A DNA stretch of 64,000 nucleotides, taken from contig NC_022041.1 of NCBI RefSeq assembly GCF_000444995.1, positions 904,001 through 968,000 on the forward strand. The letters are read 5' to 3'. The stretch is from Paracoccus aminophilus JCM 7686. GTDB taxonomy: Bacteria > Pseudomonadota > Alphaproteobacteria > Rhodobacterales > Rhodobacteraceae. The position numbers were made by a program, and so were the translations under genes. The notes beneath the pieces are model-generated. The model had not been told where the DNA came from. It searched no databases and was given only the letters and a program-made list of their open reading frames with translations. Each line of letters begins with the position of its first letter. Position 1 is the stretch's first letter. Of the stretch, positions 1 through 64,000 are shown one piece after another.

Positions 1-893
1 ACGAGGCCTATAAGGCCACGCTGCCCGATCTGCAGAATGGCCCCGCGAGCCTGATCGTCGGGGCGAATGCACCGATCCAACATGTCGGCATCTCGAATTT
101 CCGCCTGCCGATTCGCTATCTGAAACGCGATGGCGGTGAGATCACGCTGGAAACCAGCGTCACCGGCACGGTCAGCCTTGAGGCCGACCGCAAGGGCATC
201 AACATGAGTCGCATCATGCGGTCCTTCTATGCCCATGCGAACAAGGATTTCTCGCTCGCGGTGATCTCCGAGGCGCTCGACGACTATAAAAGCGACCTCG
301 ACAGTTTCGACGCCCGCATCCAGATGCGCTTTTCCTATCCGATGGAGGTGGGCTCGCTGCGCTCTGGCCTCTCGGGCTGGCAATATTACGACATCGCGCT
401 CGAGCTGATCGAGCAGGGCGGCGAGCGGCTGCGCATCATGCATTTCGACTATGTCTATAGCTCGACCTGCCCGTGCTCGCTCGAGCTGTCGGAGCATGCC
501 CGCAACACGCGCGGGCAATTGGCGACGCCGCATTCGCAGCGCTCGATCGCGCGGATCTCGGCGGTGATGCTGCCCGAGGATGGCAAGCTGTGGTTTGAGG
601 ATATGGTCGCGATCTGCCGCGCCGCCGTGCCGACCGAGACGCAGGTCATGGTCAAGCGCGAGGACGAGCAGGCTTTTGCCGAACTCAACGCCGCCAATCC
701 GATCTTTGTCGAGGATGCGGTCCGCGCCTTTGCCGACCAGCTTCTGAAGGATCCGCGCATCGGCGATTTCCGCGTCATTGCCAGCCATCAGGAATCGCTG
801 CATTCGCATGATGCGGTCAGCTTGCTGACCTCGGGGCCGACTTTCGCGCAATCGAGCCTTGATCCGACGACCTTCTCGGCGCTGCGGGCTTAA
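1..893 (+). CDS. folE2: GTP cyclohydrolase FolE2 (type IB), 5' end outside window
   Basis: Converts GTP to 7,8-dihydroneopterin triphosphate, the first step of tetrahydrofolate synthesis. The reading frame is open from base 3, so the gene starts before the window; 296 residues are visible, close to the usual length of about 300, so little is missing. The family block around STCPCSLELS (nt 471-500), followed by TPHSQRS, is the FolE2 cysteine/histidine signature and is absent from the FolE (type IA) family. An internal ATG at 204 is not the start because conserved FolE2 sequence continues upstream of it. FolE2 is the non-Zn-dependent form, often used by bacteria in place of FolE. Confidence 0.93.
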   Translation, partial: EAYKATLPDLQNGPASLIVGANAPIQHVGISNFRLPIRYLKRDGGEITLETSVTGTVSLEADRKGINMSRIMRSFYAHANKDFSLAVISEALDDYKSDLDSFDARIQMRFSYPMEVGSLRSGLSGWQYYDIALELIEQGGERLRIMHFDYVYSSTCPCSLELSEHARNTRGQLATPHSQRSIARISAVMLPEDGKLWFEDMVAICRAAVPTETQVMVKREDEQAFAELNAANPIFVEDAVRAFADQLLKDPRIGDFRVIASHQESLHSHDAVSLLTSGPTFAQSSLDPTTFSALRA

Positions 894-958
894 CGAGTTT
901 CGGAACAAGGCGTGAACACACGCTTTTCATGCGGCCTCGCGCCCGCTATGGTGACGCT

Positions 959-3346
959 ATGAGCCAGTATGACGATTTCGATCCTTTCGAGGCGGCCGCG
1001 GCCCCCGTCCCTCTGTCCCAGCGGGCGATGGGCGTGCGGCCGACGCCCTATCTTGACGGTCTGAACCCGGCGCAGCGTGCGGCGGTCGAAGAGCTTGACG
1101 GCCCCGTCCTGCTGCTTGCCGGGGCAGGGACCGGCAAGACCCGGGCGCTGACGACGCGGATCGCGCATCTGCTGATGCAGGGCAAGGCGCGGCATGGCCA
1201 GATTCTCGCGGTGACCTTCACCAACAAGGCCGCGCGCGAGATGAAGGACCGTATCGCCCGGCTTCTGGGCGAAACCGTCGAGGGGATGCCCTGGCTTGGC
1301 ACCTTTCACTCGGTCTCGGTCAAGATCCTGCGCCGCCATGCCGAGCTGATCGGCAATGCCGACCTGCATCTGAAGACGACCTTCACCATTCTCGACACCG
1401 ACGATCAGATCCGGCTGCTGAAGCAGCTGATCGCGGCGGAAAACATCGACGAGAAACGCTGGCCCGCGCGAATGCTCGCCGGGCTGATCGACGCGTGGAA
1501 GAACCGCGCGCTGACGCCGTCGCGCGTGCCGAAAAGCGATGCCCGCGCCTATGACGGCTATGGGGTGAAGCTCTATCAGGCTTATCAGGACCGCTTGCTC
1601 GCGCTGAACGCCGTCGATTTCGGCGATCTCTTGATGCATTGCGTGACGTTGTTCCAGGCCCATCCCGACATTCTGCGCCAGTGGCAGGAGCGCTTCCGCT
1701 ATATCCTTGTCGACGAATATCAGGACACCAACACCGCGCAATATCTCTGGCTGCGGCTGCTCGCACAGGCCCATCACAACATCTGCGTCGTGGGCGATGA
1801 TGACCAGTCGATCTATGGTTGGCGCGGCGCCGAGGTCGGCAACATCCTGCGCTTTGAAAGCGATTTCCCCGGCGCCAAGGTTATCCGGCTTGAACAGAAC
1901 TATCGCTCGACCCCGCATATCCTCGCGGCGGCCTCGCGGCTGATTGCGGCCAATTCGGGGCGGCTTGGCAAGACGCTCTGGACCGAGGCCGAGGGCGGCG
2001 AGAGGGTGCGGCTGATCGGCCATTGGGACAGCGAGGCCGAGGCGCGCTGGATCGGTGAGGAGATCGAGGCCTTCCACGGCGGCCACCGCGCCGCCATCGG
2101 CAAGCGCAGCCTCAATGACATCGCGATCCTCGTGCGCGCCAGCCATCAGATGCGCGCCTTTGAAGACCGCTTCATGACCATCGGTCTGCCCTATCGCGTG
2201 ATCGGCGGCCCGCGCTTCTATGAGCGGCAAGAGATCCGCGATGCCATGGCCTATTTCCGGCTGGCGGTTTCGCCCGACGACGATCTGGCTTTCGAGCGGA
2301 TCGTGAACGTTCCCAAGCGCGGCTTGGGCGACAAGGCGGTGCAGAAGGTCCAGATCGAGGCGCGTGACCGCGGCCTGCCGCTTCTGCTGGGTGCTGCGGC
2401 GGCGGTGGCCTCGGGCGCGGTCGGCGGCAAGGGCGGCGGCGCCTTGCGCCTGCTGACCGAGCAGCTGGGGCGCTGGCACGCCGATGCGATCGATTCGACC
2501 GTGTCCCATGTCGAGTTGGCCGAGCGGATCTTGGACGAATCGGGCTATACGGCGATGTGGCAGAACGACAAATCGCCCGATGCGCCGGGGCGGCTCGACA
2601 ACCTCAAGGAATTGGTCAAGGCGCTCGAGGAATTCGAGAACCTGCAAGGCTTCCTCGAACATGTCGCGCTGGTCATGGACACCGACAAACAGGAATCGGC
2701 TGAGCAGGTCTCGATCATGACGCTGCATGGCGCCAAGGGCCTCGAATATCCCATCGTCTTCCTGCCGGGCTGGGAGGATGGCCTGTTTCCTAGCCAGCGC
2801 AGCATGGACGAAAGCGGCACCCGCGGGCTCGAGGAAGAGCGGCGGCTGGCCTATGTCGGCATCACCCGCGCCGAGGAGCTCGCGACGATCAGCTTTGCCG
2901 GAAACCGGCGGATGTATGGCCAATGGCAAAGCTCGCTGCCCTCCCGCTTCATTGACGAGCTGCCCGAGGATCACGTCGATGTCCTGACCCCGCCCGGCCT
3001 TTACGGCGGCGGCTATGGCGCGGCGGCGCAGCCCTATGGGCAATCCTCGATCTACGACCGAGCGTCCAAGGCCGATGTCTATAATTCTCCGGGCTGGAAG
3101 CGGATGCAGGAGCGCAGCAGCCATCACGCGGCCCCGGTTCACAAAAAGCCCGTGACCATTGATGCCGATCCGGCGGCGGGTTTTACGGTGGGTGAAGAGG
3201 TCTTCCATCAGAAATTCGGCAAGGGCCGGATCATGGGGATTGCCGAGGATACGCTGACCGTCGAATTCGGCACCGGCTTCAAGACCATCAAGGCGGCTTA
3301 TGTCCAGCCTCTGAGCGCGGCTGGCAGCGACGACGTGCCCTTCTGA
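959..3346 (+). CDS. uvrD: UvrD/PcrA-type superfamily 1 DNA helicase
   Basis: ATP-driven 3'-5' DNA helicase of nucleotide excision and mismatch repair, 795 aa. Motifs appear in order: Q motif LNPAQRAAV, Walker A AGAGTGKT, motif II VDEYQDTN, motif III DDQSIYGWRGA, motif IV LEQNYRST, motif V TLHGAKGLEYP and motif VI RRLAYVGITRA. The last 50 residues (VGEEVFHQKFGKGRIMGI) form the PcrA/UvrD C-terminal Tudor-like module known to contact RNA polymerase. I chose the ATG at 959 (MSQYDDFDPF); an in-frame ATG at 929 would add ten poorly conserved residues, and neither has a strong ribosome site. It stands alone after folE2. uvrD versus pcrA naming is a matter of convention. Confidence 0.93.
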   Translation: MSQYDDFDPFEAAAAPVPLSQRAMGVRPTPYLDGLNPAQRAAVEELDGPVLLLAGAGTGKTRALTTRIAHLLMQGKARHGQILAVTFTNKAAREMKDRIARLLGETVEGMPWLGTFHSVSVKILRRHAELIGNADLHLKTTFTILDTDDQIRLLKQLIAAENIDEKRWPARMLAGLIDAWKNRALTPSRVPKSDARAYDGYGVKLYQAYQDRLLALNAVDFGDLLMHCVTLFQAHPDILRQWQERFRYILVDEYQDTNTAQYLWLRLLAQAHHNICVVGDDDQSIYGWRGAEVGNILRFESDFPGAKVIRLEQNYRSTPHILAAASRLIAANSGRLGKTLWTEAEGGERVRLIGHWDSEAEARWIGEEIEAFHGGHRAAIGKRSLNDIAILVRASHQMRAFEDRFMTIGLPYRVIGGPRFYERQEIRDAMAYFRLAVSPDDDLAFERIVNVPKRGLGDKAVQKVQIEARDRGLPLLLGAAAAVASGAVGGKGGGALRLLTEQLGRWHADAIDSTVSHVELAERILDESGYTAMWQNDKSPDAPGRLDNLKELVKALEEFENLQGFLEHVALVMDTDKQESAEQVSIMTLHGAKGLEYPIVFLPGWEDGLFPSQRSMDESGTRGLEEERRLAYVGITRAEELATISFAGNRRMYGQWQSSLPSRFIDELPEDHVDVLTPPGLYGGGYGAAAQPYGQSSIYDRASKADVYNSPGWKRMQERSSHHAAPVHKKPVTIDADPAAGFTVGEEVFHQKFGKGRIMGIAEDTLTVEFGTGFKTIKAAYVQPLSAAGSDDVPF

Positions 3347-3350
3347 GCGC

Positions 3351-3374
3351 AAAAGGCGGCCCGGTGGAGCCGCC
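3351..3374 (-). terminator. Rho-independent terminator of the quinone oxidoreductase gene
   Basis: The inverted repeat GGCGGC (3355-3360) / GCCGCC (3369-3374) has an 8-nt loop. Read on the minus strand it is followed by TTTT (3354-3351). It lies between the convergent helicase and oxidoreductase genes. The stem is short, so strength is uncertain. Confidence 0.5.
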
Positions 3375-3400
3375 GTCACTCGTTACAGAACTGGTGGGCC

Positions 3401-4246
3401 TCAGAGCGCCGCTTTGACGATCTCGCGCAGGGGCGTGGTCGGGCGACCGATCAGGGTCGAGAGCGATTTGTCCTCGGCATAAAGCGCGCCATTCGAGGCC
3501 CCGACATCCCAGCCCGCAATCATCGCGGCGAAATCTGCAGGAATGCCCGCCCCGGCCAGAGCGGCGGCGTAATCACCTTCCGAGAGGTGTTTGTAGGGCA
3601 CGTCCTTGCCGGTCTGGGCCGAGATCTCGGCGGCGAGATCGGCGAGTGTGAAGGCTTGATCGGCGGCGAGCTCATAGGTCTTGCCGGCATGGCCCTGGTT
3701 GCTGAGAACCACGCTCGCGGCGGTCGCGTAATCCTTGCGCGCGGCGGCCGAGATCCGGCCCGCACCGGCTGCACCGATCAGCGCGCCATGCTGGACGGCG
3801 GCGGCAATCGAGCCCGCGTAATTTTCGCCATACCAGCCATTGCGCAAGATGACATGGGGAATGCCCGAGGCCTTCAACAGCGCCTCGGTCTCGACATGTT
3901 CGCGCGCAAGGCTCAGGGGCGAGGTGTCGGCGTGCAGAAGGCTCGTATAGACGATCTCGCGCACACCCGCAGCCTTGGCCGCCTCGATCGCCTTGCGGTG
4001 CTGGGCGGTGCGCTGGCCGACCTCGCTGCCCGAGATGAGCAGAAGCTTGTCCACGCCCGCCAGAGCCGCCGCAAGCGTGCCGACATCGCTGTCATAATCA
4101 AACGCGCGCGCCTCGACGCCCAGATCGGCGGCTTTGGCCGGGCTGCGGGCAAGGGCCACGATCTGGCCTGCGGGCACACGGGTTTTCAGATCGGCAATGA
4201 CAAGGCGGCCCAATTGGCCGGTGGCGCCGGTGATGGCAAGGGACAT
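3401..4246 (-). CDS. qorB: NAD(P)H:quinone oxidoreductase, NmrA-like (QorB/YtfG type)
   Basis: A 281-aa atypical short-chain dehydrogenase that probably reduces quinones with NADPH. It begins with MSLAITGATGQLG, a GxxGxxG dinucleotide-binding motif at residues 7-13, and continues with the NmrA-type VDKLLLISGSE and VREIVYTSLLHAD segments. The start at 4246 has GGAG about 9 nt upstream; the longer in-frame start at 4315 would run across the promoter. The gene is divergent from an HxlR-family regulator, the same arrangement as ytfG-ytfH in Escherichia coli, which supports the family call and suggests redox or quinone control. Confidence 0.85.
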   Translation of the reverse strand: MSLAITGATGQLGRLVIADLKTRVPAGQIVALARSPAKAADLGVEARAFDYDSDVGTLAAALAGVDKLLLISGSEVGQRTAQHRKAIEAAKAAGVREIVYTSLLHADTSPLSLAREHVETEALLKASGIPHVILRNGWYGENYAGSIAAAVQHGALIGAAGAGRISAAARKDYATAASVVLSNQGHAGKTYELAADQAFTLADLAAEISAQTGKDVPYKHLSEGDYAAALAGAGIPADFAAMIAGWDVGASNGALYAEDKSLSTLIGRPTTPLREIVKAAL

Positions 4247-4348
4247 GGTCTTCACTCCGTTTTGTGGGGCGGGTGCTTGTGGACCCGCGCTGTGAAACAC
4301 CATATGGGAAGGCACGAACTAATCGTAAGTACGCACACAAAGGTAAGC
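4247..4348. promoter_or_regulatory. Divergent promoter/operator region of qorB and the HxlR regulator
   Basis: This is a 102-bp divergent gap. It contains the small palindrome CGTAAGTACG (4324-4333) and a repeated GTAAG element (4325 and 4343), just upstream of the regulator's start. HxlR-family proteins usually bind short repeats between divergent genes and autoregulate, so this is the expected operator location. No binding consensus was tested. Confidence 0.4.
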
Positions 4349-4741
4349 ATGAAACTTTCCGATTCGATTGGCGATCTGGACGGGCGCGGCAATCTGCTGG
4401 CGGCGGCCTGTCCCTCGCGTGAGGTGCTGAAGCATCTGACCAGCCGCTGGGGCGTTCTGGTGCTGATCGTGCTGCGGCTGGGTCCGCATCGCTTCTCGGC
4501 GATCCGCAAGCGCATTGGTGGCGTCAGCGAGCGGATGCTGGCGCAGACGCTGCAATGGCTGGAGGGCGACGGCATGGTGCTGCGCCGCGATTTCCAGACC
4601 GTGCCGCCCCATGTCGAATATAGCCTGACGCCTTTGGGAGAAGAGGCGGCGGCCAAGGTTGCCGATCTCGCCGATTGGATCGAGCTCGCCATGCCGCGCA
4701 TCGACGCGGCGCAGGTCGCGCGTGGCCGTGACGCTGCCTGA
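4349..4741 (+). CDS. ytfH: HxlR/MarR-like winged-helix regulator (YtfH type)
   Basis: A 130-aa DNA-binding regulator. The HxlR fold is clear: CPSREVLKHLTSRWGVLVL near the N-terminus with the conserved Cys-Pro (residues about 20-21), then RFSAIRKRIGGVSERMLAQTL (recognition helix) and the wing VPPHVEYSLTPLG. In this family the N-terminal cysteine often senses quinones, diamide or aldehydes. The start at 4349 gives MKLSDSIGD; the frame is open far upstream but that is antisense to qorB. It faces away from qorB and probably represses it and itself. Confidence 0.82.
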   Translation: MKLSDSIGDLDGRGNLLAAACPSREVLKHLTSRWGVLVLIVLRLGPHRFSAIRKRIGGVSERMLAQTLQWLEGDGMVLRRDFQTVPPHVEYSLTPLGEEAAAKVADLADWIELAMPRIDAAQVARGRDAA

Positions 4742-4802
4742 CGGTCCCGACGCCACCTGACTGTCTTGGCTTGACCGCCTGCGCGCCCGGCCCTATGTCG
4801 CA

Positions 4803-5183
4803 AGCCGCGCGGATGGCTGGATGACCGCGGGGGTTTCGGCCCGCGAGGAAAGTCCGGACTCCATGAAGGCACGGTGCCGGGTAACGCCCGGCGGGGGTAA
4901 CCCTAGGGAAAGCGCCACAGAGAACAGACCGCCCATCTTGATGGGTAAGGGTGAAACGGTGGGGTAAGAGCCCACCGCGGGACGGGTAACCGGACCGGCA
5001 AGGCAAGCCCCACCGGGAGCAATGCCGAATAGGGATCTTGCGCAGGGCAACCTGCAGGGCGGCCTTCGCCTGAAAGATCCGGGTTGGCAGCTCGAGCCCG
5101 TCAGCAATGGCGGGCCTAGATGAATGGTCATCCAGAGGGGCAACCCTTGGACAAAATCCGGCTTACAGGCCATCCGCGCAATT
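4803..5183 (+). ncRNA. rnpB: RNase P RNA (class A)
   Basis: Catalytic RNA that matures tRNA 5' ends. Conserved core elements are present in order: GAGGAAAGTCCGGACTCC (from 4845), CACAGAGAACAGACCGCC (from 4917), GGTAAGGGTGAAA, GGGGTAAGAGCCCACCG, TAGATGAATG (from 5117) and ACAAAATCCGGCTTAC (from 5151). The ends pair as helix P1: GCGCGGATGGC at 4807-4817 with GCCATCCGCGC at 5169-5179. The ends given are P1 plus a few bases. Length of about 380 nt fits the alphaproteobacterial type. No clear terminator is visible after it. Confidence 0.96.
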
Positions 5184-5266
5184 GCCTTTTCGCTCGACCC
5201 TCAAGGGTGTGATCGCCAAAAGTCGTGGACTAACAATTGTTTAGTCACGCTGCGCCCGGCTTTTCG

Positions 5267-5296
5267 TTGACAGAAGCGTCAATATGTCTTTATGGT
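5267..5296 (+). promoter_or_regulatory. Sigma-70-like promoter of the PAS-domain gene
   Basis: A perfect -35 TTGACA (5267-5272) is followed after 18 bp by TATGGT (5291-5296), with the ATG of the PAS gene 43 bp beyond. The -35 lies in the inverted repeat TTGAC-agaagc-GTCAA (5267-5282), a possible operator. A second inverted repeat, GACTAA/TTAGTC, lies upstream around 5228-5246. Confidence 0.5.
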
Positions 5297-5338
5297 GAGG
5301 ATGTTGACGACTGCCATCATCAACTCAAGGGTGTCTGC

Positions 5339-5833
5339 ATGAATAAGATCATGTCCTCCCGCCTGCCCGGAGCTTCAACCGTGTCGCTGCCCGCATCGGG
5401 GGTTTTCCGCATGGAGGACGCCGCAGGCAGCAATGCCGCTTTGGCGTTGGCCTTGCTGCGTGCCTTGCCCGACAGCGTCTATCTCATGGACCCGGACGGG
5501 CGCGTCACCTTTATGAACCGCGCCGCGGCAGCCTGCCTTGAGGCGGGTCTCGCTCATCCGCCTGCCGGTGCGCAGAATGGGGCACAGAACGGGGCAGGGG
5601 CGCCTCATGGACGCTTCTGGTGGGAGCTCTGGCCCGAGGCTCCGGTTGACCAGCTCAAGGCTCAGCTCGCCCAGTCGCTTGAGGGCGATTTCTGCGAGTT
5701 CGAGGCGATCTGTCCGGGAGCGGGCGGCTGGGCACAGCTTTGCGCGGTCACGCTGGCGCCGATCGAGGATATGACCGGGCAGATCACCAAACTTCTGTGC
5801 ATTGCCCGGGTCTCTGGCAGCGATTCGGCGTGA
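5339..5833 (+). CDS. Small stand-alone PAS-domain protein
   Basis: A 164-aa protein with one PAS fold: ALLRALPDSVYLMDPDGRVTFMNRAA (about residues 36-62), then a helical and linker part, and GWAQLCAVTLAPIEDMTGQITKLLCIARV as the closing strands. No kinase, cyclase or DNA-binding domain is attached. The Ala/Gly/Asn linker (GAQNGAQNGAGAP) repeats a short unit. The start at 5339 (MNKIMSS) has AAGGG about 8 nt upstream; an in-frame upstream ATG at 5237 would overlap the promoter. It could be a free sensor or adaptor partnering a kinase elsewhere. Ligand and partner are unknown. Confidence 0.7.
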   Translation: MNKIMSSRLPGASTVSLPASGVFRMEDAAGSNAALALALLRALPDSVYLMDPDGRVTFMNRAAAACLEAGLAHPPAGAQNGAQNGAGAPHGRFWWELWPEAPVDQLKAQLAQSLEGDFCEFEAICPGAGGWAQLCAVTLAPIEDMTGQITKLLCIARVSGSDSA

Positions 5834-5861
5834 AAAGCGCGGATTTCCTGCCAGAATGCGG

Positions 5862-5889
5862 TTGACTCTGACGCCCGCCGGTCTAAAAG
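5862..5889 (+). promoter_or_regulatory. Probable sigma-70 promoter of rpmG
   Basis: TTGACT (5862-5867) and TAAAAG (5884-5889) are separated by 16 bp, about 70 bp upstream of the rpmG start and just past the PAS gene stop. Confidence 0.55.
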
Positions 5890-5929
5890 ACGGCTTCCAA
5901 GGATTTCTGGGGTGAATCGCGGCGATGGG

Positions 5930-5950
5930 CTGCTGGCCCCGCAGCAGGAG
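5930..5950 (+). promoter_or_regulatory. Leader hairpin touching the rpmG ribosome binding site
   Basis: CTGCTG (5930-5935) and CAGCAG (5942-5947) form a perfect six-base-pair stem with a GCCCCG loop. The last stem base is the first G of the GGAG ribosome site (5947-5950), eight bases before the rpmG ATG. Folding could partly hide the ribosome site. Function is inferred. Confidence 0.4.
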
Positions 5951-5958
5951 CTAAGACC

Positions 5959-6126
5959 ATGGCTAAGCCGACGACGATCAAGATCCGTCTGAACTCGACG
6001 GCCGGGACCGGGCACTTCTACGTCACCAAGAAGAACGCCCGCACGATGACCGAGAAAATGACGGTCAACAAATACGACCCGGTCGTTCGTAAGCACGTCG
6101 AATACAAAGAAGGCAAGATCAAGTAA
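5959..6126 (+). CDS. rpmG: 50S ribosomal protein L33
   Basis: A 55-aa small basic ribosomal protein, [18 protein letters not shown] through VEYKEGKIK, matching the L33 family along its full length. It lacks the zinc-binding CxxC pairs found in some L33 paralogues, so it is the zinc-independent (C-) form. GGAG lies 8 nt before the ATG. It is transcribed alone, with its own promoter and a strong terminator. Confidence 0.96.
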
Positions 6127-6155
6127 TCTGCCTCGTCAGATACTGATCTGCACAG

Positions 6156-6186
6156 ACCGCGCCATTGGCGCGGTTCTTCTTTTTTG
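6156..6186 (+). terminator. Rho-independent terminator of rpmG
   Basis: A perfect eight-bp stem ACCGCGCC (6156-6163) / GGCGCGGT (6167-6174) with a three-base loop is followed by the T-rich tract TCTTCTTTTTT (to 6186). It lies 30 bp after the rpmG stop. Confidence 0.92.
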
Positions 6187-6240
6187 GCCCTCTCTCCGGA
6201 GCTGACCAGCCCCGGCGCGACCGGCAAGCGGAGCAAGCCC

Positions 6241-7239
6241 ATGACCCCGGCCCAGCAAGACCCCAAGATCCTCACCGCCGCGCGCCTGTCCGTTGCGCCG
6301 ATGATGGATTGGACCGAGTCGAACTGCCGGGTCTTTCACCGCATGATGAGCCGGCGCGCGCTGCTTTACACCGAGATGGTGACGGCGGCGGCGATTGTGC
6401 ATGGCGAGCGGGGCAGGCTGCTTGACTATGACGCGGGCGAGCATCCTCTGGCGCTGCAGCTGGGTGGCTCGGAACGGGGGCAGCTGGTCGAGGCGACGCG
6501 GGTCGCGTCGGATTGGGGCTATGACGAAATCAACCTCAATGTCGGCTGCCCAAGCGATCGCGTGCAATCGGGCTGTTTCGGCGCGGTCCTGATGACGCGG
6601 CCCGAGCTGGTCGCCGAATGCGTCGCCGCGATGATCGCCGTCAGCCCGGTCGAGGTCACGGTGAAATGCCGCATCGGTGTGGACGACCAGATCCCCGAAG
6701 AGGTGCTGCCCGCCTTTATCGCGACCATGCGCGACGCGGGCATCCGGCGCATGACCATCCATGCCCGCAAGGCATGGTTGCAGGGCCTCTCGCCCAAGGA
6801 AAACCGCGAGGTGCCGCCGCTCGATTATCCGCTCGTCCATCGGATGAAGACCGAGTTTCCCGACATACATCTCTCGATCAACGGCGGCATCCAGAGCCTG
6901 CCCGAGATCGAGGCGCATCTGCGCGCGATGGATGGCGTCATGGTCGGGCGCGCGGCCTATCATCAGCCTTGGGATGTCTTGGGCGAGGCCGACCGGCTTT
7001 ATGGCGATGAGCCGCCCTTTGCGGGGCCGGGCGAGGTTGCCGATGCCATGCGGCCGGTGATCGAGGCGCATCTGGCCGAGGGTGGGCGGCTTCACCAGTT
7101 CACCCGCCATATGCTCGGCCTCTTCCACGGCCGCCCCGGCGCGCGGCAATGGCGGCGTGTGCTCTCGGAGGGCGCGTCGCAGGGCGGGATCGAGGTCTAT
7201 GACGCGGCGCTGGCCCAGACCCGCCAACTCGCCGCCTAA
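6241..7239 (+). CDS. dusA: tRNA-dihydrouridine synthase A
   Basis: FMN/NADPH-dependent enzyme that reduces U20/U20a in the tRNA D-loop, 332 aa. Typical Dus motifs are present: LSVAPMMDWTESNCR, LLYTEMVTA, LQLGGSE, INLNVGCPSDRVQSGCFGAVLM (catalytic cysteine in the VQSGCFGA segment), VTVKCRIGVDD, MTIHARKAW, INGGIQ and MVGRAAYHQPW. The DusA-specific HHxxR-like ending (FHGRPGARQWRRVLSE) is also seen. The start at 6241 is preceded by GGAG; an in-frame ATG at 6184 overlaps the rpmG terminator and is unlikely. Confidence 0.95.
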   Translation: MTPAQQDPKILTAARLSVAPMMDWTESNCRVFHRMMSRRALLYTEMVTAAAIVHGERGRLLDYDAGEHPLALQLGGSERGQLVEATRVASDWGYDEINLNVGCPSDRVQSGCFGAVLMTRPELVAECVAAMIAVSPVEVTVKCRIGVDDQIPEEVLPAFIATMRDAGIRRMTIHARKAWLQGLSPKENREVPPLDYPLVHRMKTEFPDIHLSINGGIQSLPEIEAHLRAMDGVMVGRAAYHQPWDVLGEADRLYGDEPPFAGPGEVADAMRPVIEAHLAEGGRLHQFTRHMLGLFHGRPGARQWRRVLSEGASQGGIEVYDAALAQTRQLAA

Positions 7240-7255
7240 GAGGTGCTGGGACGCG

Positions 7256-8170
7256 TCAGCCGAATTCTTCCTGCCAACGCCGCATCGCGCCTGCCAGCAT
7301 CATCCGACGCAAGACCTTGCCGCGTGCGTCAATGTAATAAGCGGCCATGATCTCGCCCATCATGAAGCGCAGCACCGGCTCTTGATCGCCACCAAGCAGC
7401 CCCGGCACGAAGCGCAGCGCCGCGTAATCCGAAGCTGAAACACCGTGACGCGTCACTTCGGGCATCTCCGAGCGGCGGCTTTGCAGCCAGACGAGGAAGC
7501 GCCCGACATCGCGCACCACTGCCATTTGGCCGCCGCGCTGCATGTCGATGCCAACCAGCCGCGCGCCATCGAGATAGAAATTGTCGGGGGTGAAATCGCC
7601 ATGCGTCATGGCGCGCTCGACATCGGCGCCGCGCAGATCCTGCGCAAGCTCGCGCATCCTTTCCAGATGGCGCGCGATCAGGGCCGCATCGGCATCAGGG
7701 TCCAGCCGGTCGGCGCGGTCCTCCAACCCCTTGAGCCAGAAGCCCGGACCAAAGACGCCCCGCTCGCGCGTCGCGGTGAGCGTCGACAGCCAGCCACCCG
7801 CGCGGGCGATCAGCATCTTGCGCCGGGGCAAAGTGGCAATGGCGATCGCGTTGGTCAGCTGCACGCCCTTGACCGGGTCGAGCAGGATAATGCCCGCCTC
7901 GGGCAAAGCCAGCCGCAGCTTGACCACGGCATTTTCCGCCTGACCCAGAGCCTCGGCGGCACGATCAAGGGTCTTGACCGTCTCGCGCACCAGATCGGCG
8001 GCGTCGCGATTGCGGAACAGTTTGAGAAAATAGGGCCGGTCGCGCCAGATGACGGCGAAGACCGCGTGATCGGGCCGGTCGCGCAGAACCTCGGTGACGA
8101 CGAGGCCTTCGAGATCGGGCAGGTCGGGAAGCAGGCCGCCCCCGATGGTTGCAGGGGGCAGCGGGCTCAT
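7256..8170 (-). CDS. Phosphotransferase-like protein (APH/protein-kinase-like fold)
   Basis: A 304-aa protein with a small-molecule-kinase fold. The catalytic loop THGDFTPDNFYLDGARLVGIDMQ (about residues 190-212) has the APH HxDxxxxN pattern followed by a D for metal binding. The N-terminal lobe carries YFLKLFR as the likely ATP-lysine strand. The substrate cannot be told; relatives act on choline, aminoglycosides, sugars or homoserine. Its start overlaps the mazG stop by 4 nt (ATGA), so the two are translated together and mazG is upstream. Confidence 0.72.
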   Translation of the reverse strand: MSPLPPATIGGGLLPDLPDLEGLVVTEVLRDRPDHAVFAVIWRDRPYFLKLFRNRDAADLVRETVKTLDRAAEALGQAENAVVKLRLALPEAGIILLDPVKGVQLTNAIAIATLPRRKMLIARAGGWLSTLTATRERGVFGPGFWLKGLEDRADRLDPDADAALIARHLERMRELAQDLRGADVERAMTHGDFTPDNFYLDGARLVGIDMQRGGQMAVVRDVGRFLVWLQSRRSEMPEVTRHGVSASDYAALRFVPGLLGGDQEPVLRFMMGEIMAAYYIDARGKVLRRMMLAGAMRRWQEEFG

Positions 8171-8988
8171 GCGCGTTCGGCCTCTTTGGCGGCGTCCCAG
8201 AGCGCATCCATCTCGGCCAGATCGCTGTCTTCGGGACGGCGACCCGATTTGGCAAGTGCGGCCTCTATCGAGCGGAAGCGGCGGGTGAATTTGGTATTGG
8301 CCGCGCGCAACGCCTCTTCGGGATCGACCTGAAGATGGCGCGCCAGATTGGCCATGACGAAGAGGAGGTCGCCGAATTCTTCGGTCAGCGCCGCCTGATC
8401 CTTGTGGTCGCGCGCCTCGATCACCTCGGCGGTTTCTTCGACGAGCTTGTCCATGACATCCTCGACGCCCGGCCAGTCAAAGCCGACGCGGGCCGCGCGG
8501 TTTTGCAGCTTGACCGCGCGGGTCAGCGCGGGAAGGCCAAGCGCCACCCCGTCGAGCACGCCCTTTTCGGCTTTGGCGGCGCGTTCGACCGCCTTGATCG
8601 CCTCCCAATCCTTGACCTGCTGCTCGGCGGATTTGTCGCGGTTTTCCGAGCCGAAGACATGGGGATGGCGGAAAATCAGCTTGTCATTGATCTTCTTGGC
8701 CACATCGTCAAAGCCGAACATGCCCTTTTCTTCGGCGATCTGGGCCTGAAAGACGACTTGCAGCAGCAGATCGCCCAGCTCGGCGGGAAATTCGTCCCAG
8801 GCCTCGCGTTCGATCGCATCGGCGACCTCATGAGCCTCTTCGATCGTATAGGGGGCGATGGTCGCGAAATCCTGTTCGATGTCCCAGGGGCAGCCCTTTT
8901 CGGGATCGCGCAGCACCGCCATAATGGCGCGCAGCCGGTCGATCTCGGGCAGGGCGCCGCTCTGCATGAGGGGGGTGAAGTCGCTCAT
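8167..8988 (-). CDS. mazG: Nucleoside triphosphate pyrophosphohydrolase MazG
   Basis: Hydrolyses (d)NTPs to NMP and pyrophosphate as a housecleaning enzyme, 273 aa. It has two MazG repeats: DPEKGCPWDIEQDF with EEAHEVADAI and ELGDLLLQVVF, then a second with KLVEETAEVIEA and EEFGDLLFVMANLARH. The EExxE...ExxD metal-binding patterns are intact in both. The start at 8988 (MSDFTPL) is chosen because the frame open to 9135 adds about 49 residues unlike the family. It is divergent from yajC, and the APH-like gene follows with a 4-nt overlap. Confidence 0.93.
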   Translation of the reverse strand: MSDFTPLMQSGALPEIDRLRAIMAVLRDPEKGCPWDIEQDFATIAPYTIEEAHEVADAIEREAWDEFPAELGDLLLQVVFQAQIAEEKGMFGFDDVAKKINDKLIFRHPHVFGSENRDKSAEQQVKDWEAIKAVERAAKAEKGVLDGVALGLPALTRAVKLQNRAARVGFDWPGVEDVMDKLVEETAEVIEARDHKDQAALTEEFGDLLFVMANLARHLQVDPEEALRAANTKFTRRFRSIEAALAKSGRRPEDSDLAEMDALWDAAKEAERA

Positions 8989-9206
8989 CAGGGTCGTTTT
9001 CCTCGGGATTTGGCCTGTCTTCCTGACCTGACACAGCCGCGAGAGCTTGTCCACATTTGCGCCGGGGCAGGGGAAAATCAAAGCTGCGGCATCACATCCC
9101 TGCCGCGAGCCCGACAGTTTCTTGCGTTTCGCCACTTGCGCTTATAGTTTGCGCGCCAATCCGGGCGGCAGCTTCGCCCCAAGAAGTTCAGACAAGGGAT
9201 ATCTCT

Positions 9207-9542
9207 ATGTTCGTTACTCCCGCCTATGCGCAGGCCGCGGGCGCTGCGCCCTCGGGGGCCGCAAGCCTCGCCTCTTTCGTGCCGCTGATCCTCGTCTTCG
9301 TCATCATGTATTTCCTGATGATCCGCCCGCAGCAGAAGAAGATGAAAGAGCATCGCGCGATGGTTGAGGCCCTGAAAAAGGGCGATGAAGTCGTGACGCA
9401 GGGCGGTCTGCTCGGCAAGGTCACGGCCGTCAAGGATGGTGAAGTCGAGGTCGAGATCGCCCCGGGCGTCAAGGTCCGGTGTGTGCGTTCGTCGATTTCG
9501 AACGTCATCACCCGCACCGCGCCGGCTGCCGCCAATAACTGA
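9207..9542 (+). CDS. yajC: Sec translocon accessory subunit YajC
   Basis: A 111-aa inner-membrane protein of the SecDF-YajC complex that assists preprotein export. There is one transmembrane segment (FVPLILVFVIMYFLMI, about residues 23-38), followed directly by the family signature RPQQKKMKEH and the cytosolic GDEVVTQGGLLGKV domain. The start at 9207 follows AAGGG; the frame is open to 9057 but that overlaps the divergent mazG promoter. It heads the block yajC-secD-secF. Confidence 0.95.
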   Translation: MFVTPAYAQAAGAAPSGAASLASFVPLILVFVIMYFLMIRPQQKKMKEHRAMVEALKKGDEVVTQGGLLGKVTAVKDGEVEVEIAPGVKVRCVRSSISNVITRTAPAAANN

Positions 9543-9556
9543 GGACCGGCTCCGCC

Positions 9557-11221
9557 ATGCTGCAGATCCCGCTCTGGAAACGAATCGTCATCCTTGGGCT
9601 GGTCGCCCTGGGGCTGCTGCTGGCGATGCCCAACGCATTCTATGGCCGGGTCGAGACGCATAATGATGCGCTCGCCCGGATCGAGAAAACCGGCACGACC
9701 ACCCCGCAAGATACCGCAGATATTGCAGGCTGGCCGAGCTTCCTGCCCTCCGCGCTGGTGAACCTTGGCCTCGATTTGCGCGGCGGCGCGCATCTTCTGG
9801 GGCAGGTCCATCTCGAGGATGTCTACAAGGCGCGCATGACCGGGCTCTGGCCCGAGCTGCGCAATGATCTGGCCGCGCAACGCGATACGGTCGGCGCCGT
9901 GCGCCGCGTCGCGGGCCCGGATGACCAGCTCATCATCGAGATCGGCAATGCCGATCAGATGGCTCAGGCGATTACGATCGCCCGCAAATATGTGACCCCG
10001 GTTGCCACGCTTGCCGGGGCAGGCCAAAGCGATCTGGTGATCGCGGGCTCGGGCAACCGTATGACCATCAGCATCTCGGATGCCGAGAAATCCGCCGTCG
10101 CCGACCGCACCGTCCAGCAGACGCTGGAAATCGTGCGTCGCCGCGTTGACGAGGTCGGCACGCGAGAGCCGACGATCGTGCGTCAGGGCGCAGATCGCGT
10201 GCTGATCGAGGTGCCCGGCATCGGCTCGGCCGAAGAGCTGAAGGCGCTGATCGGCACCACCGCGAAGCTGACCTTCAACCCGGTTGTCGGCCGGGTCACC
10301 GATCCGAACACCCGCGCGCAGCCCGGGCAGATGGTGGTGCCCTCGATCGACGAGAAGGGCATTTTCTACGTCCTCGAAGAGACCCCCGTCGTCACCGGCG
10401 AGGATCTTGTCGATGCGCGTCCGAGCTTTGACCAGAACGGCGCGGCGGCGGTCGATTTCCGCTTCGGCCCGAATGGCGCGAAACGCTTCGGCGCTTATAC
10501 TTCGTCCAATATCGGCCAGCCTTTCGCCATCGTTCTCGACAATCAGGTGATCTCGGCTCCGGTCATCCGTCAGGCGATCACCACCGGCTCGGGCCAGATC
10601 TCGGGCGCGATGAATGTCGAGCAATCGACCCAGCTTGCCGTGCTGCTGCGCGCTGGTGCGCTGCCCGCCAAGATGACCTTCCTCGAAGAACGCACCATCG
10701 GTCCCGAGCTTGGTCAGGATTCGATCGACGCCGGTCGGATCTCGTCGATCATCGCCACCGTGGGCGTCGTCGCCTATATGATCGCAAGCTATGGCCTGTT
10801 CGGGACATTCGCCTCGATCGCGGTGCTGATCAACGTCGGCATGATCCTTGGCATCATGTCGGTGATGGGCGCCACGCTGACCATGCCCGGCATCGCGGGT
10901 ATCGTGCTGACCGTCGGCACGGCGGTTGACGCCAACGTCATCATCTATGAGCGGATCCGCGAAGAGCTGCGCCGCACCACCAATGTCGTCAAGGCCGTCG
11001 AGCAGGGCTTCAAAGAGGCCATGAGCGCGATTATCGACGCAAACCTCACCAGCTTCATCTCGGCGCTTGTGATGTTCTTCCTTGGCTCTGGTCCGGTGAA
11101 GGGCTTTGCCGTCACCTTCACCATCGGCCTTGTCACCTCGGTCTTTACCGCGATCTTCCTGACCCGTCTGATGATCGTGTTCTGGATCGAATGGCGCAAG
11201 CCGAAGCAACTGATCCTCTAA
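9557..11221 (+). CDS. secD: Protein translocase subunit SecD
   Basis: RND-type subunit that uses the proton gradient to drive late protein translocation, 554 aa. An N-terminal transmembrane helix is followed by GLDLRGGAHLLGQV (the D1 signature), a periplasmic P1 domain of about 300 residues, and a five-helix C-terminal part starting at FLEERTIGPELGQDSI. That part includes TVGTAVDANVIIYERIREE, the conserved helix-4 motif with its Asp. The start is 15 bp after the yajC stop, and secF follows 12 bp after secD. Confidence 0.97.
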   Translation: MLQIPLWKRIVILGLVALGLLLAMPNAFYGRVETHNDALARIEKTGTTTPQDTADIAGWPSFLPSALVNLGLDLRGGAHLLGQVHLEDVYKARMTGLWPELRNDLAAQRDTVGAVRRVAGPDDQLIIEIGNADQMAQAITIARKYVTPVATLAGAGQSDLVIAGSGNRMTISISDAEKSAVADRTVQQTLEIVRRRVDEVGTREPTIVRQGADRVLIEVPGIGSAEELKALIGTTAKLTFNPVVGRVTDPNTRAQPGQMVVPSIDEKGIFYVLEETPVVTGEDLVDARPSFDQNGAAAVDFRFGPNGAKRFGAYTSSNIGQPFAIVLDNQVISAPVIRQAITTGSGQISGAMNVEQSTQLAVLLRAGALPAKMTFLEERTIGPELGQDSIDAGRISSIIATVGVVAYMIASYGLFGTFASIAVLINVGMILGIMSVMGATLTMPGIAGIVLTVGTAVDANVIIYERIREELRRTTNVVKAVEQGFKEAMSAIIDANLTSFISALVMFFLGSGPVKGFAVTFTIGLVTSVFTAIFLTRLMIVFWIEWRKPKQLIL

Positions 11222-11233
11222 GGGAAATTCGTC

Positions 11234-12211
11234 ATGGCATTTCGTCTGAAACTGGTTCCCGAGGAAACCCATATCAACTGGTTCTCCGTCCAGTGGCTGA
11301 CCTTCGGCATATCTGCGGTGCTGATGGTCGCCTCGCTGGTGGTCACCTTGGTCATGGGGCTGAACTTCGGTATCGACTTCCGGGGCGGCACCACCATCCG
11401 CGCGGAAAGCACGCAAACCGTCGATATTGCGCAATACCGCAAGACGCTGGACGGGCTTCAAATTGGCGATGTCTCGATCACCGAGATCTTCGACAATGCC
11501 TTCACCCAGAACAAGAACATCACCCAAATCCGCCTTGCGGCGGGCGAGGGCGATGCGGCTGTCACCCCCGAAGAGCTTGACCGCGTCCATACCGCCCTGC
11601 TGACGATCGATCCGACGGTGAAATTCGTCTCGGTCGAATCGGTCGGGCCGAAGGTTTCGGGCGAGCTGGTCAAAACCGCCTTCTATGCGGTCACGGCGGC
11701 GACGATCGGGATCATGATCTATATCTGGTTCCGCTTCGAATGGCAGTTTGCGGTGGGTGCCGTGGTCTCGATGGTCCATGATGCGTTGCTGACGGTGGGC
11801 ATTTTCGCGCTCTTCCAGATCCGCTTTGACCTCACCACCATCGCCGCGCTGCTGACCGTGGTCAGTTACTCGGTCAACGATACGGTGGTCGTCTTCGACC
11901 GGCTTCGTGAGAACTTGATGAAATACAAGACCACGCCGCTGATCGACCTGATGAACCTCACGGTGAACGAGACGCTCTCGCGCACGGTGATGACCGGGAT
12001 GACCACGGCAATCGCGCTGACCGCCATGCTGATCTATGGCGGCGATGTGATCCGCTCCTTCGTCTTCGCGATGCTGTGGGGCGTCTTTGTCGGCACCTAT
12101 TCCACGCTCTACATGGCCAAGAACATCGTGCTTTGGCTGGGCGTGAAGCGCGATTGGAGCAAGGACGCCAAGAAAGACCCGACTCCCGCAGAGTTCCGGG
12201 ACATCGGCTGA
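11234..12211 (+). CDS. secF: Protein translocase subunit SecF
   Basis: Partner of SecD, 325 aa and six membrane spans. Signature pieces are LNFGIDFRGGTTI near residue 43, VESVGPKVSGEL before helix 2, IYIWFRFEW, YSVNDTVVVFDRLREN and LNETLSRTVMTGMTT-like sequence (seen as VNETLSRTVMTG). The stop codon shares its final A with the start of the next gene (TGATG), which suggests translational coupling to the Mth938-domain gene. Confidence 0.97.
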   Translation: MAFRLKLVPEETHINWFSVQWLTFGISAVLMVASLVVTLVMGLNFGIDFRGGTTIRAESTQTVDIAQYRKTLDGLQIGDVSITEIFDNAFTQNKNITQIRLAAGEGDAAVTPEELDRVHTALLTIDPTVKFVSVESVGPKVSGELVKTAFYAVTAATIGIMIYIWFRFEWQFAVGAVVSMVHDALLTVGIFALFQIRFDLTTIAALLTVVSYSVNDTVVVFDRLRENLMKYKTTPLIDLMNLTVNETLSRTVMTGMTTAIALTAMLIYGGDVIRSFVFAMLWGVFVGTYSTLYMAKNIVLWLGVKRDWSKDAKKDPTPAEFRDIG

Positions 12212-12567
12212 TGGCAAGCGTCGAGCCTGCCGATTACAACGGGGCCGTGCCGGTGGACGGCTACGGCCCCGGCTTTTTCCGCGTCGCGGGCGAAGTCACT
12301 CATGGCCCGGTGCTGGTCGAGGCCGATGGTGCCCATCCCTGGGGCGGGCTCGATGATCATGCGACGCTTCTGGCTTTGGCCGGGCGCGTCGATGTGCTGT
12401 TTCTCGGCATGGGGGCGGCGATCGCCTATCCGCCGAAGGCACTTGTCGCGGCGCTTGACGAGGTCGGGGTCGCGGTCGAGCCGATGTCGACCCCTGCCGC
12501 CGCACGCAGCTATAACGTCACTTTGTCGGAAGGCCGCCGGGTCGCCTGCGCGCTTCTGCCGATATGA
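12211..12567 (+). CDS. Mth938-domain protein (DUF498, NDUFAF3-like)
   Basis: A 118-aa protein of the Mth938/DUF498 family: [23 protein letters not shown], then [18 protein letters not shown] and [26 protein letters not shown]. The mitochondrial complex I assembly factor NDUFAF3 belongs to the same domain family. No enzymatic activity is known. It is coupled to secF upstream (TGATG) and overlaps ccmA by 4 nt downstream, so it sits in a single transcript linking protein export with cytochrome c maturation. Confidence 0.85.
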
Positions 12568-13205
12568 CGACGCTTCTCGCGGTGCATGAGCTCGCCGTGG
12601 CGCGCGGCGGGCTGCGTACGCTCGAGGGGCTCGATTTCGCGCTGGCGCCCGGCGAGGCGCTGATTCTGCGCGGCCCGAATGGTCTGGGCAAGACCACGCT
12701 TCTGCGCACGCTTGCGGGTCTGCAACCGCCGGTCGCGGGCCGGATCGAGGCCGCCCCCGACGCCTTGGCCTATGCGGGCCATGCCGATGGGCTGAAATCG
12801 GCGCTGACCGTCACCGAAAATCTGCGTTTCTGGGCCGAGGTCTTTGGCCAAAGCGATGTTGCCGCGGCCATCGAGGCGATGAACCTGCGCCCGCTGGCGG
12901 CGCGGCCTGCGCATATGCTCTCGGCCGGGCAAAAGCGCCGTCTGGGGCTCGCGCGGCTTTTGGTCACCGGCCGTCCGGTCTGGCTGCTGGATGAACCGAC
13001 GGTGTCGCTTGATACCGCCTCGGTCGCGCTGTTTGCTGAGGTCCTGCGCGGCCATCTTGCCCGGGGCGGCGCGGCGCTGATCGCGACCCATATCGATCTG
13101 GGCCTGCCCGAGGCGCGGCTGCTCGATCTCGCGCCCTTCCGCGCCGATCCGAGCCGCAAGTCCGACGCGGATCGCCCGGCCGGTTTCAACGAGGCTTTCG
13201 CATGA
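12564..13205 (+). CDS. ccmA: Cytochrome c biogenesis ATP-binding export protein CcmA
   Basis: ATPase of the CcmABCD complex, which releases haem-loaded CcmE in system I cytochrome c maturation, 213 aa. Motifs: Walker [11 protein letters not shown] (with [15 protein letters not shown], CcmA-like), signature [15 protein letters not shown] and Walker [13 protein letters not shown]. The H-loop is seen in [10 protein letters not shown]. It overlaps the preceding gene and ccmB by 4 nt each. Confidence 0.95.
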
Positions 13206-13858
13206 AGGCGCTTTTATGGCGTGACCTCAGGCTCGCGACGCGGGCGGGCGGCGGCTTCGGGCTGGCTTTGGCCTTCTTCCTGATCGTCTGCACGCTGGTC
13301 CCCTTCGGCGTCGGCCCCGAGGGCCGCACGCTTGCGCTGATCGCGCCCGGCATTCTCTGGGTCGGCGCGCTTTTGTCCTGCCTGCTTTCGCTCGACCGCC
13401 TCTTCGCGCTGGATTACGAGGACGGCTCGCTCGATCTGCTGGCGAGCTCTCCCTTGCCCGGAGAGGCGGTGGTCGCGGTCAAGGCTTTGGCGCATTGGCT
13501 GACCACGGGCCTGCCCTTGGTGCTGGCCGCGCCGGTCTTTGGCTTGCTTTTGCATCTGCCGGGGCCCGCTTACGCCACGATGATGCTGTCGCTTCTGCTG
13601 GGCACGCCCGCGCTTTCGATGCTTGGGGCCTTTGGCGCGGCGGTGACGGTCGGGCTGCGCCGGGGCGGGCTTTTGCTGTCGCTGCTGGTGCTGCCGCTTT
13701 ATATCCCGACGTTGATCTTCGGGGCCGAGGCGGTGCGGCGCGCGGCCACAGGACAGGCGGTCACGACGCCTCTGGTCTTTCTCGCCGGGATCACGCTGGC
13801 GACTTTGGCGCTGGTGCCTTTCGTCGCAGCCGGGGCGCTGCGGGTCAATCTGAGGTGA
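13202..13858 (+). CDS. ccmB: Haem exporter protein CcmB
   Basis: A 218-aa membrane subunit with six predicted hydrophobic segments. Family landmarks are [15 protein letters not shown] at the N-terminus, [14 protein letters not shown] and [17 protein letters not shown]. It partners CcmA. A 52-bp gap separates it from ccmC, the only real gap in the ccm block. Confidence 0.94.
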
Positions 13859-13910
13859 ATGGCCCGTCAACGGGCTTGAGAGCGGAACCGCCGCAGGATA
13901 GGGACGACGA

Positions 13911-14636
13911 ATGTCGATCTGGGAATATGCCAACCCCGCCAAATTCATGCGCACCTCGGGCGCAATCCTGCCCTTTGCTGTGGCGGGTGCCGCGCTTTGC
14001 GCGATCGGGGGCGTGCTCTGGGGCTTTCTGACCCCGAATGATGTCCGTCAGGGCGCCACGGTGAAGATTATCTTCCTGCATGTGCCTGCCGCGCTGATGG
14101 CGATCAACATCTGGCTGATGATGCTGGTCACCTCGCTCATTTGGCTGGTGCGCCGTCACCATGTCTCGGCGCTCGCCGCCAAGGCCGCCGCCCCAATTGG
14201 CGCGGTGATGACGCTGATCGCGCTGATCACCGGCGCGATCTGGGGCCAGCCGATGTGGGGGACCTGGTGGGAATGGGACCCGAGGCTGACCTCGTTTCTG
14301 GTGCTCTTCCTGTTCTATCTCGGCTATATGGCTTTGTGGTCTGCGGTCGAGGATGCCGATAGCGCCGCCGATCTGACGAGCTTCCTCTGCCTCGTCGGCT
14401 CTGTCTTCGCGCTGCTGTCGCGCTATGCGGTGCTGTTCTGGAATCAGGGGCTGCATCAGGGCGCCTCGCTCTCGGTCGCCTCGGGCGAGCGCATGTCGGC
14501 GACCTATAAATATCCGCTCTATGTCTCGATGATCGGGTTTTTCCTGCTCTTCGTGGCGCTGGTCCTGATCCGCACCCGCACCGAGATCCGCCGCCGCCGC
14601 CTTGCGGCCCTGCTGGCCCGGGAGAATCGCGCATGA
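13911..14636 (+). CDS. ccmC: Haem-handling protein CcmC
   Basis: A 241-aa protein with six membrane helices that loads haem on CcmE. The WWD domain is evident: WGQPMWGTWWEWDPRLTS at about residues 111-128. Conserved histidines flank it in FLHVPAA (about residue 60) and in the late loop WNQGLHQGASL. The stop overlaps the ccmD start by 4 nt. Confidence 0.96.
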   Translation: MSIWEYANPAKFMRTSGAILPFAVAGAALCAIGGVLWGFLTPNDVRQGATVKIIFLHVPAALMAINIWLMMLVTSLIWLVRRHHVSALAAKAAAPIGAVMTLIALITGAIWGQPMWGTWWEWDPRLTSFLVLFLFYLGYMALWSAVEDADSAADLTSFLCLVGSVFALLSRYAVLFWNQGLHQGASLSVASGERMSATYKYPLYVSMIGFFLLFVALVLIRTRTEIRRRRLAALLARENRA

Positions 14637-14776
14637 TTGATTTCGGCAAATATACCGTTGTGGTTCTGTCGGCCTATGGCGTCTCGGTGGCGCTGCTGGT
14701 CGGGTTGGTCGCGCAGACGCTGATCGCCAATGCGAAAGCGCGCCGCGCGCTCGAGGAGCATGAGAAGAATGGCTAA
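14633..14776 (+). CDS. ccmD: Haem exporter protein CcmD (short)
   Basis: A 47-aa single-span membrane protein, MIDFGKYTVVVLSAYGVSVA followed by a short basic and acidic tail ending EEHEKNG. Its small size, single N-terminal helix, position between ccmC and ccmG and overlaps on both sides (4 nt with ccmC, 8 nt with ccmG) identify it as CcmD, which stabilises CcmABC and releases holo-CcmE. Confidence 0.9.
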   Translation: MIDFGKYTVVVLSAYGVSVALLVGLVAQTLIANAKARRALEEHEKNG

Positions 14777-15314
14777 ATTCTCGCCGCTGATGGCGATCCC
14801 GCCGCTGGTTTTCGCAGGGCTTGCGGGCGTGTTCCTCTGGGGCATGACCGGGCGCAGCGATCCCGAGCATCTGCCCTCGACGCTGGTTGGCCGCGAGGCG
14901 CCTGCGATCCCGGAAACGACCTTGCCCGGCAAGACCCAGCTCACCGCCGATCTGCTCAAGCAGCCGGGGGTGAAGATCGTGAACTTCTGGGCGAGCTGGT
15001 GCCCGCCCTGCCGCGCCGAGCATCCGACCCTGACCGAGCTGTCGAAAACCATCCCGGTCTACGGCGTCGATCTCAAGGATCCCGAGGCTGCGGCGACCGC
15101 CTTTCTGAACGATCATGGCGATCCCTTCCACGCGCTCGCCACCGACCCGCGCGGGCGCACCGCCATTGATTGGGGGGTGACCGCGCCGCCCGAGACCTTC
15201 ATCATCGACGGTTCAGGCAAGATCCTCTATCGCCATGCGGGACCGCTGGTGCATGACGATCTGGAGAAACGCTTCATGCCACAGTTGGACAAGGCGCTGG
15301 CTGCCGGGGATTGA
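14769..15314 (+). CDS. ccmG: Thiol:disulfide interchange protein CcmG (DsbE)
   Basis: A 181-aa membrane-anchored periplasmic thioredoxin that keeps apocytochrome c cysteines reduced. There is an N-terminal anchor (about residues 7-26), active site NFWASWCPPCRAEHP, GVDLKDPEAA, and cis-proline region GVTAPPETFIIDGSG. The start at 14769 overlaps ccmD; a longer frame to 14730 adds only basic residues read out of ccmD. ccmE, ccmF and ccmH are not in this window. Confidence 0.95.
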   Translation: MAKFSPLMAIPPLVFAGLAGVFLWGMTGRSDPEHLPSTLVGREAPAIPETTLPGKTQLTADLLKQPGVKIVNFWASWCPPCRAEHPTLTELSKTIPVYGVDLKDPEAAATAFLNDHGDPFHALATDPRGRTAIDWGVTAPPETFIIDGSGKILYRHAGPLVHDDLEKRFMPQLDKALAAGD

Positions 15315-15378
15315 CGGGCCTTTTCACGGCCCCGGCTGACCGCTATGACATCCGCGGCTCTAATCGGAGGCTGGTCCT

Positions 15379-16494
15379 ATGACCAATGTCATCGCCCCTC
15401 AACCGGGCATCATGGAAATCGCTCTTTATGAGGGTGGCGCGGCGAAGATCGCGGGTCGCACCGATGCGATCAAGCTCTCGTCGAACGAAAACCCGTTCGG
15501 CCCCAGTGACAAGGCCCGCGAAGCGGTGATCCGCGCGGCCCATAGCCTCCATCGTTATCCCAACACCGACCATGCCGGGCTGCGTCAGGCCATCGGCGAG
15601 GTTCACGGCCTTGACCCCGATCGCATCATCTGCGGCGTGGGCTCGGATGAGATCATCCACTTCCTCTGCCAAGCCTATGCCGGGCCGGGGACCGAGGTGC
15701 TCTTCACCGAGCACGGGTTCCTGATGTATCGAATTTCGGCTCATGCGGCGGGCGCGACCCCGGTCGAGGTGCGCGAGCGTGACCGCGTTACCGATATCGA
15801 CGCGCTGATCGCTGGCGCGACCAAGCGCACGCGGCTGATCTTTGTCGCCAATCCGAACAACCCGACCGGCACGATGGTCGGCCTCGCCGATCTGGAACGG
15901 CTGGCGCGCGCCGTGCCGCAGGCCATTCTGGTCGTTGATGCGGCTTACGCGGAATATGTCGATGATTACGACGGCGGCGCCGAGCTTGCGACGCGGCTGC
16001 CCAATGTCGTGATGACCCGCACCTTCTCGAAGATCTACGGCCTTGGCGGGTTGCGCGTCGGCTGGGGCTATGGCCCGCGCGAGATCATCGACGTGCTGAA
16101 CCGCATCCGCGGCCCCTTCAACCTCTCGGTTGCGGCGCTCGATGGCGCCGAAGCTGCGATGCGCGACCGTGAGCATATCAACCGCTGCCGCACGGAAAAC
16201 GCCCGGATGCGCGCTTGGCTGGCTGAAGCTTTGGCGGAAAAGGGCGTGCCCTCGGATACCTCTTGCGCGAATTTCATCCTCGCGCGCTTTGCCAATCCCG
16301 AGACGGCGGATGCCTGCGACGAGGCGCTGAAATCCGAAGGCGTGCTCGTGCGCCGTGTGCCGGGCTACGGGCTACCGAATTGCCTGCGCATCACCGTCGG
16401 CGATGAGGCCTCGTGCCGCCGCGTCGCCCATGTCATCGGCAAGTTCATGGCCGACCGCGCCAATGCCGGGCAGGGTGCGGGGCAAACCGCATGA
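15379..16494 (+). CDS. hisC: Histidinol-phosphate/aromatic aminotransferase
   Basis: PLP-dependent aminotransferase, 371 aa. Seen: [58 protein letters not shown] and [18 protein letters not shown] (PLP lysine in SKIYGLGG), with RIRGPFNLS later. HisC enzymes transaminate imidazole-acetol phosphate, and many also act on prephenate or aromatic keto acids. Coupling to tyrA by an ATGA overlap suggests this copy serves tyrosine/phenylalanine synthesis as well as, or instead of, histidine synthesis. Confidence 0.92.
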
Positions 16495-17459
16495 GCGTGA
16501 TCTATGACCGCGTGGCGCTGATCGGGCTTGGCTTGATCGCGGGCTCGATGTCGCTGGCTATGCGTCAGGCGGGGCTGGTGCGCGAGGTTGTGGGCTATGC
16601 CCGCAGCGCCGAGACCCGCGCCACCGCCGCCGAAATCGGGCTGGTGGATCGCGTGACCGACAGCGCGGCGGATGCCGTGCGCGACGCCGATCTGATCGTC
16701 TTGGCCGTGCCGGTCGGCGCCATGGGCGAGATCGCCGCCGAAATCGCGCCTTTCCTGAAAAAGGGCGCGGTCGTCACCGATGTCGGCTCGGTCAAGCAAG
16801 CGGTGATCGAGGCCGTTGCCCCCCATATCCCCGAGGGCGTTCATTTCATCCCCAGTCACCCGCTCGCCGGGACCGAGCATTCCGGCCCGCGCTCGGGCTT
16901 TGCCAGCCTCTTCAGCAACCGCTGGTGGCTTCTGACCCCGCCCGAGGGCGCGGACCGCGCCGAGGTTGACCGTTTGGCATCGCTCATCCGTGGCATCGGC
17001 GCGAATGTCGAAGACATGGACGCGGCGCATCACGATACGGTTCTGGCCGTGACCTCGCATACGCCGCACCTCATCGCCTATACGATGGTGGGCGTCGCCG
17101 ATCACATCAAACGCGTGACCGAATCCGAGGTCATCAAGTATTCCGCCGCCGGTTTTCGCGATTTCACCCGGATCGCGGCGTCAGATCCGACGATGTGGCG
17201 CGATGTGTTCTTGCAAAACAAAGAGGCGGTTCTCGATATTCTCGGCCGCTTTGCCGAAGAGCTTTTCGTGTTGCAACGCGCCATCCGCATGGGCGACGGC
17301 CAGCATCTGCACGATTACTTCACCCGCACCCGCGCCATCCGCCGCGGGATTATCGAGGCCGGTCAGGACACCGCCGCGCCGGACTTTGGCCGCTCGCCGG
17401 GGGCCGCTGCGCCGGACGCCGCGAAGCCAGAGCCCGCGAAAGCTGCCGGGCAGGATTGA
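16491..17459 (+). CDS. tyrA: Prephenate/arogenate dehydrogenase family protein
   Basis: A 322-aa NAD(P)-dependent dehydrogenase of tyrosine synthesis. The Rossmann motif is [24 protein letters not shown], the substrate-loop [15 protein letters not shown] and SHTPHLIAY are the family marks. The start at 16491 overlaps the hisC stop by 4 nt. The last 25 residues are Ala/Pro-rich ([18 protein letters not shown]) and look like a disordered tail. No ACT or chorismate mutase domain is fused. Confidence 0.9.
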
Positions 17460-17467
17460 GAAGAAAC

Positions 17468-17499
17468 GGGCGCCGCGCAAGCTGGCGCCCTTTCTGTTT
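17468..17499 (+). terminator. Rho-independent terminator after tyrA
   Basis: GGGCGCC (17468-17474) pairs with GGCGCCC (17484-17490), followed by TTTCTGTTT. It starts 9 bp after the tyrA stop. Confidence 0.75.
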
Positions 17500-17513
17500 G
17501 GGCTCGGGGCGCC

Positions 17514-18554
17514 TCAGCCGGGAAAGCGCGGCGCGGGGCCAAGGCCAAGCGGGCCAAGCATCATCTTGCCGCCCGTGAAGATAAGCGGCAGCCGGATCTC
17601 GCCCGCCGTCGCCGCCGGATAGGCCGGGGCAGCGGGCTCGGCGCCATTCGCCGCCAGGACGGGATCGGGTGTCGCCTTGGAGAGCGAGGTCAGCACCGTC
17701 TTGATCAGCGGCACCGATTTCGACGAGATCGCGCCGGTCGAGACCGCGAATGCCAGCAGCGGATCAAGATCGGCGGTGTAGAGCATCAGCTCGCCCTCGC
17801 TCAGGCCATTCGCATCGCGTTGGATCCGGCCAAGCGCCTTGACCTTGAGCGCGCCGAGCGTGAGCTGGGTGTCATCGATGCGCAGACCGACCAGAGCGGG
17901 CGGGGCGTCCCCGCCTGTCACAGAGATCGCCGAACTGAGCCAGAGCCGCCCCTTGCTGCTCAGCGTCAGCCGTCCCTCGGGCAGCACCGCTGTGGCGAGT
18001 TGCGGCAGGGTCCGCAGGTCGAGCTCGGCCAGCCCGAGGTCGAGGTCATAGGCCGCACGCGCGGCTTTGGGCGAATCGTGCGAAAGCGCGGTCAGCTGAA
18101 GCACGGCGCTGAGCGCGCTGGCCAAAGGCGCCTGATCGAGCGTCATTGCGCCCGAGGACAGATCGGCGCGCGTCACCTGCAGCTCGTGGAGCGGCGAGAC
18201 GCGGGCGCGGGCGCGGGCATCGCTCAGGCCAAGCGCAAGCGTCTCGGCGGCACCTTCGGGCCGGATGGCAAGTGTCGGGGGCAGATCGGCCTCCAGCGTC
18301 GTCGGCGCGCTGAACCGGGCGAACAGCTCGACTGCGGGTGCGCTCACCTGCGCCGCGCCAGCCTCGAAAGTGGGCTCCGTAAGCCGCAGACCGATGCGGC
18401 GCGGATCGCGCAATTCTGCAATCTCGGTGACCGAAATTGCGGGGTTTCCGGCAAGGGCCGCACGGGCCTCGCGCGCCAGATATCCCTCTGCGGCATACCA
18501 GCCGCCGCCCAGTGCAACCAGAAACACGATAAGCACGATCAGGAATCTGAACAT
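17514..18554 (-). CDS. DUF2125 family exported/membrane-anchored protein
   Basis: A 346-aa protein with one N-terminal hydrophobic segment (FRFLIVLIVFLVALGGGWYAAEGYL, uncleaved anchor or signal) and an extracytoplasmic domain with many beta-strand-like repeats (PPTLAIRPEGAAETLALGL, GRLTLSSKGRLWL, GEIRLPLIFTGGKMMLGPL). This pattern matches the DUF2125 family, found mainly in alphaproteobacteria; function is unknown. GAGG lies just before the ATG at 18554. It is divergent from the chaC gene. Confidence 0.7.
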   Translation of the reverse strand: MFRFLIVLIVFLVALGGGWYAAEGYLAREARAALAGNPAISVTEIAELRDPRRIGLRLTEPTFEAGAAQVSAPAVELFARFSAPTTLEADLPPTLAIRPEGAAETLALGLSDARARARVSPLHELQVTRADLSSGAMTLDQAPLASALSAVLQLTALSHDSPKAARAAYDLDLGLAELDLRTLPQLATAVLPEGRLTLSSKGRLWLSSAISVTGGDAPPALVGLRIDDTQLTLGALKVKALGRIQRDANGLSEGELMLYTADLDPLLAFAVSTGAISSKSVPLIKTVLTSLSKATPDPVLAANGAEPAAPAYPAATAGEIRLPLIFTGGKMMLGPLGLGPAPRFPG

Positions 18555-18648
18555 TCTTGCCTCTTCTTCCATGTCCCGTCTTGGAACGCGGGTCATCCTG
18601 ACCTAACTTCTCTAGCATGGAAAGATGGCGTGAAAGGGCCGAAGACGC

Positions 18649-19200
18649 GTGCTGAACATGCCGGAACATTGGGTTTTCGCTTATGGCTCCCTGATGTGGG
18701 ATCCGGGGTTCGAGGTTGCCGAATGTGTGACCGCGCAGGTCGACGGCTACGCGCGGCGGTTCTGTATGCAATCGGTGGTCTATCGCGGCACCGAGGAAAA
18801 CCCCGGACTGGTGCTGGCGCTGGACCATGAAAACGGCGCGGTCTGCACGGGGCTTGCCTTGCGCGTCGCGGCGACAGACTGGCCCGAGACTTTGGCCGGA
18901 TTGCGTGAACGCGAGCTCGCGACCCATGCCTATAGCGAGGAAATGCTGCCGATTTCGCTGCGCGACGGGCGCCGGGTCGAGGCGATCGGCTATGTCATGC
19001 GCCGCGATCACTGCCAATATGTCGGTGGTCTCAGCCTTGCCGATCAGGCTCGCATCATCGCCGGAGCGACCGGCGGACGCGGTCCGAATGCCGATTACCT
19101 CTTCAACACGACGCGTCATCTGGCGCAGATCGGTGTCAGCGACGAGGCTTTGGCCGAACTCGCGCAACGGGTGCAGAAAATCATCGACACAAAAGCTTAA
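18649..19200 (+). CDS. chaC: ChaC-type gamma-glutamylcyclotransferase
   Basis: Cleaves glutathione to 5-oxoproline and Cys-Gly, 183 aa (180 if the ATG at 18658 is used). Conserved: VFAYGSLMWDPGF (substrate-binding YGSL), RRFCMQSVVYRGT, PGLVLALD, GLALRV, RERELATHAY (catalytic Glu region) and GGRGPNADYLFNT. The GTG at 18649 has AAGGG further upstream than usual; both starts are possible. It stands alone ahead of the MotA/TolQ-like gene. Confidence 0.88.
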   Translation: MLNMPEHWVFAYGSLMWDPGFEVAECVTAQVDGYARRFCMQSVVYRGTEENPGLVLALDHENGAVCTGLALRVAATDWPETLAGLRERELATHAYSEEMLPISLRDGRRVEAIGYVMRRDHCQYVGGLSLADQARIIAGATGGRGPNADYLFNTTRHLAQIGVSDEALAELAQRVQKIIDTKA

Positions 19201-19270
19201 CCATTGGATTGCTTGGCAAGTCGGTCAGAGCTTTCTACACTCGCGTGAAACTATCTAACGAGGCAGGAAG

Positions 19271-20962
19271 ATGTCTGACGCCGATGGCCGCCAGTCCAAT
19301 GAAAGCGGTCCCGAAGAGGAAGGCATCGTGACGCACGATCTGCCCGGGGCAGCGGTTGCTGCAAGCGATCGCAGGATCCGCGCAATCCGCCACGGCGCGC
19401 GAAGCGCCGAAACCACCGCGCCGCAATTCTCGCAGCCGGTGCGCCAGATCCTGATGATGCTGATCGTGCTGGCGCTGGTCGGCGCCGGTGGCTGGTTCGC
19501 CTATGGCCGCATTCTGTCGATCTTTTCGGCCAACGAATTTTTGAACGGCATCATCATCTTTGTTTTCGCCTTGGGGGTGATCACCTGCTTCTGGCAGGTC
19601 GCGCAGCTTGTGAAATGCGTGAACTGGATCGAGCGTTTCGCACAGCGCCGCCGCAATGCGGTCGAGCGTGGCGCTCCGGCGGGCGACGGCACCGAGGTGC
19701 AGGATGCGCCGACGCTGCTGGCGCCCTTGGCCGCCCTTCTGGGCGGACGCGGACCGGCGGGCGGGGTGATCTCGACCGCCTCGTCGCGCTCGATCCTCGA
19801 TTCGGTCGCGGCCCGGATCGACGAGGGCCGCGATGTTACGCGCTATCTCTCGAGCCTGTTGATTTTCCTTGGCCTTCTCGGCACGTTCTACGGGCTCGCG
19901 ACGACGGTTCCGGCGGTGGTCGAAACCATCCGCGCCCTGCAACCGCAAGAGGGCGAAAGCGGGCTTCAGGTCTTTGACAAGCTGATGACCGGCCTCGAAG
20001 GCCAGCTTGGCGGCATGGCCACGGCCTTTTCGAGCTCGCTGCTGGGTCTGGCCGGATCGCTGGTCGTCGGCCTGCTGGAGCTGTTCGCCACCCATGGCCA
20101 GAACCGCTTTTACCGCGAGTTGGAAGAATGGGTGACCAGCTTCACCCGCATCGGCCTGTCGGGCGCGGATGGCGAAGGTCTCGATCAGGCGACGGTCGCG
20201 GGCTTTCTGGACCAGATCACCGGCCAGATGGCGGATCTCCATGAGTTCTACCTGACCCGCGACGCCAGCCGCGAGGCAGAGACCGCCGCCGCTGAAGCGC
20301 GCATGGCGCGGGTGACGCAGGGCTTTGACGAGCTCGCGAACCGCATTGTCGCGCAGGGCCAAGCCGTCGCCGATGAGACGCAATCCACCGCCCGCGCGCT
20401 TGAGCGGCTGGCCGATGGTCAGGACCGCGGCAGGCTTCATGTCGAAAACAGCCATCACGCCGCCAATCAGCACGCCGAAGACACGCGCTCGGTCCTGATC
20501 CGCATCGCCGAGGGGCAGGCCGCCTTGGCCGAGCGTCTGGTGCAGGACCGTGCGGGCAGTGCCGCGCAATCGGTCCATGCCGCTGCCGCCGTCCAACGTC
20601 TGGCAGAGGGCCAGCAAGTGCTTGGCGCCGAGCTGGTGCGCGACCGCGCAGAAAGCCGCAGCCAAAGCGATGCGCTGGCCGAGGCGCTGGCCGCGCTGGT
20701 CGCCGGGCAGGACCGGCTGATCGAGCTGGCACAGGCACCCGCCGCGCCCGCATATGTTGCGGCGCCGGTGCAGGCAGAGGCCGAAACCGATGACAGCGCC
20801 GCGCGTGAGGCGCAGATGCGCTTGCGCTCGATCGACAACCAGATCGCGAAACTCGTCGAGGAAATGGCCGTGAGCCGTGGCGATCTGATCGCGGATCTGC
20901 GCGCCGATCTGACGGCATTGACGCGCGCCATCCGTCGTCTGGGGCAGGGCGATGAGGCTTAG
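19271..20962 (+). CDS. MotA/TolQ/ExbB-like proton-channel protein with long C-terminal tail
   Basis: A 563-aa inner-membrane protein. Hydrophobic segments lie near residues 60-80, 92-112, 193-213 (LLIFLGLLGTFYGLATTVP, the MotA/TolQ pore-helix signature) and 250-275 (GMATAFSSSLLGLAGSLVVG). Beyond residue 320 follow about 240 Ala/Glu/Arg/Gln-rich residues with heptad-like patterning, predicted as a long cytoplasmic coiled or helical tail unlike TolQ or MotA. The next gene, overlapping by 11 nt, encodes the matching MotB-like stator. Together they form a proton-driven envelope unit of unassigned job. No flagellar or Tol-Pal genes are near. Confidence 0.78.
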   Translation: MSDADGRQSNESGPEEEGIVTHDLPGAAVAASDRRIRAIRHGARSAETTAPQFSQPVRQILMMLIVLALVGAGGWFAYGRILSIFSANEFLNGIIIFVFALGVITCFWQVAQLVKCVNWIERFAQRRRNAVERGAPAGDGTEVQDAPTLLAPLAALLGGRGPAGGVISTASSRSILDSVAARIDEGRDVTRYLSSLLIFLGLLGTFYGLATTVPAVVETIRALQPQEGESGLQVFDKLMTGLEGQLGGMATAFSSSLLGLAGSLVVGLLELFATHGQNRFYRELEEWVTSFTRIGLSGADGEGLDQATVAGFLDQITGQMADLHEFYLTRDASREAETAAAEARMARVTQGFDELANRIVAQGQAVADETQSTARALERLADGQDRGRLHVENSHHAANQHAEDTRSVLIRIAEGQAALAERLVQDRAGSAAQSVHAAAAVQRLAEGQQVLGAELVRDRAESRSQSDALAEALAALVAGQDRLIELAQAPAAPAYVAAPVQAEAETDDSAAREAQMRLRSIDNQIAKLVEEMAVSRGDLIADLRADLTALTRAIRRLGQGDEA

Positions 20963-22445
20963 TCGCGGCGGCCAGAAGTTTTCGGCCAATATCTGGCCGG
21001 GCTATGTCGATGCGGTGACGACGCTGCTCATGGTCATCATGTTCGCACTGACCATTGCCATGGTGGTGCAGGCGGTTCTGCGCGAGCAGATCACCGAACA
21101 GGACAGCCAGCTTGGCCAATTGGGCAATGAGATCGCCCAGCTTTCCGGCGCGCTTTCGGACACGCAGGGGCGGGCGCAGACGCTTGACCGCGATCTGACG
21201 GCGGAGCGCGAAAGGCTCGCGGCAGAGCGGGCGCGGCTGGCCTCTGAAGCGGCGCTGCGGGTCGCGGCCGAACAGGGGCTCTCTGCCGCGCGCGACCAGA
21301 TTGATGCCAAAGATGAGGCGGCGCGGCTCGATGCGGCGCGGCGCGAGGCGATGGATATGCTCGTGGCCGATCTGCGCCGCCGCGAGGCCGAAGCTTCGGG
21401 CTCACTGGCCGAGACGACAAGCGCGCTCGACCAGGCCAAGGCCCAGCTTTCCGATGCCGAGACCGCCCGGCTTGCCGATGCGGCAGCCGCGAAGCTGCTG
21501 GAAGAGAAGCTCTCGGGCTCGCAGGCCGAACTGACCGCGATGACCATGCAGCTCGAAGAGCAACGCAAGAAGGCCGAGGAAACGCTGACGCTGCTGGCCG
21601 CCGCCGAGGCCGCGAAGAAGGATCTGGCGGGCCGGGTCGATCAGCAGGTGAGCGAGGCGGATAAGAACCAAGGGCTGCTCGCGCTTGCCCAGCAAAAACT
21701 GTCCGAGCAACAGGCGCTCTCGAGCGAAGATCAACGCCGCGTCGCCTTGCTGAATGAGCAGGTGGCGGAACTCAATTCGAAACTCGGCACGTTGCAAGCG
21801 GTGCTTGATGCGGCGGGCGATACGCAGAAACAGGCCGAATTGCGGGTCGAGGATCTGGGCCAGCAGCTCAATGCCGCGCTCTTGCAGGTGGCCGAAGCCC
21901 AGACCAAGACCGCCGCCGAGCAAAGCAAGAATGCCGAGCTGGAGCGGCAGGCCCGCGAAAAGGCCGAGGCCGAGGCCGCCGATCTGTCGCGCTACCGCTC
22001 GGAATTCTTCGGGCGTCTGTCGCAGATCCTGCAAGGACGGCAGGGCGTGCGCGTGGTCGGTGACCGCTTCGTCTTCTCCTCCGAGGTGCTGTTCCCCGTC
22101 GGCGAGGCGACGCTGTCGCCTGCTGGGCGCGAGCAGATCCGTCAGGTCGCAGAGACGCTGAAACAGATCGCCCCCGAGATCCCGCCCGAGATCGACTGGA
22201 TCATCCGCGTCGATGGCCATACCGACAACCTGCCGCTCTCGGGCGCGGGCCGCTATCGCGACAACTGGGAACTGTCTCAGGCACGCGCTTTGGCGGTGGT
22301 GCGCTATCTGATCGAGGATCTGGGCTTTCCCGCAAACCGTCTGGCCGCGACCGGCTTTGGCGACACCCGCCCGATTGCGGAAGGCGACAGCGACGAGGCC
22401 CGCGCCCAGAACCGCCGCATCGAGCTGAAGCTGACCGAACGCTAG
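20952..22445 (+). CDS. MotB/OmpA-like peptidoglycan-binding stator with long coiled coil
   Basis: A 497-aa protein with one N-terminal transmembrane helix (WPGYVDAVTTLLMVIMFALT, residues about 15-34) carrying the Asp expected for proton transfer in MotB/ExbD/TolR-type stators. About 310 residues of periplasmic coiled coil follow (repeated Q/E/A/L heptads, residues 45-350). It ends in an OmpA-C peptidoglycan-binding domain with VDGHTDNLPLSG, NWELSQARALAVVRYL and AQNRRIEL. The coiled coil is far longer than in MotB. The start overlaps the upstream MotA-like stop region, so translation is coupled. Confidence 0.8.
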   Translation: MRLSRGGQKFSANIWPGYVDAVTTLLMVIMFALTIAMVVQAVLREQITEQDSQLGQLGNEIAQLSGALSDTQGRAQTLDRDLTAERERLAAERARLASEAALRVAAEQGLSAARDQIDAKDEAARLDAARREAMDMLVADLRRREAEASGSLAETTSALDQAKAQLSDAETARLADAAAAKLLEEKLSGSQAELTAMTMQLEEQRKKAEETLTLLAAAEAAKKDLAGRVDQQVSEADKNQGLLALAQQKLSEQQALSSEDQRRVALLNEQVAELNSKLGTLQAVLDAAGDTQKQAELRVEDLGQQLNAALLQVAEAQTKTAAEQSKNAELERQAREKAEAEAADLSRYRSEFFGRLSQILQGRQGVRVVGDRFVFSSEVLFPVGEATLSPAGREQIRQVAETLKQIAPEIPPEIDWIIRVDGHTDNLPLSGAGRYRDNWELSQARALAVVRYLIEDLGFPANRLAATGFGDTRPIAEGDSDEARAQNRRIELKLTER

Positions 22446-22534
22446 GGCGGCCTTCCCGTTCCCACACCCCCTGTGGCTTGCCGCTCGGGGGCGGATCGCC
22501 TAACCATGGGCAGAGCTGGGAAAGTCGTGGAAAG

Positions 22535-23134
22535 ATGCAGGAAAAATCGTCGGATATCTTGACCGAGGCGCTGGCGCAGAAAATTCTGCGCGGCGAGCTC
22601 GCCCCCGGCGAAAAGCTGCGTCAGGACCATATCGCGCAGGAATTCGGTCTCAGCCATGTGCCCGTGCGCGAGGCGCTGCTGCGGCTTGAGGCCAAGGGGC
22701 TTGCGGTCAGCCGTCCGCGTCAGGGCATGCGCGTCGCGCCCTTGGACGATTCCGCGCAAAAGGAACTGCGGGTCATGCGCGAGGCCTTGGAGCCGGTGGC
22801 TTTGGCCCATTCCGTGCCCCATCTCTCGGCCGCACAGATCGCCCATGCCGAAGGCTTGCGGCTCGCCTGTGACGAGGCCGAGGACATGTTCACTTGGGAG
22901 GCGCTCAATCGCGACTTCCACCTTGCGACCATCGCGGCCTGCGCCATGCCGCGGCTGATCGAAGAGGTCACCAAGCTTCAGCTTCTCGCCGCGCGCTATA
23001 TGTTGCAGCACTATCGCCAGCGCTGGAAAAAGCACATCGACATCGACCACCGCGCGATCATGGCCGCGATCCGGCGCCGCGATGCGCAGGCGGCGGCAGC
23101 AGTGCTTGAGCGCCATCTGGCGCGGTTAGGCTAA
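22535..23134 (+). CDS. bioR: GntR-family (FCD) regulator, probable biotin repressor BioR
   Basis: A 199-aa regulator. The winged helix LTEALAQKILRGELAPGEKL...FGLSHVPVREALLRLEAKGL is classic GntR, and the C-terminal all-helical FCD domain has RDFHLATIAAC and DHRAIMAAIRRRD with metal/ligand histidines. The gene ends convergently on bioC, with stops overlapping by 4 nt. In alphaproteobacteria BioR is a GntR protein encoded next to biotin genes and binding TTATmkATAA. A 9/10 match lies upstream of bioB in this window. The specific BioR call is inferred from context. The ATG at 22535 (MQEKSSD) is preferred to the start at 22478. Confidence 0.75.
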   Translation: MQEKSSDILTEALAQKILRGELAPGEKLRQDHIAQEFGLSHVPVREALLRLEAKGLAVSRPRQGMRVAPLDDSAQKELRVMREALEPVALAHSVPHLSAAQIAHAEGLRLACDEAEDMFTWEALNRDFHLATIAACAMPRLIEEVTKLQLLAARYMLQHYRQRWKKHIDIDHRAIMAAIRRRDAQAAAAVLERHLARLG

Positions 23135-23910
23135 GGCTTTTCGGCGATCAGCCAGACCGGGTTCCAGCTGAGCCGGACACCGGATTTCCACGCAAATTGC
23201 GCCTGATAGCGCGCGATGAAATCGGCAAGGTCGCGCTTGGTCCAGACCGAACGCGCCAACCCGTTGACGCCGGTGCGGCGCAGGTGGTGCAAGAGCGCGA
23301 GTGGGCTCGGGAAAAACTGCGCAAGCCGCGCCTCGCCAAGCGCATGGATCCGCCAGCCGGGCGGCAAAGCGGCGGCAAGCGCCTCTGGCGGCAGCAGCGC
23401 CGGGGCGCGGGCCGTGGGATGCAGCGCGGCGAGCTCCGCGAAATGATTGGGCCCGAAGGAGGACAGCGCAAGCCAGCCGCCCGGGCGCAGCGCCGCGCCA
23501 AAGCGGGCGATCAGCGCGGCGGGATCGGCGATCCATTGCAGGCTCGAGGCCGAGGCGATCAGGTCGAGCCCTTGCGGTAGGCTCACCCGCTCGACCGGCC
23601 CCGGCAGCGCGATCACCTGCGCGGCGGGGGGCGGCACAAGCGCGGGCAGGGGCGCGACGAGATCATTCAGCCAAAGCGTCTCGAAGCGGAAGCGCAGCCC
23701 CAGCGCTTCGGTCAGATGGCCCGAGCCATGGCCGAATTCGAGCGCTTTTGCGATGGGTTGCTCATGATGAGACCCGCGAAGCTGGGCAAGCCTTCGGGCA
23801 AGCGCACGGGCGAAAAGCCTTTGCGGACGGGCTTCGTCGGAATAGCTCGCCTGACTGCGCCCGAAGCTTTGGGCGATGCGGTGTTGGCTGCGATGCTGCG
23901 GCGCGTTCAT
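23131..23910 (-). CDS. bioC: Malonyl-ACP O-methyltransferase BioC
   Basis: SAM-dependent methyltransferase that caps malonyl-ACP so fatty acid synthesis can build pimeloyl-ACP methyl ester, 259 aa. The N-terminus has IAQSFGRSQASYSDEARPQ (BioC signature), then ALEFGHGSGHLTEAL as motif I, SASSLQWIADP and LRPGGWLALSSFGP. It overlaps bioG by 4 nt and is last in the bio operon. A longer open frame to 24405 is read through bioG and is not used. Confidence 0.9.
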   Translation of the reverse strand: MNAPQHRSQHRIAQSFGRSQASYSDEARPQRLFARALARRLAQLRGSHHEQPIAKALEFGHGSGHLTEALGLRFRFETLWLNDLVAPLPALVPPPAAQVIALPGPVERVSLPQGLDLIASASSLQWIADPAALIARFGAALRPGGWLALSSFGPNHFAELAALHPTARAPALLPPEALAAALPPGWRIHALGEARLAQFFPSPLALLHHLRRTGVNGLARSVWTKRDLADFIARYQAQFAWKSGVRLSWNPVWLIAEKP

Positions 23911-24530
23911 GCCAGAACCTCGGCCCAATCGCGCCATTGTGCGAAGGGGCAATGGGGCGCGGCAATCGCGCGGATGCGCGCGGCATCTGCCTGCCAGGCT
24001 CGCGCCATGGCTTCGGGCGGGAAGATCCGGTCGCGCTCGGACAGCCAGATCCGATCGAAGGAGCAGGCGGGCGCGGGCGGGCGGGCCGCGACAGCCAGCA
24101 GCTCGGCGCGCAGGGCGGCGAGATCGGGCGGGCTGTCCTTTCCATCGGCAAATCCCGCGCGGCGCCGAAACCGGGCGAGGCTCTCCGAGGTCAGTTCGTC
24201 TGCGGTCGCGCGGATCAGCTCGGGCGAGATGCCGCGTGTCGGATCGCTGGGGAAAAACGTGCCGTTCACCGCGACCTTGTGCGCGAAAGGATCGCCGTGA
24301 TCGGTCAGCCAATGCCCCGCCGCCGCGACGCCGAAGCTGAAGGCGAGAAGGTCGGCCTGCGCGTAAGCGGCGAGCTCGGGCAGGGGCTCTGCGGGGCTGC
24401 GCCAATCGTCGAGGAAGAGCACATCCTCAGCACCCGCCAAATGGCGAAAAGGTGCAGGTCCGAGCGCCCAGCCGCCAAAGATCACGATCAGCCGCGCCGC
24501 GCCGGTTTGCCTGAGCCAGAGCCGCCTCAT
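23907..24530 (-). CDS. bioG: Pimeloyl-ACP methyl ester esterase BioG (DUF452)
   Basis: Removes the methyl cap from pimeloyl-ACP methyl ester, 207 aa. BioG is an alpha/beta-hydrolase-like protein that substitutes for BioH. Features: ARLIVIFGGWALGPAPFRHL near the start, LLAFSFGVAAAGHWL with the nucleophile-elbow serine (FSFG), and AVNGTFFPSDPTRGI typical of DUF452. A His near the C-terminus (APHCPFAQWRDW) could complete the triad. It lies between bioA and bioC with 4-nt overlaps. Confidence 0.88.
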   Translation of the reverse strand: MRRLWLRQTGAARLIVIFGGWALGPAPFRHLAGAEDVLFLDDWRSPAEPLPELAAYAQADLLAFSFGVAAAGHWLTDHGDPFAHKVAVNGTFFPSDPTRGISPELIRATADELTSESLARFRRRAGFADGKDSPPDLAALRAELLAVAARPPAPACSFDRIWLSERDRIFPPEAMARAWQADAARIRAIAAPHCPFAQWRDWAEVLA

Positions 24531-25804
24531 CCCAGAAGATCCAGCATCGCGGCATTGACGCGCGAGAGCTCGTCCGGCGTGATCACATAGGGCGGCATCG
24601 CGTACAAGAGACGCCCGAAGGGGCGCAGCCAGACGCCGCTTGCGCGCGCGGCCGCATGGACCTTCGCCATATCGAGCGGGGCTTTCGTCTCGATCACCGC
24701 AATCGCGCCGAGGATGCGTAGATCGGCGACGGCGGGGTGGTGGCGCGCCGGAGCAAGCTCGGCGCGGAACTGCGCCTCGATGGCCGCGACCTGACCCGGC
24801 CAGTGCCCCTCGGCGATCAGATCAAGGCTCGCACCCGCCGCAGCGCAGGCGAGCGGATTGGCCATGAAGGTTGGGCCATGCATGAAGATGCGTGGCGGCG
24901 CGTCCGCAATCGCCTGCGCGATCCGCGCATCGGTCACGGTCGCCGCGAACGAGATATGCCCGCCGGTCAGCGCCTTGCCGAGGCAGAGAATATCTGGCGC
25001 GACGCCCGCGTGATCCATCGCGAAGAGCCGCCCCGTCCGGCCAAAGCCGGTGGCGATTTCGTCGAAGATCAGGAAGACGCCCGCCTGATCGCACAGCCTG
25101 CGCGCCGCCTTGAGATAGGCGGGGTGGTAAAAGCGCATCCCGCCCGCGCCTTGCACGACCGGCTCGAGAATCAGCGCCGCGATCTCGGCGCCGTGGCGCG
25201 TGAGCAGGGCCTCGAGATCCGCGATCCCGTTCTGCGCCGGATCCTCGGGCCAATCGGCGCCAAAGGTGATCGGCGGGGCGGGCAGGAAATGCTCGGCGCG
25301 CAAGGCATTGCCGAAATGGCCATGCATCCCGGTCTCGGGGTCGCAAAGGCTCATCGCCTTCCAGGTGTCGCCGTGATAGCCGCCGCGCACCGTCGCAAAG
25401 CGGGTGCGCGCGGGATGCCCAAGCGCGACCTGTGCCTGAAGCGCCATCTTCAGCGCGACCTCGACCGCGACCGAGCCGCTGTCCGAGAAAAACACCCGAT
25501 CAAGCCCCTCCGGCAGAAGTGCTGCCAGCCGCGCGGCCAGCGTCGTCGCGGGGGCATGGGTGAGACCCCCGAACATCACATGCGGCATCCGCGCAATCTG
25601 ATCGGTCATCGCCGCCGTGATCTTGGGATGGCGGTGACCGAAGGCCGCGCACCACCAGGATGACATCGCATCAATCATCCGCGTGCCGTCCTCGAGCGTC
25701 AGCCAGACGCCCTCGGCCTCGCGCACGACATGCAGCGGGCCGGGTTGAAGCGGGTTGTCATAGGGGTGCCAGAGATGGCTGCGGTCGGTGGCGATGACGG
25801 TCAT
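24527..25804 (-). CDS. bioA: Adenosylmethionine-8-amino-7-oxononanoate aminotransferase
   Basis: PLP enzyme converting KAPA to DAPA with SAM as amino donor, 425 aa. Seen: [101 protein letters not shown] and CLGKALTGG (PLP lysine). It overlaps bioD and bioG by 4 nt. Confidence 0.95.
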
Positions 25805-26427
25805 GCCAGCGCCGCGCGGATCGAGGCGAGGTCAATCGCGGTGAAAGCCTCGGCGAGCGCGTCCGGGCCGAGATCGGGCAGGACGGGCAAGCGGCCCAGA
25901 TGGCGCGTCCCGCCGAGCCGCGTGATGATCGCCTCGCTGTCAGGTTCGGGCGGGCCGATGAAAACCACGCCGATCACGGCAATGGCGCGGGCGCGCAGAG
26001 CCTCCAGCGACAGCAGGCTGTGGTTGATCGTACCAAGTCCGGTCCGTGCGCAGAGGATCACCGGCGCTTGCCATGCCGCAAACTGGTCGATGGTCAGAAG
26101 ATCGGGCGTCAGCGGCACCATGAGCCCGCCCGCGCCTTCGATCAGCAAAGGGCCGTCATGGGCGGGGATGCCAAGCCGGACGGGATCAAGCGTGATGCCC
26201 TCGGCTGCGGCGGCGCGGTGGGGCGAGGCGGGCAGGTGCAGGCGGTAGGCCTCGGGCAGGATCGCGCAGCCGGGGGCAAGCCGCGCGACCACTTCGCTGT
26301 CGGTCTCCTCCTCCAGCCCCGATTGCACGGGCTTCCAGTAGCTCGCGCCCAGAGCGCGGGTCAGCCCGGCGCTGAAGACGGACTTGCCAATGCCGGTATC
26401 GGTTCCGGTGACGATCAAGGCGCTCAT
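25801..26427 (-). CDS. bioD: Dethiobiotin synthetase
   Basis: ATP-dependent ring-closing carboxylase forming dethiobiotin from DAPA, 208 aa. The P-loop is [17 protein letters not shown], followed by YWKPVQSG with the substrate lysine and [13 protein letters not shown], all BioD hallmarks. It overlaps bioF and bioA by 4 nt each. Confidence 0.95.
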
Positions 26428-27548
26428 TGGGGTCTCAATTCTGCAACTGTGTGGAAGAGCGCGCTGATCTGATCCGGCGAGACATGGCCGGTGATCGAGG
26501 CGCGGAGCCGGGCGGTGCCGCGCGGCACGGTCGGCGGGCGGATGGCGCGGATGTCAAAGCCGCACGCCTGCAGCGCCCGGGCCAGCTCGAGCGCCGCGCG
26601 ATCCTCCCCGACCGGGATCGGGATGATCTGGCTGCCGGTCGGAGCAAGCCCGCAGCTCTCGGCCAGACGGTTCGCGTGGTCGCGCCGGGCGCGGGCACCT
26701 GCGCTCAAGCCGGGATCGGCGGCGAGCGCGGCCAGCACCGCGCGGATCAGCGCGGCCTCGAACGGCGCGGGCGCGGTCGCATAGATGAAGGGCCGGGCGC
26801 GGGCGATCAGCGCATCGATCACCACGCGCTCGGCGGTGATCAGCGCGCCCGCCACGCCAAGCGCCTTGCCGCAGGTGTGCAGCGCGATCAGCGCGACATC
26901 GGGCAGGCCATGCGAAAGCCCGCGCCCCTCTGGCCCAAAAAGGCCGGTGGCATGGGCCTCGTCGACGATCAGGACCGCGTCGCTCTCCATCGCGATCTCG
27001 GCAAAATCGGCCAGAGGTGCCGCGTCTCCATCCATCGAATAGAGACTTTCGACCGCGATCCAGATCCGCCCGCGCTGCCCAGCCTGCCGCCAGTTCCGCG
27101 CAGCGTCACGCAGAGCGGTCGCATCATTATGGGCAAAGGGCAGGGTCTCGGCGCGCGAGAGCCGCATCCCGTCATGGCTGCTCGCATGGATATGCGTGTC
27201 ATAAAGGATCAGATCGCCCGCGCGCGGCAGCGTCGAGAGGATCGCGAGATTGGCCTGAAAGCCGCCGCCCATGAAAAGCGCGGCCTCGGCGCCGAAGAAA
27301 GCGGCGGCCTCGGCCTCCAAAGCCTCATGCTCGGGATGATTGCCCCGCAAGAGCCGCGAGCCGCCCGCGCCGAAGGGCACCGCGCGGGCCAGAGCGGCGG
27401 TGGCGGCCTCGCGCAGCAGCGCCGAGCCCGCGAGGCCAAGGTAATCATTCGAGGCGAAATCGAGCCCTTTGGCCCGCGCCAGCACCCGGCGCCGCGCGCG
27501 ATGCTCGAGCGCTGCCAATTGCGCCGCGAGCTCGGGAAAGGCGGTCAT
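26424..27548 (-). CDS. bioF: 8-amino-7-oxononanoate synthase
   Basis: PLP enzyme condensing pimeloyl-ACP with alanine, 374 aa. Marks: [65 protein letters not shown] and [14 protein letters not shown] (PLP lysine). It overlaps bioB and bioD by 4 nt. Confidence 0.95.
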
Positions 27549-28495
27549 GCCTCGACCAGATCCGCCGGTTCGGTCGCGCCGGTCAGGCCAAGGCGGCGGA
27601 AAAGTGCGGCGTCACGGTCCTCTTCGGGGTTGTCGGCGGTCAGCAGCGTGTCGCCGACAAAGATCGAATTCGCCCCGGCATAGAAGCACATCGCCTGCAA
27701 CTCATCGCTCATCCGGCTGCGCCCGGCCGAGAGGCGCACATAAGAGCGCGGCATCAGAATGCGGGCAAGCGCGATGGTGCGGACGAAATCGAACGGATCA
27801 AGCGGCGTAGCAGCGGCCAGAGGCGTGTCCTCCATCGGCATCAGCATATTGATCGGCACCGATTGCGGCGGCTCTGGCAGATTGGCGAGCGAGACCAGCA
27901 TCGAGACGCGATCCTCGGAGGTTTCGCCCATGCCGAGAATGCCGCCCGAACAGACATTGATCCCGGCCTCGCGGACGCGCTCCAAGGTCTCGATCCGGTC
28001 GGCGAAGCTGCGCGTCGTGATGATCTCGGGGTAGAAGCGCTCCGAGGTATCGACATTGTGGTTGTAGTAATCGAGCCCGGCCTTTTTCAGCGCATGGGTC
28101 TGGTCCGCATCGAGCATCCCGAGCGTCATGCAGGTTTCCATCCCCAAGGCCTTCACGCCTTCGACCATCGCGAGAATCGCGGGCATGTCGCGCTCTTTCG
28201 GCGAGCGCCAGGCCGCGCCCATGCAATAGCGCGTCGCACCCTGCGCCTTGGCGCGGCGGGCCTCGGCCAGCACGCGTTCGACCTCGATCAGCTTGGAGGC
28301 CGAGAGCTTCGAGCCATTGCGCGCGGATTGCGAACAATAGGCGCAATCCTCGGGGCAGCCGCCGGTCTTGATCGACAGTAGCTTCGAGCGCTGGACATGG
28401 TTCGGATCGAAATTCTGGCGATGCAAGGAATGCGCGCGGTGAAGAAGCTCCATGAAAGGTGAATTATAGATTTTATTGGCTTCAATCTCGTCCAT
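27545..28495 (-). CDS. bioB: Biotin synthase
   Basis: Radical-SAM enzyme inserting sulfur into dethiobiotin, 316 aa. The radical SAM cluster motif is [11 protein letters not shown] (CxxxCxxC), preceded by [12 protein letters not shown]. Later [16 protein letters not shown] and SAGRSRM are also BioB-specific. It is first in the six-gene operon bioBFDAGC. The ATG at 28495 has AAGG upstream. Confidence 0.96.
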
Positions 28496-28588
28496 CTTGC
28501 CTTGCTCTCTGCCGGTTGCTCAGATTCGATGGGGAGTTTTTTAGGAAAATAGATTTCAAACGGGAAGAAAAAACGTCTTCTCGTGAAA

Positions 28589-28598
28589 TAATAGATAA
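28589..28598. promoter_or_regulatory. BioR-box-like site upstream of bioB
   Basis: TAATAGATAA on the plus strand (TTATCTATTA on the coding strand) differs from the BioR consensus TTATmkATAA at one position. It lies 94 bp upstream of the bioB ATG in an AT-rich island (28540-28620) that stands out from the GC-rich background and probably contains the promoter. The rest of the 297-bp gap to the GST gene shows no gene. Confidence 0.6.
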
Positions 28599-28792
28599 TA
28601 ATGGGAAGCATACTTCGAACCGGCAAGGAACGATGGGACTGAGGCCGGCGACCGGCGCCATCAGCGCGCCCAGGACGCGGATCGCTTGTCAGAATGAAGG
28701 GAAAGCTTTGAAAATCGGGTCAAAAGTCATCCGGCACAGGCAGGCTGCCCGGCCGGATGATTCTGAACGACGAGGCGGCTGCGCGGCCCGGT

Positions 28793-29422
28793 TTAGGCTG
28801 CTTTCTCGGCGGCGATGACTTTTTTCACGGCGGGATCGGCAGCAAGGCGGGCATGGAGATCTTTCAGCTGCGCCCGGGCGCCCAGCCCGTCGGGCAAAGC
28901 CTGCCGGGCCCAGCCCAGCATCGGAAAGGCATAGGCATCGACATAAGAGCGTTTGCCTTTGCCCGCGCCCAGAAACCACTCGCGCCCCGCCATATGGTCT
29001 TCGAGCAGGTCGAGCTTCTTGGCCACCAACTTGCGCGCCGCCGCAACGACATGTTCCTTCGCGCTGTCGCTGGTGTCGGTCGTGTAGCGGTCAGGCATGA
29101 AAAACGGCCAGTAAGAGCCGTGAAGATCGCCGGTGAGAAACGACGCCCACCGATGCGCCTCGGCCCGGTCGCGCAGGCTGTCGCCGCCGCTTAATCCCGC
29201 TCCGGGATGCTTATGCGCCAGATAGTCGAGGATCGCGCCCGCTTGGGTCAGCACCCAGCCGTCATCCTCTTGCAGGACCGGGACCGCACCTGCGGGGTTC
29301 AGGGCGATCAGCTCGGGCGAGCCGGTTGCGATGCGTGTGGCGACATAGGGCTGGCCGATCCATTCGAGCAGGATATGGGGCGCAATCGAGCAGGCATGGG
29401 GAGAGAAATACAAAGTCGGCAT
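28793..29422 (-). CDS. Glutathione S-transferase family protein
   Basis: A 209-aa GST. The N-terminal thioredoxin-like domain begins TLYFSPHACSIAPHILLEW (catalytic Ser/Cys region), with ALNPAGAVPVLQ (cis-Pro) and LTQAGAILDYLA (Gln-Ala glutathione site). The all-helical C-terminal domain contains SYVDAYAFPMLGWARQAL. It is not a biotin gene but sits between bioB and bioM, and the substrate is unknown. A strong GGAGG-like site (AGGTCC context) precedes the ATG at 29422. Confidence 0.88.
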   Translation of the reverse strand: MPTLYFSPHACSIAPHILLEWIGQPYVATRIATGSPELIALNPAGAVPVLQEDDGWVLTQAGAILDYLAHKHPGAGLSGGDSLRDRAEAHRWASFLTGDLHGSYWPFFMPDRYTTDTSDSAKEHVVAAARKLVAKKLDLLEDHMAGREWFLGAGKGKRSYVDAYAFPMLGWARQALPDGLGARAQLKDLHARLAADPAVKKVIAAEKAA

Positions 29423-29553
29423 GAAGGACCTCCATCTGGGCCGATCCGGCAGTCCGGACCGAGACAGGAAGCCAACCTTTTCTTTCGGCTGAGGTTCCCA
29501 AGGGGCGCGCGCGGCTTTTGCATCTTGCCGCGCTGCCCGCTAAGGCTCTGGCC

Positions 29554-30288
29554 ATGACAGCAGAGCCCGATGATTCCCTGATCTTTGACGCAGCCGAAGT
29601 GCGGCAGGACGGCCACCGCCTGCTCGGGCCGCTGAGCCTGACGCTGCGCGAGCGCCGGGTTGCGGTGATCGGGCGCAATGGCGCGGGCAAATCGACCTTC
29701 CTGCGGCTGGCTGCGGGACTGCTTGCGCCAGCCTCGGGACAGGTGCGGGTCTCGGGGCTCGATCCGGCGCGCGACCGCGCGGCGATGCTCGCGACCATCG
29801 GCATCCTGTTTCAGAACCCCGACCATCAGATCATCTTTCCGACCGTGGCCGAAGAACTGGCCTTTGGTCTGCGCCAGCAGGGCCAGAGCAAGGCCGAAGC
29901 GGCGGCGCGGGTGCGGGATCATCTGGCGCAGATGGGGCGCGCGGATTGGGCGGACCGCTTGGTGAACAGCTTTTCTCAGGGCCAGAAGCAATGGCTCTGC
30001 CTTGAGGCGATTTTGCTGATGGGGCCGAACACGATCCTGCTCGACGAGCCTTTCGCCGCGCTCGATCTGCCGACGCGGCTGCGCCTGTCGCGGCGCTTGG
30101 CGGCGCTGCCGCAGCGGCTGGTCACGATCACCCACGACCCGCTTCATGCCGAAACCGTCGATCGCGTGATCTGGCTGGAGGGCGGCGCGCTTGCCGCCGA
30201 TGGCCCACCCGGCGCGGTTCTGCCCGCCTTTCATGCGGCCATGGCCGAATTGGGAGCGCGCGATGCTGACGCTGACCCATCCGCGTAG
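29554..30288 (+). CDS. bioM: Energy-coupling factor biotin transporter ATPase BioM
   Basis: CbiO-type ATPase, 244 aa. Walker A is GRNGAGKSTFLRLAAGLL, the Q-loop LFQNPDHQI (ECF style), signature FSQGQKQWLCLEAILLMG and Walker B TILLDEPFAALD. The next two genes are BioN and BioY, so this energises biotin uptake. The ATG at 29554 (MTAEPDD) is used. The 3' end overlaps bioN by 26 nt. Confidence 0.93.
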   Translation: MTAEPDDSLIFDAAEVRQDGHRLLGPLSLTLRERRVAVIGRNGAGKSTFLRLAAGLLAPASGQVRVSGLDPARDRAAMLATIGILFQNPDHQIIFPTVAEELAFGLRQQGQSKAEAAARVRDHLAQMGRADWADRLVNSFSQGQKQWLCLEAILLMGPNTILLDEPFAALDLPTRLRLSRRLAALPQRLVTITHDPLHAETVDRVIWLEGGALAADGPPGAVLPAFHAAMAELGARDADADPSA

Positions 30289-30874
30289 AACGCCCGCCCA
30301 TCGCCTGCCCGCCGGGGTGAAGCTGATCGCGCTCGCCGCCGCGAGTGTCGCGATCTTTCGTCTGCCACCGCTGGGCCTTGGACTGGCGGCGCTGGGCCTC
30401 CTTGGGCTTTACGCCGCCTTGGGGCGCGATCTCTTGCGTGCGGGGCTGCGCGGGCTTTGGCCGCTCTGGCCCTTCGTCGTGATCCTCGGCCTCTGGTATG
30501 GGCTGACCGGCGCGCCCGATGAGGGCATTCGGCTGATCTCGCGCATGATGCTGGCGGTGGCGGCGGCCAATCTGGTGACGCTGACGACGCCCTTGGCCGA
30601 GATGATCGCGGTGATCGAGCGCGCGCTCTCGCCGCTGCGCGTCTTTGGCGTCAATCCGAATGCGGTCGCTTTGGCGATGGCGCTGGTCATCCGCTTCGCG
30701 CCGGTGTTGCTTGAGAAGCAAAGGGCGCTGGCGCTGGCCTGGCGCGCGCGCTCGGCCAAACGTCCGGGATGGCGGCTTTCGCTGCCATTGACCCTTGCCG
30801 CGCTGGATGAAGCCGATCATGTTGCGGAAGCTTTGAAGGCGCGGGGCGGCGTGCAGCCTGCCCGGCGCGATTAG
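30263..30874 (+). CDS. bioN: Energy-coupling factor biotin transporter transmembrane subunit BioN
   Basis: A 203-aa CbiQ-family membrane protein with about five hydrophobic stretches. The coupling helices are visible as ALAWRARSAKRPG (first A-R-x motif) and AEALKARGG (second ARG motif), which contact the ATPase. GGGAG precedes the ATG at 30263 inside the end of bioM. BioY follows 13 bp later. Confidence 0.9.
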   Translation: MLTLTHPRRTPAHRLPAGVKLIALAAASVAIFRLPPLGLGLAALGLLGLYAALGRDLLRAGLRGLWPLWPFVVILGLWYGLTGAPDEGIRLISRMMLAVAAANLVTLTTPLAEMIAVIERALSPLRVFGVNPNAVALAMALVIRFAPVLLEKQRALALAWRARSAKRPGWRLSLPLTLAALDEADHVAEALKARGGVQPARRD

Positions 30875-30887
30875 GACGGAGACACCG

Positions 30888-31433
30888 ATGGAACGCAGCC
30901 TTGCCCATATCGCTTTGTTCGCGGCGCTGATCGCGGTTCTGGGGTTGATGCCTCGGATCGACCTGATCTCGGGCGTGCCGATTACGCTCCAGACCTTCGG
31001 GGTGATGCTGGCGGGCACGGTGCTGGGCGCGAAGCGCGGTTTTCTCGCGGTGCTTCTCTTCGTGGTGCTGGGCCTGATCGGCCTGCCGATCTTTTCGGGC
31101 GGGCGCGGCGGGCTTGGCGTGCTGGCCGGGCCGACGGTCGGTTACATCATCGGCTTTCCGATCACCGCTTTCGTCGCGGGCTGGATCACTGAGCGCTGGC
31201 GCAATGTGCCGGTGGGGGTCGCGGCCACGGTGGCCTCGATCATCGGGCCGATGGTGCTCTTGTCGGTCTTTGGCGCGCTCGGCATGGCCTATATTCTCGG
31301 CAAGAGCTTTTCCGAGGCCTATCTTCTGACGCTGCCCTTCCTTGCGGGCGATGCGATCAAGGCGGTTCTGGCGGGCTTTGTCACCCAGACGCTCGCGCGG
31401 CTGCGGCCCTCGGTCGTGACTTCTCGCGCGTAA
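30888..31433 (+). CDS. bioY: Biotin transporter BioY (S component)
   Basis: A 181-aa biotin-binding membrane subunit with six helices. Family sequences: GVPITLQTFGVMLAGTVLGAKRG, LGLIGLPIFSGGRGGLGVLAGPTVGYIIGFPITAF and LPFLAGDAIKAVLAG. With BioM and BioN it forms a high-affinity biotin ECF transporter. GGACGGAG precedes the start. It ends in a strong bidirectional terminator. Confidence 0.95.
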   Translation: MERSLAHIALFAALIAVLGLMPRIDLISGVPITLQTFGVMLAGTVLGAKRGFLAVLLFVVLGLIGLPIFSGGRGGLGVLAGPTVGYIIGFPITAFVAGWITERWRNVPVGVAATVASIIGPMVLLSVFGALGMAYILGKSFSEAYLLTLPFLAGDAIKAVLAGFVTQTLARLRPSVVTSRA

Positions 31434-31461
31434 TGACGCGCGCCTGATCTCGGGATGACAG

Positions 31462-31493
31462 AAAAAAGGCCGGGAGAGATCCCGGCCTTTTCC
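31462..31493. terminator. Bidirectional terminator between bioY and the monooxygenase gene
   Basis: GGCCGGGA (31468-31475) pairs with TCCCGGCC (31480-31487) around a GAGA loop. A-tract AAAAAA (31462-31467) and T-tract TTTTCC flank it, so it can end transcription from both convergent genes. Confidence 0.9.
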
Positions 31494-31500
31494 TTTGCGA

Positions 31501-33303
31501 TCAACTGAGGTGATGGGGCTTTTGCAGGCCGTAGACCTGCGTTTCCAACCCTTCGAGCCGCGCTTTCAATTGCAGCGAGAGATAGCGCGAATAGTGGCGC
31601 GACTGGTGCAGGTTGCCGCCGTGGAACCACAGCCCCTCCTGCTGGGTCGGCTTCCACATATTGCGCTGCTCGCCCTCCCACGGGCCGGGGTCCTTGGTGG
31701 TGCCAGAGCCCAAGCCCCAGCATTTGCCGACCTTATCCGCGACCTCTTGGCTGATCAGATCCGCCGCCCAACCGTTCATCGAGCCATAGCCCGTCGCATA
31801 GACCACGAGATCGGCGGGCAGCTCGGTGCCGTCATCCAAAAGCACGCCGGTTTCGGTCAGCCGCTCGATCCCCTTGCCGGATTGCAGCTTGATCGAGCCG
31901 TCGATGACCAGATCACAGGCCCCGACGTCGATGTAATAGCCCGAGCCGCGGCGCAGGTATTTCATGAAGAGCCCCGAATCGTCATCGCCGAAGTCGAGCA
32001 TGAAACCGGCATCCTCGAGCTTGCGGTAGAACTCAGCGTCGCGCTCGCGGATCTTGTTGTAAACCGGCACCTGAAAATCGGCCATGATCGCATAGGGCAG
32101 CGAAGCGAAGATCATGTCGGCCTTGTCGGTGGTCACGCCATTGGCCAAGGCGCGCTCAGAGTAAAGATCGCCCAACCCGATATCCATCAGGCTGTCGGAT
32201 TTCACGATATGGGTCGAGCTCCGCTGAACCATGGTCACATCGGCTCCGCCCTCCCAGAGCGCCGCGCAGATGTCATGGGCCGAGTTATTCGCGCCGATCA
32301 CCACAACCTTCTTGCCCTTATAGGCGTCGGGGCCGGGGTGTTGGCTGGAATGCTGCTGCTCGCCCTTGAAGACATCCTGCCCGGGGATTTTCGGCACATT
32401 GGCCTTGCCCGACATGCCGGTCGCGAGCACGAGCTGCTTCGGATGCAAGGTGATCTCGCGCCCGTCGCGCTCGACCACGACCGTCCATTCGCCCTTTGCC
32501 GCATCATATTGCGCCGATTTCGCCGTGGTCGAGGACCAGTAATTCAGCTCCATGACCTTGGTATACATCTCCAGCCAGTCGCCGACCTTGTCCTTGGGCG
32601 CAAAGACCGGCCAATTGTCGGGGAAGGGGATATAGGGGAGGTGGTCATACCAGACCGGGTCGTGCAGGCAGAGCGATTTATAGCGGTTGCGCCATTGATC
32701 GCCCGGACGCGGATGCTTGTCGACGATGATTGCGGGCACGCCCAATTGACGCAGACGCGCGCCAAGTGCGATGCCGCCCTGACCGCCACCGATCACCAGC
32801 ACATAGGGCTGGGCGTCAAAGCCAAGGCTCGCGGCCTCATCCTCGCGCTTTTCCTTCCAGGTGCGGCGGTTCGGGTCATGGCCGTGCTCGGCCCCCATCG
32901 GGCGACGGAGGCCGCGCGGCTCCTCATGGCCTTTCAGCTCGTGCAGCGTGGTCAGCAGCGTCCAGATCTTGCCGTCCTTCATGCGGATATGGCCGACGCC
33001 GCGCCCGGTCTCGGTTTCGAGCACCAGCCAGCCTTCGGTCACGCCGCCCGCCGAGGTCACACTTTCGCGCGGATCAAGCGCGATCGACACCGGCTTGATA
33101 TGCGAGAGCTGCGCGCGTGCCATGTCGCGGACCTGCGCCGGGCCCTCCATCGTCTTCAGGTTCCAGGTGAAAGCCGCAAGATCGCGCCAATAGCCCGTGT
33201 CCAGAAACAGAGTGGCCGTGGCATCGGCATCCTGCGCCACAAGCGCGTCATTCAGTTCCGAGACCAGTTTGGCCAGATCGGTCTGATGGTGTTGGTCGAG
33301 CAT
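31501..33303 (-). CDS. Flavin-containing monooxygenase with N-terminal NTF2-like domain
   Basis: A 600-aa FAD/NAD(P)H monooxygenase. Residues about 1-140 look like a SnoaL/NTF2-type domain (SELNDALVAQDADATATLFLDTGYWRDLAAFTWN). The FAD motif YVLVIGGGQGGIALGARL follows, with GDQWRNRYKSLCLHDP, the NADP motif KVVVIGANNSAHDICAAL and VVYATGYGSMNGW of the FMO/YUCCA-type group. GGAGGAG precedes the ATG at 33303; the open frame extends to 33480 without family similarity. Divergent from an AcoR-like regulator, its probable activator. The substrate is unknown. Confidence 0.85.
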   Translation of the reverse strand: MLDQHHQTDLAKLVSELNDALVAQDADATATLFLDTGYWRDLAAFTWNLKTMEGPAQVRDMARAQLSHIKPVSIALDPRESVTSAGGVTEGWLVLETETGRGVGHIRMKDGKIWTLLTTLHELKGHEEPRGLRRPMGAEHGHDPNRRTWKEKREDEAASLGFDAQPYVLVIGGGQGGIALGARLRQLGVPAIIVDKHPRPGDQWRNRYKSLCLHDPVWYDHLPYIPFPDNWPVFAPKDKVGDWLEMYTKVMELNYWSSTTAKSAQYDAAKGEWTVVVERDGREITLHPKQLVLATGMSGKANVPKIPGQDVFKGEQQHSSQHPGPDAYKGKKVVVIGANNSAHDICAALWEGGADVTMVQRSSTHIVKSDSLMDIGLGDLYSERALANGVTTDKADMIFASLPYAIMADFQVPVYNKIRERDAEFYRKLEDAGFMLDFGDDDSGLFMKYLRRGSGYYIDVGACDLVIDGSIKLQSGKGIERLTETGVLLDDGTELPADLVVYATGYGSMNGWAADLISQEVADKVGKCWGLGSGTTKDPGPWEGEQRNMWKPTQQEGLWFHGGNLHQSRHYSRYLSLQLKARLEGLETQVYGLQKPHHLS

Positions 33304-33564
33304 CTCTCCTCCTTCGCTCTGACAGGGGCGGGCTCCTCTTCCCGCCAGTTCCTTGGGCAAAAGTCTCGGCCAAGCGTAGAAGTGCGCCCAAGCGGAAAAT
33401 CTGGATCTAGGGAAATCAAGGAGTTGGCGCGACGGGCTGTGGCAGCAGATGCAACAGGTGTGGCCCCGTCCTGCGACCAAAGAAGGTTTTGGAGCAACGG
33501 CGCTTCTGCGTTAGCCTGAGGCAAGGCGAGGTCGCGCAGGAGGATGGCGTGACAGGAGGGATCT

Positions 33565-35418
33565 GTGAGCGACCTTCATCATATTCGCGAAATCGAAAGC
33601 GTCCGGGCCGGCCATGAGGCCGCGCGTCATCCCATCGTCGTCGAAAGCTGGCTGCGCTGCCTCAATGAACATGGCCTCGACCCGACGGCGCGGGCCGCGG
33701 CCCATATCGTCACCGAGCGCGAATTGCGCCTCCATCGCGAGCGCTCCGGGGATCTGATCGAGATCGCGCGCTCGGGGATCGAGCGGCTTTACGCGCTGGT
33801 CGCCGGGCAGAATTACGTCCTGATGCTGTCGGATCGCGACGGGGTGACGGTCGAATATCTGGGCGACGCGGTGCAAAAAGAGGGGCTGCGCCGCAGCGGG
33901 CTTTATCTCGGCGCGGAATGGTCCGAGGCGCGGGCCGGGACCTGCGCGCTTGGCGCCTGTCTCGAGGCGGGCGAGGCGCTGATCATCCACCAGACCGACC
34001 ACTTCGACGTGACCCATGCGGGGCTTTCTTGCACGGCGGCGCCGATTTACGACACGCGCGGGCAGCTCGCGGCGGCTTTGGACATTTCGCTTCTGTCCTC
34101 GCCTTTGCCGCGTGCCAGTCAGTCGATGGCGCTCAATCTGGTGCGCCAAACGGTCCGGCGCATCGAAATGGCGAATATCATGGCCGAGAACCGCCATGAT
34201 TGGGTGCTGCGGCTGGCGGGTAGCCCGGATTTTCTTGATGTCGATCCCGAGGCTGCGGTTGCGCTGGATGGCGCGGGCCGGGTGATCGGGGCGACCCATG
34301 GCGCAATGCGGGTGCTGACGGCGGCGGCGGGCGTTCCTTGGCGCGAGGGCCATCGTCTGATCGGGCGGCCTCTGTCGGATTTCCTGAACATCCGCCTCGA
34401 CCGGCTGGACGATCTCACCCGCGACCGTCCCGCCGCCGAAAGGCTGATCGAGACCCGCGACGGCCATCGCCTCTTTGCCCATGCGATCGAGCCGCGCGCC
34501 CAGCCTTTGCGCAGCCCCGCCCGTCCGGCGCTGGCGCGGACCGGCGCCTTGCCCACGCCCCTGCGCGCGCTTGCAGGCGATGATCCTGCCATGGCGAGCC
34601 TGCTTGCCCGCGCGGCGGCGCTGGCGCCAAGCACGCTTCCGGTGCTGATCGAAGGCGAGACCGGCAGCGGCAAGCTGACGCTTGCCCGCGCGATCCACGA
34701 GGTCTCGGGGCGGCGCGCCTTCGTGACGCTCTCGGCGGCCGAGCTTTCCGAGCCCGAAGCCGAGGCGCAGCTCTTCGGGCGCATCGCGGCGCGGCGGGTG
34801 GAAAACGGCCTGCTCTCCGAGCTCGGAGGCGGCACGCTGGTCTTGCAAAATGTCGAGGACCTGCCCGAGCGGGTTCAGACCCGGCTGTCGCGCCTGCTGG
34901 CCGAGGGCGGCTTTGTCCCGCTTGGCGGGTTGCGACCGGTGCCAGTCGATCTGCGCATTATCGCGACCAGCCAGCATGGCGCGGCGCGGCTGCGGCCCGA
35001 TTTCTATCACCGGCTTTGCGGCGGGCTGCTCTCGCTGCCGCGTTTGGCCGCGCGGCAGGATCTGCTGTGGCTGGCGCGGCGGATGACCGAGAGCGCGGCG
35101 GGCCAACGCCTTGACCTGCCGCCCGACATCATGCGCGCCTTGGCCGAGCGCGACTGGCCGGGCAATCTGCGCGAGCTGGGCTTTGTCGCCCGCGCCTTGG
35201 CCGGGCTGGTCGAGGGGCGCAGCCTGCCGGTCGCGCCCGCGCTTGCGCTGCTCGGTCCTGCTCAGCCCAAAACCGGCGCGCCTTCGGAAGCGGCGCTTCT
35301 GGCGCAGATGCTGGAGGCCTCGGGCGGGAATATCTCGCTTTGCGCGCGTAGGCTCGGGGTCGATCGCTCGACCATCCACCGCAGGCTGCGCCGCTATGGG
35401 CTGGTCGGCCGCGGTTAG
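33565..35418 (+). CDS. AcoR-like GAF/AAA+/Fis regulator with degenerate AAA+ domain
   Basis: A 617-aa regulator. The N-terminal GAF-type sensor (residues about 60-210, [27 protein letters not shown]) and a PAS-like part precede an AAA+ domain with an altered Walker A ([13 protein letters not shown]). The usual GAFTGA loop is absent: [14 protein letters not shown] stands where LFGxxxGAFTGA is expected. Walker B is LVLQN instead of LFLDE. The C-terminus is a Fis-type helix-turn-helix, [22 protein letters not shown]. Starts with GTG at 33565 behind GGAGG. The missing GAFTGA predicts that it does not activate sigma-54. Its stop overlaps the mntP stop by 4 nt. Confidence 0.85.
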
Positions 35419-35975
35419 GCCGAGAGATGCTCGATCAGGATCGCGGTGCCAAGCCCGATCAGCACGACCCCGCCCAGCACTTCGATGACGCGGCCAAGCT
35501 TCTGGCCCAGGAACCGCCCGGCGAGAATCCCAGTCGTGCTCATCGCCATGGTGGCCAGACCGATGGCCAGCGCGATGACGATGATATTCACATCGAGAAA
35601 GGCCAGCGAGACCCCGACCACCATCGCATCGATCGAGGTGCCGATTGCCGTGGCGACCAGCGCCCAAAGCGAGGCCGAGCGCGGCGGCTCGTCGGCGGCA
35701 CGGCCAAGCGCGTGCAGCACCATGCGCAGCCCGACCGCGCCCAGCAGGACGAAGGCGATCCAATGGTCGATGGCCTCGACATAGCTCGCTGCCGCCATAC
35801 CGAGCCCCCAGCCGATCAGCGGTGTCAGCGCCTCGACCGCGCCGAAAATCGCGCCGGTGCGCAAAGCCTGACCGAAATGGGGACGCAGGCCGACGGCGGC
35901 GCCGCGACCGAGAGAAGCGATGAAGGCATCGACAGACATGCTGACGGCAAGAAGGCCGATCGCGATCGGGGACAT
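35415..35975 (-). CDS. mntP: Manganese efflux pump MntP
   Basis: A 186-aa, six-helix Mn2+ exporter. Two DUF204 repeats each carry the conserved Asp motif: [18 protein letters not shown] (residues about 8-25) and [20 protein letters not shown] (about 100-120). AAGGAG precedes the ATG at 35975. The leader RNA upstream matches the yybP-ykoY manganese riboswitch, which independently supports the function. Convergent with the AcoR-like gene, with a 4-nt overlap of the ends. Confidence 0.95.
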
Positions 35976-36037
35976 GGGAGCTCTCCTTGGACTTCCTTGG
36001 GCGTTCCGGGCGACGGACGGACCCCGCCCGCAGGATC

Positions 36038-36145
36038 CTGTCGCCACGGTCTCGCAAGGCCCAAGGGCTGGACGCGCCACGCAGGATTGCCTGCGAGTCT
36101 GTTGACGCGGCCCCGCTTTCCCGCGGTCGCTACTCCCCGATGGCG
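36038..36145 (-). promoter_or_regulatory. yybP-ykoY manganese riboswitch leading mntP
   Basis: Read on the minus strand, the leader begins CATCGGGGAGTAGC (the hallmark GGGGAGTAG, 36130-36138) and continues through CGTCAACAGACTCG. It closes with GCGAGACCG (36047-36055), the second conserved loop of the class. The two loops form the Mn2+ site. It lies 60-165 nt ahead of the mntP ATG. In this class Mn2+ binding turns the exporter on, at transcription or translation. Exact ends are approximate. Confidence 0.88.
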
Positions 36146-36566
36146 GGCTGATGCGGGAATCGGGCGGGAATGTCAATGAAAACAATGAGATGTAGTTGAG
36201 ACGCATGTGCAGTTGGCAGCTGCGCGACCTCGGCCCGACGGGAAGTCACTGGTTTTATTGCGCTTCCCGGGGCGCAGCTGGCGGCGCGAGAATCCGCCCA
36301 TGGGCGCGGCGATGATCTCCGGAGGCTCCGCCTTCCGGATGCGTTGACTTGGCCCGGAATTTCACGAATAGCCAAAGGGGACTGGTCACTTCGGCGATGC
36401 ACTGCCCAAGACCTGCGCCTCGGTTTTCCGGCACAGATGTCGCGCCGGATCCCGCAGCGAGCCTCTCGGGCAGTCGGTCGAAAAGCCGCGTTTGGGGCAG
36501 GACCTGGGCGCGCGAAGCTCCTGTCTTCTGTGGCGCGCCTTTGGGCGCAAATTCGGAGATCTGACG
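36146..36566. other. Intergenic region between the mntP leader and the AmiS/UreI gene
   Basis: This region of about 420 bp has no convincing gene; short open frames here lack family resemblance and ribosome sites. It should hold the mntP promoter (minus strand, in the less GC-rich 36170-36210 part) and the promoter of the channel gene. A TTGACT element (36344-36349) is visible without a clear -10. An imperfect inverted repeat, ATCTCCGGAGGCTCCGCCTTCCGGAT, lies around 36315-36340. Confidence 0.5.
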
Positions 36567-37076
36567 ATGCTGACCGGCTTCGTTCTGTTTTATGTGGGCG
36601 CTGTCTTGTCGCTCAATGGTCTGTGGCTGATGGGCAAGATCGAGGATCGCGAGATCGTCGTCATCAACATCGTCGTGGCCGCTTTGGCGCTTGGCGTGGT
36701 CGTCCATGACGGCTTTTTCATTGGCACGGCAGAAAGCATTCGCAACGCCGCGCTGACGTTGCTCTTTGCGACGACCTATCTCTGGGTGGCCTATAACCGC
36801 TTTTCGGGCGTCGATGGGCGCGGGCTGGGCTGGTTCAGCCTGTTCGTTTCGATCACCACGGTCCCGGTGTTTCTGCGCGCCTTCATCGAGGCGGGCAGCG
36901 CGACCGACCTTTGGCTCGCGGCCAATTGGCTGGCCTGGGGCGTGCTCTGGTTCCTGTATTTCTTGCTGTTGGCGCTGCGCCTGCCGATCCAGCGACAGAC
37001 CGCTTGGGTCACGCTGCTGACTGGGATCTTCACCGGCTGGTTTCCAGGGTTTCTGCTGCTCGACGCGCTGATCTGA
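36567..37076 (+). CDS. AmiS/UreI family urea/amide channel
   Basis: A 169-aa membrane protein with six hydrophobic helices. It opens MLTGFVLFYVGAVLSLNGLWLMGKI and later has LTLLFATTYLWVAYNRFSGVDGRGLGWFSLFV and ANWLAWGVLWFLYFLLL, the AmiS/UreI pattern. Family members let urea or short-chain amides cross the inner membrane. No urease or amidase gene is adjacent in this window, so the substrate is open. The ATG at 36567 follows GGAGATCTGACG. A two-way terminator follows. Confidence 0.88.
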   Translation: MLTGFVLFYVGAVLSLNGLWLMGKIEDREIVVINIVVAALALGVVVHDGFFIGTAESIRNAALTLLFATTYLWVAYNRFSGVDGRGLGWFSLFVSITTVPVFLRAFIEAGSATDLWLAANWLAWGVLWFLYFLLLALRLPIQRQTAWVTLLTGIFTGWFPGFLLLDALI

Positions 37077-37082
37077 CACGAA

Positions 37083-37110
37083 AAAGGGCCGGGGAAACCC
37101 GGCCCTTTCT
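37083..37110. terminator. Bidirectional terminator between the channel gene and the iron operon
   Basis: A perfect 11-bp stem AAAGGGCCGGG (37083-37093) / CCCGGCCCTTT (37098-37108) with a GAAA tetraloop and A/T-rich flanks. It can serve both convergent genes. Confidence 0.92.
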
Positions 37111-37133
37111 GTATCTGGGGGGCAAGTTTCGGC

Positions 37134-37943
37134 TCAGTCGAGGCCGAGCTTGGCTTTCAGCGTCGAGAGATCCTCGGCCAGCGTATTGACGCCGGTCGCG
37201 AGAACCAGACGGTCCTCTTCGGTCAGCTTGTCATAGCTGACATAGCCGTCGCCTTCCTTGTATTTGTCCAAGGTCACGTCGATCGTCTTGAAGTTCTCGT
37301 CGACCTTTTTCAGGAAATCCGCTTCCTTGTCCGCGATGAGCGGGCGGGTCAGTTCAACGATCTTATAGGCGCCGTCAAAGTTGCCGCGGAAGTCCCACAG
37401 ATCGGTGTGGCTGTAGCGATCTTCCTCGCCCGAGATCTTGGTGGCCGCGACCTCTTCCATCAGAACGGCCGCACCACCGACGACGACTTCCGGCGGGAAG
37501 GCCAGACCGTCGATGCGGCTTGCCAATTCCTTGATATCGGCCAGAAGCTTGTCAGCGACCGGGCTGAGGTCGGCGGTCGATTTCTCTTCCCAGAGCGCAT
37601 ATTCGATCCGGTGGAAGCCGGGGAATTTCGGGTCTTTCTCGCCCAGCTCGTAATCATCGGCGCGGCTGTCGATCGAGACATCGATATCCGAGAACAGCTC
37701 GGCAATCGGCTCGATCCGCTCGTAGTTCAGGCGCGTGGGCGCATAAAGCGCCTTGGCCTTCTCGATATCGCCCGCCTTGATCGCATCGGTGAAGGCGGTG
37801 GTGTTTTCGACCAAAGTGTCGAGGTTTTCCGAGACATAGAGCTTATATTCCGCAATCGGGCCGACAAGATCGAGGCTCGGGCCTTCGGCTTGGGCAAAGG
37901 CCGGGGCCAGCAGGCAGGCGCAGGACAGAAGCAGGCGTTTCAT
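37134..37943 (-). CDS. Imelysin-type (M75) EfeO/EfeM-like iron-uptake protein, no cupredoxin
   Basis: A 269-aa periplasmic protein with a cleavable signal (MKRLLLSCACLLAPAFAQAE) and one M75/imelysin domain. The conserved HxxE of the family is seen in FPGFHRIEYALWEE, plus YSHTDLWDFRGNFDGA. It resembles the C-terminal half of EfeO but lacks the cupredoxin half, as in EfeM. It is last in efeU-efeO-efeB, 37 bp after efeB, so the operon has two imelysin proteins. It probably binds ferrous/ferric iron, or replaces EfeO under some condition. Confidence 0.88.
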   Translation of the reverse strand: MKRLLLSCACLLAPAFAQAEGPSLDLVGPIAEYKLYVSENLDTLVENTTAFTDAIKAGDIEKAKALYAPTRLNYERIEPIAELFSDIDVSIDSRADDYELGEKDPKFPGFHRIEYALWEEKSTADLSPVADKLLADIKELASRIDGLAFPPEVVVGGAAVLMEEVAATKISGEEDRYSHTDLWDFRGNFDGAYKIVELTRPLIADKEADFLKKVDENFKTIDVTLDKYKEGDGYVSYDKLTEEDRLVLATGVNTLAEDLSTLKAKLGLD

Positions 37944-37980
37944 TCAGGGCTCCTTGCAGATCGTCGATCCGCAGTCAGGG

Positions 37981-39246
37981 TTAAAGGCTGGCGATCAACT
38001 GGCTGGCCGGAAAGCTGCCGGCCTCAAAGCCCGGCAAGGCGAAGAAATAGCCGCCGCCCACCGGCTTGATATATTCCTCGAGCGGCTCGCCGTTCAGCCG
38101 GTTCTGGACGGTGATGAAACCGGCTTCGAGATCGGCCTGATAGGCGATGAAGAGCAGGCCCTGATCGAGCTGGCCCGATTTCGTGACCCCGAGGGAATAG
38201 TTGAAGGGGCGGCGCAGGATCAGGTTTTCCTGATGCGCGGCGGTGCGATCATTCGCCAGCCGGATATGGGCGGTCAGGCGCGTGACCTTGCCCTCGGGAT
38301 CCTTGGCGTAATCGGGCACATCGGATTCGCTGCCATGGGGATTGTCCATCGGCGCGCCATTCATCTTCATGCGGCCGAAGATGCGCTCCTGCTCGCCAAG
38401 TGCGGTGCGGTCCCAGCGCTCGACGAAATTGCGGATGACGCGGACCGCCTGATAGCTGCCGTTCTTGGCCCAAGCGGGCTCATCCGGGGCGCTGACCCAG
38501 AGCATCCGATCCATCATGGCATGATCGGCGGGGTCGGGGTTGGCCGAGCCGTCGCGGAAGCCCAGAAAGTTGCGCGCATTCTCGGCTTTGCCATCGGCGG
38601 CGGCGGGAAGGACCGGAACCGAGCCCTCGACCTTCCATTTCAGCACCATCTGATCGGGGATGTTCTTGATCAGGTCGCGCAAGGCATGGATCACCGAATC
38701 CGAGCTGTTCGCGCAGATCTGCACGCCCAGATCGCCGTGGCAATCCTCGGCCACCAGCGCATCATTCGGGAACGAGGTCATGCGTTGCAGCTTCGCCGGT
38801 TTATGGGCGGCCAGCCAGTCGCGGCTGTCAAAGAAGCTCGCGCCAAGCGACAGCGTGATCGTCAGCGCATCGGGCGAGATCACCGGACCAAGCAGGCCGC
38901 TGTCGAAGGGCGGCAGCTTCGGGTCAAGCTCGGGCACCGGGCCGCCCTTGGTCAGAACCTCGATCCGCTCGCCCAGACGGCGCATGAGCTTTTCGAACTC
39001 GTCCTTGTCGCGTACGAGCACCGCGAAGCTGGCAAAGAGCCCATGCGCCGGGCGCGGGGTCACGATCCCGGCCTGATGGAGACCGTAGGGCGAAATCGCC
39101 TCGGTCGAGGGTTGCGCCAGCGGCGCCTGTGTCACCGATTGCTCGGTGGCGGCGAGGGCAGGGCTCGCCAGCGCGCCACCAAGACCCGCGGCGCCCAGAC
39201 CCAGCAAGAGGCCGCGCCGGCCGAGATCGGTTTTGCCGTCCGTCAT
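37981..39246 (-). CDS. efeB: EfeB, Tat-exported DyP-type haem peroxidase
   Basis: A 421-aa periplasmic DyP peroxidase of the ferrous iron uptake system. Twin-arginine signal DLGRRGLLLGLGAAGLGGAL ends at ASPALA. The DyP signature GFRDGSANPD (catalytic Asp) is at about residues 230-239, and NFVERWDRTALGEQERIFGR and LFIAYQADLEAGFITVQ are EfeB-typical. It overlaps the EfeO gene by 4 nt. Confidence 0.95.
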   Translation of the reverse strand: MTDGKTDLGRRGLLLGLGAAGLGGALASPALAATEQSVTQAPLAQPSTEAISPYGLHQAGIVTPRPAHGLFASFAVLVRDKDEFEKLMRRLGERIEVLTKGGPVPELDPKLPPFDSGLLGPVISPDALTITLSLGASFFDSRDWLAAHKPAKLQRMTSFPNDALVAEDCHGDLGVQICANSSDSVIHALRDLIKNIPDQMVLKWKVEGSVPVLPAAADGKAENARNFLGFRDGSANPDPADHAMMDRMLWVSAPDEPAWAKNGSYQAVRVIRNFVERWDRTALGEQERIFGRMKMNGAPMDNPHGSESDVPDYAKDPEGKVTRLTAHIRLANDRTAAHQENLILRRPFNYSLGVTKSGQLDQGLLFIAYQADLEAGFITVQNRLNGEPLEEYIKPVGGGYFFALPGFEAGSFPASQLIASL

Positions 39247-40412
39247 TCGTCCAGCCCCATGGATTGGTTGACCTGAGCCAGCGCCGTGCCAAGCTTGGCG
39301 AAAGCCGCGGCGAGCGCCTTGCGGCTGTCGGCGCTGACCTGCCGGTAATCGGCGGGCAGGGCCTCGATCTGGCCCGCCAGCGTCGCGAACTCCGCATCCA
39401 GCGCCTGTTGCTGATCGGGATGGCCGACCGAAAGCAGCGGTTCAAGCAGCGCCGCCGCCGCTTTCATCGTGTCGAGCCGCTGTTTCAGCTCGGCGCTGTC
39501 CTGTTCGTTCTTCGGGCTCTGGCCCTCGGGGATCACGGCATCGGCGACATGCTGGGCGTAATTCGCGGCAAGGCCGGTGATATCGCTTGGAACGGGCTCG
39601 AGCGTCTTGATGCGGCCATTGAGCTCGGCTGCGGCGCTGGCAAGCGCGGAAGCCGCCGCCGCGCCATCGGGGCGCTCGCCCCAGAGCGAGGCCTCGATGC
39701 GGTGGAAGCCGGTGAAGGCCGGGTCATCCTCGCCCTTGGCGAGATAGGTCGCCTGCGGGTCGATGCGTTCCTTCAGATCGGCAAAGCGGCTGGCGACCGG
39801 CTCGAGCTGGATCCAGTAGCCGCGCGCCTCTGCATAAAGCGTGCGCGCCTCTGCCTGATCGTCCGCGGCCATGGCGGCAGCAAGCTTGGCCGTGGTCTTT
39901 TCCAGCCGACCCGATGCCATCATCAGCCGGACCTTGTATTCCGAAAGCGGCGCGATCAGCACGCGGACCGGCGGCCGTTTCTGTTCGGCCAGCGACTGAT
40001 CGGTCGCGGTGACGGTCAGCTTGCCGCGCGGGCTGGAGAGCAGGCCGCAGGTGATCTGATATTCGCCCGGCACGAGCCGCGCCGCGACATCGGCGCTAAA
40101 GCCAGGCGCGATGTTTTCGCGCTCGGCCACGACCATGACGCCGTCGAGGATCTCCCATTCGAGCGGGCGGCTGGTTGCGGCATTGTGGATGCGGAAGATC
40201 CGCCGCCCTGCCGGAACGCTCAGCTCCATCGGGTCGCAGACGGTTTCGGTCACGCGGATCTCGACTGTGCCCTCGGCGGGCCGGGTGCCACGCTCGGCCA
40301 GAGCCAGCGCGCTGATGAAGGCCGTCAGCGAGACCGCGAACAGCACGGCGCTGACCGGCAGCAGAATGCGCGGGACCGCGCTGGTGGCAATCGGGGCCTC
40401 AGGGGCGGACAT
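39243..40412 (-). CDS. efeO: EfeO iron-uptake protein (cupredoxin + M75 domains)
   Basis: A 389-aa periplasmic protein anchored or exported by one N-terminal hydrophobic helix (ILLPVSAVLFAVSLTAFISALAL). Residues about 48-135 form a cupredoxin-like domain (VEIRVTETVCDPMELSVPAGRRIFRIHNAA) and residues 150-389 the M75 domain with GFHRIEASLWGE (HxxE). It links the permease EfeU and peroxidase EfeB. The start overlaps efeU by 14 nt. Confidence 0.93.
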   Translation of the reverse strand: MSAPEAPIATSAVPRILLPVSAVLFAVSLTAFISALALAERGTRPAEGTVEIRVTETVCDPMELSVPAGRRIFRIHNAATSRPLEWEILDGVMVVAERENIAPGFSADVAARLVPGEYQITCGLLSSPRGKLTVTATDQSLAEQKRPPVRVLIAPLSEYKVRLMMASGRLEKTTAKLAAAMAADDQAEARTLYAEARGYWIQLEPVASRFADLKERIDPQATYLAKGEDDPAFTGFHRIEASLWGERPDGAAAASALASAAAELNGRIKTLEPVPSDITGLAANYAQHVADAVIPEGQSPKNEQDSAELKQRLDTMKAAAALLEPLLSVGHPDQQQALDAEFATLAGQIEALPADYRQVSADSRKALAAAFAKLGTALAQVNQSMGLDE

Positions 40413-41226
40413 GGCGGGCCTCCGTCGCGGATTTGACCGGGCGCAAAAGCCAGGCGAGCGGGATCAGAAGCGCGACGAGATAGACAAGCAGCTCGCCCAG
40501 AACCAGCGTCTCGCGATAGCCGAAGAAGCCCGACAGGATCGTGCCGAATAGCGAGGATTCCGGCAGAGTCCCGGAGAGGTTCCAGATCGGCTGTTGCAGA
40601 TGGTTCCAGATCCCGGCCTCATGCAGCGCACGCGGCACGCTGGCGGCGATGCCCGCCGCGATCAGCACGATGAAGATCGAGGTCCAGTGGAAGAATTTGC
40701 CAAGGTTCACATGCAGCGCGCCGCGATGGATCAGCCAGCCGACGCCAATCGCCAGAACGATGCCCAGAAGCGCGCCGATCGGCGCCTGCCAACCCGCGCT
40801 TTGCTGGAAGATCGCCAGCAGGAAGAAGACCGATTCAAGCCCCTCACGCGCGACGGCGGCGAAGGAGAGCAGAACCAGCGACCAGGTCGTGCCCGAGCTG
40901 AAGGCCGCATCCATCTGATGCTGCAGATCGGATTTCACCGAGCGCCCGAATTTGCGCATCCAGAGCACCATGGTGATCAGGAAGACATAGGCGACGATGC
41001 CGATGCCCGCTTCGAGCAACTCTTGCGCCTTTTGCGGGAAGCTGGCGTCCAGCCAGATCAGCACGGCGCCGGTCAGAAGCGCGAGCGAGAGGGCCAGAAG
41101 AATGCCCGACCAGATGGCGGGAAGCAGGGCTCGGCGGCCTGTGCGGGTCAGATAACCGCAAAGGATCCCGATGATCAGAGCTGCTTCGAGCCCCTCTCTG
41201 AGCATAATGAGAAATGGCGCGAACAC
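40399..41226 (-). CDS. efeU: EfeU/FTR1-family iron permease
   Basis: A 275-aa inner-membrane iron permease of the oxidase-dependent FTR1 family. The two REGLE motifs expected in FTR1 (REGLEAALIIG at residues about 10-20 and REGLESVFFLL near 125) lie in separate helices. The start is GTG at 41226 with GGAG upstream. First gene of efeU-efeO-efeB-imelysin. Confidence 0.95.
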   Translation of the reverse strand: MFAPFLIMLREGLEAALIIGILCGYLTRTGRRALLPAIWSGILLALSLALLTGAVLIWLDASFPQKAQELLEAGIGIVAYVFLITMVLWMRKFGRSVKSDLQHQMDAAFSSGTTWSLVLLSFAAVAREGLESVFFLLAIFQQSAGWQAPIGALLGIVLAIGVGWLIHRGALHVNLGKFFHWTSIFIVLIAAGIAASVPRALHEAGIWNHLQQPIWNLSGTLPESSLFGTILSGFFGYRETLVLGELLVYLVALLIPLAWLLRPVKSATEARHVRP

Positions 41227-41535
41227 GAAAAACTCCGATCGATCGCTGGCGATCCGACCAGATATGCCAGAGATCGGGGCGTGTTCAACTGAAATAGTCG
41301 GAAAACTCAGGGGCGAAATTCTGCAATTGGGCGGATTGACGCAGTTTTTCTCTCAACTTTCAGAGAGATCTTGGGGAGATCTGGGCGTGCTTTGAATATT
41401 GTGCAGATGACGCGAAATATTGAGCGACAGGTTTTCCTTTGCAGAAGGCGGGCCTATATTGCCAGTTGAAGCGAGGGCGCGCGCCTCAAGGTTGCGCCAA
41501 CTCGCCGAAACTCACTCGAAAAGAGAGGCTTCCTC
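41227..41535. promoter_or_regulatory. Divergent control region of the efe operon and the aldehyde dehydrogenase
   Basis: The 309-bp gap has no gene. It contains an inverted repeat CTCTC-AACTTTCA-GAGAG (41350-41367) next to TTGACG (41336-41341), and the AT-richer stretch 41290-41420 where both promoters should lie. Iron regulation of efe genes is usual, but I see no clear match to an Irr, RirA or Fur box. Confidence 0.4.
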
Positions 41536-42972
41536 GTGGCCGATTACCCAGATACCCAGCTTTTCATTGATGGCACTTGGCGTCCCGCAGCGGATGGGCG
41601 GGTGATTCCCGTGCTCAATCCCGCGACCGCCACTCAGATCGGCACGGTCGCCTGGGCCGGAAAAGGCGAGCTCGACGCGGCTTTGGCGGCTGCCGAGCGC
41701 GGATTTCTCCAATGGAGCCGGACCTCGGCCTTTGAACGCGGCGCGGTGATGCGGCGCGCGGCGCAGCTGATGCGCGAGCGTGCCGAGACGACGGCGCGGC
41801 TGATGACGCTGGAGCAGGGCAAGCCCTTGGCGCAGTCCAAGGCCGAGGTGCTCGCCGCGGCCGATACGATCGACTGGTTCGCGGGCGAGGGCCAGCGCGC
41901 CTATGGTCAGGTGATCCCGGCGCGTGCGCCCGATGTCTTGCAGATCACGATGAAACTGCCGGTCGGCCCGGTCGCGGCCTTCACGCCCTGGAATTTCCCG
42001 ATCAACCAGATCGTGCGCAAGCTCTCGGCGGCGCTGGCGGCGGGCTGTTCGATCATCGTCAAGGCACCCGAGGAAACCCCGGCCTCTCCGGCAGAGCTGA
42101 TCCGCGCCTTTGCCGATGCCGGCGCGCCGGCGGGCGTCGTGAACCTTGTCTATGGCGTCCCGGCTGAGATCTCGGAATATCTGATCCCGCATCCGGTGAT
42201 CCAGAAGATCAGCTTCACCGGCTCGACCCCGGTCGGCAAGCAGCTGGCGTCCTTGGCCGGGCTTCACATGAAACGCGCGACGATGGAGCTCGGTGGTCAT
42301 GCGCCGGTGATCGTCGCGGGCGATGCCGATCTCGATCTCGCGGTCAGCCTGATGGTGACGCAGAAATTCCGCAATGCCGGGCAGGTCTGTGTCTCGCCGA
42401 CGCGGTTTTTGGTGCAGGAACGGCTGGCCGATGATTACATCGCCCGCTTCACCGAAGCCGCCAAGACGCTCAAGGTCGGCGACGGGTTGGACAGCGCGAC
42501 CGAGATGGGCCCGCTCGCCAATGAGCGCCGCATTCCCGCGCTTGAGGGGCTGATCAAGGATGCCGTGGCGCAAGGCGCGAAGCTGACGACCGGCGGGCGT
42601 CGGATCGGCAATGAGGGCTGGTTCTTCGAGCCGACGGTTCTGGCCGATGTGCCGCTGTCGGCGCGGATCATGAATGAAGAGCCCTTCGGTCCGGTCGCGG
42701 TCATCAACCGCTTCGGCGATCTCGACGAGGCGATTGCCGAGGCCAACCGCCTGCCTTACGGCCTTGCCGCCTATGCCTTCACGCGCGACAGCGCCACCGC
42801 GACGCGGCTGGGCAATGAGGTGCGCGCGGGCATGACCACGATCAACCATCTCGGGCTTTCGCTGCCCGAGACGCCCTTCGGCGGCATTCGCGATTCGGGC
42901 TATGGCACCGAGGGCGGCTCCGAGGCGATCGAGGCCTATCTCGACACCCGCTTCGTGACCCGCAAGGGCTAA
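41536..42972 (+). CDS. gabD: NAD(P)-dependent aldehyde dehydrogenase, GabD-like
   Basis: A 478-aa aldehyde dehydrogenase, probably succinate-semialdehyde dehydrogenase. Motifs: [54 protein letters not shown] (catalytic Glu) and [12 protein letters not shown] (catalytic Cys). The usual GGxKxSGxGxEGG ending is present as [21 protein letters not shown]. The start is GTG at 41536 with GAGAGG upstream. Substrate choice among semialdehydes cannot be settled by reading; no gabT is adjacent. Confidence 0.85.
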
Positions 42973-43108
42973 GAGACCCGCGCGCTCCGGCCTTGCACCG
43001 GGGCGCGCACCCGCAAGCTTTGGGGCGGCAACTTTTGCGTGACCCTTGTCAAACCGCCTCGGGCTGCTTTTCTCTGGCGGGTGGAATGGCGACCCGAAGG
43101 GACCAGAG

Positions 43109-44215
43109 ATGACGCAGCCCAAGCTTTTCGAACCCGTTGAAATCGGAGGGCTTCGCCTTTCGAACCGCATCGTGATCGCGCCGATGTGCATGTATTCCGC
43201 CGATGACGGCAAGATGACCGATTGGCACCTGATCCATCTGGGCCAGCTGGCGCAATCGGGCGCGGGCATTCTGACGATCGAGGCGACGGCGGTTCTGCCC
43301 GAGGGCCGGATCTCTTACGGCGATGTCGGGCTTTGGGACGATGCGACGGAAGCCGCGATGAAGCGCGTGCTCGATGGCGTGCGGGCGTGGTCGGATATGC
43401 CGATCGCGATCCAGCTTGCCCATGCAGGACGCAAGGCCTCGACCGATCTGCCCTGGCAGGGTGGCGCGCAGATCGCGCCGGATCACCCGCATGGCTGGCA
43501 GACCGAAGCGCCCTCGGCACTGGCCTTTGGCGCCGAGGAAAACCCGCCCGTCGCGCTGGATGCGGCTGGGCTTGCCAAGGTGCGGGGTGCGTTTGCAGAC
43601 GCGGCGACCCGCGCGGCCCGGCTGGGGATCGACGCGATCCAGATCCATATGGCGCATGGCTATTTGCTGCATGAATTCCTCTCGCCGCTCTCGAACCAGC
43701 GAACCGACGCCTATGGCGGAAGTCTCGAAAACCGACTGCGCTTCCCGCTTGAGGTCTTTGATGCCGTTCGCGCGGCCTTCCCGCCCGAGCGGCCGGTGAC
43801 GGTCCGGGTGTCGGGGACCGATTGGGTCGAGGGCGGCTGGGATGTCGAGCAGACCGTGGCCTTGGCGCAGGCGCTTGAGGCGCGGGGCGCGGCGGCGATC
43901 CATATTTCAAGCGCGGGCCTCTCGCCCGCGCAGCAGATTCCGGTCGGGCCGAATTATCAGGTGCCGCTGGCGCGCCGCGTCAAACAGGCGGTCAAGATGC
44001 CGGTGATCGCGGTCGGTCTGATCACCGAGCCCGAGCAGGCCGAAGCGATCCTTGGCACCGGCGACGCCGATCTCATCGCGCTTGGCCGGACCGCGCTTTA
44101 TGATCCGCGCTGGCCCTGGCACGCGGCGGCGCGGCTGGGCGCGCAAGTGAAGGTCGCGCCGCAATATCTGCGCGCGGCGCCCCATGGCGCGCGCGATCTT
44201 CTGATCAAGGCCTAG
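43109..44215 (+). CDS. Old Yellow Enzyme family NADH:flavin oxidoreductase (YqjM-like)
   Basis: A 368-aa FMN ene-reductase. Thermophilic-like/YqjM class marks are IVIAPMCMYSADDGKMTDWHLIHLGQLA (Cys near residue 26), QLAHAGRKAS, IDAIQIHMAHGYLLHEFLSPLSNQRTD, YGGSLENRLRFPLEV and IALGRTALYDPRWPWHAA. It probably reduces activated C=C bonds of enones, nitro or related compounds. The ATG at 43109 follows GAAGGGA. It is convergent with an FMN reductase. Confidence 0.92.
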   Translation: MTQPKLFEPVEIGGLRLSNRIVIAPMCMYSADDGKMTDWHLIHLGQLAQSGAGILTIEATAVLPEGRISYGDVGLWDDATEAAMKRVLDGVRAWSDMPIAIQLAHAGRKASTDLPWQGGAQIAPDHPHGWQTEAPSALAFGAEENPPVALDAAGLAKVRGAFADAATRAARLGIDAIQIHMAHGYLLHEFLSPLSNQRTDAYGGSLENRLRFPLEVFDAVRAAFPPERPVTVRVSGTDWVEGGWDVEQTVALAQALEARGAAAIHISSAGLSPAQQIPVGPNYQVPLARRVKQAVKMPVIAVGLITEPEQAEAILGTGDADLIALGRTALYDPRWPWHAAARLGAQVKVAPQYLRAAPHGARDLLIKA

Positions 44216-44226
44216 CGCCAGAGCGC

Positions 44227-44257
44227 AAAAAAGGGGGCGCGGCCTGCGCTGCGCCCC
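44227..44257 (-). terminator. Terminator of the FMN reductase gene
   Basis: GGGGCGC (44234-44240) and GCGCCCC (44251-44257) form a stem; on the minus strand it is followed by the T run opposite AAAAAA (44227-44232). It lies between the two convergent oxidoreductase genes. Confidence 0.75.
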
Positions 44258-44265
44258 ATAAACTC

Positions 44266-44823
44266 TCAGCCAAGGATCTTTGCGACCCAATCGCCATAGG
44301 CCTGCATGATCTTGCTGAGAAAGCCCTGCGTGCCTTCGTTCTTGACCTTGCCCTGATCGTCAAACAGGTCGTTGAAGCCGCCGATATAGGCCTCGGGCTG
44401 CTGCAAGACGGGCATGTTCAGGAAGACCAGAGATTGGCGCAGATGGTGGTTCGCGCCAAAGCCGCCAATGCCACCGCCCGAGCCCGAGACCACCAGCGCG
44501 GGCTTGCCGTCCCAGACGCTTTGGCCATAGGGGCGCGAGCCGACATCCAGCGCGTTCTTGATCGAGGCCGGGACCGAGCGGTTATATTCGGGCGTCACGA
44601 ACATGACCGCCTCCGCGCCTTTGATCTCGCGCCGCAGCCGCGCCCAGGCGGCGGGCACATCGGCTTCGAGATCTTCGTTGTAAAGCGGCAGATCGCCGAT
44701 CTCGACGAAGCTGAAATGCAGGTTTTTGGGGGCGAGTTCGGTCAGGGCATGGGCAAGTTTACGGCTGAACGAGCCTTTGCGCAGACTTCCGACGAGGACG
44801 GCAACTTTGCGTTCGGTGGACAT
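44266..44823 (-). CDS. NADPH-dependent FMN reductase (azoreductase/chromate reductase-like)
   Basis: A 185-aa flavodoxin-fold reductase. It begins VAVLVGSLRKGSFSRKLAHAL (FMN phosphate loop), with IGDLPLYNEDLE, VMFVTPEYNRSVPASIKNALD and PALVVSGSGGGIGGFGA, as in the ArsH/ChrR/YieF group. AGGAG lies 7 nt before the ATG at 44823. The substrate may be quinones, FMN or chromate. Confidence 0.9.
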   Translation of the reverse strand: MSTERKVAVLVGSLRKGSFSRKLAHALTELAPKNLHFSFVEIGDLPLYNEDLEADVPAAWARLRREIKGAEAVMFVTPEYNRSVPASIKNALDVGSRPYGQSVWDGKPALVVSGSGGGIGGFGANHHLRQSLVFLNMPVLQQPEAYIGGFNDLFDDQGKVKNEGTQGFLSKIMQAYGDWVAKILG

Positions 44824-44899
44824 CAATCACTCCTGAACCAAGGGGCCCTGTGGGCGGGCCGCGTGCAGGGTGAACGCAAGATGCTTGGATTGGTTCAGG

Positions 44900-44925
44900 A
44901 AAAAAGGGGCCTTTCCAGGCCCCTT
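44900..44925 (-). terminator. Rho-independent terminator of the TonB receptor gene
   Basis: Stem GGGGCCT (44906-44912) / AGGCCCC (44917-44923), extended by AA/TT pairs. On the minus strand it is followed by a T run of six, 20 bp after the receptor stop. Confidence 0.88.
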
Positions 44926-44944
44926 CGCTCATTTGACGCTTGGC

Positions 44945-47035
44945 TCAGAAGGTCAGGCGCGTGGTCAGGAACAACGAGCGGCCAGCCTCGGGATAGCCGT
45001 CGACGAGCTGGTAGTTCTTGTCGAGGAGGTTGCGCAGGCCGAAAGCGAGCTCTGCGGTCTCGGTGACCTGCCAGCGTGCATCGAGGTTGAGCAGGCCAAA
45101 GCCCGACGCTTTGGTGTAAGACACCTGGGTCGGATCGGGCGACTGGATCGCGCTGTCGGTCCAGCGCGAGCTGGCGAATTCGATCGAGGGCGAGATCGTC
45201 AGATTGTCCTGCGCCTTCCAGTCAAGCCGCAGATTGGCCGCGTGCAGCGGCACATCGGTCGCGCGCAGACCGTCGCGGACCGGATCGGTGATCTTGCGGT
45301 GGGTATAGGTATAATTACTGCTGATCGCGAGAACCGGCGAGATCTCATAGCTCGCCGCGAATTCGAGACCCGAGATCTTGCCGTCGCCGACGTTCTGGCT
45401 CTGGGTCAGATCGGTGCCGACATAGACCGACTGGATCATGTCCTCGATCTTGCTGTGGAAGATCGCGGCCTCCACTGCCACCGGGCCGAGATCGCCATTA
45501 TAGCCGAGCTCTGCCGTGATCGCGCGTTCCGCCTTCAGATCGGGGTTCGGAACCGCAGTGCCGAACCGCGTCGAATAGCGGTTGAAGAGCGTCGGGAAGC
45601 GGGTGCGCGACGAGACGCTGGCATGGACATCGCCGATATCGGTCGCATAAAGCGCCGCGACCTGCCAGTTGAGCGCATGGGTGCTGCCGGTCGGCCAGCC
45701 ATATTCGGTCGCGGTGCGGCTGGCCTCGATCACCTTCGCGGTGTCGTAGCTCAGACCGCCGATGATCGTCAGACGGTCGCTGGCGTGCCAGGTGTCCTCG
45801 ACCGCAAGCGACCAGGTCTCTTCCTTGCTGCGCTTGGTCGGATCGGGCCGATCATTCACGCCGGGCTGCGAAAGCTGCGTGTCGTCATGCTTGTCGCGAC
45901 GATAATGCAGCGCCGCGCGCAGCGTGTTTTGCGCCGCGACCTCGCCGCCAACCTCAAGGCTCAGACCGTAGGCGTCGTCCTTATAGGTGCTGTTGAACGC
46001 GCGCCGCTCGATCTGGGTCGTGTGGGTGTAGTCGTCGTAAGCTTTCAGGACGTTGTCGAAGCGGTTGTAGTAAAGCTTCGTCTTGAAATAGCCGCTCTCG
46101 GCGAAAGTCGTGTTCGAATAGAAGGCGAGGCTTTCGATGTTCCAGGTCGGCCAGCTCCAGTCGCGCTGATAGGATTGGCCCGGCGGCAGCGGCGAGGGCG
46201 TGATGCCGCGGATCGGCTGCTCGACGTTATAGGGCGCGTTTTTCGCGCCGGTCTGCCGGGTGTAGCTCAGGACATATTCATCGGTCGCATTGGGGGTATA
46301 GCCCACCTTGAGGTTCAGGCGCGTGTCCTTGGTGTCGGCATAGTTGCGCTTGCCCGAGCCCTGATTGGGCGTCGGTTTGAAGTCTTTCGACAGGTAATAG
46401 CCGTCGCTGTCGCGCCACATATAGCTGCCGGTTGCATAGAACTGGTCCTGCTTGGTGCCGAACGACAGGAACGCGCTTTTCGCGGTGACATCGCCGCGAT
46501 TGCCAGCCTCGACGCCCAGACGCGCCTCGCCCTCGAAGGGTTTCGTCGGCGTGCGGGTCACGAGGTTGACGGCCCCGCCCATCGCGCCCGGACCGTTCAG
46601 AACCGAGACATAGCCCTTCTGGATCTGGATCTCGGCCAAATCGGGGGTCAGGAAACGACCGAAGTCCAGACGGTTGTCGGCCGGCAGATAGACGCGGATG
46701 CCGTCGATCGAGAGCGGCACCTGAAGACGGTCAAAGCCACGCACAAAGATCAGCCGCTCGTTGCGGCTGCCGCCCGAGTTGCCGACGCTGACACCCGGCT
46801 GGGTTTTCAGCGCATCGTCGAGGGTCTGGCGGTTGTTCGCGAGGATCTCATCGGCCTTGACCGTCGAGGTCGTCCCGGCGGCGGTGCTTTCGTCGGCTGT
46901 CGCGTTGATCACGATCGTGCCGAGTGTGAAAGAGCGATTGTCGGCGCGGTCGGCCGCGTCCTCGGCGAAAGCCCAAGTTCCCATCAGTCCCGGCAGAACA
47001 CAGCCCGCCAAGGCAAGTCTTTGCAGCAATGACAT
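44945..47035 (-). CDS. TonB-dependent outer-membrane receptor, possibly for molybdate/tungstate
   Basis: A 696-aa receptor with a signal peptide (residues about 1-24, LLQRLALAGCVLPGLMGTWAFA). The plug is DEILANNRQTLDDALKTQPGVSVGNSGG to GPGAMGGAVNLVTRTP; a possible TonB box lies at FTLGTIVINA. The barrel ends with RNLLDKNYQLVDGYPEAGRSLFLTTRLTF, terminal Phe included. By sequence alone the ligand could be a siderophore or haem. The neighbouring FecBCD/Mop operon and a shared upstream inverted repeat point to a molybdenum or tungsten compound. The ATG at 47035 follows AGGGA. Confidence 0.85.
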   Translation of the reverse strand: MSLLQRLALAGCVLPGLMGTWAFAEDAADRADNRSFTLGTIVINATADESTAAGTTSTVKADEILANNRQTLDDALKTQPGVSVGNSGGSRNERLIFVRGFDRLQVPLSIDGIRVYLPADNRLDFGRFLTPDLAEIQIQKGYVSVLNGPGAMGGAVNLVTRTPTKPFEGEARLGVEAGNRGDVTAKSAFLSFGTKQDQFYATGSYMWRDSDGYYLSKDFKPTPNQGSGKRNYADTKDTRLNLKVGYTPNATDEYVLSYTRQTGAKNAPYNVEQPIRGITPSPLPPGQSYQRDWSWPTWNIESLAFYSNTTFAESGYFKTKLYYNRFDNVLKAYDDYTHTTQIERRAFNSTYKDDAYGLSLEVGGEVAAQNTLRAALHYRRDKHDDTQLSQPGVNDRPDPTKRSKEETWSLAVEDTWHASDRLTIIGGLSYDTAKVIEASRTATEYGWPTGSTHALNWQVAALYATDIGDVHASVSSRTRFPTLFNRYSTRFGTAVPNPDLKAERAITAELGYNGDLGPVAVEAAIFHSKIEDMIQSVYVGTDLTQSQNVGDGKISGLEFAASYEISPVLAISSNYTYTHRKITDPVRDGLRATDVPLHAANLRLDWKAQDNLTISPSIEFASSRWTDSAIQSPDPTQVSYTKASGFGLLNLDARWQVTETAELAFGLRNLLDKNYQLVDGYPEAGRSLFLTTRLTF

Positions 47036-47091
47036 CTTTTTCCCTGTCTCTTGTGTGGTTCCCGCAGAGCGCGAAGGGCGCAAGCGAGAAT

Positions 47092-47115
47092 CGCTATGCA
47101 CGATTAAGCATATCG
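47092..47115. promoter_or_regulatory. Mo-box-like inverted repeat upstream of the TonB receptor
   Basis: CGCTATGC (47092-47099) and GCATATCG (47108-47115) are separated by 8 bp (ACGATTAA); the arms match at 7 of 8 positions. The 8-8-8 layout and CG-TAT...ATA-CG ends resemble the ModE operator. It is 57-80 bp upstream of the receptor ATG. The right half with two following bases, AGCATATCGT, recurs upstream of mop. Confidence 0.6.
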
Positions 47116-47213
47116 TGATGTGTCGCAACAGCGACTTTCCGCCGAGGATGGATGAACAGCGTTAAACTCAGCTTGGGATTGCCCGACGCGCCGCAATCGC
47201 GCAAAGAGCGCGC

Positions 47214-47663
47214 ATGGAAAAACACGCTTTGCACATCCGCCCCGCCCATTCCGGCGAAGGCCCGGCGCTGGTTGCGCTTTGGGCGCGCTCGGTCGATGCC
47301 ACCCATGATTTTTTGACCCCCGCCGACCGCGCCGCAATCGGCGCCGAGGTTGCGGCCTTTCTGCCCGAGGCGCCGTTGATCGTCGCGGCGGACGCTTCGG
47401 ATCGCCCGCTTGGCTTCATGCTACTGGACGGCGGTCGGATGGAGGCGCTTTTCCTCGATCCCGATCAGCGCGGTCAGGGCGTCGGCCGGGCTTTGGTCGA
47501 ACATGCGCTCGGCCTGCACCCGCGCCTTGAAACCGAGGTCAATGCCCAGAACCAGCAGGCGCTCGGCTTTTATCTGCATCTCGGCTTTGTCGAGACCGGG
47601 CGCTCGGCGCTGGACGGGCAGGGGCGCGCTTACCCGCTGATCCATCTGCGCCACGACGCCTGA
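47214..47663 (+). CDS. GNAT-family N-acetyltransferase (YjaB-like)
   Basis: A 149-aa acyltransferase. The acetyl-CoA loop is LDPDQRGQGVGRALVEHAL, with the strand MEALFLDPD before it. ETEVNAQNQQALGFYLHLGFVETG is the usual GNAT end and resembles E. coli YjaB. The acceptor is unknown. It is on the plus strand between the receptor and the ABC operon and shares neither promoter, so it may be unrelated to metal uptake. Confidence 0.82.
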   Translation: MEKHALHIRPAHSGEGPALVALWARSVDATHDFLTPADRAAIGAEVAAFLPEAPLIVAADASDRPLGFMLLDGGRMEALFLDPDQRGQGVGRALVEHALGLHPRLETEVNAQNQQALGFYLHLGFVETGRSALDGQGRAYPLIHLRHDA

Positions 47664-47681
47664 AGGCGCGCCGCGCGGGCG

Positions 47682-48446
47682 CTAGTCCGGACGGAAATGC
47701 AGCGCGCCGTCCGACAGCGCCTCGCGCCGGATCCTGGTGCCGTAAAGCGCCGAGAGGTTTTCGGCGGTCATCACCTCATGCGCGGGGCCGCTGGCGACCA
47801 GACCGCTGCGGCCCAGCAAGATCACCCGATCCGCCAGAGCCGCCGCCTGATCCGGGTCATGGGTCGAAAGCACCACGCCCTTGCCGTCGCGGGCGAGATT
47901 GCGGATCAGATCGTCGATGCGCTTGCGGTTGGCAAGATCAAGGCTCGCGGTCGGCTCGTCCATCACCAGCGCCCGCGCGCCTTGCGCCACGGCCCGCGCG
48001 ATCAGCACCATCTGCTGCTGCCCGCCCGACAGCCGCGACATGTCGCGCGGACCAAGATCGCCGATCCCCAGCCGGTCGAGCGCCGCATCGGCCTCGCGCT
48101 CGGCGGCAGGGCCGGGGGTGGCAAAGAGCGGTAAGGTCGCCGCGCGGCCCATCAGGACGATATCGCGGGCGGTGAAGGCAAAGGGCAGGGTCTGGGCCTG
48201 CGGCACATAGGCGATGGCGCGCGCAATCTCGCGCCGGGCCAGCGCGCCAAGCGGGCGGCCTTCGAGGTGAAGCGCCCCGCCGCGCGCGGGCAAAAGCCCC
48301 AGAAGCGTGCGGAAAAGCGTGGTCTTGCCCACGCCATTCGGGCCAAGCAGGCACAAGACCTCGCCCGCGCCCAGCCAGAGATCAAGCCCGGTGAAGAGCG
48401 TCTTGTCACGGTGGCCAATCGCCAGCGCATGGGCTTCGAGCAGCAT
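47682..48446 (-). CDS. FecE/MolC-like ABC transporter ATPase
   Basis: A 254-aa ATPase of a FecBCD-type importer. Walker A is LLGPNGVGKTTLFRTLLGLL, signature RLSGGQQQMVLIARAVAQ, Walker B ALVMDEPTASLD and H-loop VVLSTHDPDQA. The start at 48446 overlaps the permease stop by one base (TGATG); a longer frame to 48563 would lie within the permease. It ends the mop operon. Confidence 0.92.
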   Translation of the reverse strand: MLLEAHALAIGHRDKTLFTGLDLWLGAGEVLCLLGPNGVGKTTLFRTLLGLLPARGGALHLEGRPLGALARREIARAIAYVPQAQTLPFAFTARDIVLMGRAATLPLFATPGPAAEREADAALDRLGIGDLGPRDMSRLSGGQQQMVLIARAVAQGARALVMDEPTASLDLANRKRIDDLIRNLARDGKGVVLSTHDPDQAAALADRVILLGRSGLVASGPAHEVMTAENLSALYGTRIRREALSDGALHFRPD

Positions 48447-49432
48447 CAGGATCTCCAGCCGGTGCCGCTGCGCGCGAGCAGCAGGATGAAAATCGGCGCG
48501 CCGAGAACGGCGGTCAGCAGGCCAAGCGGGATTTCCTGCCGCGCGAGCATCCGCGCACCGCAATCGACCAGCACCATGAAGGCCGCGCCGCCCAGAATGG
48601 TCGCGGGCAAAAGCCGGTCAAAACGCGGCCCGGTCAGCAGACGCAGCATATGCGGCACCATCAGCCCGACCCAGCCGATCACTCCGGCCATCGACACCGC
48701 CGCCGCCGTCATCAGCGTGGCAGAGGCCACGACAATCGCGCGCAGCCGCCCGGCATGAACGCCCAGAGATTTCGCCTCGTCATCGCCAAGCGCCAACAGG
48801 CCGATGCGCCAGCGCAAAAGGATCAGCGGCACCAGTCCCAGCAGGATCGCGGGCGCCGCCGCCAGCACATCGCCGCGCTTGGCCCCGGCAAGGCTACCCA
48901 TCAGCCAGAAGGTTATGGCGGGCAGTTGGTTTTCGGTATCGGCCAGTAGTTTGATCAGCGAGATCCCGGCCCCCGCAAGCGCGCCAAGCGCAATGCCGCA
49001 GAGCACCATAACCAGAACCCCGCCCCCGAGCGCGAGCGAGAGCCCGACCACCAAAAGCACGGTGACCAGCCCGGTGCCAAAGCCCAAAAGCTGGATCATC
49101 AGGACCGGCAGGCCCAGATAGATGCCCAGCACCGCGCCAAAGCCCGCGCCCGCCGAAACGCCAAGAATATCCGGGGAAACCAGCGGGTTGCGGAAGGCGG
49201 TCTGATAGGCTGCCCCGGCTGCGGCCAAGGCCGCCCCGGTCAAGGCGGCGGCCAGCACGCGGGGCAGGCGGATGTTCCAGAAGACCGTGGTTTCGGTCCC
49301 GCCGGTGCCCTGACGGGTGAGCTCGGTCCAGATCTGAGCCGGGCTCAGCGGATAGGGACCAAGCGCGATGCCGAGAAGGAGAACGCCAAGCAGGACCAGC
49401 CCGAGGGGCAGGGTCCAGCTTTTGTCACTCAC
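48446..49432 (-). CDS. FecCD/MolB-like ABC transporter permease
   Basis: A 328-aa permease with about ten hydrophobic helices. FecCD marks are IRLPRVLAAALTGAALAAAGAAYQTAFRNPLVSPDILGVSAGAGFGA, GIALGALAGAGISL, LAGAKRGDVLAAAP and GWVGLMVPHMLRLL. The start is GTG at 49432, inside the end of the binding-protein gene. The same fold serves iron-siderophore, B12 and molybdate (MolB) importers. Confidence 0.93.
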   Translation of the reverse strand: MSDKSWTLPLGLVLLGVLLLGIALGPYPLSPAQIWTELTRQGTGGTETTVFWNIRLPRVLAAALTGAALAAAGAAYQTAFRNPLVSPDILGVSAGAGFGAVLGIYLGLPVLMIQLLGFGTGLVTVLLVVGLSLALGGGVLVMVLCGIALGALAGAGISLIKLLADTENQLPAITFWLMGSLAGAKRGDVLAAAPAILLGLVPLILLRWRIGLLALGDDEAKSLGVHAGRLRAIVVASATLMTAAAVSMAGVIGWVGLMVPHMLRLLTGPRFDRLLPATILGGAAFMVLVDCGARMLARQEIPLGLLTAVLGAPIFILLLARSGTGWRS

Positions 49433-50447
49433 CCAGCAGGTCTTTCAGCTGATCCTCGCTCAGCTCGCTTTGATAGAAGAGCTGATAGAAATCGCGCACA
49501 TCATCCTTGAGCCCGGCCTCGGCCAGCTCGGGATGCAGCTTCGCGGTCAGCCAGCGCAGACCGAGCAGGCGGTTGACCGAGGGCGGCGCGTCGATGAAGC
49601 CGAAGGGCACTTGCGGGGCGAGATAGATCTTGTGGTTCTCGATCGCGGGAATGCCTTTCAGCTCTGGCATCTCGGCGGCTTTCTTGGCGAAATCGGCATC
49701 GACCGTGATGATGACTTCGGGCGCCCATTTCTGCAGCTGCTCGGGTGAGACCGTGATCGGTCCCTTGCTATCGCCTTCGGCGACGTTGATGCCACCCGCG
49801 CGCTCGATGATCTCGGAATGGATCGAGCCCTTGGCCGCGCTTTCCAGCCCCTCGGGGCCACGGGCGAGATAGACTTTCGGGCGCTTGTCTTCCGGGATCC
49901 CGGCCACCAGAGCATCGGTGTCTTTCAGGATCGCCTCGGCCTCGGCGGCCAGCGTCTCGCCACGCTCGGGCACGTCAAGCGCCGCGCCAAGCGTGCGCAA
50001 AGTCTCGGGCGTTTTGGCGAAAGCGCCGTCGAGCAGCAGATAGGGCAGGCCGGTCTGCTCTTCGACCCGTTTCGCAAGGTCGATATAGGTCGCGTTGATA
50101 TTGCCGTAATCGAGCACCATCTGCGCTTTCGCGGCCAGCAGCCCCTCGAGGTTCAGCGTATCGCCCTTGCCGGTCAGACGGCCCAGACCCGGCAGATCGC
50201 GGGTCTCAGCCACAAGATATTGCTTGCCGCTGTCGGGGACCGCACGGACCCAGCCGAGCATCGCCTGCGGCTTCAGCACATAAAGCAGCACATCGGCGGG
50301 CGGGCCTGCGGCATAGATCCGGCTGGCATCGGCGGGCACCGAAATATCTCGACCGGCCGCATCCTTGACGGTTTCGGCAAAGGCCGGGCCAAAGGACAGA
50401 GAGGCCGCGACCAGCGCCGCGGCAGAGAAATCACGAAAGAAGCGCAT
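49425..50447 (-). CDS. Periplasmic substrate-binding protein (FecB/MolA-like)
   Basis: A 340-aa exported protein with an N-terminal signal (FFRDFSAAALVAASLSFGPAFAE). The body has RDISVPADASRIYAAGPPADVLLYVL, VDYGNINATYIDLA-like (seen as VLDYGNINATY), VYLARGPEGLESAAKGSIHSEIIERAGGINVA and ITVSPEQLQKWAPEVIITVD, all class III (COG0614-type). There is no lipoprotein cysteine. Its operon mate Mop suggests molybdate/tungstate; class III proteins mostly carry iron chelates or B12, with MolA as the molybdate precedent. It overlaps the TrmO-like stop by one base. Confidence 0.88.
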   Translation of the reverse strand: MRFFRDFSAAALVAASLSFGPAFAETVKDAAGRDISVPADASRIYAAGPPADVLLYVLKPQAMLGWVRAVPDSGKQYLVAETRDLPGLGRLTGKGDTLNLEGLLAAKAQMVLDYGNINATYIDLAKRVEEQTGLPYLLLDGAFAKTPETLRTLGAALDVPERGETLAAEAEAILKDTDALVAGIPEDKRPKVYLARGPEGLESAAKGSIHSEIIERAGGINVAEGDSKGPITVSPEQLQKWAPEVIITVDADFAKKAAEMPELKGIPAIENHKIYLAPQVPFGFIDAPPSVNRLLGLRWLTAKLHPELAEAGLKDDVRDFYQLFYQSELSEDQLKDLLGE

Positions 50448-50935
50448 CAGGCAGGGTGTCTTTCAGGCTGTTCATCATAGCAGAAAATCGGCTTGATATC
50501 GACGAGCGGGGTGCCGTCGATACAGTCAAGGCCGCGCACGAAAAGGCTGGTGCCCTCGATCCGCTCGAGCGTCACCACGGATGAGGCGATCGGATTGGGG
50601 CGCAGCGGCGAGCGCAGGGCGAATGTGCCGATGCCGCGATCTCCGAAATCGGGATTTTGCTGCACGACATCGCGTCGCGCCTGATGCATCCAGTAAAGGA
50701 TCTGAAGCTGGCTTTTGCCTTCAAGCCCCAGCAGAGCCCCGCGCCACAGAGGATCGAGCCGGATTTCGCAAACCGGCCCGTCCTTGGCGTCGCCCTTCTT
50801 GGGGGAGGTCTTGCGGTCGACCCATGGTGTATGGATCGACCCGATGAACCAGAGATCGGCATCCGAGCGAGGGGGTGCGTTGACCGCGATTTCATGCGGG
50901 CGCAGATCGCCCGGAACCGATTCAGCCATCGACAC
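50447..50935 (-). CDS. TrmO/TsaA-like protein (UPF0066, YaeB fold)
   Basis: A 162-aa protein of the TrmO (YaeB/VirR) family, whose known member methylates t6A37 in tRNA with SAM. Seen: LWFIGSIHTPW (family start), ALLGLEGKSQLQILYWMHQARRDVV, FALRSPLRPNPIASSVVTLERIEG (the RPNPI signature) and LDCIDGTPLVDIKPIF. Start is GTG at 50935, or ATG at 50929. Its place between Mop and a metal-type binding protein is unusual for a tRNA gene; it may act on tRNA, or be recruited to metal-related chemistry. Confidence 0.85.
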   Translation of the reverse strand: MSMAESVPGDLRPHEIAVNAPPRSDADLWFIGSIHTPWVDRKTSPKKGDAKDGPVCEIRLDPLWRGALLGLEGKSQLQILYWMHQARRDVVQQNPDFGDRGIGTFALRSPLRPNPIASSVVTLERIEGTSLFVRGLDCIDGTPLVDIKPIFCYDEQPERHPA

Positions 50936-51131
50936 CGACCATCACGTCAGAGGCCTTGACGATGGCGCTGGCTTTCGCGCCGACTTTCAGCCCGAGATCG
51001 GCAACCGCTTCATTGGTGATGGATGCGGTGACGATCGTGCCGCCGACATCGAGACGGACATGGCTGGTGACAGCCCCCGTGACGATCTCGACCACCGTGC
51101 CCGCAAGCACGTTTCTGGCGCTGATTTTCAT
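50922..51131 (-). CDS. mop: Molybdopterin-binding Mop protein (TOBE/MOP domain)
   Basis: A 69-aa molybdate/tungstate-binding protein, a single MOP domain: MKISARNVLAGTVVEIVTGA, SHVRLDVGGTIVTASITNEAV and LGLKVGAKASAIVKASDVMVGV. Such proteins form hexamers that store oxyanions; in Rhodobacter related Mop domains occur in Mo-responsive regulators. It heads the operon mop-trmO-like-binding protein-permease-ATPase and is preceded by a Mo-box-like repeat 12 bp before its ATG. Confidence 0.93.
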   Translation of the reverse strand: MKISARNVLAGTVVEIVTGAVTSHVRLDVGGTIVTASITNEAVADLGLKVGAKASAIVKASDVMVGVDG

Positions 51132-51142
51132 GACACTCTTCC

Positions 51143-51166
51143 CTTTATGTTGATTCGAGCATATCG
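51143..51166. promoter_or_regulatory. Mo-box-like repeat upstream of mop
   Basis: CTTTATGT (51143-51150), 8-bp spacer TGATTCGA, then GCATATCG (51159-51166). The core TATG-N10-CATA and AGCATATCGT are identical in layout to the site before the TonB receptor; the left arm is weaker. The location right before the mop ATG suits a repressor. Beyond it, 51167-51408 contains no recognisable gene. Confidence 0.55.
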
Positions 51167-51408
51167 TTCTGAGACTGCGCGCGTCAATCGGACAGGATGG
51201 GACGCGCCGGGAGAGTTTGGCACGTCTGAACCGGGGCGCAAGCGATTGTGCCCGGGCGTTGTCTTTTCAAAGAGGAAAGAGCGGATGGGTTGCGTGCCGG
51301 GTCAGATCACCGGCACGGCGGGCGGGCCCGATTGGACTGTATGTCCGATTGGGCGAGGTGCACGACGCGGCGCGCATGCACCGGTCGTTCCCGCTGCGCT
51401 GAGAATGC

Positions 51409-51684
51409 TCAGCGCGAGGCAAGCCGCAGATTGCAGAAACCTGCATGTTGCGCGGCTTTGGAGAAGGCGATCCGGGCCTCTTCGACCGGGATCAGACAGG
51501 CCATGGCGTCTTCGACGGCGCATAGCGCTTTGTCGCGGAGCACACCGGCATCGCGAGGCAAATCGGCCGTCGGCCATTTTTCCTCAAGCCAATATTGCGC
51601 CTGTTCAATCGTAGAGATGGTATAAGAAGTGCCGCTTTGGGCGGTATCGAATGCGAGGGGTTTTCCCCAATTGAGTTCTATCAT
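51409..51684 (-). CDS. DUF982 domain protein
   Basis: A 91-aa protein with the DUF982 pattern: IELNWGKPLAF, TISTIEQAQYWLEEKWP, ALCAVEDAMACLIPVEEARIAFSKAAQHAGF. This family is common in Rhizobiales and Rhodobacterales, often in several copies. Function is unknown. AGGGA precedes the ATG at 51684. It is single, on the opposite strand to the cold-shock gene. Confidence 0.82.
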   Translation of the reverse strand: MIELNWGKPLAFDTAQSGTSYTISTIEQAQYWLEEKWPTADLPRDAGVLRDKALCAVEDAMACLIPVEEARIAFSKAAQHAGFCNLRLASR

Positions 51685-51886
51685 AGTCCCTACTTAGGCG
51701 GGAAATTGCGCAAATCAAGCGTATTTGCCGAAGCGATCTGCTGCAAAACGTCTGGTCAGCAATTCGATTCTGTGCTAGCCAGTCGGCACATTGCTATCTT
51801 GAGCCGATCCTTAACCGGGCAAGCGCCGTCTTAGCTTTGTCAGGTTGCTACATAGTGTGAGCGGCAAAATCGTAAGGAATATCAAG

Positions 51887-52093
51887 ATGGCAACTGGCAC
51901 CGTGAAATGGTTCAACGCCACCAAAGGTTTCGGCTTCATCGCCCCCGACAATGGCGGCCAGGACGTGTTCGTTCATATCTCGGCTGTTGAGCGCGCTGGT
52001 CTTCGTGGCCTCGCCGACAACCAGAAAATCTCGTTCGAGCTCGAAAAAGGCCGCGACGGCCGCGCTTCGGCTTCGAACCTCGAGCTTCTCTGA
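51887..52093 (+). CDS. cspA: CspA-type cold-shock protein
   Basis: A 68-aa OB-fold RNA chaperone, [20 protein letters not shown] with the RNP1 (KGFGFI) and RNP2 (VFVHI) motifs, ending [13 protein letters not shown] lies 8-9 nt before the ATG at 51887. The upstream 51685-51886 stretch is AT-richer and should hold the promoter and a structured leader. A strong terminator follows. Confidence 0.96.
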
Positions 52094-52109
52094 GCTTCGC
52101 CAGATAAGC

Positions 52110-52135
52110 GGCCCGCCACTCCGGCGGGCCTTTTC
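52110..52135 (+). terminator. Rho-independent terminator of cspA
   Basis: GGCCCGCC (52110-52117) pairs with GGCGGGCC (52123-52130), followed by TTTTC. It starts 16 bp after the stop. Confidence 0.92.
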
Positions 52136-52251
52136 ATTTGCGCAGAACGGGCCTTTGAGGCGATGATCGCCTTGGGCCAACCTGCCGTAATTCTCCCAAG
52201 TCACATTCCGCGATCTCACGATTCTGGCATCGCCCGGAACAATCGGTCTCG

Positions 52252-52269
52252 ACCTATACTTGTATAGGT
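52252..52269. promoter_or_regulatory. 18-bp palindrome, possible regulator (LuxR-like) site
   Basis: ACCTATAC-TT-GTATAGGT has perfect 8-bp arms around a TT centre. Its size and symmetry fit a dimeric regulator such as a LuxR- or TetR-type protein. It is about 690 bp before the NRPS and 117 bp past the cspA terminator. No regulator gene is nearby in the window. Confidence 0.45.
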
Positions 52270-52778
52270 GCGCGCATTGTTTTGGTAATGAGTTTGCTTC
52301 GCGAAGCACCCTTTGGCCAAGGGTGAGATGACGGCTCTTCCAAGCGCGAAGAGCGCGGTTGGCTTCAGATCTTCCTCAGTCAGTTTTGAATCATGCGATG
52401 GTTTTCCCTGGGACGGCCCGCGGCTGTTTGCGTGGTTGCCTCTGGAGGAGGGATTGTCACGAGGCCGTGCCTGCGACAGCGGCGATGGCTGCGCTGAGCT
52501 GGGCAGCTTGCTGGGCGCACCAATCAACTCTCGCGCGGATCGCTCTGCAGAGGTCCGGCCTCTTGGTTGTGCCGCCGGACCATCCGGTGCTGGAGTGAAC
52601 CGCGGCCACCCGAAATCGTACCGACGGTCTGATCATGCCTCCGGCCAGTTCTCGCCTGTGTCACACAAGTGAGATGACCTGTCGTTGAATCAGGCTATCT
52701 ATTGAAATCATTGTAAAAAAATTAAGACCTCTCGCTTGCGGAAACGATGTGAATTTCCCCGTATTCGCAGCGATGACA

Positions 52779-52809
52779 GCGGCAAGTTGACCAAGCGGCA
52801 ACTTGCCGC
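52779..52809 (+). repeat. Strong inverted repeat upstream of the NRPS
   Basis: GCGGCAAGTTG (52779-52789) and CAACTTGCCGC (52799-52809) are perfect 11-base arms with a 9-nt loop; CAG/CTG beyond a 2-nt bulge can extend the stem. No T run follows, so it is not a standard terminator. It could be an attenuator, leader structure or protein site. Confidence 0.6.
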
Positions 52810-52954
52810 CGCTGCTGACGCAAGAGGATTGCAAAGCATGAGGGGCTGGTGCGCTAAATGGCGGCATTAGACGTATAGATCATAATTATTTTATGCGGGG
52901 CGCGTTTTCGAGGTTCGCGAACAGGCCCCTGCGGAGTTGTTGAGGAGGTGCGGT

Positions 52955-55900
52955 TTGACGCAGCAGGCGAGTATGCCGGCCGAGGCACGGGCACGACTGA
53001 AGCAGTTGCTCGACGATCGGAAAGCACGCGGAATCAGCGTGACCCCCACATCCCACGGTCAGGCCGCGCTCTATCACCTCCATCTTCTTGAACCGGATGG
53101 CAGCGCCTATAACACGGCTTTTGCGTTGGAGATCGCGGAAGCAATCGACCTGTCTGCGATGCAGAAAGCGGCGGATAGCTTGCTGGCTCGGCATTCGGCA
53201 TTGCGGGCCGGCTATGCATTGCGCGGCGGCAAGATCGTTCAGGTCATCCGCGACGCGGCGCGCTGTCCGGTCGTCGTCGATCGGCTGGGTCCGATGTCGG
53301 ATGCCGCGCTTTCTCACCGCTTGAGCGCGCTCTTGGCGCAGCCCTTCGAGGTCACGAGAGGCAGTCCCGTCCGTCTGCATCTGATCGAGCTTGAGCCCGA
53401 TCATTGGGTCCTGATGTTTGGCGTTCACCATGTCGCCATTGATGCCCGCTCGCTCATGGTTGCGCTCGACCAATTGCTTCAGGACTATCGCTGGCAGGTG
53501 CGAGGGGGCCCAGAGCCCCGGTTGCCAGCGTCGGATTACGGCGACTATGTCGCTTGGGAGGCCCGGCAGTTGGCAGAGAAGCGCGATCTCTGGGCATCGC
53601 AATGGGCGGGCTCTGCCGAGGTCGCGCTGCCGCCGCCGCAATTCCATGCCGATGAGACCGAGCTCAGCCAGCGGCCCGACCTGACCGGATTGGGTGTCGC
53701 GCAGCATCGGATCGCCGCCGAGGAATGCGCCGAGATAGAGGCGTTTTGTCGTCAGATCAGCATTTCGCCAGCGGCGCTCTTTCTGGGGGCATTCGGCCTT
53801 GTGATCGGTGCCCGCGCCGAGGAGGCCGGGCTCAATGTCGCGGTCTTGACCGACGCGGTCATGGCCGCTGGCGGTGCGCTGCCCCTGCATCTTGTTGGCT
53901 ATGCCGTGAATCCCGTGCTTGTCGCGATAATGCCGAAGGAGATCGGCGCTTCGGCATGGCTTCAGGACGTCCATCTTCGGCTGAACCAATCGCTCACCCG
54001 GCAGGCCTATCCGTTTTCGCTGTTGGTCCAGCAGCTTCCGGCTGGGGCGCGCTCCGCCAGTCTGCCCATTGTCGGTGCCGCCTTCAACTTCCTGCGCGTG
54101 CCGGGCCGCGCCCCGCTGGCCGGTCTGCTCGACGGCTCCGACGAGGGGTGGACCTCGCTTTACGACATGTCGTTGCGGTCGGTTTTCGTGCCTCAGCAGC
54201 AGTCGCAGTTCGAATTCAGCATGGATTGCATCCGGCATTCGGGCGGGCTTGATCTCAGCCTGCGCTGCCCGCCCGAGCGCTATGGTCAGGCGACGATCGA
54301 GGAGGTTCTGGACGGCGTCATCAGCACCGTCCGCCAGCTCCTGGACAGCGCCCAGCCGCTTTTGGCGCTCGATCACCGGGGCCGGACAGAGCGCGGTCCC
54401 ATCGCGGGGCCCGCGCTTGCCGAGACGGCGCTTCTCGCGGTCGGCTCGCCGCAATCGGCCCATCCGCTGAACCTGTTTGATCGGATTGATGCCCATCTGG
54501 CTCATCAATCTCCGACCATCGCGGTGGCGGATGCACAGGGCGAGATGTCGCGCGCAGAACTGCTGGCGCGCAGTCAGGAAATTGCCGCCGAGCTGACCCG
54601 CCGCGGTGTGCAGGGGATCGTGGGGATTCTGGTCCGGCGCTCGCGAATGATCCTTCCCGCCGTGCTTGGGGTTTTGCGCGCGGGTCTGGCCTATGTGCCG
54701 ATCGATCCGGCCTATCCCGAGGACCGGATCCGTTACATGTTGAAGGACAGTCAGGCCAGCGCCATCATCTATGATGAGAGCACGCAAGACCACGCTTTGC
54801 TGAATGATTTTAGCGGGTTGCGCCTGAAGGTCTCGGATCGCTTCGCCCGCGGTGACGTCAAGCTTGCCCGTCCCGCGCCGGACGATCTGGCCTATCTGAT
54901 CTATACTTCGGGCTCGACCGGACGACCGAAGGGCACGATGATTTCTCATGGGGCGGTCAGTGCGTTTCTGTGGTGGTGCATTCAGGAATTTGACGAAAGC
55001 GCTTTCGATACTGCGATCTTTTCGACCTCGCTCTGCTTCGATCTGTCGATCTTTGAAATGTTCTACCCGCTGAGCGTCGGCAAAAGGATCCGGGTCGTCG
55101 AATCTGCGATCGAGCTGCGTGCCATTCTGCGCCATCAAGAGCTGGGCCGGCTTCTGGTCAATACCGTGCCTTCGGTGGTGCGGGAATTGTTGAGCGCCGA
55201 GGTCGATTTCGCGCCGGTTTCGGTCCTGAACATGGCCGGAGAGCCGATCCCGCAATGGGTGGTCGAGGCGCTGGCCCAACAGAGCGCCGACCGGCGCGCG
55301 GCGGGGGCGCAAGAGATCGAGGTGAGAAACCTTTACGGCCCCTCGGAGGACACAACCTATAGCACCTGCATGCGGTTTGGTCCGGGGCTATGGAGCAATC
55401 GGCTCATTGGGCGAGCGATTGCCGGAACCGAGCTTCATCTGCTGGATGCGCAATTGCGGCCGGTCCCGCGCGGGGCCTGTGGCGAGATCTGCCTGACCGG
55501 CCAAGGGCTGGCTCAGGGCTATTGGCAGCGTCCCGACCTGACAGAGGAAAAGTTCGTCCCCTGTCCCTTCCTGCCCGGTCAGCGCATGTATCGTACCGGA
55601 GATATCGGTCGCGCGCGTCTCGACGGGCTGATCGAATTCCACGGACGACGTGACGCTCAGGTCAAGCTGCGCGGCTATCGGATCGAGCTTGGGGAAATCG
55701 AGACCGCGCTGCTCAGGCAGCCCTCGGTGCGCGAAGCGGCCGTCAGCGTCTTCGAATTCGGCGAAACTCAGGTGCTTGCGGCACATGTCGTCGCCGATCC
55801 GTTCGACGAACATGCCCTGCGCGCAGCTCTGGCCGAGCGGCTTCCCCATTTCATGGTGCCCGAGAGGTTCGTGGCGCTCGAGGCCCTGCCGCTGACACCG

Positions 55901-56308
55901 AATGGAAAGATTGATCGCAAAGAGCTGCGCCTGGAGCGGCGGGTCCTTCACGCAGGCACCGAAGATCTGAGCCTGGCCGAGACACGCCTCATGGCGGTTT
56001 GGGCAGGCGTGCTGGGACGCGCGGCCATTGACGTAGAGCAGGGGTTTTTTGAAGCAGGCGGCAATTCCCTTGCCCTGATCTCTCTTCAGGCGGCTTTGGA
56101 AAAAGAGCTCGGCATCACGGTGCAAATCGCCGAACTATATGAAGTGCCGACGATCCGGCATCAGGCGCGAAAGTTCTTCCCGGATCCATCTCCATCACAA
56201 AGCCCGCCGGAACCAGAGGCTTCAGATCCAGAGCCAGCGCTGCCCGATCGGCACCTGCGTCAGGCGCATTTCATGGACCAGAGAAAGAAACGCCAAGCTC
56301 GGCGCTAG
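52955..56308 (+). CDS. Non-ribosomal peptide synthetase, module C-A-T
   Basis: A 1117-aa one-module NRPS. Condensation domain (residues about 20-450) has HHVAIDA (158-164), complete for the second His and Asp but with A in place of the usual final G. Adenylation domain (about 505-990) has A3 YTSGSTGRPKG, A7 YRTGDIGR and A10 NGKIDRKEL. My manual ten-residue specificity reading is D-L-F-T-N-A-L-T-Y-K, close to alanine codes. The carrier domain has GGNSLALIS, Ser1038. There is no epimerase or thioesterase. The start is TTG at 52955 (MTQQASMPAE) because GAGGAGG sits 7 nt before it; ATG 52973 is the alternative. A C domain on the first module suggests acyl or peptidyl input. Confidence 0.92.
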   Translation: MTQQASMPAEARARLKQLLDDRKARGISVTPTSHGQAALYHLHLLEPDGSAYNTAFALEIAEAIDLSAMQKAADSLLARHSALRAGYALRGGKIVQVIRDAARCPVVVDRLGPMSDAALSHRLSALLAQPFEVTRGSPVRLHLIELEPDHWVLMFGVHHVAIDARSLMVALDQLLQDYRWQVRGGPEPRLPASDYGDYVAWEARQLAEKRDLWASQWAGSAEVALPPPQFHADETELSQRPDLTGLGVAQHRIAAEECAEIEAFCRQISISPAALFLGAFGLVIGARAEEAGLNVAVLTDAVMAAGGALPLHLVGYAVNPVLVAIMPKEIGASAWLQDVHLRLNQSLTRQAYPFSLLVQQLPAGARSASLPIVGAAFNFLRVPGRAPLAGLLDGSDEGWTSLYDMSLRSVFVPQQQSQFEFSMDCIRHSGGLDLSLRCPPERYGQATIEEVLDGVISTVRQLLDSAQPLLALDHRGRTERGPIAGPALAETALLAVGSPQSAHPLNLFDRIDAHLAHQSPTIAVADAQGEMSRAELLARSQEIAAELTRRGVQGIVGILVRRSRMILPAVLGVLRAGLAYVPIDPAYPEDRIRYMLKDSQASAIIYDESTQDHALLNDFSGLRLKVSDRFARGDVKLARPAPDDLAYLIYTSGSTGRPKGTMISHGAVSAFLWWCIQEFDESAFDTAIFSTSLCFDLSIFEMFYPLSVGKRIRVVESAIELRAILRHQELGRLLVNTVPSVVRELLSAEVDFAPVSVLNMAGEPIPQWVVEALAQQSADRRAAGAQEIEVRNLYGPSEDTTYSTCMRFGPGLWSNRLIGRAIAGTELHLLDAQLRPVPRGACGEICLTGQGLAQGYWQRPDLTEEKFVPCPFLPGQRMYRTGDIGRARLDGLIEFHGRRDAQVKLRGYRIELGEIETALLRQPSVREAAVSVFEFGETQVLAAHVVADPFDEHALRAALAERLPHFMVPERFVALEALPLTPNGKIDRKELRLERRVLHAGTEDLSLAETRLMAVWAGVLGRAAIDVEQGFFEAGGNSLALISLQAALEKELGITVQIAELYEVPTIRHQARKFFPDPSPSQSPPEPEASDPEPALPDRHLRQAHFMDQRKKRQARR

Positions 56309-56368
56309 GCTCTGTCTCGCGATGAACCGCGCTCGAACGGTCATTGCCGATAGCGAGAAAGTTGAACA

Positions 56369-59300
56369 ATGCTGAATGATAATGTCGCGATTGTGGGCAT
56401 GGGATGCCGGTATCCGGGTGCGCAATCGGTTACGGAATTCTGGGCGCTTCTGCGAGCGGGACGCTGCATGGTCAGCGAGGTGCCCGAGGACAGATGGGAC
56501 AGGTCCGCGATCTTCGACCCCGAGCGGCAGATCCCGAAAAGCGGCGCGTTTCTTGACGATATCAAGCAGTTCGATGGCGGGTTCTTCGGGATGTCGCCAC
56601 GCGAAATTGCCCAGATGGACCCGCAGCAGCGGCTGGCGCTAACGGTGTCCTGGGAGGCGCTCGAGGATGCCGGGTTAAGCCAAACTACGTTGAACGATGC
56701 CCGCGTCGGCGTCTATTTCGGCGTGATCTGGCATGATTACGAACTCGCTCATCGCACGGCCAGTCAGCTCCACACCCCCCATAGCGCCGTCGGTCAATCG
56801 AATGATGTGATCGCGACCCGGATCTCTTATGCCTTCGGGTTTCAGGGGCCGAGCCTGATCGTCAACACCGGCTGTTCCTCATCCCTGGTCGCTTTGCATC
56901 TGGCGCAGCAGGCCCTGCTGGCGGGCGAAATCGACATTGCGGTCGTCGGCGGCGTGAACGCGATGATCGCGCCCGAGGTCATGGTTGCGCTGACCCGGTT
57001 TGGCGGGCTGTCGATGGATGGCACCAGCAAGGCCTTCGCGGCAAGTGCCGATGGTTTCGGGCGCGGCGAGGGCGCGGGGGTGATCGTTCTCGAGCGGCTC
57101 AGCGCCGCCAGGGCTGCCGGTCGTCGTGTCTATACCTTGATCCGGGAAACGGCGGTGAACAATGATGGCGGCGGCAATCAGTTGACCGCACCTTTGCCGC
57201 AGGGCCAGATCAATCTGCTGGCCGAGATCTACGGACGCGGCTCGGTCGCGCCGGGTGAGGTGGATTATGTCGAGGCCCATGGCACCGGCACAGCCGCAGG
57301 CGATCCCGTGGAGGCCGAGGCGCTGGGCGCCATTCTCGGGGCGGGACGGACTGTGCCGCTGCGCATTGGCTCGGTCAAGACGAATATCGGCCATCAAGAG
57401 GGAGGCGCGGGCGTCGCAGGTGTCATCAAGGCGGCGCTTTGCACCTATCACGGGCGTTTCGTGCCCAGCCTGCATTTCACCGATCCCAATCCGAAGATCG
57501 ACTTCGATGGTTGGGCGCTTCAGGTTCAGACAAGCGATGAAAGTTGGACAAAGCCGCGCGCCGCGCGCTTTTGCGGTGTCAGCTCGTTTGGCTGGGGGGG
57601 CACGAATGCCCATGTCGTGCTGCAAGGTGCGCCCGAAGAGATCACGTCGCCGCCTGCCGCAGCGGCGGCCGCAAGCCAGCAGACAATGGCGGGGCCTCCC
57701 CTCTTGTTGGGGCTGTCCGCGCATACTGCCGAGGCTTTGGCTCAGCGGCGGCGTCACGCGGCTGATCTGATCGCGCAATCCGCCGATCCGCGCGATGTCG
57801 CCTTCACCTATACCCAGCGCCGCCAACGCCTGAACCGGCGCTTTTGCGCCATCGGCGCGACGGCCGCAGAGCTGGCGGAGATGTTGCGCAGCGCCGATCT
57901 CGGAGACGAGGCCTCTTCGGAGGCTCTGATCGCTGCGGCCGAGGAGGAGGGCACAGGCGAGCACGGGCCCGGGGCGCGGAGCGCCGGGGACGAGGCCCGT
58001 TCGGTTTGGGTTTTTCCCGGGCATGGGTCGCAATGGCTGAGGATGGGCAAGCCGCTTTATGATCGCGAAGCGGTGTTTCGCGACAGCATCGACGCTTGTG
58101 CTGCGGCTCTGCGAGAATTCGTGGACTGGGACCTGATCGCCTTCCTGACCGAAGAGACCTCTTCTGATTGGCTGGCGCGTGTCGATGTCGTTCAGCCAGC
58201 GCTCTGGGCGATGCAGGTTTCCCTGTCAAAGCTTTGGGAAAGCTACGGCGTGACGCCAGCCGTCGTCGTTGGCCACAGCATGGGCGAGGTTGCCGCGGCA
58301 AGCGTGGCCGGGGCCTTGTCGCTGCGCGACGGCGCGCGAATCATCGCGCTGCGCAGCCTGATCGCGAAGCAGCAAAGCGGGAAGGGCGGCATGCTGGTTG
58401 TCGATCTGTCCTATGAGGATGCGCTTGATTTGATCGAGCCGTATCAGGACCAGATCTCGGTCGGTGTCAGCAGCAGCCCACAATCGACCGTTCTGTCGGG
58501 CGATCTTGAGGCGCTGCGCGAAATCGAGGCGCTGCTGGAGGTCGAAGAGACCTTTTGCAAATGGGTTCGCGTGGATTACGCCTCGCATAGCCCGCAAATG
58601 GACCCGCTGAAAGCCGAGCTGCGCGCGGCTCTGCGCGAGGTCGCGCCGCAGCCCACGCGGTTTGCGATGCTCTCGACCGTGACGCTGGATCAGGTCGCGG
58701 GGCCCGATCTCACCGCCGATTATTGGGTCGACAACCTGCGCGAGCCGGTGCGCTTTGCCCAAGCGATCCGGCAGCTTGTCGAAGCCGGCCATCTGACCTT
58801 CATCGAGATGAGCCCGCATCCGATCCTTCTGCCCGCGCTGGCCCAGAACTTTGCCGCGTTGGACGTGAAGGCTACGGCCATCGAAACGCTGTCGCGTGAT
58901 CAGGGGACGCTCACGCAATTCTGGCGCGCGCTCTGCCGGGCCTATTGCGCCGGGGTGCCGTTTGACGATGGCGCGGTCCTGTTCGCGGGGGCGCGCCAGA
59001 TCGAGGTCACGCGATACCCTTGGCAATTTGAGGACCATTGGTTCCCGACCAAAGGCGGGGCGGCGAATATCCCGGCCTTGGGCAGGCATCCGGTCATCGG
59101 CGTGCCGGTTGAGGCAGGGCGTGCTGGTCTGTCCCGCCTGATTTGGGAAAGCACTTTGGGCCTGTCGCGGTTTCCGTTCCTTGCCGATCACCGCGTGGCA
59201 GGCGCGATAGTCTGTCCCGGTGCCTTCTATATTGAAGCTCTGCGCGCGGCGGTCGAGCAACTCGGCGGTGAAGCGGTCATCGCGCTTGAGACGATCCAAT

Positions 59301-62300
59301 TCGCACAGCTTTTGGTTCTTGATGAGGATCAGGACTATACGGTCCAGGTCACCTTTACCGGAACCGCAGCGGAGGGCGGGTTGCTCGAATTCCGCTCGCG
59401 CCCGGTCGAGGCCGAGCCGACGGCGGACTGGACCGTGCATTGTCGCGCGCATTTTGTGCCCGGTCAGGCGCCAGTTGCAGAGCATCGGGCCGCAGCGCAT
59501 CGGACCGCGGCGGTTTTGCCGGAAAACCCCGAGGCGGCCGCGCGTTTTTATGCCGATGTCGCGGCCACAGGGCTGGATTATGGCGAGGCCTTCAGGGCGA
59601 TCACCGCGATCGAGCCCGTCCATGGAGGGGTTGCGGCGCGGGTGGAGGCCGGCGCGGCGCTTGGTGCCGGGCTGGGCCTTTACGGTGCCCATCCGGTCCT
59701 GCTCGATGGTGTCCTTCAAACCTGCCTCGCCCATCCCGCGCTGCTTGCGCTCGGGCTACGGCAACCCGTGCCGATTGCCATTGAACGCTGCCGTCTGGCC
59801 GGGGATTGGGCTGGCACCCTTAGCATCGAGGTAGAGGGGGTGACCCCTTTGTCATCGCAGGGCTGCCGGATCGATGCGGTCCGCGTCTTCGGGCCGGACG
59901 GCAGCCCGATCGGAGAGATATCCGGTCTCGAGCTGAAAGAGGCCTTTCTTTCCCAAGACACAGGCGGCAGTGGGCTGATCGACGCCGAATGGGGTCGGGA
60001 ATGGACCGAGCTGGTCCCTGCGACCGGACCAATGGCACCCACCCCGAAGTCAGGCCGCTGGTTGGTGCTCGCGCAAGACGCCGACCTGCTTGAGCGGATC
60101 AAGGCGGCCGCCCCCGAGGGGGTCGCGCTTCACCTCGTGACGCTGCCCGAGACCGCCGAACTCGCCGAGCTGCTGCGGCGCGAGGACTGGGCGCAGGTCA
60201 TTTTTTGCCCGGATGCCTCGGATGATCGGGCCGATCATGCGCAGGGGGTGAGCTGGCAAGCGATCACCGTGATGCGGGCCGCGCTTGCCGCGCCCTCTGA
60301 GCCGCGGCTTTGGTTTCTGACCTCGCGCAGCCTGACCGCGCCGGATTATGCCTGCGCAAACCCTTGGCTGGCGGGGTTGCGCGGATTGACGCGGACCGCT
60401 GCTTATGAAGCGCCCGGGCTGCGGGTGAGCTTGCTCGATCTCGCCGGCCTCGACCCTGCCGCTCTTCGCAGGGGGATGGCGTTGATCCAGGCGGACCAGC
60501 CGGGCGAGGAATTCGCCATCGGGCCCGAAAAGGATTGGGTGAATGCGCTCGCGCCCGAAAGCCTCGCCGAGATCGACGCTCCGGCAAGCTATCTCGGCTT
60601 GCAAAACGGCGGCCCTTATCGGCTGAGCCTTGCGCAGCCGGGATCGACAAGCGGGCTGCATCTGAGCGCCGCGCATGAGCGTCCGCTCGCTGAGGACAAG
60701 ATCCGCGTTCGGGTGAGCCATGCCGCGCTGAACTTCATCGATCTGATGAAGGTCATGGGGATCTATCCCGGACTTGAACCCGGTGCGCTGGCGCTTGGGG
60801 GTGAATGTGCTGGTGAGGTCGTGGCGGTTGGCGGGGCGCTGACGCAGACGGGAAACACAGCCGGGGGAAACACAGCCGGGGGGATCGCGGTCGGGGGGAT
60901 CGCGGTCGGGCAGCCGGTGATGGTTGCGACCTCGGGGGCGTTCTCTCGCGAGGTCGATGCCAGCGCCTTCGAGCTTGTGGCGCTGCCCAAAGACCTGTCG
61001 CTTGAAGCCGCATCGGCCCAACCTCTGGTCTATATGACTGCCTGGTATGGGTTGCACCATCTGGCACGGCTGCGCCCGGGCGAGCGTGTGCTGATCCATT
61101 CGGGCACCGGCGGGCTGGGTCTCGCGGCGATCGCGGTCGCGCGGTCGCTCGGGGCAGAGGTGCTGGCGACGGCGGGCAGCGAGGCCCGGCGCCAGCATCT
61201 GCGCGAGATGGGCATCAGCTGCGTGGCCGATTCCCGCAGCCTCGACTTCGTCGCGGCGGTCCGGGCACATACCAAAGGCGAAGGCGTGGATGTGGTGCTC
61301 AATTCGCTGACCGGACAAGCCCTTTCCGCCGGTATGGAGCTTCTGCGCTTTGGGGGACGGTTCGTCGAGGTTGGGAAAAAGGACATCTATCGCGACGCGC
61401 CGCTCAATCTCGGCGCGTTCCGGAAAAGCCTCTCGTTCTTTGCGGTCGATCTCGCCTCGTTGCAAAAAGAGCAGCCAGCGCTTTTCTTGTCGCTGCTGCG
61501 CGAGGTCGCTGCGCTGCTCCAAGACGGTCAGGTCCCCGCTTTGCCGGTCACCACCTTTCCGGTCGATCGCGCCGCGGAGGCCTTCGATTATCTGTCGAAG
61601 TCGCAGCATATCGGCAAAGTCGTTCTCGAGATGACCGGTGCGACAGGTCTGAGAACTCAGGCGCTGGACGGCGGTCAATTGCGTCGGAATGGGATCTATC
61701 TGATTACCGGCGGGCTCGGAGCTTTGGGCCTTGCGACCGCCCGGCTTTTTGCCGAACGCGGCGCGGGACATCTCATCTTGTGCGGTCGCTCGGCACCCGG
61801 TCCGGCAGCGCGTGACGAGATTGCGGCACTTGAAGACATGGGGTGCACCGTCTCGATCCTGCCGGTCGATGTCGCACAGAGCGCGCAGTTGCGCGCCGCC
61901 CTGCTTGCGCTTGGCGAGCGCGTGAACGAATCCGAGATCCTTGGCAAGATCAATGGCGTTGTCCATGCGGCGGGGGTTTTGGACGATGCCACGCTCGAAC
62001 AGGTGAGCGAGGCCCAGCTCGCCCGGGTCTTCCGGCCGAAGGTCATGGGGGCTTGGGCGCTCGACAGCGTTCTGGCGGATGCGCCGCTCGATTTCTTCCT
62101 GTTCTACTCCTCGGCCGCCGCGCTGTTCGGCTCTCCCGGTCAAAGCGCCTATGCCGCGGCGAATGCGGTTCTGGATGCTTTGGCCGAGTGCCGCCGCGCG
62201 CAGGGCAAACCCGCGACCTCGATCAATTGGGGGCCTTTCGCCGATATCGGTCTGGCGGCGCAGGATGCGCGGCGCGGCAAGCGACTGGATGCGCAAGGCA

Positions 62301-62845
62301 TGCGCGAGCTCAGCGTGACGCAGGGCATGGATGCCCTGATCGACATTTTGCACGCGCAGCCAGTCACCATCGGCATCGTCCCCTTCGAGCCGGGGCGGTG
62401 GTGCGAGGCCCATCCTTCGGTCGCGGGGCTCCAAAGCTTCGCCGCACTTTTGCGCAGCGAAACCGGCGGCACGGCACGGCGCCAGGAGCTGCTGCGGCAG
62501 GTCGTCGACGCGCCTGTCGAGGACAGGGCGCGGCTCTTGGCGGACGGCCTTCGCAGCTTGCTGGCCCGCGTGCTCGGGCAAGGCGAGGACCGTATTTCGG
62601 ATGAGACGCCTTTCCGCGCGCTCGGATTGGATTCCCTGATGAGCCTCGAATTGCGCAATCGCCTGGAAAAAAGCCTCGGGCTGAAGCTCGCGCCGACCCT
62701 GCTCTTTCGCCATTCGACCGTCGCGGCACTCAGCGACTTCCTCCTTGGCAGCCTCGCCACCGCCGGAGCCTGGCACGAGGCCGGGACGGCAGGCGAGCCG
62801 CCGCTTTCCCCCGTGAGATCAGAGAGACGCGGAGACGCCCAATGA
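56369..62845 (+). CDS. Type I polyketide synthase, fully reducing module KS-AT-DH-ER-KR-ACP
   Basis: A 2158-aa PKS. KS residues about 5-425: C169 in NTGCSSSL (usual TAC changed to TGC), H304 in EAHGTGT, H342 in KTNIGH. AT about 545-850: GHSMGE (S637), RVDVVQPALW and YASH (737-740), motifs linked with methylmalonyl-CoA. DH: HRVAGAIVCP (H941) and D1113 in LLDGVLQ. A structural KR half follows, then ER with GTGGLGLAAIAVAR (about 1579-1592), KR with TGGLGALG, LDD (1871-1873, B-type) and Y1928, and ACP Ser2089. All reductive domains look intact. An in-frame 20-residue repeat lies in the ER. Follows the NRPS by 60 bp. Confidence 0.95.
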   Translation: MLNDNVAIVGMGCRYPGAQSVTEFWALLRAGRCMVSEVPEDRWDRSAIFDPERQIPKSGAFLDDIKQFDGGFFGMSPREIAQMDPQQRLALTVSWEALEDAGLSQTTLNDARVGVYFGVIWHDYELAHRTASQLHTPHSAVGQSNDVIATRISYAFGFQGPSLIVNTGCSSSLVALHLAQQALLAGEIDIAVVGGVNAMIAPEVMVALTRFGGLSMDGTSKAFAASADGFGRGEGAGVIVLERLSAARAAGRRVYTLIRETAVNNDGGGNQLTAPLPQGQINLLAEIYGRGSVAPGEVDYVEAHGTGTAAGDPVEAEALGAILGAGRTVPLRIGSVKTNIGHQEGGAGVAGVIKAALCTYHGRFVPSLHFTDPNPKIDFDGWALQVQTSDESWTKPRAARFCGVSSFGWGGTNAHVVLQGAPEEITSPPAAAAAASQQTMAGPPLLLGLSAHTAEALAQRRRHAADLIAQSADPRDVAFTYTQRRQRLNRRFCAIGATAAELAEMLRSADLGDEASSEALIAAAEEEGTGEHGPGARSAGDEARSVWVFPGHGSQWLRMGKPLYDREAVFRDSIDACAAALREFVDWDLIAFLTEETSSDWLARVDVVQPALWAMQVSLSKLWESYGVTPAVVVGHSMGEVAAASVAGALSLRDGARIIALRSLIAKQQSGKGGMLVVDLSYEDALDLIEPYQDQISVGVSSSPQSTVLSGDLEALREIEALLEVEETFCKWVRVDYASHSPQMDPLKAELRAALREVAPQPTRFAMLSTVTLDQVAGPDLTADYWVDNLREPVRFAQAIRQLVEAGHLTFIEMSPHPILLPALAQNFAALDVKATAIETLSRDQGTLTQFWRALCRAYCAGVPFDDGAVLFAGARQIEVTRYPWQFEDHWFPTKGGAANIPALGRHPVIGVPVEAGRAGLSRLIWESTLGLSRFPFLADHRVAGAIVCPGAFYIEALRAAVEQLGGEAVIALETIQFAQLLVLDEDQDYTVQVTFTGTAAEGGLLEFRSRPVEAEPTADWTVHCRAHFVPGQAPVAEHRAAAHRTAAVLPENPEAAARFYADVAATGLDYGEAFRAITAIEPVHGGVAARVEAGAALGAGLGLYGAHPVLLDGVLQTCLAHPALLALGLRQPVPIAIERCRLAGDWAGTLSIEVEGVTPLSSQGCRIDAVRVFGPDGSPIGEISGLELKEAFLSQDTGGSGLIDAEWGREWTELVPATGPMAPTPKSGRWLVLAQDADLLERIKAAAPEGVALHLVTLPETAELAELLRREDWAQVIFCPDASDDRADHAQGVSWQAITVMRAALAAPSEPRLWFLTSRSLTAPDYACANPWLAGLRGLTRTAAYEAPGLRVSLLDLAGLDPAALRRGMALIQADQPGEEFAIGPEKDWVNALAPESLAEIDAPASYLGLQNGGPYRLSLAQPGSTSGLHLSAAHERPLAEDKIRVRVSHAALNFIDLMKVMGIYPGLEPGALALGGECAGEVVAVGGALTQTGNTAGGNTAGGIAVGGIAVGQPVMVATSGAFSREVDASAFELVALPKDLSLEAASAQPLVYMTAWYGLHHLARLRPGERVLIHSGTGGLGLAAIAVARSLGAEVLATAGSEARRQHLREMGISCVADSRSLDFVAAVRAHTKGEGVDVVLNSLTGQALSAGMELLRFGGRFVEVGKKDIYRDAPLNLGAFRKSLSFFAVDLASLQKEQPALFLSLLREVAALLQDGQVPALPVTTFPVDRAAEAFDYLSKSQHIGKVVLEMTGATGLRTQALDGGQLRRNGIYLITGGLGALGLATARLFAERGAGHLILCGRSAPGPAARDEIAALEDMGCTVSILPVDVAQSAQLRAALLALGERVNESEILGKINGVVHAAGVLDDATLEQVSEAQLARVFRPKVMGAWALDSVLADAPLDFFLFYSSAAALFGSPGQSAYAAANAVLDALAECRRAQGKPATSINWGPFADIGLAAQDARRGKRLDAQGMRELSVTQGMDALIDILHAQPVTIGIVPFEPGRWCEAHPSVAGLQSFAALLRSETGGTARRQELLRQVVDAPVEDRARLLADGLRSLLARVLGQGEDRISDETPFRALGLDSLMSLELRNRLEKSLGLKLAPTLLFRHSTVAALSDFLLGSLATAGAWHEAGTAGEPPLSPVRSERRGDAQ
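60851..60910 (+). repeat. In-frame 15-bp tandem repeats inside the PKS enoylreductase
   Basis: Two exact copies of GGAAACACAGCCGGG (60851-60865, 60866-60880) are followed by two exact copies of GGGATCGCGGTCGGG (60881-60895, 60896-60910). They encode GNTAG twice and GIAVG twice, residues 1495-1514. The length keeps frame. The exact copies look recent. Confidence 0.93.
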
Positions 62846-64000
62846 GTTTATCCGATGACACCGCCGCGCCTGCTGCACCGGCCGAAGAACGTGGAGCCGC
62901 ACAGCTTCGCCGCGCGATGGGGGCGCTGCGCAAGTTGCAGACCGAGCTTAGCCAGTTGAAGCAAGCCCAGAACGAACCGATTGCCATCGTCGGATTTGCC
63001 GCGCGCATGCCCCAGGTCGGCGCCAGTACCGACGCGTTCTGGGAGCAATTGCTCGCCGGTGCCGATCTGACCGCGCCGCCATCGGCACGCCGCAAGGCGC
63101 CCTGTGCGACGGGCTTGCCGCAGAAGGCCGGCTTTCTGCCCGAGATCGATTGCTTCGATGCCTCGCGGTTTGAAATATCGCCCAAAGAAGCGGGCCGGCT
63201 TGATCCCCAGCACCGGATCTTGCTGGAACTGGCGGACGCGGCTTTGGACGCTGCCGGGCTTGGGTCTCGCGCGGGGCACGCCGCTGGCCCGCGCAAGATC
63301 GGCGTCTATGTCGGCATGTCCTCGGGCGATTATCGCGAGCTGCTCGACCCGCAATCCGCCCAGCTCGACGCTTTTTGTGCGACTGGAACGACGCCCTGCT
63401 TCTCCGCAGGCCGGATTTCCTATGCCTTGAACCTGACCGGCCCGGCCATGGTGGTCGATACCGCCTGTTCCTCGGCGCTGGTCGCGCTCCATCTGGCTTG
63501 TGCGGCGCTGCGGCGTGGCGAATGCGACGCCGCACTTGGCGGCGGGGTCAATATCATCACCTCGGCCTTCGCGCAGGCGCTGCTGGAAGAAACCCGCTCG
63601 CTGTCGCCCAGTGGCATCTGCCGCCCCTTTGACGCGCGCGCGGATGGTTTCGTCCGCGGCGAGGGCGGGGCGCTTTTCGTGCTCAAACGCCTGTCCGATG
63701 CGCTCGCTTCCGGCGACGAGATCCGCGCCGTGATCCGGGGCAGTGCGATCAATCAGGATGGGAAATCCAATGGCTTGACCGCGCCAAACCCCGAGGCTCA
63801 AACCGCCGTCATCCGCGAGGCCCTACGCAATGCCGATCTTTCCGCCGAGGCGATTTCCTATGTCGAGGCGCATGGCACCGGCACCGCTTTGGGGGATCCG
63901 ATCGAGATGGAGGCCTTGACCGAGGTCTTCGCGCGTGCGGGTGAACCCTGCCGCGTCAGCTCGGTGAAAAGCAACATCGGTCATCTGGAAGCCGCCGCTG
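62842..64000 (+). CDS. Second type I polyketide synthase, 3' end outside window
   Basis: 386 residues are visible. Residues about 17-42 (RRAMGALRKLQTELSQLKQA) form an N-terminal coiled coil, probably a docking helix receiving the upstream ACP. The KS follows: IAIVGFAARMP, C209 in DTACSSAL, H344 in EAHGTGT and H381 in KSNIGH, a full catalytic triad. The start overlaps the stop of the first PKS by 4 nt (ATGA), behind GGAG. The sequence stops in the KS, so module composition and product release cannot be read here. Confidence 0.93.
   Translation, partial: MSLSDDTAAPAAPAEERGAAQLRRAMGALRKLQTELSQLKQAQNEPIAIVGFAARMPQVGASTDAFWEQLLAGADLTAPPSARRKAPCATGLPQKAGFLPEIDCFDASRFEISPKEAGRLDPQHRILLELADAALDAAGLGSRAGHAAGPRKIGVYVGMSSGDYRELLDPQSAQLDAFCATGTTPCFSAGRISYALNLTGPAMVVDTACSSALVALHLACAALRRGECDAALGGGVNIITSAFAQALLEETRSLSPSGICRPFDARADGFVRGEGGALFVLKRLSDALASGDEIRAVIRGSAINQDGKSNGLTAPNPEAQTAVIREALRNADLSAEAISYVEAHGTGTALGDPIEMEALTEVFARAGEPCRVSSVKSNIGHLEAAA

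Follow-up and report, generated by a model that had tools for sequence, protein, structure and literature searches.

The window analysed here (64,000 nucleotides, C1:904001–968000, of a 4.87-Mb genome in six contigs) contains, at positions 52955–64000, the first third of a set of ORFs which spans approximately 31 kb (52955–83973 in window numbering) and is located entirely on the plus strand. The first two members were recognized as ORFs and by Pfam: G1 (52955–56308, 1117 aa), an NRPS module C-A-T with the start codon TTG and GGAGG upstream, and G2 (56369–62845, 2158 aa), a PKS module KS-AT-DH-ER-KR-ACP. G3 (62842–72327, 3161 aa), of which the first 386 of 3161 codons lie within the window, has the bimodular architecture KS-AT-KR-ACP-KS-(AT deleted)-DH-KR-ACP. 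It is followed by G4 (72331–76017, 1228 aa; KS-OMT-ACP), a DUF2071 ORF (76051–76446, 131 aa), G6 (76725–82859, probable start 76806, 2017 aa; KS-AT-KR-DH-ACP-TE), and the alpha/beta hydrolase G7 (82900–83973). For G3, G4 and G6, the same architecture is obtained from Pfam and from cluster-built HMMs, with the TE of G6 seen by Pfam alone. The KR-before-DH order of G6 was considered as a novelty and rejected, since the same order is displayed by P0019, P0024, P0107 and P0119.

The open frames of 1118 (G1), 2158 (G2) and 3161 (G3) codons, together with the domain matches, indicate that G1 to G3 are not chance ORFs. The first five ORFs are spaced by 60, −4, 3 and 33 nt, the overlap of G2 and G3 being ATGA. 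The DUF2071 frame continues beyond a single in-frame stop (76444–76446) to 76809, where its end overlaps the probable start of G6, again via ATGA. These short gaps and ATGA overlaps argue for one operon, and we consider it fairly probable that 52955–83973 represents a complete seven-ORF NRPS-PKS operon which produces one small molecule by the steps proposed below.

An earlier note on this DNA had described three co-directional genes, separated by a 60-bp gap and then a 4-nt overlap, with C-A-T and KS-AT-DH-ER-KR-ACP architectures, as a hybrid NRPS-PKS cluster of a Rhodobacterales-like genome. The genome is indeed one of Rhodobacterales and most likely belongs to Paracoccus, since a plasmid replication region shows 81–84% identity to plasmids of this genus. 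The gene positions (52955–56308, 56369–62845, and 62842 onwards) and Pfam bear out this layout, and the classification as a modular hybrid is supported by a co-directional set of genes which combines a C-A-T module with PKS modules of type I (KS, ACP). The third gene had rightly been described as cut by the window: upon extension past 64000, G3 ends at 72327 and four further ORFs follow up to 83973, so that the 11 kb originally assigned to the cluster fall short of its actual size. The AT-less modules, the enol-ether-type OMT and the terminal TE module were beyond the reach of that note.

Genomic surroundings and distribution

The upstream genes had been regarded as ordinary core genes, which is incorrect. 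They comprise an uptake block with a TonB receptor and ABC, FecCD and binding-protein genes (44945–50447, minus strand) outside the operon, a GNAT gene (47214–47663, plus strand), and TrmO. Of 61 genus genomes, only 12, including its own, match the FecCD gene at E ≤ 1e-60, and the iron-uptake block to the left of the operon is accessory in the genus. For a 299-aa ORF at 50715–51614, Pfam returned no family, and only partial matches were obtained in congeners, several of them containing stops.

On the other side, starting 171 bp past the operon, an element of approximately 15.3 kb (84145–99457) is enclosed by 15-bp direct repeats. The repeat at 84145, TGGCGGAGAGGGTGG, copies the 3′ end of a tRNA-Ser(CGA) gene (99443–99532), and the element carries a tyrosine integrase (84304–85596), a Toprim/DUF7146 gene and a DUF3987 gene. 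It is an integrative element in tRNA-Ser. ARAGORN additionally reports a tRNA-SeC within the element (94564–94654, minus strand), opposite a 1010-aa ORF, which is possibly false.

Direct att repeats around the PKS operon were not found, as the exact pair (84145, 99443) flanks the neighbouring element only. The sole further match to the 15-bp sequence at ≤2 mismatches is located at 44435, just before the TonB receptor block, and may be either a former att site or a chance match. The GC content of the operon amounts to approximately 63–68% per 2 kb (54001 to 84000), with a window mean of 64.8%. We therefore rejected the idea that the PKS operon itself is an island, given that the repeat marks the neighbouring element and the GC content is not distinctive. 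The right flank of the tRNA-Ser gene is conserved in four relatives (L049–L052). To its left, no predicted gene of one relative recurs in another or in the extended sequence at 1e-15, which indicates a variable site; at 1e-10, among the listed genes outside the operon, only weak ABC-ATPase matches (31–33%) appear, in L050.

No orthologue of the cluster was found in the genome and protein sets searched, each protein search having scored the 8000 candidates with most words in common. Some match to G1 exists in 58 of 61 genomes (its own, 36 congeners, and 24 others from the class), as NRPS domains would lead one to expect; among the matches listed, long ones outside its own genome are about 29–34% identical and shorter ones up to 50%. 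The best 120 of 4314 protein database matches to G1 include two stand-alone C-A-T proteins of 1108 aa (37–38% identity over 96%), one of them named as Myxococcus. G2 is matched at E ≤ 1e-120 in 27 of 124 other genus genomes with 33–40% identity over roughly the first 870–1120 residues, and a full-length match to G2 occurs in none of the 124. The hypothesis of core genes is rejected by this distribution of G1 and G2 in genus and class, in line with the earlier expectation that the cluster is not core in the order.

The OMT of G4 has a match at E ≤ 1e-20 in four of 384 other genomes of the class. In the protein database, G4 residues 455–1215 retrieve seven non-self proteins (best 34% over 53%), and the best-scoring non-self match to G6 residues 880–1660 has 39% identity over 26%, with others at about 30% over 70–79%. 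Two relatives at 30% were returned by a species-genome scan with G4 patterns, in which own-genome or very near records may be left out. The earlier statement that the cluster is not a recognized one holds: a close full-length match was sought in the protein and genome sets and none was found, and the literature searched on methoxyacrylate PKSs, Paracoccus clusters and AT-less lines, which leaves most subscription journals uncovered, contains no description of it. What does seem to be widespread in the genus, in contrast to this cluster, is an NRPS of about 1550 aa in the neighbourhood of a PKS of about 2100 aa (L062, C1:3236001–3256000; for example also in G032:C12, G023:C1 and G004:C56).

AT-less modules and a related cluster in the same genome

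An AT is present in three of the five PKS modules (G2, G3 module 1, G6) and absent from G3 module 2 and G4, so the pattern differs from cis-AT lines with an AT in every elongating module. Alignment of the stretches following the KS in G3 module 2 and G4 displays the loss of the GHSxG core and of the YASH/HAFH motif, with the flanking linkers remaining; the AT has been lost from both modules by deletion. Of the eight AT-family matches in the genome, seven belong to megasynthases; the eighth, a 320-aa frame at C1:1292340, approximately 304 kb from the cluster, is taken as a candidate FabD on account of its size. As this frame is the only AT of the genome outside megasynthases, the cluster and its vicinity lack the separate AT gene of trans-AT lines, and a dedicated trans-AT gene was rejected.

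A related cluster is located 1.2 Mb away (C1:2169271–2186849, minus strand) and comprises B2a (KS-AT-DH-ER-KR-ACP), B2b (KS-(no AT)-KR-ACP-KS-AT-DH-KR-ACP) and B2c (KS-(no AT)-ACP). The order of modules is the same as in the studied cluster, but the AT of the bimodular protein is missing from module 1 instead of module 2, and B2c is devoid of an OMT. In a tree of 167 KSs, built without labelled references, the pairs G2/B2a (0.999), G3 module 1/B2b module 1 (0.993) and G4/B2c (0.971) are recovered, and the KS of G3 module 2 joins the pair G4/B2c (0.973); that of B2b module 2 groups with P0079 (0.952), not with G3 module 2. For KS, AT, KR and DH, G2 and B2a are each other's best match within the set compared, as are G3 module 2 and B2b module 2 for DH (41%), and G2 shows 44% identity to its counterpart over almost the entire length. 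Pairing is less neat for the bimodule ATs and KRs, and P0079, a metagenome protein of 3009 aa with the same bimodule architecture as G3, a second AT-less module and 50–52% identical KSs, lies at least as close to the bimodule KSs as the two clusters do to each other. The two lines are thus related, with the AT absent from different modules, but modules may have been shuffled.

How the AT-less modules receive malonate may be explained in two ways. Firstly, G3 module 2 and G4 could have their ACPs charged in trans by the housekeeping FabD, the AT pattern of the related clusters being accidental; we hold the chances of this to be slightly short of even. The FabD size of the sole AT outside megasynthases fits this mechanism, and a precedent is provided by barnesin A, for which FabD is reportedly indicated as trans-AT for an AT-less NRPS-PKS, with omission of the native FabD in E. 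coli cutting production only slightly (PMC13096860). However, one AT is retained per bimodular protein in this cluster, in the related cluster and in four database bimodules, and there would be no need for this if FabD acted freely.

Secondly, within one protein, the malonyl-AT of one module could also charge the ACP of the other, AT-less module, and it might serve the ACP of G4 as well. Retention of the AT in module 1 of G3 and in module 2 of B2b, although the lines are related, is consistent with such sharing. The same holds for 126 database proteins sampled by similarity to G4 or G6, and thus not at random, of which 30 contain two complete modules: both ATs are intact in 25 of these, only the first is present in three, the second is truncated in one, and none is present in one, so that four of the 30 combine one intact with one missing or truncated AT. 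On the other hand, sharing within one protein cannot explain G4 and B2c, since neither protein carries any AT, and the bimodule AT and KR domains do not pair like the KSs, as would be the case after shuffling of modules. We therefore regard it as a tentative and rather doubtful idea that both related lines run on shared ATs, with one malonyl-AT per bimodule charging both ACPs and perhaps the next AT-less protein. If AT sharing were true, it would be intermediate between cis-AT and trans-AT logic, and AT loss would be tolerated in either module as long as one copy remains. Two related clusters which have lost ATs from different modules provide a natural comparison for PKS engineering, where it is asked whether a single AT can supply both of two modules and by what route cis-AT ancestors give rise to AT-less modules.

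The O-methyltransferase of G4

The OMT of G4 matches 28 solved sequences at E ≤ 0.01, the best of which are the O-methyltransferases StiE (1.4e-43) and StiD (1.6e-43) of the stigmatellin PKS, aligned over about 280 residues; the PKS methyltransferase 6hp1 also matches (6.2e-36). StiE, StiD and 6hp1 all have Glu at the diagnostic column, the catalytic Glu of StiE and StiD, and G4 has Gln there (residue 919). StiE and StiD are reported to methylate beta-hydroxyls, and this Glu is replaced by Gln in LynB2, BarF, JamN, MtaF and CtaF, whose substrate is, or is postulated to be, 3-oxoacyl-ACP (PMC10127204). Neither Pfam nor the HMMs built from the cluster detected a KR in G4. With both Gln at residue 919 and a module devoid of KR, as in enol-ether OMTs of the LynB2/MtaF type, enol methylation is the best reading of the G4 sequence. 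An action on a beta-hydroxyl or on carbon instead of the enol appears improbable: the closest solved relatives do methylate beta-hydroxyls, but Gln replaces Glu in a module without KR, and a target on carbon is further disfavoured by StiE and StiD being the best of the 28 solved matches, among which no PKS C-methyltransferase was noted by name.

The diagnostic residue was compared in nine database proteins, of which P0049 gave no alignment, and in eight loci, two of which (L030 and L068) look like one and the same 6222-base contig. Glu is present in seven of the eight aligned database proteins (Ala in P0011) and in seven of the eight loci. The sole other Gln homologue found is L029 of Pyxidicoccus fallax, followed by a gene C-A-luciferase-type monooxygenase-T-TE, which we take to be the architecture of MtaG. 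P0008 has no KR match, yet keeps Glu, so residue and KR are not always coupled. In each of two 1.5-Mb single-contig genomes of the class, small for such a gene (L065, G426:C1; L066, G336:C1), a protein of about 1250 aa carries an OMT of the same family, with Glu at the diagnostic site.

MtaG is the terminal protein C-A-monooxygenase-T-TE. No such terminal NRPS is present in the operon, which ends with KS-AT-KR-DH-ACP-TE and a hydrolase, and thus differs from the myxothiazol/melithiazol type. MtaF and CtaF (myxothiazol, cystothiazole), described as KS-AT-MT-ACP (PMC10127204), resemble G4, as do LynB2, BarF and JamN, by a Gln-type OMT in a module without KR; in contrast, G4 has no AT and is followed by a further elongating module and a TE. 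StiE and StiD share the domain family of the G4 OMT and differ by Glu and by their action on beta-hydroxyls. In the barnesin A synthase (BrnE/BrnF), an NRPS likewise delivers to a PKS module which has a TE but no AT; however, this synthase displays a single PKS module and no mix of AT-bearing and AT-less ones (PMC13096860). The working principle of the cluster studied here is known; the mix of AT-bearing and AT-less modules with a Gln-type OMT in a Paracoccus-like genome is a new variation.

Methoxyacrylate members of the methyl-enol-ether polyketides are respiratory-chain inhibitors. The examples of such polyketides named in PMC10127204 come from cyanobacteria and myxobacteria; if the reading of G4 is true, an alphaproteobacterial source would be added to them.

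Proposed product and the possibility of decay

The A-domain pocket of G1, aligned to LgrA, reads DLFNNALTY(K), presumably an alanine code; the string DLFNNALTY was not found in the literature searched. The AT of G2 carries RVDVVQ, GHSMGE and YASH, of which RVDVVQ and YASH are taken to indicate methylmalonyl, and the ATs of G3 module 1 and G6 carry GHSIGE or GHSIGQ plus HAFH, which we assume to be of malonyl type. The first steps predicted earlier, an amino acid followed by a saturated methyl-branched unit, agree with this reading of the G2 motifs.

Based on these data, we hypothesize that the C domain of G1 acylates an amino acid, probably alanine, activated by the A domain, and that G2 adds methylmalonate with full reduction. 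G3 module 1 would add malonate and leave a hydroxyl, and G3 module 2 would add malonate and form a double bond. G4 would add a further malonate and O-methylate the enol of the beta-ketothioester, and G6 would add the last one with another double bond before the TE releases the chain. Malonate for the AT-less G3 module 2 and G4 would be supplied in trans by a FabD-like protein or a neighbouring AT. The product is probably an amino-acid-primed, methoxy-decorated polyene, with the expected core 12-(acylamino)-9-hydroxy-5-methoxy-10-methyl-trideca-2,4,6-trienoic acid or a lactone thereof (calculated formula of the free-amine core C15H25NO4).

The in-frame stop in the DUF2071 frame means that part of the operon may be decaying, and, together with the two AT deletions, would fit a cluster which has lost its function and makes no product; we consider this quite unlikely, as each of the five megasynthase genes has an open frame (3.4 to 9.5 kb), the KS, ACP, KR and DH motifs are conserved, and AT-less modules are found in database proteins too. 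For the active operon, the PPTase would be encoded elsewhere in the genome, where three 4′-PP-transferase matches were found; one of them, of Sfp type, adjoins the related cluster, next to which an FAD monooxygenase-like gene is located as well.
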